Positions 1 to 30,131 of a DNA stretch of 30,131 nt are shown piece by piece (the stretch's first letter is position 1; the number at the start of each line of letters is the position of its first letter). The DNA comes from a virus. The notes beneath the pieces were generated by a model. That model saw nothing but the letters and a program-made list of their open reading frames with translations. It made no database searches and was not told where the DNA came from. The position numbers and the translations under genes were made by a program. Where the stretch lies: positions 1 to 30,131 of the IMG/VR virus record IMGVR_UViG_3300020469_000169. The stretch is one strand, 5' to 3'.

Positions 1-63
1 TGTTGTTGGTTCGCTGATCTTATTTTTTTATCTAGATATTTTTTTTATTTTTAAATTTTTACT

Positions 64-301
64 TTAAATAAGTATTTGCCTTAAATAAGTATTTGCGTTG
101 AATAAGTATTTGCCTTGAATAAGAATTTGCCTTAAATAAGTATTTGCGTTGAATAAGTATTTGCCTTGAATAAGAATTTGCCTTAAATAAGTATTTGCCT
201 TAAATAAGTATTTGCCTTAAATAAGTATTTGCCTTGAATAAGAATTTGCCTTAAATAAGTATTTGCCTTAAATAAGTATTTGCCTTAAATAAGTATTTGC
301 A
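64..301. repeat. 14 tandem copies of a 17-bp repeat (iteron-like array)
   Basis: Fourteen head-to-tail copies of the 17-bp unit TTAAATAAGTATTTGCC with no spacer. Variants occur only at fixed positions: A or G at position 3, T or A at position 10, and C, G or A at position 17. Copies 2-4 (81-131) and 5-7 (132-182) are the same three-variant series, so a 51-bp block was duplicated. Copies 8-10 and 12-14 are near-uniform. Each standard unit contains the dyad AAATA-AG-TATTT (5-bp arms, 2-bp gap), the size of a dimeric HTH binding site. The array ends 8 bp before the -35 box of the rightward promoter. It could be a replication iteron array, a regulator-binding or titration array, or simple slippage expansion. 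The repeat itself is certain; the function is inferred. Confidence 0.95.
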
Positions 302-309
302 TTTAGGTA

Positions 310-338
310 TTGACATATAATGTATTTGCATATATATT
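310..338 (+). promoter_or_regulatory. Rightward sigma70-like promoter with inverted repeat
   Basis: TTGACA (310-315) is followed after 17 bp by TATATT (333-338), a 5/6 match to the -10 consensus. A perfect 10-bp inverted repeat spans the promoter: TATAATGTAT at 316-325 and ATACATTATA at 344-353, so a bound dimer would cover the -10 and start site. AAGGAGG follows at 359-365, just before the first gene. The promoter lies directly after the 17-bp repeat array, which suggests regulation through it. Confidence 0.65.
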
Positions 339-371
339 TATTTATACATTATACAAGTAAGGAGGTTTAAT

Positions 372-692
372 GTGTGTAAAGAAAAAGTATATGAGCATGG
401 ATTTGATGACAAATACATGTCAAATCATAAAGGACAATGGGATGCATGGTTCATAAGTGATTTGCTCTGTTTGTTTAATGGTCATGTTGTATGCACTTCT
501 AAAGACTATGTAGAAGTTGCTACAGAAGATTATAAAAAAAGGATTTGCATTTACGCAGATAAAGGTAAATTTATAACTTATATAAACTTAGATGATCTTA
601 ATGCATATAGTTATACACAAAAAGATTATCTAGCCTTTCAAGGGTTTTGTAATAAATATAATTTTAAATATGAGGAGTGGTGCGATGAGTAA
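372..692 (+). CDS. Small phage protein of unknown function (106 aa)
   Basis: I do not recognise this protein. It is 106 aa, rich in Tyr, Asp and Lys, with five Cys and no membrane segment or signal peptide. The start is GTG at 372, six bases after a strong GGAGG Shine-Dalgarno. An ATG at 370 is in another frame and gives only a 28-aa peptide. It is the first gene of the only rightward transcript, behind the promoter at 310-338 and the repeat array. That position fits an early accessory or regulatory protein. Its coding strand also carries the ATTTGC motif (around 542). The reading frame is well supported by its ribosome site and its coupling to the next gene; the function is open. Confidence 0.75.
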   Translation: MCKEKVYEHGFDDKYMSNHKGQWDAWFISDLLCLFNGHVVCTSKDYVEVATEDYKKRICIYADKGKFITYINLDDLNAYSYTQKDYLAFQGFCNKYNFKYEEWCDE

Positions 693-885
693 ATATTATT
701 GGGAAAACGATACATGGGTTGATATAAAGCATGAGAATGGTGAGGTGTTTGATGCTAACTTATGGACGTGTGATAAATCAGGTAGGCAATACATTTCTTT
801 TTATGAAACTTTTAATGATGAAGATAGGTTTCGTAGAACTGATGGTATATCGCCTGTAGCAACTTTTAGAGTAATTGAGGAGTAA
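685..885 (+). CDS. Small phage protein of unknown function (66 aa)
   Basis: Unrecognised 66-aa acidic protein rich in aromatic residues (YYWENDTW near the N-terminus, FYETF in the middle), with no membrane segment. I chose ATG 685 because GAGGAG lies about nine bases upstream. The in-frame ATG at 670 precedes that site and would put the ribosome site inside the gene. The start overlaps the end of the preceding gene by eight bases (ATGAGTAA), so the two are probably translationally coupled. Its transcript ends at the hairpin at 908-936, where it meets the leftward operon. Confidence 0.72.
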   Translation: MSKYYWENDTWVDIKHENGEVFDANLWTCDKSGRQYISFYETFNDEDRFRRTDGISPVATFRVIEE

Positions 886-907
886 TAAAAAATTAATTTG
901 CAGTAAA

Positions 908-936
908 GGTAAATTTGCCCTAGTGGTAAATTTGCC
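908..936. terminator. Bidirectional hairpin terminator made of two motif copies
   Basis: Two direct copies of GGTAAATTTGCC (908-919 and 925-936) are separated by CTAGT. The 12-mer is nearly its own reverse complement, so the two copies can pair over all 12 positions (two G-U pairs) with a 5-nt loop. TTTAT follows on the plus strand and TTTACTG on the minus strand. It sits between the end of the rightward genes (885) and the end of the leftward operon (938), where a shared terminator is expected. The stem carries the ATTTGCC motif that is scattered over this end of the genome. Confidence 0.6.
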
Positions 937-937
937 T

Positions 938-1594
938 TTATCGTCTTCTTGTTCTTTTTAAAAATTGTTTATGTATTTCTTTTGGTAAAGTATTTTTAAT
1001 TACTTTTTCACCGACTTTAAAAAAATCAATAAATTTTCTATGCTTTACATAAGGTGTATATGCTACAAGAAGTTTTAAACCTTCACGTCCTTTCCTTCCT
1101 TGCCTTTCCCATACACCATAAGTCTTTGAGCCAGACCCTCTAGGTATGCCTTGAAATCTTGCACCTTTTCTTTGTGCGTCTTCTGTTATATCAATTTTTG
1201 CTAATAGACCACCTTTTTTAGATAACTTAACAATGTTGCCATATTGACCAGACTTAGCCTTACCATCTCTTGTGGGTGACGGATAGGCGGATCTTCTTGC
1301 CTGTTCACTTTCACCACTATAAATGTAATGCAGATATTCAGCCGCCCAATCTTTTACTCTAACTACCATAGCCATAGCATTGGGTTTCGCAAATTGTGAA
1401 ATGACAACAGACTTAACTGTTTGTGGTCTTGGTCTGTCTAATTTATCGTGTAGATGTGATCTTTCAGCATTAACAACTCTTTCGCCTGTATGATTCATAG
1501 CTTCAGATAATATCTTATTGAATTTCTTTTTGCCTAAGTTTTTATCTAATTGTCTTCGAATTTGTTTATGATTTGTTTTAAGCGTAATTCTCAT
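938..1594 (-). CDS. Prophage minor tail protein Z-like (tail completion) protein
   Basis: 218-aa strongly basic protein. The N-terminal part (residues about 1-60, LNKTG-like motif in SEAMNHTGERVV) and the overall pattern resemble the GPZ/HK97-gp10-like minor tail proteins that help complete the tail in siphoviruses. It ends in a run of Arg and Lys. ATG 1594 directly follows the stop codon of the small HTH gene upstream (TAA-ATG), so it depends on translational coupling. It is the last gene of the early/replication operon, far from the tail cluster at 14-22 kb, which is odd for a structural protein. It may have another role, such as nucleic-acid binding. The gene is certain; the family call is moderate. 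Confidence 0.6.
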   Translation of the reverse strand: MRITLKTNHKQIRRQLDKNLGKKKFNKILSEAMNHTGERVVNAERSHLHDKLDRPRPQTVKSVVISQFAKPNAMAMVVRVKDWAAEYLHYIYSGESEQARRSAYPSPTRDGKAKSGQYGNIVKLSKKGGLLAKIDITEDAQRKGARFQGIPRGSGSKTYGVWERQGRKGREGLKLLVAYTPYVKHRKFIDFFKVGEKVIKNTLPKEIHKQFLKRTRRR

Positions 1595-1753
1595 TTATAA
1601 ATTTGCCCAATATGATTTGCCTTCAAACTTTAGACCAAACTCTTTTGCTTTTTTTAATATAGTAAATTTGCTTTTACCTGTAGATAAAGCAACATCATTT
1701 ACTGATTTGCCTTTGTCAATATATGCTTTAAGTATTTGCCTTTCAAGTTTCAT
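1595..1753 (-). CDS. Small helix-turn-helix protein (52 aa)
   Basis: A 52-aa basic protein. Residues about 5-41 read as a helix-turn-helix: a helix (RQILKAYIDKG), then VNDVALSTG, then recognition-helix-like SKFTILKKAKEFGL. The C-terminus is GKSYWANL. ATG 1753 overlaps the TGA of the DUF3310 gene (ATGA) and its stop touches the next ATG, so it is tightly coupled on both sides; I see no separate Shine-Dalgarno. The coding strand contains GGCAAA three times, each giving Gly-Lys, i.e. the scattered plus-strand TTTGCC motif. It is a candidate DNA-binding partner of the repeats. That link is inference. Confidence 0.6.
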   Translation of the reverse strand: MKLERQILKAYIDKGKSVNDVALSTGKSKFTILKKAKEFGLKFEGKSYWANL

Positions 1754-1968
1754 AGATTTTTATAATAACTTATTAACTCATCAAGATAAAATTTGCCTTT
1801 CTCTAAATCTTGTATGTTTTGATCTTTGTATTTATGTCTATGTAAATACTTTATTACATTGCCTTCAAGATACGAAGGGAAATTTGCACCTAACTGTTGC
1901 CTTATGTAATCCAAACATTCAACTTTGCCTTTATTGTAATGTGGCGGTTTATTTACCATGTCTGCCAT
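1750..1968 (-). CDS. DUF3310 family protein
   Basis: 72 aa. The sequence VNKPPHYNKGKVECLDYI followed by SYLEGNVIKYLHRHKYK and DLEKGKFYLDELI matches the DUF3310 family of small phage proteins, sometimes annotated as nucleotide kinase or SaV-like. The family is common in tailed-phage early regions; its biochemical role is unclear. The Shine-Dalgarno AGGAGG lies in TAGGAGGTTAAAAAATG before ATG 1968, and the gene overlaps the end of the upstream gene by 20 bases. Its stop overlaps the start of the HTH gene. Several Gly-Lys and Ala-Asn pairs are encoded by copies of the scattered motif. Confidence 0.85.
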   Translation of the reverse strand: MADMVNKPPHYNKGKVECLDYIRQQLGANFPSYLEGNVIKYLHRHKYKDQNIQDLEKGKFYLDELISYYKNL

Positions 1969-2149
1969 TTTTTAACCTCCTAGTTAATTCACGTTTACAT
2001 TTGATTCTTAATTTTGCATTTGCCCTTTCACTTTTCACTATCTCCACTAACTCTTTGTAAGATGTGTTCTTTATATAATAGTGTTCTGTTGTGTATTTGC
2101 CTGTCTTTCTGTCGTAACTTTTTACGCTTGGTTTTAGTTTTGTTGGCAT
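1949..2149 (-). CDS. Small basic phage protein (66 aa)
   Basis: 66-aa strongly basic protein. The N-terminus (KLKPSVKSYDRKTGKYTTEH) looks like a small conserved early protein I have seen in phage genomes near DUF3310 genes; I know of no assigned function. The C-terminal half is Lys/Arg-rich (KCKRELTRRLKNGRHGK), consistent with nucleic-acid binding. ATG 2149 lies inside the C-terminal part of the preceding gene, with a 122-base out-of-frame overlap. No strong Shine-Dalgarno is visible, so translation probably depends on coupling. Confidence 0.65.
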   Translation of the reverse strand: MPTKLKPSVKSYDRKTGKYTTEHYYIKNTSYKELVEIVKSERANAKLRIKCKRELTRRLKNGRHGK

Positions 2150-2225
2150 CTTTAAATATTTTATCCCAATTTTCGTCTATTTTATTTTTGTTTTCAGGTC
2201 TACGCTTACTACCTTTGCCTGTCAT
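2028..2225 (-). CDS. Small conserved phage protein (GKGSKRRPE type)
   Basis: 65 aa from ATG 2225, chosen because AAAGG lies seven bases upstream and because MTGKGSKRRPE followed by NWDKIFK is the usual start of a widespread but uncharacterised small phage protein. Most relatives I remember end soon after the WDxIF motif. Here the frame continues for about 38 strongly basic residues over the start of the next gene. The tail may be a real extension or may have arisen by loss of a stop codon. It overlaps the gene upstream by 17 bases. Confidence 0.65.
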   Translation of the reverse strand: MTGKGSKRRPENKNKIDENWDKIFKDANKTKTKRKKLRQKDRQIHNRTLLYKEHILQRVSGDSEK

Positions 2226-2709
2226 AATTAACCTTTTCAAAATTTGCATAAGGCAGAGAGCTTGTAAGAGTTTCTTTAATTTGGATTATGTCATCAGGTA
2301 TCATTCTAAACAATTCTTGCATACTAAAAAAGACAACATCTTTCTCTTTTTTATGTGCATTTATCATATTTGCCTTTTCATAATCATAGTCACACACTAA
2401 AGCATATTTGCCTTTGTCATAATCATAACACCTAATTTGCGGCTCAAGCTCATAATAGCCATTTGCCTTAATGCAATCTTCTAAGGAATCATAAGCACGA
2501 TATATCATATCTAACATTTGCATTTGCCTTTTTCTTTGATCTTCTACTAAAGATTTCTTAAATAACATTTTTGCCTTTTCAAATTTTATTTCCATATCTA
2601 CACCAACAATTTTATAGATACGTTTCATACAACCATATTTGCATATAAAATTTGCTTCAAACCTTCTAAGCTCTCTTAATTCTTTATTTAATTCTTTACA
2701 CAGTTTCAT
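2209..2709 (-). CDS. Hypothetical phage protein (166 aa)
   Basis: I do not recognise this protein. The N-terminal third is helical and basic (KELNKELRELRRF, then a CKYGC pair of cysteines), the middle is Met/Lys-rich, and the C-terminal third is mixed. ATG 2709 has no obvious ribosome site; in-frame ATG codons at residues 28 and 39 are alternative starts. Many residues come from the scattered plus-strand TTTGC motif, read here as GCAAA (KANG, KANMINA, EANF, DKGKY), so part of the sequence may reflect repeat spread rather than protein function. The intergenic palindrome region lies directly upstream. Confidence 0.6.
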   Translation of the reverse strand: MKLCKELNKELRELRRFEANFICKYGCMKRIYKIVGVDMEIKFEKAKMLFKKSLVEDQRKRQMQMLDMIYRAYDSLEDCIKANGYYELEPQIRCYDYDKGKYALVCDYDYEKANMINAHKKEKDVVFFSMQELFRMIPDDIIQIKETLTSSLPYANFEKVNYDRQR

Positions 2710-2834
2710 ACAAAATTTGACATAAAAGTGTGTGTAGTGTGTAGTCCTTACGGACTACTACACACTCACTACACTAATATAATGTGTGGTGCACACACAC
2801 TACACTTTCTACACACTTTTTACGCACACTTTTT
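2710..2834. other. Intergenic palindromic, TACAC/GTGTA-rich region (origin or terminator candidate)
   Basis: This 125-bp gap between the primase-helicase gene and the next gene is built of TACAC and GTGTA runs. It holds a perfect 7-bp stem GTAGTCC/GGACTAC (2741-2747, 2752-2758), which on the minus strand has a GTAA (GNRA-type) loop. A further GTGT/ACAC pairing follows after a one-base bulge. A second small palindrome is TGTGTG-GTGCA-CACACA around 2783-2799. On the minus strand the first hairpin is followed by ACTTTTATG, so it could weaken or end transcription after the primase gene. Repeats beside a helicase-primase would also suit an origin. A TTGACA at 2717-2722 on the plus strand has no good -10. 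Confidence 0.5.
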
Positions 2835-4805
2835 TTATCCATCATAAGGGTTAAAATTAATTAGTCTATAACCAAAAGAAAGATCAACACCCTCAACATC
2901 TTTAACGTGTTCTACAACACCATTTGCTCTAAGTCTATCAAGAGACCTATTGATCTTATCTCTACTGATCTCTTTACCTGAAACATTAAAATTTGCATGA
3001 TGTAAAAATGATCTTGCAGTAAACCATTTATCTCTTGGTTCTTCTTCATCTAAAGCCAATGAATACATTAAACTAGCTATCTTCTTATCTGTAGCTTGTA
3101 AAATAGCTTCATTAACATTTTCTTCATCTTCTTGCTCCTCGTCATCATCAACCTCTATCAATAAGCCAGAAGTCATCTCAAGTCCAGCACCAATAAGATT
3201 TTCTTCGTGAAACTTAAATCTTTTCTTTGTCATACCCATACCATCTTTATTCTTAGTCTGCTCAAAATTGACATACATAATGCCTTCATCATCCTTTCTT
3301 TTAACTTTAAACTCTCCATCTATACTTGCATCAAGCACAGAAGAACCTCTAGCTCTGTTGAGATTACCTCTACCTGTGTGATGTACTAGCAAAACAGCAC
3401 ATTGGTAATCATGTATTAGCTGATCTGCCGCTTTTACAAACTTATTTACTTCTTGAGCTGAGTTCTCATCGCCAGAAAATGATCTTTGAAACGTATCAAA
3501 TATAATCAAACCAATATCTCCAGACTGGTCTTTTATAAGATTTATCTCATCTTCAAGCTTTTTATACTCATCTTCTTCATTTATTCTTGCACCTCTGTTA
3601 GATAAAAACAGTTGTGCGTCTTGTAATTTAGTATTTGCCTTCTTTTCTTCAGGAGTGAAAAACAGCTTATGACCATAGCTACTTTGATGGAAAGCTAAAA
3701 GTCTTTTACGCATACCTGAAAGACCTTCTCCTGCTAAATAAATAACATTTGACCTATTTGCCTTACACCCATAAAACTCTGTTCCAGAAGCAACAGCACA
3801 CGCCATAGCTATAGCTATAAAGGATTTACCTGATTTTGGTTCACCAAATACAGTAATAAGTTTTTCTTGTTCAAAGCAACCTTCTATCAACCATTTAGGA
3901 TTTTCTACGTTTAATATTGCTTCTTTGACTGTTTGAAATCTTAATGAACCTCTTGGTATTTTTTGCTCTTGCTTATTGATAAAAAGCTCAAGTTCTTCAG
4001 GTGTCTTAAAATAATTGCTTTCAAGTGCATCGTAAAGATCATCCTTGTCAGCAAAATCTTTTGGCGGCTCAACTACCTTAACTTTACATTTTTGCCTTCT
4101 AAGATGATCTGATAGATCATTTGCACATTTCTTGCCAGCTTCATCATTGTCAGGAAAAATAATAACCTCTCTACCCTCTATTGGACTCCAGTCGGCTTTT
4201 TGCCATGCATTTACGCCACCATGCCAAGTCACAGAGTCGCCTTGCCAAATCTTCTCAGCAGCAACTGTAGCCTTCTCTCCCTCATTTATTAGTATAGGCT
4301 TGTCTGGGTATTGGTTTTGAAAATAAATTGGCAGTAAGCCGTCTGGTCGCTTCATACGCCAATTACCATCATCAAGCTTGGTAAATGGTGCGTATTTTTG
4401 CTTTATCCAATGCTCTTGTGGAAAACGCATAACTACAAAGTCTAGAGAATATCGCAATGATATTATGGCTTCACTTTGTAGTTTGTGCATTTCTGCGTTA
4501 GAAATTGACTTAGCACCACTTTTAGTAGGAGGTTTTATACATAAAGGGGGTGGTGCTAAGTCATAACCGCATAGGTTGAGTATATCGCTTACTTCCCTAT
4601 TTTCCCTCTTAATTAAATCTACTATACCACCACCATCGTCATTTTCAAAATCAAACCAAGTGGCACTAGCTATATTAACTACTAGCGAACCTTTGTTGCC
4701 GTAACGCCATTCGTCACCTTTTTTGACCTTTGGCTCGCCTAGTAGTTCTAAGACAACTTGTGGTGCGATTTGCACCCAATCAATATTAGAAGGGTAAGTC
4801 GTCAT
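2835..4805 (-). CDS. Primase-helicase (Toprim + RepA/DnaB-like ATPase)
   Basis: 656-aa fused replication protein. Residues about 40-85 look like the N-terminal domain of P4/T7-type primases (TWFDFENDDGGGIVDLI). A Toprim domain lies near 168-250 with Glu175 (INEGEKA) and Asp219/Asp221 (FPDNDEAG), the metal-binding residues for primer synthesis. A RecA-fold helicase follows, with Walker A GEPKSGKS (321-328), Walker B IIFDTF (Asp437) and a LLVHHTGRG motif, like RepA/AAA_25 helicases. An acidic stretch (DDDEEQEDEEN) precedes a C-terminal winged-helix-like domain. It probably unwinds and primes the phage genome on its own. ATG 4805 overlaps the acidic tail codons of the SSB-like gene by 20 bases, so both proteins are made from one message. 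No phage DNA polymerase is visible, so host polymerase is presumably used. Confidence 0.85.
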   Translation of the reverse strand: MTTYPSNIDWVQIAPQVVLELLGEPKVKKGDEWRYGNKGSLVVNIASATWFDFENDDGGGIVDLIKRENREVSDILNLCGYDLAPPPLCIKPPTKSGAKSISNAEMHKLQSEAIISLRYSLDFVVMRFPQEHWIKQKYAPFTKLDDGNWRMKRPDGLLPIYFQNQYPDKPILINEGEKATVAAEKIWQGDSVTWHGGVNAWQKADWSPIEGREVIIFPDNDEAGKKCANDLSDHLRRQKCKVKVVEPPKDFADKDDLYDALESNYFKTPEELELFINKQEQKIPRGSLRFQTVKEAILNVENPKWLIEGCFEQEKLITVFGEPKSGKSFIAIAMACAVASGTEFYGCKANRSNVIYLAGEGLSGMRKRLLAFHQSSYGHKLFFTPEEKKANTKLQDAQLFLSNRGARINEEDEYKKLEDEINLIKDQSGDIGLIIFDTFQRSFSGDENSAQEVNKFVKAADQLIHDYQCAVLLVHHTGRGNLNRARGSSVLDASIDGEFKVKRKDDEGIMYVNFEQTKNKDGMGMTKKRFKFHEENLIGAGLEMTSGLLIEVDDDEEQEDEENVNEAILQATDKKIASLMYSLALDEEEPRDKWFTARSFLHHANFNVSGKEISRDKINRSLDRLRANGVVEHVKDVEGVDLSFGYRLINFNPYDG

Positions 4806-5361
4806 CTGTTAGCCCATCTACTGTACCTTGTTGTGTTTGTTCACCAACATCAACATTTTCCGCCCATTCAGGTATTACAAACTCAGTTTTTCTTGGCTTA
4901 AAACCAACAAAATCAAAGTTTATCTCAGCAGTTTTACCTAAACCAACCTGTATTGATTTTGCATCAACATATTTAAAGGTTGGCAAGTTTGGCTCTTTGC
5001 CATCTTTTTCATGCCAAAAAGCAGCTAACATTTTATTAAACGCAGAAGTTTCACAATAGCTAAATCTTTGCCATAGTAAAGGTCTATCTGTGCCATCCGT
5101 ATAAAGCCATGTAGACATAGCTCTTTTATAGGTTTCATCAGGTCTAACCCCAACTACGCCAAAGTTATCATCCCACACAAAATCAAAGCCAGATGTAGGG
5201 TTATAAGCACCCCAACCAGACTGAAATGTTTTAGGATCAAGTTGCAGGTACTCGAATTTAACATTCTCATCACCTACATAGAATTTAAGCTCTCCAGCTC
5301 TAAATGAAAGAAATGATGTAGTAGAGTCACTACTACCCATCCCACCTAGTATATCAACCAT
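4786..5361 (-). CDS. SSB-like single-stranded DNA-binding protein
   Basis: 191 aa ending in DDDLPF, the acidic-Pro-Phe tip by which bacterial SSB recruits replication and repair partners, after a Gln/Gly/Thr linker (QTQQGTVDG). The body is beta-rich and aromatic (FEYLQLDPKTF, WGAYNPTSGFDFVWDDNFGVV), as expected for an OB-like fold, though it does not look like E. coli SSB itself. Operon position directly before the primase-helicase supports the call. AGGAGAG lies seven bases before ATG 5361. The codons of the tip overlap the primase start, coupling the two genes. Confidence 0.65.
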   Translation of the reverse strand: MVDILGGMGSSDSTTSFLSFRAGELKFYVGDENVKFEYLQLDPKTFQSGWGAYNPTSGFDFVWDDNFGVVGVRPDETYKRAMSTWLYTDGTDRPLLWQRFSYCETSAFNKMLAAFWHEKDGKEPNLPTFKYVDAKSIQVGLGKTAEINFDFVGFKPRKTEFVIPEWAENVDVGEQTQQGTVDGLTDDDLPF

Positions 5362-5377
5362 AATACTCTCCTATTGG

Positions 5378-5584
5378 TTAATGTATAGATAATTTACCTA
5401 TACTATCTAAATACTCAACTTCAAGTCTAAGATAGTTCCTTTCCTTGAAGTCACTAAAAGTCTCGTCATTAGCTATACCTAACAATGACAAGACCACATT
5501 GACCTGTTCAAATTGAACACGACAAAAATCGTTAAAATCATCTTCATAAATTATATTCACTAGCATATCGTAATACTTTTTCAC
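5378..5584 (-). CDS. Small acidic protein of unknown function (68 aa)
   Basis: Unrecognised 68-aa acidic, hydrophobic protein (NIIYEDDFNDF, FEQVNVVLSLLG), probably helical, without a signal peptide. The frame opens at GTG 5584 inside the end of the resolvase gene (41-base overlap). An in-frame ATG six codons later is an alternative start. No clear Shine-Dalgarno precedes either. It lies between resolvase and SSB genes, so a replication or recombination accessory role is likely but not shown. Confidence 0.5.
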   Translation of the reverse strand: MKKYYDMLVNIIYEDDFNDFCRVQFEQVNVVLSLLGIANDETFSDFKERNYLRLEVEYLDSIGKLSIH

Positions 5585-5966
5585 GATCTTTGCATAGGCT
5601 CTCTAAAGTGCTTAGATATACAGCTTGATTATTGCCTTTATCTCTGCCAGTTAATAAATAAATGGGTACAAGTGTTTGTATAGGTCGCCTATCATATTTA
5701 AAAATTAAGATAGGTATGTATCTATCTTTTGCTGCTATACATACTTGTGTCCACCATTCCTGTTTATATACAGACTTTTCTGTTCCAGCATATCTTTTAC
5801 ACTCTATAGCAAAGTTATCCCAGTAAATGTCTGCCTGTCCTTTATATTGTGTTTGATCTAAATTTCTTTTAACTCTATCTGCTGACCCTGTAGACTCTAA
5901 ATAATGATTTATTGCAGACACTATTTGCCTTTCAAAGTTATGACCCTTTGCTCTGCTATTCACCAT
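5544..5966 (-). CDS. Holliday junction resolvase-like PD-(D/E)XK nuclease
   Basis: 140 aa with the order typical of phage Hjc-type resolvases: N-terminal GHNFERQIVSAI with Glu12, then GQADIYW with Asp46, and IECKRYA with Glu55-x-Lys57 as the catalytic core. The length is normal for the family. It would cut branched recombination or replication intermediates before packaging. ATG 5966 overlaps the end of a 31-aa membrane microgene by 11 bases. With the YqaJ-like exonuclease and SSB-like protein it forms a small recombination set. Confidence 0.8.
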   Translation of the reverse strand: MVNSRAKGHNFERQIVSAINHYLESTGSADRVKRNLDQTQYKGQADIYWDNFAIECKRYAGTEKSVYKQEWWTQVCIAAKDRYIPILIFKYDRRPIQTLVPIYLLTGRDKGNNQAVYLSTLESLCKDREKVLRYASEYNL

Positions 5967-6051
5967 CTTTATAATCCAAATAAAAAATATAAGCTACACT
6001 TATAATCATGCAAATAGTCGTTGTTAAAAATATACAATTACTTGTTATCAT
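5956..6051 (-). CDS. Membrane microprotein (31 aa)
   Basis: A 31-aa peptide consisting of one hydrophobic segment (residues about 6-24, CIFLTTTICMIISVAYIFYL) and a charged C-terminus (DYKDGE). AAAGGA lies about seven bases before ATG 6051, and the stop overlaps the start of the resolvase gene. It is too short for ordinary gene callers. Inner-membrane toxins, lysis modulators and exclusion proteins have this size, but nothing specific can be said. The frame could be fortuitous. Confidence 0.4.
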   Translation of the reverse strand: MITSNCIFLTTTICMIISVAYIFYLDYKDGE

Positions 6052-6139
6052 CCATCATCCTTTCTTCTTGTTTTTTTAAAGATTTTTCTATGTATCTATC
6101 TATTTTATGTGCAATATAATCTATGAGCCTAGCCCACAT
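6038..6139 (-). CDS. Basic microprotein (33 aa)
   Basis: A 33-aa helical, charged peptide (LIDYIAHKIDRYIEKSLKKQEER) starting at ATG 6139, which overlaps the end of the preceding 46-aa gene by 11 bases. It overlaps the following membrane microgene by 14 bases. No strong ribosome site is present, so coupling is assumed. Support is the chain of overlapping starts and stops in a stretch otherwise lacking genes. Confidence 0.4.
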   Translation of the reverse strand: MWARLIDYIAHKIDRYIEKSLKKQEERMMDDNK

Positions 6140-6269
6140 ATTCTACCAAAGTCTTTTTACGCTTATCATCAAACTCTATAACTCTTTTACCTGAGTCGTA
6201 GCCTATCGTAGTACGCCCTTCTTTACCCTCAATAAATATAACTTTTTCTTCAGACACTATCCTTACCAT
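6129..6269 (-). CDS. Small protein of unknown function (46 aa)
   Basis: A 46-aa protein with a likely beta-hairpin (RIVSEEKVIFIEGKEG, RTTIGYDSGKRVIEF) and a basic C-terminus. ATG 6269 lies within the end of the RHH-like gene (20-base overlap, different frame). I do not recognise a family. Position directly after a small DNA-binding-like gene could suggest an antidote or modulator pair, but no toxin signature is visible. Confidence 0.45.
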   Translation of the reverse strand: MVRIVSEEKVIFIEGKEGRTTIGYDSGKRVIEFDDKRKKTLVEYVG

Positions 6270-6408
6270 GTGAAATTATGCCTAGCTTAATTAACATCTC
6301 TGTTGCTCTACCAATATCAGTTCTATTAGTAGCAGCAAAAATATTAATCTCAGTATGCATATCTTCTGATACCCACAATGCTTTTTTTGTTGCTTTTTTA
6401 TCATCCAT
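6250..6408 (-). CDS. Small ribbon-helix-helix-like protein (52 aa)
   Basis: A 52-aa protein with the pattern of an Arc/CopG-type ribbon-helix-helix: a short strand (KKALWVSEDMH), helix one (TEINIFAATN), turn (RTDIG), helix two (RATEMLIKLGI). GGAGAG lies eight bases before ATG 6408, so this is the best supported of the microgenes here. Such proteins usually repress their own or neighbouring promoters. It lies in the early operon, about 1.2 kb after the promoter at 7661-7688, and is a candidate to bind the inverted repeats at the phage promoters (inference). Confidence 0.6.
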   Translation of the reverse strand: MDDKKATKKALWVSEDMHTEINIFAATNRTDIGRATEMLIKLGIISHGKDSV

Positions 6409-6500
6409 TTTATTTACTCTCCGTTTAAAATATTATTATGTAATTGGTTTATAATCAAGTAAGGGCAAAAAGGTAATACTCTCCAAAACCAATACTCTCA

Positions 6501-7454
6501 TTACTTATTTGCCCTCTTAACTGTTATCGTTTTTCTTCTAATACTATAAGCATCACTAGCAGGTATAACTCTCTCTGGTTTAGCTTTATAGTTAATCATT
6601 CCCCAAGAAACGACATAATCCTCATTGACTCCTTTACTGGCATTACCCATATCGCCCATGATTTGTGATTGGTGGTAATCCACTTGTCCTTCTAAATCCC
6701 TAATCTTTTGCTTCAAGTCTAAATATTGATCAATATGAAAGTTATCTTTGATTTCTACTACAGATTCTTGGTCTGCTTCTTGATTCATAACATAAGCATC
6801 TCTACTCACTTGTGGCGTAAAATAATCTTTCTCTTTTATCCTACGATCAAAGTCTATAACTTTTTCTGCTAATTGTTCTTCAAACTCATAATCCCTTCTA
6901 TACACAAAAACTCGCAAGTCTGTTGATTCAAACAAAATTATAAGTACACCAAAATCACATTGAGTTGTCGACATAGCAGCTTTTAACTGCATTACGCCCA
7001 ACCAATTAGGCGGTGTATCTGTTGCTCTTATGGAGGTGCATTTAACTTCTATTGGACATTTGCCATTAACGACAATCTTAGTGCCATTTGGGATATAGAT
7101 ACCCAAGTCAGAATTATTTTTGATAACCAGCTTATTAGCTTCCGCCATACCATCTAATGAACCTTCTAATGGCAAAAGTGGATGTTCAACTTTTTCTGTG
7201 ATCTCTGCATCAAGATTTACTAAACCAAGCCTTCGACAACCTTCTGTCATAACTACATTCTCTAATACAGAGCCAGTAAGTTGTCGATTGGTTTGTGGAG
7301 TTCTTATATTCTCACCCTCACTTGCTCTAATACAGTTATGTAAAGCTTCTTGTTTAGTTTGAAAGTGACCCTCATCAAATATGCAAGCCACTAAAGAATG
7401 AGACACCCTATCATCCCTAGTTATTTTAGATATGACTTTTTCGTATGCACTCAT
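6501..7454 (-). CDS. YqaJ-like phage exonuclease (PD-(D/E)XK)
   Basis: 317 aa. The core is that of YqaJ/lambda-Exo-type recombination nucleases: QLTGSVLENVV with Glu65, LEGSLDGM with Asp101, and CPIEVKCTS with Glu136-x-Lys138. WLGVMQLKAAM downstream fits the usual Gln-containing helix. It probably resects double-stranded ends for single-strand annealing or strand exchange. No RecT/Erf-type annealing protein is recognisable in the window; the SSB-like protein or host RecA may serve. ATG 7454 overlaps the upstream stop (ATGA). The stop sits in GCAAATAAGTAATGAG, which resembles a join of two parts of the genome repeat. Confidence 0.8.
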   Translation of the reverse strand: MSAYEKVISKITRDDRVSHSLVACIFDEGHFQTKQEALHNCIRASEGENIRTPQTNRQLTGSVLENVVMTEGCRRLGLVNLDAEITEKVEHPLLPLEGSLDGMAEANKLVIKNNSDLGIYIPNGTKIVVNGKCPIEVKCTSIRATDTPPNWLGVMQLKAAMSTTQCDFGVLIILFESTDLRVFVYRRDYEFEEQLAEKVIDFDRRIKEKDYFTPQVSRDAYVMNQEADQESVVEIKDNFHIDQYLDLKQKIRDLEGQVDYHQSQIMGDMGNASKGVNEDYVVSWGMINYKAKPERVIPASDAYSIRRKTITVKRANK

Positions 7455-7630
7455 GTAATGCTGTGTAGTTTTACAGATCGAATATAGCTACGCTTACCTT
7501 TTGCCAGTTCACGCAACATTCTAATCTTAGCTTCATCATAGTCGCTGTATCTAGCAACCATTGTAAAGTCTGATCTTAGAGCATTTTTCTTAGGCTCTTG
7601 CATAATCCAATAGTTGAATTTAGTTTGCAT
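7451..7630 (-). CDS. First gene of the early operon, unknown (59 aa)
   Basis: 59-aa basic protein (FNYWIMQEPKKNALRS, then DYDEAKIRMLRELAKGKRS) of unknown function. I chose ATG 7630 because a perfect AAGGAGG lies five bases upstream; an upstream in-frame extension would place that site inside the gene. It is the first gene after the promoter at 7661-7688 and is coupled to the exonuclease gene by an ATGA overlap. A role in early takeover or as a nuclease modulator would fit but is not shown. Confidence 0.65.
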   Translation of the reverse strand: MQTKFNYWIMQEPKKNALRSDFTMVARYSDYDEAKIRMLRELAKGKRSYIRSVKLHSIT

Positions 7631-7650
7631 GTTTACCTCCTTACATCTAA

Positions 7651-7699
7651 ACATATTTACATTATGCATAGATATATAAATATGTCAATACTTATTTAA
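7651..7699 (-). promoter_or_regulatory. Early-operon promoter with repeat core and operator-like inverted repeat
   Basis: On the minus strand TTGACA (7688-7683) and CATAAT (7666-7661, 5/6 to consensus) are 16 bp apart. A perfect 9-bp inverted repeat, ACATATTTA/TAAATATGT (arms 7677-7685 and 7651-7659, 17-bp gap), covers the promoter from the -35 edge past the -10. The 13-mer TTAAATAAGTATT, identical to the first 13 bases of the 17-bp array unit, lies at 7699-7687 and runs into the -35 box. The stop codon of the upstream nuclease gene is within it. This would drive the replication operon. Confidence 0.7.
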
Positions 7700-8138
7700 A
7701 CAAAGGATTTAGGACTGGTATCTGATTTAGTTGATTTAGACATTCTTGAAAGGAGTCAAGCTCCATAGTGTCAGTTATATTATTATTTTGAAAGGTGTAG
7801 TAATTTTGTGTAGAAGTATTTGCTTTGAAAAAGATACGCTTATGTTGTTTACCAAAAAACACAAAAGCTAAAATATCTACATGATAGTTTTTGTAGACAC
7901 TAGACATACTTCTTGATGGCTCTGCGGCAAAAACATATTTGCCTTCCTTAGTTTCTCTTCTGCTTTTGACCTGAACTGTGTATTTTGCGTTTGATAGCTC
8001 ACACATAATATCTGCTTTGTGCTTGTCTTGTGTAGGATAAACAAAGTCGCAATACTGAATAAGAAATGCTTGCACTAACAATTCTCCTAACGCACCTAAT
8101 CTTGAATTATTTTGATGATCTTCGCTTGACTTTTTCAT
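7692..8138 (-). CDS. PD-(D/E)XK endonuclease-like protein (148 aa)
   Basis: 148 aa with a nuclease-like N-terminal half: GALGELLVQAFLI with Glu19, KADIM with Asp43, then YTVQVKS with Gln56-x-Lys58, i.e. a D-QxK variant of the PD-(D/E)XK core as in several restriction-like and DUF4365-like enzymes. The C-terminal half (VDILAFVFFGKQHKRIFF) matches the beta-strand pattern often following that core. It lies between lysozyme and the early promoter. Roles could be host DNA breakdown, junction cleavage or exclusion. GAGG precedes ATG 8138 closely. The stop codon lies inside the repeat core that overlaps the early promoter. Confidence 0.6.
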   Translation of the reverse strand: MKKSSEDHQNNSRLGALGELLVQAFLIQYCDFVYPTQDKHKADIMCELSNAKYTVQVKSRRETKEGKYVFAAEPSRSMSSVYKNYHVDILAFVFFGKQHKRIFFKANTSTQNYYTFQNNNITDTMELDSFQECLNQLNQIPVLNPLFK

Positions 8139-8160
8139 GCCTCAAGCTCATAGGTGGCAA

Positions 8161-8604
8161 TTAGACTTGATGCCACTCCTTGCCTTCAAACAGCAAAGCT
8201 TCGGCTTCTCTTCTTCTAACTAAGCCCTCTAAAACCTTACCATTTGCCTTATTCCATCTACGCATTTGATGTGGCACATCTTCCCAGTCTTGAGCATTTA
8301 CTCTTTTTAAAAGCGTTGACGAGTTTAGATTTGCACCGCCTAGATTGAATGTCCAAGATACGATTGAATCATATTGATTTTGTTCTAATAGCACATTGAC
8401 AGCTTTGGTGACTGCCTTCTCATAAACAGCTACATCTTTTAACAGCAGTTGTTCTGCTTCTTCTTGGGTTATCGTATCGCCTTCTTTTACGCCTTTGGTA
8501 GAACCATAGCCAATAGTCCAAACACCAGCAGCACATTTGTAAGCTTCAAGTTTACAACCCTCAAACAATTTTATAAGGGATAAACCTTCTGTAGAAATAA
8601 TGAT
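8161..8604 (-). CDS. GH24 phage lysozyme (endolysin), probable AUC start
   Basis: T4/P22-type muramidase of about 147 aa. The catalytic pattern Glu-x8-Cys-x5-Thr is visible (FEGCKLEAYKCAAGVWT), with Cys where T4 has Asp, as in some phage endolysins; WTIGYGST and WTFNLGG follow as usual. It cleaves peptidoglycan once the holin releases it. The start is unusual. GGAGAGTAAT directly precedes ATC at 8604, and GGAGAGTATT precedes the ATG of the SSB-like gene at the same distance. From there the protein begins IIISTEGLSLIKLFEG, like typical family N-termini. The alternatives are ATT codons just after it, or ATG 8661 with a 19-residue extension inside the holin gene and no good ribosome site. No SAR-type hydrophobic leader is present. 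Confidence 0.85.
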   Translation of the reverse strand: MIISTEGLSLIKLFEGCKLEAYKCAAGVWTIGYGSTKGVKEGDTITQEEAEQLLLKDVAVYEKAVTKAVNVLLEQNQYDSIVSWTFNLGGANLNSSTLLKRVNAQDWEDVPHQMRRWNKANGKVLEGLVRRREAEALLFEGKEWHQV

Positions 8605-8617
8605 ATTACTCTCCTTT
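8602..8617 (-). promoter_or_regulatory. Ribosome site deciding the non-AUG lysozyme start
   Basis: AAAGGAGAG (8617-8609) overlaps the last codons of the holin gene. ATC follows its GGAGAG at a spacing identical to the ATG of the SSB-like gene, where GGAGAGTATT precedes the start. No ATG, GTG or TTG lies at this position. A rare AUC or AUU start would lower endolysin output. Confidence 0.55.
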
Positions 8618-9085
8618 GTCGCTAGTATGCGAGGCACCAAAGTAAAAAGATATGATTGCACTAGCTAGTCCACCAAGATAGCCAAGCACTAAGTTTATCA
8701 AAGCTTCGCTATTTTGTTCTGGTGGTTGCAGCGTTACTAAAAATATATAACCTAGGAAACCGCCAATAGTGCATAAGCCAATAATTCTTGCAGTCCAATC
8801 CTTGCTGAACATACCTCTAGCGTGCTGTTTGTCTTGAGTTTCAAGTTTAAAGATATCAACATCTAACTCTTTCATTTGCGTCTCAAACTCTTGCTCTGCT
8901 TTTTTAAGCTCTAGCATTTGTTCTGGCGTTGCACTTTGCAAAGCTTGTTGGATAGATTTTTGATCGTTAGATACGCCAAGCACTTGTGCTATCTTACCCA
9001 TAGCCATACCGCCTAAAGGCGTGCCAAGTGCTGATCCGATTGTCGGTGCTACAGCTCCAACTATGTTTTTAAGTATTGCTTTCAT
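8606..9085 (-). CDS. Holin of the three-TM (GTA-type) family
   Basis: 159 aa. An N-terminal Gly/Ala-rich amphipathic or membrane segment (residues about 8-35, VGAVAPTIGSALGTPLGG) is followed by a charged helical linker (about 40-90). Two membrane segments follow (about 97-118 and 129-150), ending YFGASHTSDKGE, which is the layout of the 3TMs holin family seen next to endolysins and in gene transfer agents. It would form the inner-membrane lesion that starts lysis. Its last codons carry the ribosome site of the lysozyme gene, and its start overlaps the stop of the 71-aa membrane protein by four bases. Confidence 0.8.
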   Translation of the reverse strand: MKAILKNIVGAVAPTIGSALGTPLGGMAMGKIAQVLGVSNDQKSIQQALQSATPEQMLELKKAEQEFETQMKELDVDIFKLETQDKQHARGMFSKDWTARIIGLCTIGGFLGYIFLVTLQPPEQNSEALINLVLGYLGGLASAIISFYFGASHTSDKGE

Positions 9086-9297
9086 AACACCACCGCAGTT
9101 AAAACCGCTATTGATAAAGCACCAACAAAGCCAAAGACACCAAAGGTTGCCATTTTCATAGTGTTATTGATAGATGCTATCTCTTGTTTAATTTCTTTGA
9201 ATTCATTGAAAGCTGTTTTCCATCTTTCAGCATTTTCTTTTTTAGATACAGCTAAATCTTTGGCTACATCTTGAACTGTTAATCTTTTAGCTTTCAT
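9082..9297 (-). CDS. Small single-TM protein (possible holin partner)
   Basis: 71 aa. The N-terminal two thirds are charged and helical (VQDVAKDLAVSKKENAERW, FNEFKEIKQEIASINNTMK), followed by one C-terminal membrane helix (about 48-70, ATFGVFGFVGALSIAVLTAVVL). This is the layout of haemolysin XhlA-like phage proteins and some antiholins. It lies directly upstream of the holin, overlapping it by four bases, and its ATG overlaps the stop of the cyclase gene by 11 bases. A role in tuning holin action is plausible; the sequence alone does not prove it. Confidence 0.65.
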   Translation of the reverse strand: MKAKRLTVQDVAKDLAVSKKENAERWKTAFNEFKEIKQEIASINNTMKMATFGVFGFVGALSIAVLTAVVL

Positions 9298-11032
9298 AAG
9301 TATATATAGATAATTTTTGCTTTTTACCTTTTACTTTAATTGGTTCTAATGATTTTAACCTAAATTTTGACCTTTTTTTAGTATTTTGTCCAATAATTAT
9401 ATCAACACCAACTTCTTTAGTAGCACTTTCAAGCCTAGCTGCTGTATTAACAGCGTCACCAATAGCAGTATAATCAAAGCGTGTATCACTTCCCATATTA
9501 CCTATTATCGATTCTCCTGAGTTTATGCCTATACCTATCTCTATGCCTAGATCGGCTTGCACCATATCTTCCTGTATTTTCAATGCTGCTGCTATGGCTT
9601 TATTCTCATGTTCAGGCAAATCTATAGGTGAGTTAAATATAGCCATCATTGCATCACCAATATATTTATCAACCATGCCGCCAAACTCTTTGACTGCATT
9701 TGCTTGAATAGTAAGAGCTTTGTTCATAATCTTTGTGACTTCTTCAGGTTCAAGTCTTTCAGATAGAGAGGTAAAACCACGCACATCGGTAAATAAAAAA
9801 GTACAATACTTTCTCTCACCACCTAGTTTCAAAAGCTCAGGATTCTCTTGTAATTGTTTGACTTGTCTTGGATCAAGGTAATGTTCGAACTGTTTTTTAA
9901 TTTGCTGTCTTAGTTTGTATTGTTCTCTAAAGCGTAAGTAGAAAGCTATTGTGCTAGTTATAAATTGTGATATTAAAGTCCAAGAAACATCAACTAGTAA
10001 GCCTTTTTGGATCATCGCATATCCACCAGAAGCCACACAAAGCATTAGAAAAGTTCCTATACCTAAACCCCAAGTCACCCCAAAAGAAGTCAATACAAGC
10101 CATGAGAGAGCCACAAAAAACGCAAATATGGCTATTTCGAAGCCAAAACTCCAGTCTGGGACACTTGGAGAGTCAGGTATTAAAATTGATTCAGCTAAAG
10201 CAGTTTGTATCTTATGTGGTTCTAGTAAACCAACTGGAGTAGCTAACTGTGGCATGATACCACTAGCTGTAAAACCAACAAAGACATATTTGCCCTTAAC
10301 GTCCATTTCTTCAAGTGTTGTTTGTTTTGTGTCAACCCAACTTATCCATTTACGCCCAAGACTATCTGTTTTTACTGGTGCAATACCTTGAACTGTAATC
10401 TCTTCAATACCAAGATCATTGGTCTTAATAATATAAGTATTGCTACTTGCTAAGACTTTCATTACCTCAGTTCCATACGCAGAAACAAATCCATCAGGAG
10501 TTTGTAGCATTAGAGGTATTCTTCTTACAAGATTGTCTAGCTCAGTAGGTGCGATTGCTATACCTTGATTGGAGCAGTCTTTTAGTATATCTATATTTTG
10601 AACTACACCTGTTGATTGTATGCCTGCAATATTATTGTTGCCGAGTATGACAGTTCCAGAGGTTGTTGGATAATTTGCACTTGCATCCTCAAACATAGCA
10701 AGCACAGAACCACCATAACAAAGAGCTTCTGCAAATGCTTCATCACCACCTAACCTATCAGGTTGTGGGAAAGCTAACACCCAACCAACACCTAAAGCTC
10801 CCTTTTGTAAAAGCTCTATGTGTATTTCGGCAAGCCTTTGTCTTGGTAAAGGGTAGCCACCTTCTCTTGCTACATCCTCCTCTGTAATATTTAGGATTGT
10901 AAAGAACCCAGACTGATCATATTCTTTTACTAAAGCATCAAAAGTTCTAAGCTTTATTACTTCTACAAAATTTGCCTTAAATACTAGCGGTGCAAGTAGT
11001 ATTGGCAAAATTATAAATATAAGTTTTTTCAC
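9287..11032 (-). CDS. CHASE2-domain membrane adenylate cyclase (class III)
   Basis: 581 aa. An N-terminal hydrophobic anchor (about 1-18) leads into a periplasmic CHASE2 sensor domain (about 25-290; VFVGFTASG near 250 is typical). Three membrane helices follow (about 296-363), then a class III cyclase domain (about 405-580). All key residues are visible: metal-binding Asp416 (FTDVRGF) and Asp460 (KYIGDAM), adenine-selecting Lys456 and Asp520 (FDYTAIGDAVNTAARLE), and transition-state Asn529 and Arg533. It should therefore be an active adenylate, not guanylate, cyclase that makes cAMP in the host cytoplasm. GTG 11032 directly follows the FecR-protein stop. CHASE2 cyclases paired with FecR-domain proteins are known in bacteria; one in a phage late operon is surprising. 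It is also an intact, full-length gene. Confidence 0.92.
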   Translation of the reverse strand: MKKLIFIILPILLAPLVFKANFVEVIKLRTFDALVKEYDQSGFFTILNITEEDVAREGGYPLPRQRLAEIHIELLQKGALGVGWVLAFPQPDRLGGDEAFAEALCYGGSVLAMFEDASANYPTTSGTVILGNNNIAGIQSTGVVQNIDILKDCSNQGIAIAPTELDNLVRRIPLMLQTPDGFVSAYGTEVMKVLASSNTYIIKTNDLGIEEITVQGIAPVKTDSLGRKWISWVDTKQTTLEEMDVKGKYVFVGFTASGIMPQLATPVGLLEPHKIQTALAESILIPDSPSVPDWSFGFEIAIFAFFVALSWLVLTSFGVTWGLGIGTFLMLCVASGGYAMIQKGLLVDVSWTLISQFITSTIAFYLRFREQYKLRQQIKKQFEHYLDPRQVKQLQENPELLKLGGERKYCTFLFTDVRGFTSLSERLEPEEVTKIMNKALTIQANAVKEFGGMVDKYIGDAMMAIFNSPIDLPEHENKAIAAALKIQEDMVQADLGIEIGIGINSGESIIGNMGSDTRFDYTAIGDAVNTAARLESATKEVGVDIIIGQNTKKRSKFRLKSLEPIKVKGKKQKLSIYTYES

Positions 11033-12184
11033 TTAGTTCTCTTGTTTTATTCTTATAATACTATCACTACCACCATTAATCTTAATAGTTCTTGAAACAC
11101 CATCCTGAATAATAATTACTGTATAGCTATCATCTGAATTTATATCTACTCTTGCTGTATTGTTTACGCTTCGTAATATTGTTAGCTTCTCCCCTGTAAG
11201 GAAAGTTGTGATTTGAGTATCTAAGTCTTGACCAAAGGTTGTGCCTGATAAAGCAACAGAAGTAACGTCTGCTTGCAGTTGGTCTTGTTCTTCTTGTATC
11301 TCTAATTCATCTAAAATATCAAGTAAATCTTCTAAAAAATTTACGTCAAGATAATTTATATCTAGCTCAGTAAACTCTAACTCACTTTCAGCATCTAAGA
11401 AATCTTCATCAAGGTAGTCAACATCAAGATCATTGAAATCAAGAATACTATCTGATCTAACTATCACCTCTTCTTGCTCTACCACCTTCTCCTCTGGCGG
11501 TGAGACAATAAGCATATTGTCAATAAGATCAAGAGATAAATCTAAAATTACTGGTTTACTTGGCAAGTTCTCAAATACAGAAACAGTTGTAGCTTCAAAA
11601 GGTTTATTAAGTATGACACTTCCCATTGCTGTAATAACTTCTATTTCACCGCTTGAAAGACCATATTGATCTGGTAAAAGAATAATTAAGCTTTCTCCAA
11701 GCTCATTAACTGTAGCTGTAAAATCTGTGCCACGAATAGCTATATTTGCTGTTGGAGTTTTTAGAGATATGTTTTGTTTATTGAGTCTATCTATATTGCC
11801 AGAAATAAATCTGGTTGTGCCAAGAGCAAAGGTAAGAGCCATCTTTGACTTTGCAGGGTTTGGATCATAAATATATTCATTAATTAATAACTCACTATGT
11901 TCTGTTAGCTTTACAACAGACTCATCAAGAAAAGTAATAGCCATTCTGCCATTAGACGTTATGGCTTCATCGTTGCTTTGAATAGCAAAATCTACAAAAG
12001 CATCTAAGGGTTGATCCCTTACTATCTTTGCATTACCTCTTAGCTCAGAGACATCTCCAATATTAGCATACTGTGCTTGTGCCTTGATCGTCTTGGACGA
12101 TACAGATACTACTATTAGAAGTGTTAGTAATAAGTTTGAAATAATCCCTTGCAAGTGTAGACGATTGAGTAATATCAATATCAT
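11033..12184 (-). CDS. FecR-domain exported protein with acidic C-terminal repeats
   Basis: 383 aa from ATG 12184, chosen because GGGAG lies five bases upstream. A hydrophobic signal or anchor (about 12-30) is followed by a periplasmic FecR domain (about 42-160): DVSELRGNA, then TSNGRMAITFLDESVVKL, and SLKTPTANIAIRGTDFTATV. Next comes a very acidic region (about 240-315) with two near-copies of LDVDYLDEDFL / LDINYLDVNFL, then a beta-like C-terminus. FecR domains pass signals across the envelope; here the partner is probably the CHASE2 domain encoded next, with stop and start adjacent. The first 122 bases overlap the end of the curlin-like gene out of frame, so the ribosome site and signal peptide are written inside the last curlin repeat. 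Confidence 0.85.
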   Translation of the reverse strand: MILILLNRLHLQGIISNLLLTLLIVVSVSSKTIKAQAQYANIGDVSELRGNAKIVRDQPLDAFVDFAIQSNDEAITSNGRMAITFLDESVVKLTEHSELLINEYIYDPNPAKSKMALTFALGTTRFISGNIDRLNKQNISLKTPTANIAIRGTDFTATVNELGESLIILLPDQYGLSSGEIEVITAMGSVILNKPFEATTVSVFENLPSKPVILDLSLDLIDNMLIVSPPEEKVVEQEEVIVRSDSILDFNDLDVDYLDEDFLDAESELEFTELDINYLDVNFLEDLLDILDELEIQEEQDQLQADVTSVALSGTTFGQDLDTQITTFLTGEKLTILRSVNNTARVDINSDDSYTVIIIQDGVSRTIKINGGSDSIIRIKQEN

Positions 12185-12788
12185 TTGAACTCCCATCTAA
12201 ATCTAAATAAAAATAGCCAGAGTCAGCAGATGAAGTACCACCATACCCACTACCTGAAAAATCTATTTGGTTAGAATTACCATAAATATCAACATAAGAT
12301 GTTGCATTTGCATAATCAATCGCAAAAGTAAGTTTATTGCTATCGCCTAAAATAATCCAGTCAAGATCAAGATATGATGCGTCATCATCTTCAGCTATTG
12401 CTAAATCAAACTCATTACTTGAACCTGTAACATCAATATTCAAATCTACATAATCAGCACTAATTAAACCTGTGCTATTCATTAAAATATCAAATATGTT
12501 GCTATCTCCATTCCATTCAAAATATCCAGTAAAGTTATCACCATCAATAGCATCTGATCTAAATATGTTTGAAGTACCTATCTGATTTATGTCAAGTGTC
12601 ATTGACACCCCATCTAAATCTAAAGCAGTCATATTACCAGAGCTAGCATCTGTGCCGCCTATTAAGTTAGATGATCCAAGTTGTTCAAGATCAATACTCG
12701 CTGAATTACCAGACTGATCTACATATATCTCATTATCTGCTGCAACAGACAATGATAAAAATAAAATTATGTTAAATAATTTATTCAT
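12063..12788 (-). CDS. Curlin-like (CsgA/CsgB-type) repeat protein
   Basis: 241 aa from ATG 12788. Signal peptide about 1-16 (IILFLSLSVA, then ADNE). The mature part is a row of about eight repeats with the core Gly-x-Ser-Asn at residues 38, 71, 94, 122, 149, 170 and 199 (plus GNSA at 27), spaced 21-33. Between the cores are Asp/Leu/Ile-rich strands. The first three repeats keep the curlin Gln-x-Gly signature (DQSGNS, EQLGSSN, NQIGTSN); later ones lose the Gln. Two Cys lie at the extreme C-terminus. This is consistent with a secreted amyloid-forming beta-solenoid passing through CsgG. It follows the CsgG gene with an eight-base overlap. The homology to curlin is inferred from the repeat pattern and context, and the repeats are more irregular and more acidic than in E. 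coli CsgA. Confidence 0.75.
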   Translation of the reverse strand: MNKLFNIILFLSLSVAADNEIYVDQSGNSASIDLEQLGSSNLIGGTDASSGNMTALDLDGVSMTLDINQIGTSNIFRSDAIDGDNFTGYFEWNGDSNIFDILMNSTGLISADYVDLNIDVTGSSNEFDLAIAEDDDASYLDLDWIILGDSNKLTFAIDYANATSYVDIYGNSNQIDFSGSGYGGTSSADSGYFYLDLDGSSNDIDITQSSTLARDYFKLITNTSNSSICIVQDDQGTSTVC

Positions 12789-13593
12789 ATTTCCAATATC
12801 CCCTCTCATAACCTATTGTTATGAGTTGTAATATCGCACCCTCTATAGCTTTCATCAAAGCTAGTGTGGTGCTTTCATTTGAAGCAGAGCCTATCTCTAC
12901 CTCTACAAGTTCAGTCGCCATTTCATAAAATCTAAATAAATCTTGCGACTGACCATAACTGTAAATTGTTTTTTGTGACATAACTTCAATCAGTATCTCA
13001 CCTGTTGCTACTGAAACCATACGCAAACTTACAGTCACGGAATCTTCTCTATATTGCATACTAGAGCCAATACCTAAATATCTAGCTCCAATACCTCCAG
13101 TAGCCAAATTAGTATCATAACTTACTACAGCACCCTCTAGCAATACACCAGCAAAAAGTAAAGGCGACAAAATATTAATATCGTCTAACTGTTCTCTCGT
13201 TGATCTAATAAGCTGTCTTTCTTTACTTAGATTATCTAAACCTATTCTTTCTACTACACGAAAAAAATTGCCGTTAGATGCGTGTTTTAAAGAACGCAAG
13301 AGTATAGTATGTGGTGCTTGAGTGATAGCAGAAGAAAACATAGCAAACTCACTATTGCTTTTTCTTTGCCCTGTTTGATCTAGGAATGATGAAGGATAAA
13401 CAGCTACTACTGGTTTGATTATTGGTGCTTGAACATTCAACAGTTCTTGTGACTGAAGATCAAATATTGAGTATTTATCAAGTCCTTTGCTTTCAAATCT
13501 TTCAGGTCGTGTTTCTTTGACTACATCAAAGACTGCACAACTAGAAAGAGAAATCGCCAAGAGGAAGTTCAATAACTGTTGTTGTGCCATCAT
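12781..13593 (-). CDS. csgG: CsgG-type curli secretion pore lipoprotein
   Basis: 270 aa, near the length of E. coli CsgG. A lipoprotein signal ends in the lipobox LSSC with Cys19. The CsgG core is clear: VAVYPSSF (63-70) where the pore constriction lies, LLEGAVVSYD, GGIGARYLGIG (166-176), SVTVSLRMVSVATGEIL, KTIYSYGQ and a C-terminal GYERGYW. From memory these match E. coli CsgG closely at GVGARYFGIG and NLRVVNVSTGEIL. CsgG assembles as a nonameric outer-membrane channel that exports curlin subunits. Its start lies inside the end of the CsgF gene (53-base overlap) and its end overlaps the curlin-like gene. There is no CsgE, CsgB or CsgD in the window, so the system is reduced or relies on host parts. 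Confidence 0.93.
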   Translation of the reverse strand: MMAQQQLLNFLLAISLSSCAVFDVVKETRPERFESKGLDKYSIFDLQSQELLNVQAPIIKPVVAVYPSSFLDQTGQRKSNSEFAMFSSAITQAPHTILLRSLKHASNGNFFRVVERIGLDNLSKERQLIRSTREQLDDINILSPLLFAGVLLEGAVVSYDTNLATGGIGARYLGIGSSMQYREDSVTVSLRMVSVATGEILIEVMSQKTIYSYGQSQDLFRFYEMATELVEVEIGSASNESTTLALMKAIEGAILQLITIGYERGYWKYE

Positions 13594-14029
13594 TAGTATT
13601 AAATATTGTGAGTTTTATCATGCCATCGACTATTTCATAAGATATTATATTGCCTTCAAGCTCAAAGCTTCCTTCTGTTGATTGATCTTCACCAAACATT
13701 GCTTCTACTATTTGCCTTGATATTTGTGCATAGATACGGCTTTCCAAATTGCGAATAAATCTTGCTAGTGTAGTATTTTCTGCATCTCTCTCTAATTGTT
13801 CTTGCAAAGCTTTTATTTCTTCTTTGATTGTCATTTTTCTCATGTGTTCTTGGTTTTCAATAGTGAGATAATGTGAGCTTGTGTTGACACCTGAGAATGA
13901 AGGTGACTTAAACTTGAAGGTTATTTGATCTGCTTGTAAGTTTATGCAAGCAATACCTAAAAATAATATAGTCGCCCATATCACAACTATTTTATAATGC
14001 AGTGGTAATTTAGTCTTTTCTTTGGTCAT
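13541..14029 (-). CDS. csgF: CsgF-type curli assembly factor
   Basis: 162 aa. The signal peptide (about 12-33, VVIWATILFLGIACINLQA) ends before DQITFKFKSPSFSG, which matches the start of mature CsgF (TFxFxNPxFGG) that plugs into the CsgG pore. The C-terminal part (ISYEIVDGMIKLTIFNTNDGTTTVIEL) matches the conserved beta region. A helical middle (about 65-115) is longer than I remember for E. coli CsgF. ATG 14029 has GGAAAGAG directly upstream and overlaps the preceding membrane-protein gene by 20 bases. CsgF normally anchors the nucleator at the secretion pore, so CsgF plus CsgG is a strong sign of a true secretion unit rather than a stray homologue. Confidence 0.88.
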   Translation of the reverse strand: MTKEKTKLPLHYKIVVIWATILFLGIACINLQADQITFKFKSPSFSGVNTSSHYLTIENQEHMRKMTIKEEIKALQEQLERDAENTTLARFIRNLESRIYAQISRQIVEAMFGEDQSTEGSFELEGNIISYEIVDGMIKLTIFNTNDGTTTVIELPLGDFSF

Positions 14030-14360
14030 CTCTTTCCGCCTTTGCTATTTTTTCTATATCAATTAAATTAGGCACTCCGAGCAAAGTCTTTAGCAATACA
14101 TCTTGTCTGATACTTTGGTTATCCATTGCTCTTACCCTATCTATTAAGCTTACAATAATCCCATATTGGCTATCAAGTTTGGTTGATACTCTCTCCTCCA
14201 TTGTATCTAAAGAAGTTTGCACCTTATCATCTAACGTATCTAACTTAGTTTCCATACCATCAATAATTCTGTTAATAAGTTTCCAAACAAATATACCAAG
14301 ACCTAAAGCTGCTGCTATTGGAAAGCCTAGCTCTGTAATGACTGATACTGCTGACTCCAT
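14010..14360 (-). CDS. Small membrane coiled-coil protein (116 aa)
   Basis: 116 aa with one N-terminal membrane segment (about 10-30, ELGFPIAAALGLGIFVWKLI) followed by a long amphipathic, coiled-coil-like region (about 33-85: DGMETKLDTLDDKVQTSLDTMEERVSTKLDSQ) and a short charged tail. I do not recognise a family. Similar single-TM coiled-coil proteins occur near phage lysis genes. Its ATG overlaps the stop of the tip-protein gene by one base and its end overlaps the CsgF gene, so it belongs to the same transcript as tail and curli genes. It could be a holin/spanin-like component or an inner-membrane partner for secretion. Confidence 0.65.
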   Translation of the reverse strand: MESAVSVITELGFPIAAALGLGIFVWKLINRIIDGMETKLDTLDDKVQTSLDTMEERVSTKLDSQYGIIVSLIDRVRAMDNQSIRQDVLLKTLLGVPNLIDIEKIAKAERDDQRKD

Positions 14361-17300
14361 TAGTTGCCTTCAAGAGCTTCTACCCTTGCAGTCAAAGCAT
14401 CTATTTTGTCATCGGCTTCCTGTAATGCCTTGACAAGAATTGGCACTAGAACAGAATATTTTACTGACTTTACACCTTCATCATCGGTCTTAACTAGGTT
14501 AGGAAATATAGCTTCTAGCTCTTGAGCTATGACACCTATCTGTTTGTGATCGCTACCAATAAAATTAAAGTTTCTTATTTGTACTTGATTTATGTCTGCA
14601 AGCTTATCTGTAGCATTTACTATATTTTCTTTTAATGTTTGATCTGAAATAGCACCATAAGAGTTGTTAGTGTTTTGTGCGTCACCATCGCCTTTGATTC
14701 TAAACTCTCCTGCATTACCAAACATTTGAGCAACATTACCGCTACCACCAACATCTATTGCTGATTTGAACCTGCCGTTTTGTGGGTTTAACAAAATACC
14801 AAAAGCACTTGAGCTTATGGTGGTGCTAGTAGTTCCTATTAAAATTCCGTTGTTTTGTATTCTTGCTCTCTCTGTACCATTTGTTTGAAATATAGTTACG
14901 CCTGCTGGATCAATAGTAATATCATTTGTAGCGTTGTTATTAATCTCATTTAAGGCAACAGATCCCAAAGCAGTAAGATCATTATTCATTGATATTGTTA
15001 CAGTTCCTGTTGTCCCTGACTTGCTTAAATTACCAGAAGCATTAATCCCTGTTACTGTATTGTTTGTATATACAGCAGCAGCTACATCGGCAGATTGGAC
15101 TGGCTCATCAGTTATAGAAAATGTTGCTGTTGCTGCAACTGACTCTCCTCTAACTGCATTTATGGATGAAACACTAGCAACATAGTTATCGCCTTTAGGC
15201 AAGAAGCCTAAATTCATAAATGCTTGTCTAGTATTTTCATCTAGTAATACCTCACCAGCAGCGTTAACAACATTAACATTAAATGCTTTTGCAGGATAAG
15301 TTGATGCGTCAGTCCAAGATAGTCTGGCTCTATCTATAGGATTAGTTGCATCCGTTGAATTTTTAAAAGTAAGACCTGTTGGTGTGACTGCTTCTAAGCC
15401 TGTTGGCAAGTCTGGTAAAGCTCCAACATTTTCAAGAGTTGGAATATCCCAAGAATATATATCTAAATACTCCAGCATCTGAATAGATACTAAGCCATTT
15501 TCTAATAGGTCAATAGCTTCTACTCTATAGACAGCACTTGATAAATTGTAAGGCGAATAAGTTATATCAACTATATCGCCAGCAGTAATGTTAAGTAATC
15601 TTGGAGTGCCAATAAAAGCAACAGTTTTTTGACTTCTACTTCTTAATACAGCAGCTCTAGCCATATTATGAGCATTGTAGGAATTTATTATAAATGGCAG
15701 CTCAATGACACTTTCTAAGACTTCACCGCCATCATCATTAGCAAAAGTTACACTATTATTATTATGAAATACAGTTTTAGTATCAGCTTCAAATTTCTTT
15801 TGTGCATTAAAAAATTTTGCAACAGCTTTATTGAGCTTATTTGCTTTATCTTCATATTTAATTTTTATACCACTATCAATAATATGATCTTCTGTAATAC
15901 TAAAACTTGAAGATCCTGTATCTTCTACTAACACACTATATTTGCCATCAACATAGTTCAGAAAACCACGCATATTTCCTAATAAATCTCTAGCATTATC
16001 TAAAACAGTCTCATTCGTGTCTACAATTCCATCGCACATAAATCTTCTTGTTTGTGTAAGCACTTCACCTGTTTCATCTTCATACATAAACTTACCGATA
16101 GCACTAGCACCGCCATTACCTGTATCAGAGCTATTTGCTTTAACTTCTGTAAGATCAAGATTAGTTGCTTCAAAAGTAAATGTATTTGCATCCGCCGCAG
16201 AGGTAATTGTATAAAGTTTATTTAAGATTGTTGCAGTTATATTGCCACCTAAAGAAACAGCTCCAGAAAATAAAACCCTATCATCCTGACTTGCTCCGTG
16301 TGAGCTACAAGTTACAGTAATTGTTGCATCATCGTTAGTCGCTGCAAAAGAAACGCTTTTGCTTATTTTTTCTGGCGGCGTTTCCCCAATATTTATTCTG
16401 TATTGTGTATCTTCTGTATGCGGTTTAAATCTTTGAACATCAATAACTGGCTTTTGATTTATTATTACAGAGCCGCCACTATCTTTGACGCTGATAAGCT
16501 CTCCACCTTTAACTTTTTTCCAAGTGGCTTCATCAACACTTATAAAGTTATCTGAAGATATAGCAGATTTAATTGTAGCTGAAGCATAAGAACCCCCGTA
16601 ATCAGGGACATCAGCAACTGTATCTGCTGTATTAGCTGCGGTTTGAAATGACTGCAAATCTATTAATGATGATCCTAGTCCCTTACCATGATCTCCATGC
16701 ATGTAGTCAAGAAGAGTTAAAGCTGCATTATTAGACCATTCGTAGGTAGAAGTATCTGCTATTCTATGCGAGCCAGTTCCGCCTGTAATTGATCCATCTA
16801 GTCTTGGATCATATAGCTTCCTACCTTTAACAACTACTGTCATTTCTGGGGTAGAAGTAAAAATTCCTCTTTCATCATACTGGAACGAACTTGCAATGTA
16901 TGCAATACCTTTTAACTTATGGTTGCTAGTGAATTTTGCTGGTTGAGATGCAACGAGCATAGGATCGGCAGCTTGGTCATCTGCTCCATGATGAGCATTA
17001 AATACCATCCTATATATTGCTGTTGGATCAGTACCTGATCTTCCGTCATATCTTGGAGCTACACTGTGAGTACCAATTTGACTAGCAGTATTTAATGATC
17101 CTGCACCGCTAGATATTTTGTCTGATCCTGTATAAAAACCATCTCTAAAAACCTTTGTGTCTGATATAGATACGCCATTAATTTCTATAGTATCTAACTC
17201 AATAGAGTCAACCTCACCTAAACATAACCCATAGATAATAAATAATTCTTTTGAATTACCTGAATCTGTGTCCATATAAAGGAGCGTTGATCCGACTCTT

Positions 17301-17476
17301 CTTCTTCCGTAGATAATTGGTATTTTGCCACCTTCAGCTTGTTTAGTGGCTAATATATCCTGACCTTGATTTTTTAGTTTTTGTATAGTTCTAAAATTCT
17401 TAACACCTGTAACAACTGTAATAATGCCAACAATAATGTCAAAAGCTTTTTTCAATATTCTAGGATCAAAAGCCAT
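14360..17476 (-). CDS. Tail tip / host-specificity protein with C-terminal S74 chaperone
   Basis: 1038 aa. The N-terminal half resembles the central tip proteins of siphophages (gpJ-like: membrane-like N-terminus, IPIIYGRRRVGSTLLY near 52-67, GEVDSIELDTIEINGV). A small beta domain lies near 380-445, a fibronectin-III-like domain near 690-790 and a beta-rich fibre part to about 930. The C-terminus is a peptidase S74 intramolecular chaperone: SDQTLKENI with Ser944 and Lys949 as the self-cleavage dyad, then QIGVIAQELEAIFP and a terminal coiled coil. Cleavage before Ser944 would release about 95 residues once the trimer has folded. One polypeptide thus seems to combine tip and receptor-binding fibre. 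It follows the DUF2163-like tail gene with no gap. Confidence 0.85.
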   Translation of the reverse strand: MAFDPRILKKAFDIIVGIITVVTGVKNFRTIQKLKNQGQDILATKQAEGGKIPIIYGRRRVGSTLLYMDTDSGNSKELFIIYGLCLGEVDSIELDTIEINGVSISDTKVFRDGFYTGSDKISSGAGSLNTASQIGTHSVAPRYDGRSGTDPTAIYRMVFNAHHGADDQAADPMLVASQPAKFTSNHKLKGIAYIASSFQYDERGIFTSTPEMTVVVKGRKLYDPRLDGSITGGTGSHRIADTSTYEWSNNAALTLLDYMHGDHGKGLGSSLIDLQSFQTAANTADTVADVPDYGGSYASATIKSAISSDNFISVDEATWKKVKGGELISVKDSGGSVIINQKPVIDVQRFKPHTEDTQYRINIGETPPEKISKSVSFAATNDDATITVTCSSHGASQDDRVLFSGAVSLGGNITATILNKLYTITSAADANTFTFEATNLDLTEVKANSSDTGNGGASAIGKFMYEDETGEVLTQTRRFMCDGIVDTNETVLDNARDLLGNMRGFLNYVDGKYSVLVEDTGSSSFSITEDHIIDSGIKIKYEDKANKLNKAVAKFFNAQKKFEADTKTVFHNNNSVTFANDDGGEVLESVIELPFIINSYNAHNMARAAVLRSRSQKTVAFIGTPRLLNITAGDIVDITYSPYNLSSAVYRVEAIDLLENGLVSIQMLEYLDIYSWDIPTLENVGALPDLPTGLEAVTPTGLTFKNSTDATNPIDRARLSWTDASTYPAKAFNVNVVNAAGEVLLDENTRQAFMNLGFLPKGDNYVASVSSINAVRGESVAATATFSITDEPVQSADVAAAVYTNNTVTGINASGNLSKSGTTGTVTISMNNDLTALGSVALNEINNNATNDITIDPAGVTIFQTNGTERARIQNNGILIGTTSTTISSSAFGILLNPQNGRFKSAIDVGGSGNVAQMFGNAGEFRIKGDGDAQNTNNSYGAISDQTLKENIVNATDKLADINQVQIRNFNFIGSDHKQIGVIAQELEAIFPNLVKTDDEGVKSVKYSVLVPILVKALQEADDKIDALTARVEALEGN

Positions 17477-18025
17477 TTAGCTTCCCCACCTTATATCAGT
17501 CTTTGTGACATGAGCATACTCTAAACCTTTATCATTAGTATCAATTAATCTTTGTGAGTTGTCGGTGTAGTGTCTGCCCTTTTTTAGATTCCAATTTGAC
17601 CAATGATTTGAGCAAGTTACAGTTATTTTTGAGTCTGATTTGCTTTCATTGACCTCAACATTTTTTATATTGCCAGAAAAATATATAAGTGCATCAATAA
17701 AAGTCTCGCTACTGTTAAAAAAAGCTAAGTAAATATTTACTGTATTATCAATATAATTTTCATCATCAAAGACTGATATGAGTGTTGAGTTTATGTTTGA
17801 AAGCTCAATAGATGTTTCTTCTACTTTAAGTTCGCCTGTTTCTGGAGTAGTGCTTACAGATATTATTTCACCTGAAGATGTATAGGTGTTTGAGTCATAA
17901 GTAACATTTGCTTGATGATCTGTAAACCTAAAAACTGTTGAGGTATTTATCTCTAATAGAAAAGCAAAAGTATTAGTAGGATTCGCAAGTTGCGTTAATA
18001 ATGATGAGCTTAATGATCTCGCCAT
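17477..18025 (-). CDS. Tail assembly protein, DUF2163-like
   Basis: 182 aa. The pattern LELNTSTVFRFTDH-like start, GNIKNVEV, TCSNHWSNWNLKKGRHYTDNSQR and a final RWG fits the DUF2163/BR0599-type tail proteins found between distal tail and tip genes in siphophages and gene transfer agents. Such proteins are thought to join the baseplate-like distal tail. Start and stop abut or overlap the neighbours by a base, as in the rest of the tail operon. The family assignment is from motif memory. Confidence 0.65.
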   Translation of the reverse strand: MARSLSSSLLTQLANPTNTFAFLLEINTSTVFRFTDHQANVTYDSNTYTSSGEIISVSTTPETGELKVEETSIELSNINSTLISVFDDENYIDNTVNIYLAFFNSSETFIDALIYFSGNIKNVEVNESKSDSKITVTCSNHWSNWNLKKGRHYTDNSQRLIDTNDKGLEYAHVTKTDIRWGS

Positions 18026-18675
18026 TACTCAATGCACTCACGCAAAGTAAAATTGTAGTAGTAAAGACCACTAGCATCGGTGGTGTAACCAACATCGCCT
18101 GTTAGATATACGGAGTAAGTTGGTTTATTGAGTGTTACTGCTTCATCGTTTGCTAAATCTGCAATCAATGGTGGCTCTATATTTATAGTTACATCTGTTG
18201 ATCCGCCAACAGTAGCTTCTGCGTTTGCTACGTCTGCTGTAATCATATAAACCTTATCGTGATTAGCAAATTTTATAACATCACCTCGCTTTAAAATATC
18301 ACCAGAAACATTTGTATAACTAAAACCTTCAAGAAGTATCGATGAGTCTCCAGCAGTATGCGCGCCATCTACTTGTGCTGTTACATCTGGAAAGGGTGGA
18401 TCGGCTTCTTTTCTTGTTCCAGCATCGCCCCTGTTGTGTATAGGATGCGTAAAACTAAATTTTTCAAAAGCTCCTTGTTGTTGTTGTAAGAAACCATAAG
18501 TATCTAAGCCATCGGCTTTGCTTAGTGCTGGCAAGCCTACCTCCAATGTCCAATATTGTGAGCCATATTTTCTTGTTACTCTTTTGCCAGATACTGACTG
18601 ATTAATAAGTGATGGTCTATTGTTAATAACCTGAAATGATCTTGGTAATATTGTTGTTGGAAAAGTGCCTGACAT
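18025..18675 (-). CDS. Distal tail / minor tail protein
   Basis: 216 aa, beta-rich. The motif ALSKADGLDTYGFLQQQQGAFEKFSFTHP followed by a Gly/Asp-rich insertion, DVIKFANHDKVYMI and a final YNFTLRECIE is the pattern of minor tail proteins that sit just after the tape measure in many siphophages. It probably forms the distal ring that closes the tube and holds the tip. Its ATG overlaps the tape-measure stop (TAATG). Confidence 0.65.
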   Translation of the reverse strand: MSGTFPTTILPRSFQVINNRPSLINQSVSGKRVTRKYGSQYWTLEVGLPALSKADGLDTYGFLQQQQGAFEKFSFTHPIHNRGDAGTRKEADPPFPDVTAQVDGAHTAGDSSILLEGFSYTNVSGDILKRGDVIKFANHDKVYMITADVANAEATVGGSTDVTINIEPPLIADLANDEAVTLNKPTYSVYLTGDVGYTTDASGLYYYNFTLRECIE

Positions 18676-20582
18676 TATACTACTCCCATTTTTCCTCTTG
18701 AATTATAAGCTTGATTTACCATGCTTACAATCATGTTTTTTCTTGTTGCTAGAAGTTCATCAAAGCCTGCTGCATCTACTGTAGATATATTAAAGTTTAC
18801 AGTAGCACCCATACCTTGTCCTTGTGTGTGATCTATGACTGTTTCGTTGGGATGTAGTATTGCAGGGAAGCCACCACGTCCATCCACACCACCTGCTCTA
18901 ACACCCATGCCTGTATAACCTCCGCCTTCATTTGTAGGCAAACCACCATCAAAAGGATTAAAATTATCTGTTAGCGATGATGTTAAATCAGCACCTATTT
19001 GACTTGACGCATCTCTAAAAAAAGAACCCCCTGCTTTTAAATTGTCAATAGAACTACCGAAACTAGCAAACAAGCTATCTAAAAATAGCTTTTGTATAGC
19101 AATTCTAATTAATTCATCAACAACTGCCGTTGCAAAATCTTTAAAACTAGCTTTACCAGTTTTTAGAAAGTCAAAAGTAAGCTTTGTTAAACCATCATAA
19201 GTCTTTTTAAATATGCCCTGTATCTCTTCTTGCATTGACTTAATGCTGCCAGTAAAGTCATCAAATCCTTTTTGGGCATGGGTAAAGAATCTTTCTAATT
19301 CTGTGAGTGGAGCAAAGCCAGTTCCTACATCCGATATTGCTTCTTCTGTTTTACCAAAGAAGAACTCTTTAATTCCGGGAATATCTTTTCTCTCTAATGC
19401 AGCAGAAAATTCTTCTACAATTACATCTGTTAGTCCGTCTATTTCTTTTTTTACTTCAGAGGTATCAGTTTTAATAAATTCTTTAATGCCTGTTTCCATG
19501 CCAAATAAATCAGATAATGGTTTAAGCATCCTTGCCATAAAGTTATTAAAATCAATAAATTTTTCTCTTATAAAATCAAATACATTAATAAAGAAAAGTT
19601 TTAATCTTAGTCCAAATCTTTGAAATCTAGCATTTGTCTTATCAATAAATACTGCTATTTCATCTCTAAATATATACATTGCCACTAATGCAGCCTGAAA
19701 TCCCATAACTAAAAAACCTAAAGGATTTGCTGCGATTGCCATTCCCAAGCTCTTTACAGCAGCAACAGCACCTAACATAACTGGTATAAATATTGCATCA
19801 ATATTTCTTGCAAAGAATGATATAACTTCAGCTAATCCAGAAAATCCTTGTGTTGATTTCTGTATATCACCTATCATAAATTGAAAATTGTTTCTTAAAG
19901 CCACACCTGCTTGTCCAAGTGTTAAAGGCATTTCTTTAATTAATTCATTTGTTTCTTCAACACCTGCGATTAATATAGGCATTACAACTTCTGCTGTAAG
20001 CTTTCCTGCGTGACCAAAGGTTCTTAGTTGTCCAGCAGTCATGTCAAGACCATCAGCTAACATTTTTGTTAGGATAATATTGTTCTCCATTACTGATCTA
20101 AGCTCATCACCTCTCAATGCACCTGAAGCTAAACCCTGTGCTAACTGTCTAGCTGAGTTATTTGCTTCTTGAACATGAGAACCTGCAATAACAAAGGTGT
20201 TGGCTACCATTTGTGTAGCATCGGCAACATCTCTTGATGTTGCTCCTAAATGCTCTGTAGCGATAGCAAGCCTACTATATAACATACCTATTGCTTCAAA
20301 ATCAGTTCTTGAGTCAACAGCTATTCTTCTCATATTTTGCATAGCAATAGCTGTTTGTTCAGCAGAACCAGTAAAAGCCTGCATCCTATTTTCAACGCCT
20401 ATCATGACGTTAGCTGCTTGAGTGATTTCAGTTATACTAAAAGCTGCTATCAAAGCATTTCTTAATTCTCCAACAACACTATTTACACCACCAATATCTT
20501 TTTTAAATTTATTAAGAGATGCAGCAGCTTTGTTGTTTGCCAACAATTCTATTTTATATTTATAGCCTTTAGGTAGTGCCAC
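18675..20582 (-). CDS. Tail tape measure protein
   Basis: 635 aa. The N-terminal domain is the typical tape-measure module (IEVNRMQAFTGSAEQT-like region near 75-95, VDSRTDFEAIGMLYSRLA, ALRGDELRSVMENN). A hydrophobic part (about 265-310) and helical middle follow, with a Gly-rich C-terminus containing FPAILHPNETVIDH, also common in this family. It sets tail length; about 600 residues implies a tail of roughly 90-100 nm by the usual 1.5 angstrom per residue rule. Translation starts at GTG 20582, overlapping the end of the frameshifted chaperone gene by 14 bases. Confidence 0.88.
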   Translation of the reverse strand: MALPKGYKYKIELLANNKAAASLNKFKKDIGGVNSVVGELRNALIAAFSITEITQAANVMIGVENRMQAFTGSAEQTAIAMQNMRRIAVDSRTDFEAIGMLYSRLAIATEHLGATSRDVADATQMVANTFVIAGSHVQEANNSARQLAQGLASGALRGDELRSVMENNIILTKMLADGLDMTAGQLRTFGHAGKLTAEVVMPILIAGVEETNELIKEMPLTLGQAGVALRNNFQFMIGDIQKSTQGFSGLAEVISFFARNIDAIFIPVMLGAVAAVKSLGMAIAANPLGFLVMGFQAALVAMYIFRDEIAVFIDKTNARFQRFGLRLKLFFINVFDFIREKFIDFNNFMARMLKPLSDLFGMETGIKEFIKTDTSEVKKEIDGLTDVIVEEFSAALERKDIPGIKEFFFGKTEEAISDVGTGFAPLTELERFFTHAQKGFDDFTGSIKSMQEEIQGIFKKTYDGLTKLTFDFLKTGKASFKDFATAVVDELIRIAIQKLFLDSLFASFGSSIDNLKAGGSFFRDASSQIGADLTSSLTDNFNPFDGGLPTNEGGGYTGMGVRAGGVDGRGGFPAILHPNETVIDHTQGQGMGATVNFNISTVDAAGFDELLATRKNMIVSMVNQAYNSRGKMGVV

Positions 20583-21053
20583 TTCTTTCTTCCTTTATTT
20601 CATGATAAGCAAGCCATCCTTGAAACTCCTCTACAGTCATTCTTTCGATTTCGTATAGAGTCTTTCCTAATTTTTCAGCTAATGCATATTTTATGTATAG
20701 CTGCTCATCTTCTATTACTTTTTTTTAACTTCTTCCTGTGAAACATTGTTCATCATTTCAGTAGAAATTCTAATCAATACATCTCTATCTACCCTCTCCA
20801 ATAAGGTTTTCTTATCGGCAATAGTAAATAACTTTTCACCAGTCTCATCTAATGCTTTGTAAATTAATACATAAGCTAGAAGCTGGACATCATCATCTTT
20901 TGCTAATTTCATAAATTTAGAAGTCTCTGAAAGAGTGATAGGTTTGCAGAAAATCTTTAGCGGATTATCCTCATCCTCACCCCATTCAGGGACTTCTATA
21001 ATTCTTGTATCAAGACTATCAAAATGTTTTTTTGCGTTATCTATTGCTGACAT
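20569..21053 (-). CDS. Frameshifted tail assembly chaperone (GT-type fusion)
   Basis: A -1 frameshift at the A AAA AAG site (20718-20724) joins the 112-aa upstream product to a 49-codon open frame that continues VIEDEQLYIKY and contains EIERMTVEEFQGWLAYHEIKEE before TAA at 20569-20571. The extension is helical and acidic with a WLAYHE motif, typical of the T part of G/GT chaperones. The joined protein is 161 aa and would be made in small amounts relative to the short form. The long form normally bridges the tape measure and tube subunits during tail assembly. Without the shift this 150-bp stretch would be an unexplained gap before the tape measure. Confidence 0.8.
20715..21053 (-). CDS. Tail assembly chaperone, short form (G-type)
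   Basis: 112 aa, the zero-frame product, ending EEVKKK directly at the slippery run and stopped by TAA. IIEVPEWGEDEDNPLKIFCKPITLSE followed by a helical region (LLAYVLIYKALDETGEKLFT) is the usual look of tail chaperone proteins placed between major tail protein and tape measure. It coats the tape measure and helps polymerise the tail tube. It starts just after the tube gene with a two-base gap. Confidence 0.8.
   Translation of the reverse strand: MSAIDNAKKHFDSLDTRIIEVPEWGEDEDNPLKIFCKPITLSETSKFMKLAKDDDVQLLAYVLIYKALDETGEKLFTIADKKTLLERVDRDVLIRISTEMMNNVSQEEVKKK
20718..20724 (-). promoter_or_regulatory. Programmed -1 ribosomal frameshift site (A AAA AAG)
   Basis: On the minus strand the zero-frame codons are GTT AAA AAA AAG TAA, giving the heptamer A AAA AAG, the same slippery sequence used in E. 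coli dnaX. The stop codon follows it directly. After slipping, the next codon is GTA and a 49-codon frame opens. I see no strong downstream hairpin by eye; the adjacent stop codon itself may favour the shift. Confidence 0.75.
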
Positions 21054-21055
21054 GA

Positions 21056-21445
21056 TTAGTATGCAGTAGTTGTTAAGCCGCCTGTTCCTTGAACAGAAAT
21101 AGTTGACTCTACTAAACCATCATAAGAAGCTGATACAGATTTACCTGTAACAATAGCTGTACCAGTAAGTTTTACCTTTCCACTAGTCACTCCTTCTGGA
21201 GCAAAGTTAAGTGTTACAGATGCACCAACTGATAAAGCTGTTTGACCATTAGTATCAGTATCGTCATAAAGGACATCTACTGATCCGCTAAAATCATTAA
21301 TCGTAGCTAAATAAGTTTTAGAGCCATTTCCCATTGAGGTATCTTCTACAGTATCCATAGTTTCATCAATACTATAACTTCTGATCTCAGCTATTGCATT
21401 ACTTCCAACCTGAACAGTTCCGCCTTTGCCTAAAAATGTTGCCAT
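21056..21445 (-). CDS. Major tail tube protein
   Basis: 129 aa, beta-rich, small and Thr/Ser/Gly-rich: GGTVQVGSNAIAEIRSYSIDETMDTVEDTSMG, then DFSGSVDVLYDDTDTNGQTAL. This is the typical pattern of short siphophage tail tube proteins, where the EDTSMG-type loop is common. It would form hexameric rings around the tape measure. Gene position directly before the frameshifted chaperone genes supports the call. It is separated from the upstream 48-aa gene by two bases. Confidence 0.82.
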   Translation of the reverse strand: MATFLGKGGTVQVGSNAIAEIRSYSIDETMDTVEDTSMGNGSKTYLATINDFSGSVDVLYDDTDTNGQTALSVGASVTLNFAPEGVTSGKVKLTGTAIVTGKSVSASYDGLVESTISVQGTGGLTTTAY

Positions 21446-21447
21446 AA

Positions 21448-21594
21448 TTATTCTCCGTTTTTAGTTTTAGAAGAAGATTTAAGTTTATCTTTCGATGGGG
21501 TTGCTTCTTCCTTCCAACCCTTACTCTTTAAATGCTCAACACTATTAGGGTGAGCATCTATAGTAGTTTTTCCATTTGGACTAATTAATTTCAT
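21448..21594 (-). CDS. Small tail-region protein (48 aa)
   Basis: A 48-aa protein starting at ATG 21594, with GAGG seven bases upstream, and stopping two bases before the tail tube gene. It fills what would otherwise be a 160-bp gap. The N-terminal half (KLISPNGKTTIDAHPNSVEHLKSKGW) resembles short phage proteins with a folded strand-helix unit found near head-tail genes. The C-terminal half is a Lys/Ser-rich tail. The 69-aa gene after the capsid has a similar plan (short fold plus basic tail). No function is known to me. Confidence 0.6.
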   Translation of the reverse strand: MKLISPNGKTTIDAHPNSVEHLKSKGWKEEATPSKDKLKSSSKTKNGE

Positions 21595-21605
21595 AATTTT
21601 CCTCG

Positions 21606-22052
21606 TTAAACTGCCACATCAGGATTGGTTTCCTTGACATGATAAGTTGTTAAAAATGTCAAAGTAGCATAGCCAACTGGACTTTCACCATCTGCATTAA
21701 ACTCTATATCTGTTGACTCAATATAAATATCTTTTGCCAAATTGTTTAGAGTTGTATCAGCAGCTATAGCTTCTTCAACTTCCTTACATATTGTATCAAT
21801 AGTATCATCAAAATTGGAATTTGCTTTTGCATAACATTCTACTGCTATTGAAAGCTCTCTTTGCATTACTCTATCTGTATGCATAACCAATGGCTCTGAC
21901 TCTTCTGTTTTAGTATAAATTAACAATGCAGGTAATTCAGAATCCTGTAAAGCATAAACTCTACTTTCAAATACTCTTGTAGCTGTAGTGGTAAGTCCTG
22001 TTAAAACAGTTCCTACTCTCTCACGAATTTGCTGCCTGACATGATTTGCCAT
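21606..22052 (-). CDS. Minor tail protein U-like tail terminator
   Basis: 148 aa. RQQIRERVGTVLTGLTTTATRVFESRVYAL, then LPALLIYTKTEESE and the ELSIAVECYAK strand match the lambda gpU-like tail terminator family, which caps the tube and joins it to the head. The order connector, terminator, tube is the usual one. ATG 22052 overlaps the preceding stop by one base. Confidence 0.75.
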   Translation of the reverse strand: MANHVRQQIRERVGTVLTGLTTTATRVFESRVYALQDSELPALLIYTKTEESEPLVMHTDRVMQRELSIAVECYAKANSNFDDTIDTICKEVEEAIAADTTLNNLAKDIYIESTDIEFNADGESPVGYATLTFLTTYHVKETNPDVAV

Positions 22053-22399
22053 TATTGTTCCTCTAAGATAAGTTGAGTTATACCTGTATTGTCTGGTTGC
22101 ACATTTACAACTTTATAGGTAGCACCTGCTTTTATTGTTGTGCCATCTAAGTTTTTATATGCAGGTGCGACTATAGTATCTCCATGAGCTGCACTTGAAA
22201 CATCTGTAGTTTTGCAAAATGCTATTGGTTGAAAACCCTCTACATCTACAGTACCTACATCAATTCCAAAGTATTCTTGCTCTAATATGATTTTGATAGA
22301 AGCTCCTGAGCCGCCTTGAGGAGTATAGGTCACAGTCATTCCATGACCAAAATCTGCATCTAGGTAGCCATCGAAATCTCTATCAAACTCTATTGCCAT
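22052..22399 (-). CDS. Head-tail attachment protein (gpFII-like)
   Basis: 115 aa, beta-rich: FDRDFDGYLDADFGHGMTVTYTP at the N-terminus, a middle VDVEGFQPIAFCKTTDV and a final YKVVNVQPDNTGITQLILEEQ, as in lambda FII-like joining proteins. It would sit at the bottom of the connector. Start and stop overlap the neighbours by one to three bases. Confidence 0.65.
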   Translation of the reverse strand: MAIEFDRDFDGYLDADFGHGMTVTYTPQGGSGASIKIILEQEYFGIDVGTVDVEGFQPIAFCKTTDVSSAAHGDTIVAPAYKNLDGTTIKAGATYKVVNVQPDNTGITQLILEEQ

Positions 22400-22608
22400 T
22401 ATTTTTTAGTTCTTTTTTTTGGTTTTGGAGTTTCAGATTTTTCTAATCCAACGCTTCTGTTGGTTTCTTTTTTTGGCTTGCTTTTGTATTCTTCAGCTTT
22501 ACCATAACCGATAAGTTGTCTACCTAAGTCTATATCAATATCAACAACATCTCCTGCTGACACTCTATCACCTTTAACAACAGTATCTCTTAAAATCAAA
22601 TATTTCAT
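22399..22608 (-). CDS. Small basic head-region protein (69 aa)
   Basis: 69 aa from ATG 22608, chosen because AAGGAG lies directly upstream. The in-frame extension to 22671 runs across a perfect hairpin and is unlikely to be translated. The N-terminal half (YLILRDTVVKGDRVSAGDVVDI) looks like a small beta barrel; the C-terminus is Lys-rich (KSKPKKETNR, KPKKRTKK). Similar small proteins often follow major capsid genes; their role is not known. Confidence 0.6.
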   Translation of the reverse strand: MKYLILRDTVVKGDRVSAGDVVDIDIDLGRQLIGYGKAEEYKSKPKKETNRSVGLEKSETPKPKKRTKK

Positions 22609-22626
22609 ACTTTCTCCTTTTTTAAG

Positions 22627-22650
22627 ATGGGTGGCGGTTAAGCCACCCAT
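22627..22650 (-). terminator. Perfect 9-bp hairpin after the capsid gene
   Basis: ATGGGTGGC and GCCACCCAT (arms 22627-22635 and 22642-22650) form a perfect GC-rich stem with a 6-nt loop, placed between the capsid stop and the ribosome site of the next gene. On the minus strand it is followed by CTTAAAAAAGG, so it lacks the U-run of an intrinsic terminator. It more likely protects the 3' end of capsid mRNA or lowers downstream expression. Confidence 0.5.
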
Positions 22651-22674
22651 ATTACTAGTTTTTAAAACCACTTA

Positions 22675-25269
22675 TTATGAAGCAGCACAGAAACTTACAG
22701 CATGACGCACATTTGTATCCATAGATTGAAGTGCAACCACTCTGACTGTTCCTGAAGTTGAATTACTATAAGGGTCTACAACTATATCTAAACCCCCAAA
22801 AAATCCAACAAGCAGATCACTAAAGTTACCAAATACATAGTTGTTTGCAGTTAATTGTGGTGAAACAACAGCTTTATAACCATTGATTTCATCATTAACA
22901 GCAACAAACTGAGCAGTATTTGTAGCTTTTTCAGTAGTTTTTAATGTGCCATAGTTAGTTGGATGAACTATGTAAGCTAAGTCGCCTAATAGTGCATTGT
23001 CAACTCTAACAGCAGTTTCCATTGAAACCATCTCAGCAAAAGTAGGAGCAGCAGCACTTGAAAGTGATACTGTATTTATTCCTGAAGTGTTAGTAATACC
23101 TGTTGGATTACCTGAACTTCCAGAACCTTCTAATGCAGCGTCATCAATAGCAATAGCCATTGACTTAGCTAGATCATCTCTAATTAAGTTTTCAACATCA
23201 AGTGAAGATTGAATCATAAGTTGTCTCGTTACATCTGTAAATGCTCCACAAGTTTTTGGAGACATTGTCACAGAACCGATAACCATTTCTGACTCACCAG
23301 CAGCTCCGCCTTCAGAACTAATGAAAGCAGCAGTAGCAGCACTTGATTTTCTTGGTATCTTCACATCACCAGATAAGCCATTTAGCGTAGTAGCTAGTGG
23401 CAATACTGCTGAGTTGTTCCTTAAAGAGTCAATGAATGATCCAGCTCTAAAATCTTGACCAATAAGACCTGCGTCATCTGAAGCATTTAAGTCTCTTTGT
23501 GACCAACTTCTTAGAATATCATCTGGAAGCATAACACCTTGAGCAGATTTACCATGTGCTCTTTGTGCTGCTTCAGAACATTCAAATTCAAACTTAGCTT
23601 CTTCTTGTGCTCTCCTATCAGTAGGATTAGCCATAGCATTAATTGCTTTTAGAACGCTAAATCTTTTTGTTTCTTTTTCTGTAAGACCAATATCTTTTGG
23701 AGTTTCTAAAGGAGTATCGTTAGATATGTTATCTAATAATACGCTTCTAAATTCTTCAACAGATTTGCCTTCAGAAATAGCTTGATGTGCTAAATCTCTT
23801 TTATTGTGAGTAACAGCTAAATCAATAATCTCTTTCGAGTTTCTTGCAAATTCTTTTTTAGCAGCTTCAGCACTTTCTGATCTAACTTCATCAAGATTAA
23901 TTTCTTTTTTCTCGTTATCCATTATTTGTACCCTTGCTTTTTCAGCAATTTGTTTAGAACGACCAACTCCAACTAGCCTTGATTGATCCGCAGGTACGCT
24001 CACACTACTAATTTCAAGTGGCGTAAAGCTTGCTCTGTAATAAGGCTCATCTTTGTCTTTCATTCTGGTTAATTTATCAACTCGATACCCTACGCTTATA
24101 TTCATTCGTATGCCATCGAGTACATCTCTAAAAACTTCTTCAGCTAAGTCAGATCGTCCAAATCTTACTACTGCTATTGTCCTCTTAGCAGTCTGATCAA
24201 GTTTAAATTCTTCTACAACACCAATTACCTGATCCATTTTGTGATCCAGTAAAAGTGGTGCTCGTCCAGATTCCATAAACTCCATGTTTATCTCTTCTGG
24301 TGAATGTCCTAGAACTTCCATTCCAAAACTTCTTTCTACAGGCTCTTCACTAGAAACACCAATTCTTACACGTCTATTTTCTTCATCAACAAATTCTGAT
24401 CTTGATAAATCAATAGTTCTGTAATTAACCTTTAGATCAACTACTTTCCTACCTTTTTCATCTTCATCATCATCTCCGTAATGATATGGACGTGCTTCTT
24501 CAGTCATTTCCATTTCTTCGCCTTCTTTTTCTTCATCCTCGTGATGTTTTGCAAACTCAACAACAACTTTGTCATCGGTTTCGCTAACATTGAGGATATG
24601 CCTATCTTCTTTATCTTTCATAGATTTCTCCTCTTTATTTTTGCTTGATAAAGGATGTGATGCAGGCAGCAGATCAGTATCATGCTCGCCTGACTTATAT
24701 TTACCAGTCTTTAAGACTCGTAAAAAATTATTTACTCTTGCCATCGCCCATTGTTCTTTTGACGTAACATTGGGACGCACGCTTGAAGGATTAGTGTTAT
24801 AAGCACCAATTCCTCTGTTGTAAACTTTTTGTAATGTTGCATAACTTGTTCTTTTCGATGCGTTGTCGCCAACCTCTTTATTATGCTCTCTTGCTTTTTC
24901 TCTTAAAGTATCTTCTGTTCCTCTTAACATCATTTCTTCCTCGTAATCTCTATCATCATCCATTTGCTCGACTAACCTTCTTGACCAAGAAAAGCCTGCA
25001 TCTCCACCCCACAACGCCCAAGCTATTCTTCCGTTTGATGGGTAACCATCTTCACCTGAAGAAAAACCCTCTGCTTGTTTGTCAACTTCATGCCTAGAGA
25101 AAAAGCTAAACATTCTCTTTATTGTTTCATCGGAAAGGTTTTCATCAGCAACTATCTGTCTTGCTCTTGTTGCACCAATTCTTGTGCCACCACGACCAAA
25201 CTCTTCTCGCCAGTCTAAGCCTTTTTGTGCTTCAGCTTTCATGCCTTCTGTTGGTTTAGCCATCATCAT
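22675..25269 (-). CDS. Fused N-terminal domain, prohead protease and HK97-fold major capsid protein
   Basis: 864-aa fusion. Residues about 4-105 (TEGMKAEAQKGLDWR, WALWGGDAGFSWSRRLV) and 140-210 (SYATLQKVYNRGIGAY, QWAMARVNNFLRVL) form extra N-terminal modules seen in some phage head proteins. A prohead protease follows (about 275-440), with likely catalytic His343 (LLLDHK) and Ser392 (NISVGYRV). A charged scaffold or delta region spans about 450-600, and an HK97-fold capsid domain runs from about 600 to the end (FISSEGG, SLDVENLIRDDLAKSMA, YIVHPTNYGTL). Protease, scaffold and shell are thus one polypeptide that must cleave itself. An internal start at residue 217 has a strong ribosome site, so a shorter protease-capsid may be the main product. 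The most probable upstream start is the third ATG, 25263, behind AGAGG. Confidence 0.88.
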   Translation of the reverse strand: MMMAKPTEGMKAEAQKGLDWREEFGRGGTRIGATRARQIVADENLSDETIKRMFSFFSRHEVDKQAEGFSSGEDGYPSNGRIAWALWGGDAGFSWSRRLVEQMDDDRDYEEEMMLRGTEDTLREKAREHNKEVGDNASKRTSYATLQKVYNRGIGAYNTNPSSVRPNVTSKEQWAMARVNNFLRVLKTGKYKSGEHDTDLLPASHPLSSKNKEEKSMKDKEDRHILNVSETDDKVVVEFAKHHEDEEKEGEEMEMTEEARPYHYGDDDEDEKGRKVVDLKVNYRTIDLSRSEFVDEENRRVRIGVSSEEPVERSFGMEVLGHSPEEINMEFMESGRAPLLLDHKMDQVIGVVEEFKLDQTAKRTIAVVRFGRSDLAEEVFRDVLDGIRMNISVGYRVDKLTRMKDKDEPYYRASFTPLEISSVSVPADQSRLVGVGRSKQIAEKARVQIMDNEKKEINLDEVRSESAEAAKKEFARNSKEIIDLAVTHNKRDLAHQAISEGKSVEEFRSVLLDNISNDTPLETPKDIGLTEKETKRFSVLKAINAMANPTDRRAQEEAKFEFECSEAAQRAHGKSAQGVMLPDDILRSWSQRDLNASDDAGLIGQDFRAGSFIDSLRNNSAVLPLATTLNGLSGDVKIPRKSSAATAAFISSEGGAAGESEMVIGSVTMSPKTCGAFTDVTRQLMIQSSLDVENLIRDDLAKSMAIAIDDAALEGSGSSGNPTGITNTSGINTVSLSSAAAPTFAEMVSMETAVRVDNALLGDLAYIVHPTNYGTLKTTEKATNTAQFVAVNDEINGYKAVVSPQLTANNYVFGNFSDLLVGFFGGLDIVVDPYSNSTSGTVRVVALQSMDTNVRHAVSFCAAS
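24619..24634 (-). promoter_or_regulatory. Internal ribosome-binding site in the protease-capsid gene
   Basis: AAAGAGGAGAAATCTATG on the minus strand: AGAGGAG lies six bases before an in-frame ATG (24621, residue 217), exactly between the N-terminal modules and the protease part. It is stronger than the site at the first start codon. It would give a 648-aa protease-capsid and a minor 864-aa long form. Confidence 0.65.
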
Positions 25270-26752
25270 CCTCTGTTGCTCCAGTAATATTAGCTTCTAC
25301 TGGTTGCTTCTGACCAAAAGGTTGATAAGCAAGTTCTATATCATATTGTTTTGCAAGCTCTATTTCTTTTTGATGCTGCTCAAATAATTCTTCAACATCT
25401 CTGCCGTAAGATGAGCTTATGTCACTATAAGTGACTGTACCATTTTGTAATCCAATAACATTTGCCTGCATCTCTTTTAATGGGTCAATCCAAGAGAATG
25501 ATCTTGGAATATAAGTTATACCTCTTGAGAACTTATCATATTTAGATATTGGTAAATTCATGTAGCCAGTTATTATTGCCATTTCAAGCCAAGACTTAAA
25601 TATTGGATCAACGAAATGTTCAATAACAAATTGCTGCATAAGTTGATAATTACTTCTATCCTCTAAAGCTCCTTGACGGATTGATGAGTAGTTTACACTT
25701 GTAAGATCGTTGGAAAGTGAGTGATATGAAATGTTTAGACCACTAGCAATGCTTCTTAAAACGCTTGTTGTAAATGACTCAAATGCAGAAGTAGGATGTG
25801 TTGGATCAAAGCTTTGGAAAGATGTTCCGTTAGGAAGCTGCTCAAAAACGCCAGCTTGAGCAGTCATTGTTGGATTAAAAGTATCTTCATAATCACCATC
25901 ACCAACATAACCATCACCATCTGGACTAGTGAAGAAGCCCATCTTTGAAGCACCTACTCTAGCAGCTACTATTTCCGCTTCAAGATATGCGTTAAGTTGT
26001 TTAACATTTGCCATAACAGGTGCAATAAAAGATACGCCTCTTGTTTGTTCTGCTCTGTTTGGTAAGTAAGCGTGTATGATTTCATCCGCAGGAACTCTTA
26101 TGTGTTCTTGCGTTGGACTATGATAAGTGTTGTCATAAGGATGATTCTTAAATAAATGATATGCTACTGGCTTGTCGTTTTTATCAACTTCAACACCCAT
26201 CTTAATTGAGTTGCCATTACCTTTTGCCATTTGATTTTTTTGCTCATCTAAATGATCTGCTTCCAAAAACTGTATTTGAAAACCAAAAGGTGAGTCGGAT
26301 GTTTTTACTTTTCTAATTAAAACTTCACCATCTCTTAGTAAGGTTTCAATAAATATTTTTTGGCAATCTAAGAATGATAATCTTCCATTTGTTGTGCAGT
26401 TTCCTAAATGCGTCCACTCACGCCATGCTTGCTCTATAAGCTGGTTTCCTCCAATGTCTAATGACCCATTATCATCACGACTCTTGGAGGACACTCTTAC
26501 GCCTTGCTTGCCAATGACATTAGATACCATAAGATTTAAGTATCTTGAGATATATGCGTCATTCCTCGCTAACTCTCTTCCTCTGTCTCGTAAGACTCTA
26601 AGGTTGTCCTTGACTTCTGCATCGGCACTAGTGGAGCTAATTAAAAAATCTCCAAATAATCTGCCTGTATTTGCACCTTGATAGCTTCTAGTAAAAGCTC
26701 TCTTTTTAGTTTTCTTTTTATTATTTCCTAATAAATTATCGTACCAAGCCAT
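25256..26752 (-). CDS. Portal protein (lambda family)
   Basis: 498 aa. The N-terminal TGRLFGDFLISSTSADAEVKDNLRVLRDRGRELARND and the later LNLMVSNVIGKQGVRV, FLEADHLDE and GVSFIAPVMANVKQLNAYLEAEIVAARVGA are hallmark stretches of lambda B-like portal proteins. Twelve copies form the DNA entry channel. The stop overlaps the start of the protease-capsid gene by 14 bases, and the start overlaps the gpW-like gene by one base. Confidence 0.9.
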   Translation of the reverse strand: MAWYDNLLGNNKKKTKKRAFTRSYQGANTGRLFGDFLISSTSADAEVKDNLRVLRDRGRELARNDAYISRYLNLMVSNVIGKQGVRVSSKSRDDNGSLDIGGNQLIEQAWREWTHLGNCTTNGRLSFLDCQKIFIETLLRDGEVLIRKVKTSDSPFGFQIQFLEADHLDEQKNQMAKGNGNSIKMGVEVDKNDKPVAYHLFKNHPYDNTYHSPTQEHIRVPADEIIHAYLPNRAEQTRGVSFIAPVMANVKQLNAYLEAEIVAARVGASKMGFFTSPDGDGYVGDGDYEDTFNPTMTAQAGVFEQLPNGTSFQSFDPTHPTSAFESFTTSVLRSIASGLNISYHSLSNDLTSVNYSSIRQGALEDRSNYQLMQQFVIEHFVDPIFKSWLEMAIITGYMNLPISKYDKFSRGITYIPRSFSWIDPLKEMQANVIGLQNGTVTYSDISSSYGRDVEELFEQHQKEIELAKQYDIELAYQPFGQKQPVEANITGATEDDDG

Positions 26753-27378
26753 TATGTGTAATCTGTTGGGTTAATTGTTGAAGTTGAACCAAACTTAACT
26801 TTAATAGTATTGCCTGATCCTTGTTTGTTTCTAATTCTTGCTAATTTTATTTCTTTTAAATATTCAGCTTTATATCTATCTCTGAAAGTCATTAATTCAT
26901 CAACACTCATTCTAGATAAAGACCTTCCTGCTATTGAGAACGAAGATTGATCTATTGTTGCTCTGCCTTCTATTACAGCTTCTATTGCATCAAGAACTTT
27001 TTTTGCGTGACTTCTAATGTCAGCATTGGTGTTGGCAAGATTTTCAGTAATCTCAGTTCTACCTGAGTCAACCATAATTCTTTCAGAGTCAGATGATCTA
27101 GTAATATATGCTTCCCAAATATAATCGCCAACAGAATAAGAAGCAGTAGTTGATGATCCTACTTCTATATAATAAGTGTCATCTGCTTCTGTTGCTGTTA
27201 TAGTAAATTTGTGACTTCCACCACCTCCACTATCTTCGTGAAACTCGTAAGTTAGTGCAAAAGCACTTGGAGAGTAGTCGGACGCAAGATCATCTCTTTT
27301 CCATGTAAATCTATCTCCTGCTACTAATACAGCAGGTTCAGCAGTTGGATAATTTGTTCTATCGAATTTATTACTCAA
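26752..27378 (-). CDS. gpW-like head-tail joining protein with N-terminal beta domain
   Basis: 208 aa. The C-terminal third (SIAGRSLSRMSVDELMTFRDRYKAEY, then a basic helix and KVKFGS) matches gpW-like joining proteins. The N-terminal 120 residues form a beta-rich domain (FTWKRDDL, FTITATEADDTYYIEVG) not found in lambda gpW. Translation appears to start at TTG 27378, with GAGG five to six bases upstream; no ATG fits. It is the first gene behind the promoter/operator at 27392-27438 and sits between TerL and portal, as usual for W-like genes. Confidence 0.65.
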   Translation of the reverse strand: MSNKFDRTNYPTAEPAVLVAGDRFTWKRDDLASDYSPSAFALTYEFHEDSGGGGSHKFTITATEADDTYYIEVGSSTTASYSVGDYIWEAYITRSSDSERIMVDSGRTEITENLANTNADIRSHAKKVLDAIEAVIEGRATIDQSSFSIAGRSLSRMSVDELMTFRDRYKAEYLKEIKLARIRNKQGSGNTIKVKFGSTSTINPTDYT

Positions 27379-27391
27379 GCAGACCTCATTA

Positions 27392-27438
27392 AATAGATTA
27401 ATCTATTATCACATTATGGTTTTCTATATAAATGTCAA
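27392..27438 (-). promoter_or_regulatory. Putative head-gene promoter with 16-bp palindromic operator
   Basis: In the 63-bp gap after TerL the minus strand has TTGACA (27438-27433) and CATAAT (27418-27413), the same boxes as the early promoter but 14 bp apart, which is short. Just downstream, where the transcript would begin, is the perfect 16-bp palindrome AATAGATTAATCTATT (27392-27407). Both this and the early promoter share TTGACAT and CATAATGT. Confidence 0.5.
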
Positions 27439-27441
27439 CAA

Positions 27442-29265
27442 TTATTTCCAAGAAGTAGCAAAATTTTGTGGTTTTCTTGCTACTTTCTTAGACTTTTGTC
27501 CAGTTTTTATTGGTTTTTCTACATTTGTCATAATTTTTTGCTCTATAACATCAAAATTAGGATTGAGTATATAAATTGCTGCAAAATTATATACCATTGT
27601 ATCTAAAGCTTCGTTTCTTGGACGTATTTGCTTCCATACAAGTGATTTACGACCTCTTACAAACTTTGTTATTCTTTTTTCTGCTGTTAGTTGTTTGAAA
27701 TATTCCTCATCTACATCTGCTGGAAAGTGTAAAGTAGAGTTTTCGACATCTGTTGATAGTCTTGCGAATATAGCTTCTTTTGCTGTATCTGTGCCTATAG
27801 GGTAAAGTACAGCTTTATTTTTACCAACAAAAGAAGGTTTATTAGCTATTGGCTTACCAAGCTGGTTTATACCCTTAATACTGAAAACTCTTCTTGATTG
27901 TCTAGGTTTTGTAAATTGATATACTTGGTTAGTATGGTGACCACCAGAGTCTATGCATACGCAAGAAACAGGAATGGGTCTACCATCTTCAGTTACAAAC
28001 CTTTGCTTGATATATTCATCTAATTCTTGCCAAACCTTTAATCCATTGGGATCACCCCAGAAAATTCTATACTCTAGCACCCAAGCTTCATAATCACGAC
28101 CCCATCCCATTAACTGTAATTCAAGTCTATCTTTCTGGGTATCGCAACCAGCAGTTATGACTAATACGCTTTCTGGTATTGAATTTACGTCATAGTGCAA
28201 TCTTCTGTTTAAAAGTGTTTCATATTCTACGCCTTCACCTTGTTCTTCCCAAGTTTCGCCTAGCGAAGTATTAATCCAAGTTTTTAACATTTCAGGTTGC
28301 TTCTTTGCTTCAAGAAAGTTTGTTGCCATGTTTGCCCATGTTGACCAAACAGAATACAGTTCTGATATATGGAAGCCTGCTGTATCTTTACTGGTATCAG
28401 TAGCAACCCACTTACCATGTTTTAACATCCATTGCTTCTTACTTTCATCTATAACAGCACCACACTCATTGCAGGCGTAAGCAGCAGTTTCAGGCTTGTT
28501 TTCTTCCCACACTACATTTGACCATTTTAAAACTTGATACTCATTACATTCAGGGCATGGCACTTCATAGTATCTTTTATCTGACTCTTCAAAAGCGGTT
28601 TCAATTCTTGATAAACCTTTTACTGTTGGCGTTGAGCACATATATATCTTTCTGTTCCAGAATGTAGTAGTTCTTTTTGTAGCAAGAGATATAGGATCAC
28701 CTTCAGCACCAGCAGAAAGTTCGTAGCGGTCGCACTCATCTGCTAACAATAATCTGACTGGTCTTGAAGCCAGTCCACTTGCAGAATTAGAACCAACTAT
28801 TGTTAGATGACCTGAAGGAAATGATTTATGTAATACAGTATTGCCTGAGTCACGACTTCTAGGGTCTTTTACACAACCCCTGATTTTTTCTGAGTCACGT
28901 ATCATAGTAGCAAGTCTGTCCTTAGAAAACGCTTGAGCCATCTGTAGTGTTGGTTGCATGATTAGCATAGGAGCAGGGTCTTGATCTATGTAGTAAGCAA
29001 TTACATTTAGCAGTATCTCTGTAGCACCAACCTGTGCTGACTTCATAAATACTATGCGGTTTATATCTGGATCATTGAAAGCATCCATAATATCTCTTTG
29101 ATACTCTGCTCTGCTAGTTCGCCATTGTCCAGCTTCAGCAGATGACTCAGCAGATAGCTTTCTATATCTGTCCGCCCAATCGCTAATCTTAAGATTTGGC
29201 GGAGGTGTCCAAGTCTTTCTTGTTTTTTGTAATACTTTTTCTATATTTTTGAGGTATTCCATCAT
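27442..29265 (-). CDS. Terminase large subunit (GpA family)
   Basis: 607 aa. ATPase domain with Walker A-like KSAQVGAT (75-82) and Walker B LLLADE (172-177). A zinc-finger-like pair follows (Cys237-x2-Cys240 and Cys265-x2-Cys268), as is usual in GpA-type terminases. The nuclease domain begins near VITAGCDTQKD with Asp375. It cuts concatemers and drives DNA into the prohead. The start at ATG 29265 lies within the end of the TerS gene (77-base overlap). A GpA-type terminase with a Nu1-like small subunit points to packaging from cos-type sites, like lambda. Confidence 0.93.
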   Translation of the reverse strand: MMEYLKNIEKVLQKTRKTWTPPPNLKISDWADRYRKLSAESSAEAGQWRTSRAEYQRDIMDAFNDPDINRIVFMKSAQVGATEILLNVIAYYIDQDPAPMLIMQPTLQMAQAFSKDRLATMIRDSEKIRGCVKDPRSRDSGNTVLHKSFPSGHLTIVGSNSASGLASRPVRLLLADECDRYELSAGAEGDPISLATKRTTTFWNRKIYMCSTPTVKGLSRIETAFEESDKRYYEVPCPECNEYQVLKWSNVVWEENKPETAAYACNECGAVIDESKKQWMLKHGKWVATDTSKDTAGFHISELYSVWSTWANMATNFLEAKKQPEMLKTWINTSLGETWEEQGEGVEYETLLNRRLHYDVNSIPESVLVITAGCDTQKDRLELQLMGWGRDYEAWVLEYRIFWGDPNGLKVWQELDEYIKQRFVTEDGRPIPVSCVCIDSGGHHTNQVYQFTKPRQSRRVFSIKGINQLGKPIANKPSFVGKNKAVLYPIGTDTAKEAIFARLSTDVENSTLHFPADVDEEYFKQLTAEKRITKFVRGRKSLVWKQIRPRNEALDTMVYNFAAIYILNPNFDVIEQKIMTNVEKPIKTGQKSKKVARKPQNFATSWK

Positions 29266-29734
29266 CTGCTAACTCTTGTAATGCATCATGTACTTGTTCT
29301 TTAATAGCTTCTTCTACTTCCGAATATTTATCAAGAGTTAGAACTTGATGTGCCACTCTCGAAGGCAAGCCCAGCAGCTTTGCTCTTACGTTAGCAACAT
29401 AATCAATCCAAGTATCGGCAACTAAGTCTGATGGTATTAATTTAGCTTCAAGCTCTGAAACTTCTAATTCTGCTTTGTCAGCTTGAGCCTTAGTAAGTCT
29501 AGCCTTCTCTTCAGCTATATCAGCACCGCCATCTTTCTTCGTATATCTAGCAGCTTTTCTTAAATAGTTAAGATACTGTAGCCTGCAAGCGTCTATGTTT
29601 ACAGGTGATCTACCAGAACCAATAGTAACAACATTATTTCTTATTAGGTCATTGATTGACTGTGGCGATAATCCCAAATGCTCTGCTAGTTCCTTTCTTG
29701 TTGCCAATATTTGTTTCCAATTAACTCTCGTCAA
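29189..29734 (-). CDS. Terminase small subunit (Nu1-like)
   Basis: 181 aa. An N-terminal winged helix-turn-helix (ATRKELAEHLGLSPQSINDLIRNN) recognises the packaging site. A coiled-coil middle (EEKARLTKAQADKAELEVSELEAKL) and a C-terminal part that would bind TerL follow, as in Nu1-like subunits. The best start is TTG 29734, since no in-frame ATG precedes the HTH; no good Shine-Dalgarno is visible, so the N-terminus is uncertain. It is the first structural-operon gene from the right end. Confidence 0.8.
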   Translation of the reverse strand: MTRVNWKQILATRKELAEHLGLSPQSINDLIRNNVVTIGSGRSPVNIDACRLQYLNYLRKAARYTKKDGGADIAEEKARLTKAQADKAELEVSELEAKLIPSDLVADTWIDYVANVRAKLLGLPSRVAHQVLTLDKYSEVEEAIKEQVHDALQELADDGIPQKYRKSITKNKKDLDTSAKS

Positions 29735-30131
29735 GAATATATCACAATCAAATAAAAATATAAAATATTCGAGGTGAAGTAAGTGATGCGACTTTTTAGC
29801 CCTTCACCCTCTGGAACGCCCTGTTTGTGAAGAAAGTGAAGAAGGTGAAGAGAAATAATAGGATGTTTTTTATTATAAATATGGTGAATAGTATAGCCCT
29901 GTGTCTAAACAAAACCTTTGGTGCTGCAACCTGCATACGCAGACAGCTAGAAGAACCTATGACCGCCAGCCCCCAATAATCAAGGGATGCAGACCAACAA
30001 CAAAAAAAACACGAAAAAGAGCAAAAAATACAGCAAAATGTATTATTCATAGAATTTATAAAGGTTTACAAAAATAATTAAAAAAAATATTAATGATATG
30101 TTGTTATTTATTTATATATATGTATAATATA
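29735..30131. other. Right-end non-coding region, cos candidate
   Basis: About 400 bp upstream of TerS without a convincing gene. It contains three alternating copies of GGTGAAG/CTTCACC (near 29772, 29803 and 29845) that could pair with one another, a run of GTGAAG repeats at 29827-29851, and a relatively GC-rich island (about 29895-29995) in otherwise very AT-rich DNA. In lambda-like phages the cos site lies just upstream of the small terminase gene, so this is the expected place for it. The last 70 bases are almost pure A/T. Confidence 0.45.
29901..30077 (+). CDS. Possible small basic protein (58 aa), weak
   Basis: A 58-codon frame on the plus strand opens at GTG 29901 and ends at TAA 30075. 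The product is strikingly basic (KGCRPTTKKTRKRAKN in the middle) with four Cys (WCCNLH, KGCRP, KCIIH) that could bind zinc. No ribosome site is visible, and it is opposite in direction to the adjacent terminase gene. The GC-rich island lies within it, so either the island is a constrained coding sequence or the frame is a by-product of a conserved DNA site. Confidence 0.25.
   Translation: MSKQNLWCCNLHTQTARRTYDRQPPIIKGCRPTTKKTRKRAKNTAKCIIHRIYKGLQK

Follow-up and report, generated by a model that had tools for sequence, protein, structure and literature searches.

Oriented ATTTGC sites and repeat arrays in the early region of a marine phage family, with a small HTH protein as their likely reader

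Iteron origins of replication, such as those of RK2, P1, P4 alpha and SPP1, contain direct repeats near T/A-rich DNA. The stoperators of cluster A mycobacteriophages such as L5 and TipsytheTRex are many short, asymmetric and consistently oriented sites accompanied by a phage-coded HTH protein, and a block to elongation has been proposed for them (PMC9283540). Phage L5, which is temperate, has more than 20 of these 13-mers, located in promoters and short intergenic spaces, and a 183-aa, two-domain repressor (PMC9283540). Two further proteins are relevant for comparison: Cbp1 of Sulfolobales, an HTH protein that coats arrays of direct repeats and thereby keeps cryptic promoters suppressed (PMC10883916), and Gp5.7 of T7, a 7 kDa phage DNA-binding protein with an HTH-like fold that represses the phage promoters dependent on host RNAP (PMC5569994).

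We analyzed a viral DNA stretch of 30,131 nucleotides (IMG/VR record IMGVR_UViG_3300020469_000169; the window) with a repeat array close to its left end. A sequence-only reading had described fourteen in-phase 17-bp repeats, variable at three positions and partly block-duplicated, and this description was borne out in full. The array (array 1) spans exactly positions 64–301 (14 × 17 bp = 238 bp), is free of indels and has a TRF score of 404. Its units vary at positions 3 (A in 9, G in 5), 10 (T in 11, A in 3) and 17 (C in 11, G in 2, A in 1), and the unit types follow each other in the order 1,2,3,4,2,3,4,1,1,1,4,1,1,5, copies 5–7 thus being the same as copies 2–4. ATTTGC is found in all 14 units and the full ATTTGCC, GGCAAAT on the other strand, in 11. 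The AAATA-AG-TATTT dyad pointed out in the same reading is intact in 9 of the 14 units but absent from the common units of the relatives (ATTTGCCTTGATTATAA, ATTTGCCTTAATACTAA and similar). We rejected this palindrome as the recognized element because it is not conserved among the relatives, the conserved part being AAGGCAAAT(TTA) only. In the window record, array 1 is preceded by just 63 bp and operon 1 is missing; a close relative (L130) extends about 1.4 kb further.

Relatives were gathered in two ways, by scanning IMG/VR for the pattern of spaced ATTTGCC copies and by an independent protein scan for the primase-helicase, and many contigs were common to both. The matches listed include at least 97 nonredundant loci, most of them from a single phage family with the conserved order TerL, TerS, rightward operon 1, array 1, rightward operon 2, array 2, TAIL, array 3, HTH, DUF3310, c3, c1, primase-helicase and SSB. 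Most loci are fragments from uncultured phages, and their ORFs come from a simple script calling the longest ORFs, by which some HTH genes were overlooked. Up to three arrays per locus are found at fixed places and are accompanied by scattered copies, not every locus having all three: array 2 lies at the stop codon of TAIL and array 3 between the HTH stop and the TAIL start. Among the listed loci, array 1 has up to 19 units, array 2 mostly 3 and array 3 between 3 and 18. In most loci, about 8–12 bp separate the end of array 1 from a promoter-like element of operon 2, and T-rich DNA precedes the array. That the array is kept among relatives at lengths varying from 3 to 19 units supports, at the level of sequence comparison, the earlier proposal of a protein-binding-site type of array, and the many independent contigs carrying arrays make an assembly artefact unlikely. 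The pattern scan also returned arrays of a 15-bp ATTTGCCCCGCTGAG unit; these look like pentapeptide-repeat genes (reading LSGAN) and were set aside as unrelated. On one contig of 65,678 b (IMGVR_UViG_3300050343_000089, loci L155 and L156), the early region is present twice, in slightly differing versions about 34 kb from each other; the assembly has probably fused the genomes of two strains.

The TerL of the window matches those of CRP-406 and CRP-821 at 50–52% over 98%, and the order TerS–TAIL–primase is shared. By its homologous TerL and shared gene order, the window phage belongs to the published CRP-822-type family, almost all members of which lack an integrase; for the low-G+C subgroup V of the family, SAR86 is the predicted host (PMC12629253). 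The G+C content of the window, about 35%, agrees with the 35.4% of subgroup V (PMC12629253) and by itself suggests membership in that subgroup. The word "repeat" is absent from the main text of the family paper (PMC12629253), and in searching the literature we came across no account of the arrays. The cultured phages CRP-406, CRP-811 and CRP-821 showed no comparable motif excess and no HTH by profile, and a scan of bacterial genomes with the primase profile returned no relatives and thus no host or prophage evidence. A GCTAGAA...AGAAGAACCTA-like sequence is conserved beside TerS (window 29930–29980; L162 7620–7690; L171 28200–28320) and is possibly a cos or pac site. The features of the window discussed below are as follows.

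64–301, plus strand: array 1, 14 units of 17 bp in which ATTTGC occupies unit positions 11–16
310–338, plus strand: promoter-like element of rightward operon 2 (TTGACA, 17 bp, TATATT), 8 bp right of array 1
372–885, plus strand: rightward operon 2, two small ORFs
896–936, plus strand: array 2, three sites 17 bp apart, directly past the TAIL stop codon
938–1594, minus strand: TAIL, minor tail protein (phrog_1924)
1595–1753, minus strand: 52-aa HTH protein, proposed reader of the motif
1601–1621, plus strand: two sites (1601, 1615) where relatives have array 3 (HTH stop / TAIL start)
1666–2655, plus strand: scattered ATTTGC within leftward genes, in excess over codon shuffles (1666, 1705, 1734, 1791, 1882, 2018, 2095, 2242, 2368, 2406, 2435, 2461, 2516, 2522, 2637, 2650)
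2835–4805, minus strand: primase-helicase, AAA_25/RepA-like, an unlikely reader
2922–11000, plus strand: sparser ATTTGC or ATTTGCC sites (2922, 2991, 3633, 3756, 5923, 6507, 7058, 7937, 8242, 10288, 10970 and others), fading to background

The promoter-like element is flanked by an inverted repeat (ATAATGTAT at 317–325 and ATACATTAT at 344–352), and one motif copy (324) lies within its spacer. Array 2, at the convergent operon ends, also forms a strong hairpin, with a 17-pair stem in a terminator scan and z scores of −6.8 on the plus strand and −3.1 on the minus strand. Between c1 and the primase gene (2720–2830), the window contains a repeated TGTGTAGT / ACACACTACAC block with inverted repeats; a similar region appears common to about 30 relatives, and gene cluster c10 is apparently a spurious ORF lying across this region. 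Farther right (9287–12809), inspection by eye revealed proteins resembling an adenylate-cyclase/CHASE2-type sensor, a FecR-like protein and a curli-repeat-like protein, an odd cargo for a small phage.

Outside array 1, ATTTGCC occurs in the window 28 times on the plus strand and once on the minus strand (binomial p = 1e-7), densely at 900–2650 and thinning rightward. Most single sites are inside coding DNA, in all frames, and are not confined to promoters or short intergenic spaces. In comparison with synonymous-codon shuffles, the leftward genes of the window contain 20 copies of GGCAAAT where 6.0 are expected and 14 of AGGCAAAT where 2.7 are expected. Across the relatives, the scattered sites, which read AAAGGCAAAT in the leftward sense, fall in 948 distinct contexts with the codon frames used 338, 326 and 284 times. 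As all three frames are used, the protein sequence is not their cause, and the frame spread and the synonymous shuffles together rule out amino-acid or codon bias. The leftward genes of the relatives have the motif 537 times in one orientation and 7 times in the other, and the excess over synonymous shuffles is evident gene by gene (observed/shuffled: PRIM 89/10.9, TAIL 48/8.4, c1 43/7.1, c3 30/4.3, DUF3310 29/5.9 and nuclease c16 28/4.3). No excess was seen in the terminase genes and in most of the structural genes sampled (TerS 0/0.7, TerL 0/0.7, portal 4/4.5, tail J-like 8/5.3). Rightward operon 2 has 57 copies of ATTTGC vs. 15.8 expected and 11 of ATTTGCC vs. 1.3, with no excess in the reverse orientation (19 vs. 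17.3), and operon 1, which lies to the left of array 1, is devoid of ATTTGCC (0 vs. 1.6). The same DNA orientation in the leftward genes and in rightward operon 2, with none in operon 1, indicates a DNA-polar code that begins at array 1 and disregards the direction of the genes. On these counts, the motif excess is the outcome of nucleotide-level, DNA-polar selection. A search of the motif-free relatives for another oriented motif found none above noise.

The orientation statistics bear on an action of the motif at the RNA level, where the array RNA would be antisense to the GGCAAAU of leftward mRNAs or the motif would be an RNA–protein site. While leftward mRNAs contain most of the sites as sense GGCAAAU and array 2 folds strongly, the operon 2 excess is in sense-strand ATTTGC, which has the same DNA orientation but the opposite RNA sequence, and no Rfam match was found; we consider such an action very improbable. 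Recognition by a host factor, in the manner of Chi, KOPS or uptake sequences, is similarly hard to believe: the motif is short, oriented and overrepresented, as such recognition would predict, but the excess is missing in close relatives of the same family, the motif forms arrays and covaries with the phage HTH, and operon 1 and the terminase genes are site-free.

In the loci read in detail, the zone of sites runs from operon 2 through the early leftward genes and stops near the lysin and late genes, early and late being labels inferred from gene functions. The spacing of the sites is variable (14, 15, 17 and 21–23 bp). Both observations matter for the idea that the HTH protein reads the motif in some other polar DNA system, such as silencing chromatin, a replication-fork barrier or a segregation or condensation zone. 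The polarity independent of gene direction and the one-sided zone from array 1 are in line with it, but the zone limits follow the early/late gene border and not a fixed distance, and the variable spacing argues against a rigid filament, which makes this idea improbable in our view.

The likely reader of the motif, judged from sequence and predicted structure, is the phage's own HTH protein of 52–57 aa. The 52-aa protein of the window matches Pfam HTH_50 below the gathering score, and its AlphaFold model (pLDDT 82) has three helices in a tri-helical DNA-binding fold. The nearest folds are Fis (Z 6.4), GcrA, Tc3 and SpoIIID, all of a common HTH arrangement, and Foldseek gave no match to the model below E 0.001. 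Matches to NCBIfam (Shiga toxin B subunit models and CRISPR Csa3) were far under the cut-offs and were dismissed as chance. A weak profile match (E = 0.005 to PDB 2lvs, a CRISPR repeat-binding protein) makes Cbp1 a possible relative; unlike the phage protein, Cbp1 has three HTH domains and binds CRISPR repeats in archaea. T7 Gp5.7 is likewise small and has an HTH-like fold but acts on promoter initiation, and the abstract of the source describes no oriented site code for it (PMC5569994). The profile search for HTH ORFs covered the later loci only, and the simple ORF caller missed many; the HTHs found in motif-rich relatives (52–57 aa, one recognition helix) all have SKS-x-IL and nearly all G[KR]SKSTIL...WANL. 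In motif-free relatives, the helices read CSPSTVRK, VHPSTVRRK, VHPSTIRRK, VSQSTVIRR, CSQTTIRRK or VSKSTILK with a WWRS end, or no HTH was found. One locus, L016, has seven motif copies despite a somewhat different helix, GYSKSH.

The primase tree places the motif-free phages in one seven-row clade nested among motif-bearing phages. Within this clade, beside motif-free L149 (100/97), lies L159, which has sites. Its TAIL, HTH and c3 are 79–86% identical to those of motif-bearing L148, its c1, PRIM and SSB are 80–89% identical to those of motif-free phages, and its sites are chiefly in and around the TAIL–HTH–c3 block, with one in the primase gene. By these identities, L159 is a natural recombinant of motif-bearing and motif-free lineages. 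The mosaic makes the primase-helicase, SSB and c1 poor candidates for the reader and weakens the primase-helicase as a binder, a role for which the sequence-only reading had listed it together with the 52-aa HTH. The latter gains as the best candidate, since the presence of the motif follows the HTH type and the motif and the HTH of L159 come from the same lineage, while its primase, SSB and c1 are of motif-free origin. TAIL and c3 travel with the HTH in L159, and formally the HTH is not uniquely singled out. The motif is also coinherited with a block of rightward genes: all 13 motif-bearing loci with both flanks have a gap of 1.9–4.5 kb between TerS and TAIL with several rightward ORFs, whereas in 16 motif-free loci the gap is 99–1,284 bp (judged by length, except in L162, L150 and L254), counts that reflect association among related, nonindependent loci. 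No rightward ORFs were counted in the gaps of motif-free L162 and L150, and the longest motif-free gap (L254) is a leftward methyltransferase.

The relatives of L159 are also informative about an iteron origin, a role that had been suggested for the array. The HTH or another initiator would bind array 1, melt the T-rich DNA at its left and load the RepA-like primase-helicase, with arrays 2 and 3 and the single sites serving as accessory or control iterons. The 17-bp direct repeats are flanked by a T-rich tract and an AT-rich promoter, resembling known iteron origins, and the helicase is RepA/AAA_25-like. In four loci (L093, L094, L099 and L122), the stretch 83–41 bp left of array 1 contains three exact TTATCCACA DnaA boxes in the same orientation, with positions −83, −71 and −49 relative to the array. 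However, phages whose primase and SSB are 80–89% identical to those of L159 lack the array, the motif and the whole rightward block, which weakens a general role in replication initiation; the DnaA boxes of the one subset still point to a possible origin. Most motif-bearing loci have no DnaA boxes at array 1 (the left flank in the window being only 63 bp), and an origin leaves unexplained why single sites are strewn through some 10 kb of coding sequence and stop at the late genes. The scattered coding sites, the arrayless phages with closely related helicase-primase and a tiny HTH in the place of an initiator also set the system apart from iteron origins, and we regard an origin as unlikely, though as the strongest rival to the reading that follows.

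We favor, with a probability of roughly 0.45, a stoperator-like polar roadblock or insulator against leftward transcription, as the sites cover the early leftward genes and the operon ahead of them, spare the late leftward genes and co-occur with the convergent operon. The strong hairpin of array 2 at the convergent junction also speaks for such a barrier. Array 1 would be the main cluster of predicted HTH sites in a polar system consisting of three arrays and dozens of single AAGGCAAAT sites. We infer that the HTH protein, made from the early operon, binds these sites and hypothesize that it would block leftward RNA polymerase in a direction-sensitive manner. The block would attenuate or shut off leftward early transcription together with the read-through coming from the late genes, and would shield the opposing rightward operon 2, the late genes remaining site-free. 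Directly upstream of the operon 2 promoter, array 1 would be the last barrier and may regulate that promoter too. Two points count against the roadblock: array 3 lies directly before TAIL, which presumably is needed late, and a bypass would be required; and arrays beside promoters and T-rich DNA suit an origin too.

The system resembles stoperators in its phage HTH, here the candidate reader, in its many short, asymmetric sites of consistent orientation on the DNA and in the proposed block to elongation. Relative to transcription, the orientation is uniform in the leftward genes but opposite in rightward operon 2. It differs from those of L5 in its 9–10 bp motif, its tandem arrays, its many sites in coding sequence and its single-domain protein of 52–57 aa. 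Furthermore, the family is almost integrase-free (PMC12629253), and the sites are found in the early region only and keep one orientation even in opposing genes.

More broadly, it is possible, if somewhat doubtful, that this lytic family has a polar positional code in its early region, with dozens of identical sites under synonymous selection, whose one-domain reader of about 52 aa would close the early DNA to RNA polymerase or forks coming from one direction, the late DNA being left unmarked, and that the code arrived with an inserted convergent operon. Oriented, dispersed phage sites are known mainly from temperate actinobacterial phages, and a similar logic may here be at work in a marine family that is widespread and apparently lytic, whose candidate reader is very small and whose sites have been imposed on coding sequence in all frames. 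Being compact, the locus would lend itself to tests of how transcription or replication is controlled according to direction, with the motif-free relatives and the recombinant as natural controls.

Follow-up and report, generated by a model that had tools for sequence, protein, structure and literature searches.

Gene layout and the repeat array

The window, by which we mean the whole stretch of DNA that was analysed, is a phage record from IMG/VR, linear and 30,131 bases long. Nearly all of its genes, called with a simple longest-ORF rule, run leftward, the exception being two short rightward genes (372-885) beside a repeat array. The gene order and the core genes (TerS, TerL, portal, capsid, and helicase) are those of the CRP-822-type phage family, and by terminase the closest isolates are the Roseobacter phages CRP-821 and CRP-406 (~50-52% identity). 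The TerL of the window is ~52% identical to those of the family isolates. According to the family description, almost all members are without integrase genes, and the predicted hosts are SAR86, SAR11, KI89A and others (PMC12629253). The features of the window are as follows.

20-63, no strand: AT-rich stretch on the outer side of the array, read from the sequence; similar A-rich flanks occur in relatives
64-300, plus strand: array of 14 direct 17-bp repeats (TTAAATAAGTATTTGCC), found with TRF
295-338, plus strand: last repeat, ATTTGCA(TTTA), adjoining the early promoter TTGACA (310), 17-bp spacer, TATATT (333), from the sequence and a promoter scan
372-885, plus strand: two rightward early genes (ORFs) downstream of the array promoter; the cassette varies between relatives
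903-941, no strand: convergent gap in which two motif copies (913, 930) form a terminator-like hairpin
938-1594, minus strand: minor tail protein gene (phrog_1924), with zero motif copies in the codon test
1595-1753, minus strand: 52-aa helix-turn-helix (HTH) protein, type A, the putative reader of the motif
1750-2709, minus strand: small leftward genes with motif copies at 1791, 2018, 2095, 2368, 2406, 2461, and 2522
1750-1968, minus strand: nucleotide-kinase-like gene
1949-2149, minus strand: gene for a 66-aa protein
2209-2709, minus strand: gene for a 166-aa protein (p166)
2835-4805, minus strand: primase-helicase (PHROGs), with motif copies at 3633 and 3756 (codon test)
4786-9085, minus strand: genes at the far end of the motif domain (RusA-like, RecE-like exonuclease, lysis genes), with copies at 5923, 6507, 7058, 7937, and 8242

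The array is closely tied to the early promoter. In more than 40 related loci the array end ATTTGCATTTA directly precedes the TTG of the -35 box. Past the spacer come a TATA-like -10, then a conserved leader that contains AAGGAG, and finally a variable early gene; in the window a further ATTTGCA lies within the promoter spacer (324-330). The number of repeats is variable, since a phage with near-identical flanks (L090) has 7 array copies instead of 14. Motif spacing is mostly 17 bp, with 14, 15, and 25 bp also present, and in some relatives the gap that follows the HTH gene and the convergent gap contain extra tandem runs as well. In one relative (G001; L222, L223) an ArdA-like antirestriction gene (phrog_2059), at 13066-13602 of the flipped map, is part of the early cassette that lies between array and TerS, and the cassette has the look of an exchangeable anti-defence locus.

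Directly after the primase-helicase gene the window has a GT/CA-rich repeated gap (2730-2834), and relatives have other repeat-rich sequence there (GGAAGTGTCGG, TGGTTTGGTTT), in motif-bearing and motif-free phages alike. This gap is a candidate for a common replication origin. In the lysis and tail region (9287-12196) a protein resembling CHASE2-type adenylate cyclases stands beside a FecR-like protein, assignments made by reading of the sequence, the PHROGs matches there being of unknown function.

Strand polarity and extent of the motif

The window contains 39 copies of ATTTGCC on the plus strand and one on the minus strand, and 11 of the exact copies belong to the array. Outside the array the count is 28, against 4.7-12.1 expected under Markov models of order 2-4, while the reverse complement occurs once, against 0.9-1.8 expected. 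The plus-strand polarity proposed in a preliminary description is thus borne out by a count on both strands. Its figure of about twenty ATTTGCC in 1595-2720 is too high for the 7-mer, of which there are 11 exact copies (and 14 of TTTGCC), and fits the 6-mer ATTTGC, with 18. It had also placed copies in the convergent gap, where two indeed lie inside the terminator-like hairpin, and in the rightward genes, which in the window have zero exact copies (only ATTTGCT at 460 and ATTTGCA at 543); the latter claim holds only once relatives are pooled.

Motif copies in the window's genes occupy all three codon frames, and their number was compared with a codon-shuffling null that preserves protein sequence and codon usage (3000 simulations). 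The small genes at 1595-2709 carry 11 ATTTGCC against 1.92 expected, a count reached in none of the 3000 simulations. The primase-helicase has 2 copies (0.33 expected), the genes at 4786-9085 have 5 (0.81 expected), and the late genes have 8 (3.7 expected).

The opposing early genes of the relatives, downstream of the array promoter, separate the DNA strand from the direction of transcription. On the array strand, which is their antisense strand, 129 unique ORFs carry 46 copies against 12.3 expected; on their sense strand there are 16 against 15.1. Averaging over 65 protein families leaves 15.3 copies on the array strand where 5.0 are expected, with a bootstrap interval of 4.2-17.8 for the excess and with the reservation that the loci are related, so that pooled counts overstate independence and family-averaged and tree-based tests correct for this only in part. 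Within the same 2 kb, GCAAAT on the array strand is enriched 3.9-fold in leftward and 5.5-fold in rightward genes, the other strand being at the null. Because the copies keep to the same strand in rightward genes too, the polarity belongs to the DNA strand, independently of gene direction as had been suggested. When nine genomes are pooled by distance, array-strand enrichment on the replication side is 2.6-5.5-fold within ~10 kb of the array, for leftward and rightward genes alike, and 1.2-1.6-fold beyond ~10 kb, whereas on the terminase side it is 0.4-0.9-fold; the non-array strand is near the null in nearly every distance bin. This pattern gives the signal one boundary, the array, and makes the density gradient away from it real and one-sided. 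By gene position, rather than by a mapped cos or pac site, the domain sits between the replication genes and TerS. The core GCAAAT (best AAGGCAAAT) is selected at the DNA level, on one strand, over ~10 kb from the array across the early and replication genes.

The encoded proteins are shaped by the word, as the preliminary description supposed, with Gly-Lys, Ala-Asn, and Arg-Gln at motif sites. Codons differ even where the peptide is identical: for the Gly-Lys-Ser of the helicase P-loop, 8 of 10 motif-bearing genomes use GGCAAATC and none of 8 motif-free ones do, and at other motif sites the amino acids themselves are altered to fit the word. A physical spread of copies from the array, which had also been suggested, is not evident from the sites themselves, which lie at differing codons in each lineage, within otherwise homologous codons. 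By this placement the codon-embedded sites look like the product of point-by-point selection; tandem expansion of the motif was observed in non-coding gaps alone.

Motif-bearing and motif-free relatives and the HTH protein

Relatives were gathered by terminase and primase-helicase scans, which yielded more than 130 loci. Motif-bearing phages have 1.3-5 GGCAAAT per kb in the helicase-to-array region and almost none on the other strand. The pattern of the window is seen in relatives down to ~55% helicase identity, with one genome (G014) at 39%. GGCAAAT is at background level in motif-free phages, even though their helicases (51-55%) or terminases (79%) are just as similar, and the isolates CRP-406 and CRP-821 differ from the window in being without motif enrichment; repeats are not mentioned in the available portion of the family description (PMC12629253). 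Under the codon null, early and replication genes are enriched in 9 of 9 motif-bearing and 0 of 8 motif-free genomes, and far late genes are close to codon-usage expectation. In the early and replication genes of motif-bearing phages GGCAAAT ranks first among all 7-mers scanned (82 against 12.2 expected), AGCAAAT and TGCAAAT show a milder excess, and GACAAAT and GTCAAAT are depleted; in motif-free phages GGCAAAT is found 4 times against 4.0 expected. Motif-free relatives are without the array, the promoter, and the opposing early cassette, and have TerS directly after the tail gene. Genes have nevertheless recently been exchanged between the two groups, as the RusA proteins of G004 (motif-bearing) and G010 (motif-free) are nearly identical.

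Newly listed viral loci in which three copies stand in register number 57, and genes of the window's phage family are present in 55 of them. One IMG/VR contig of 65,678 bases (G003; L226-L229) contains, one after the other, two phage genomes that are related but not identical, and each of the two has an HTH gene and an array. A 3.9-kb contig from a Winogradskyella MAG (L326; JABDKL010000126.1) carries a type A HTH, tail and kinase genes, and 19 motif copies; its presence in a flavobacterial MAG may be a host hint or a binning error. In a Pirellulaceae MAG (L345; JAGYIQ010000006.1), an unrelated genome, 8 kb contain 26 ATTTGCC against 2 on the other strand, probably an internal repeat.

The HTH gene and the array lie within ~3 kb of each other, and the gene itself holds four exact motif copies (1601, 1615, 1705, 1734) and one AGCAAAT variant. 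Type A of the protein, with the helix SK[SF]TIL, is present at every motif-rich locus where an HTH was detected, and type B (PST[IV]R) at every motif-poor one. Across the 11 genes tested, the motif trait changes once on the HTH tree and 2-5 times on the trees of the ten others, with robust discordance for RusA, p166, and helicase among them. That one change amounts to a single evolutionary event, and the link between HTH and motif is therefore correlative. Within type A, covariation is uninformative, since the motif core and the recognition-helix residues are both invariant. The protein (52-56 aa) is modelled as one three-helix domain (pLDDT 80.5). Its structure matches are Fis- and resolvase-like DNA-binding domains, none with E < 0.001, such weak matches being expected of only 52 residues; database profiles gave weak HTH family matches only, and the search found no isolate phage with a close HTH. 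For type B, a scan of five motif-free phages found no word of comparable strength. AGCAGA, which in the motif-free G005, G008, G010, G012, and G013 is at ~2.3 times codon expectation near the helicase and ~1.5 times elsewhere, is possibly a weak word linked to this type.

Possible functions and comparison with known systems

We tentatively favour, at less than even confidence, a strand-polar multi-site DNA-binding system in which the type A HTH protein is the reader of the motif and the early region lies under a directional barrier or silencing domain. The protein would bind the asymmetric word as a small unit, as its correlation with the motif suggests, and the array would concentrate it at the early promoter. 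The same-facing sites would then form a directional nucleoprotein barrier or silencing domain, which may shut the early promoter and obstruct polymerase that crosses the early and replication region in one of the two directions, while the late genes across the array would stay free. Against a barrier of this kind, the polarity ignores transcription, so that the opposing early genes would meet any block to transcription as well.

The main rival to the HTH barrier, doubtful but to be taken seriously, is a Chi-like signal. A nuclease, either of the host (AddAB/RecBCD-type) or a phage end-processing enzyme, would enter where packaging begins, close to the terminase genes, and be switched or stopped by polar sites; such sites would in consequence accumulate, with one polarity, between the replication genes and the packaging site. 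A single polarity irrespective of genes fits this, as does a domain between the replication genes and TerS, with density dropping away from the array and no sites on the terminase side. The words in the window point 5' to 3' toward the TerS side, and this is the Chi orientation needed for an enzyme entering there. Lambdoid phages likewise concentrate Chi between the origin and cos (PMC3784561). The motif-free sisters argue the other way, since they show no enrichment despite the recent exchange of genes such as RusA, and a host signal should have served them too. A Chi-like role also leaves unexplained why the array abuts the -35 box at fixed spacing and why the HTH type co-segregates with the motif; up to ~2 kb between array and TerS is without sites, and the phage encodes a RecE-like exonuclease. 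No obvious Chi-like outlier for the word appeared in 322 gammaproteobacterial genomes, a set in which the host of the phage may not be represented. Of the other signal types named in the preliminary description, KOPS and DNA uptake gained no support.

An iteron-type origin is unlikely, although the AT-rich flank of the array makes it possible. On this view the HTH protein together with the early transcript would open the array and the adjoining run, the latter a candidate unwinding element should the array be an origin, and the replication machinery would be loaded, or loaded again, by the dispersed same-facing copies. Direct repeats beside an AT-rich run and a promoter, a primase-helicase nearby, and sites kept on one strand next to the array are all consistent with this. 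Motif-free relatives with related helicases, however, lack both array and sites, the spacings of 14, 15, 17, and 25 bp are out of helical phase, and the short repeat-rich gap after the helicase gene, shared by both groups, offers an alternative origin.

That the array and the sites are a packaging site read by the small terminase subunit is very improbable. The array lies near TerS in relatives, but the terminase side is without sites, and motif-free phages with TerL ~79% identical to that of the window package without an array. The trait needs two changes on each of the TerS and TerL trees (the TerS branches being weakly supported); with these and the helicase tree discordant with the trait, models of packaging only and of recognition by helicase or primase were rejected. 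Hardly any more credence is due to a signal at the RNA level, whether in mRNAs of the leftward genes or as an antisense sponge transcribed from the array: leftward genes do carry nearly all copies on their sense strand, but the excess in rightward genes is on the DNA array strand and their sense strand is at expectation, which largely refutes an RNA-level model, and an Rfam search gave no match. A by-product of codon or amino-acid usage, for which one might cite that all but two real genes of the window run leftward, that GGC, AAA, and AAT are common codons, and that far late genes are near expectation, is ruled out for the early region, where the shuffled nulls fail in the window and in all nine motif-bearing relatives, and merits next to no belief overall.

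Among known systems, the stoperators of cluster A mycobacteriophages (L5 gp71) resemble the window in having numerous asymmetric sites that face one way, both dispersed and as an operator at the early promoter, and a small HTH-containing reader, which here is putative (PMC9283540, PMC6550527). They differ in that their orientation follows transcription, whereas here the polarity follows the DNA strand and opposing genes carry the site on the antisense strand. Stoperators are also mainly intergenic and belong to temperate phages, whereas the sites described here are embedded in codons and no integrase was seen; the cluster A repressor combines its HTH with a second DNA-binding domain, in contrast to the single domain of 52-56 aa. 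Iteron origins of phages and plasmids likewise have direct repeats adjoining an AT-rich run and a promoter, but not ~10 kb of dispersed, codon-embedded, same-facing copies with spacing out of helical phase. Chi in lambdoid phages, concentrated between origin and packaging site (PMC3784561), resembles the present motif in being a short word with polarity that is under selection in the phage genome and clusters between the replication genes and terminase. The 17-bp tandem array abutting the early promoter, the one-sided domain, and the co-segregating phage HTH set the present case apart, and recognition by a host nuclease would for the present word be hypothetical.

In these phages the proteins of replication genes are bent to carry a one-way DNA word, which implies that a directional signal in the DNA is under strong selection in phages that are abundant in the sea. 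A possible, though rather uncertain, interpretation is a phage-encoded polar address system that is blind to gene direction. In it, a single-domain HTH protein of ~52 residues would read a 7-9-bp word of one polarity over 10 kb, nucleate on the tandem array at the early promoter, and make the passage of RNA polymerase, replication fork, or nuclease directional. With the word defined, a candidate for its reader, and motif-free sisters as natural controls, whether phages encode polar DNA address systems of their own can be put to a direct test. If true, such a system would be the phage's own counterpart of Chi, KOPS, or Ter sites.
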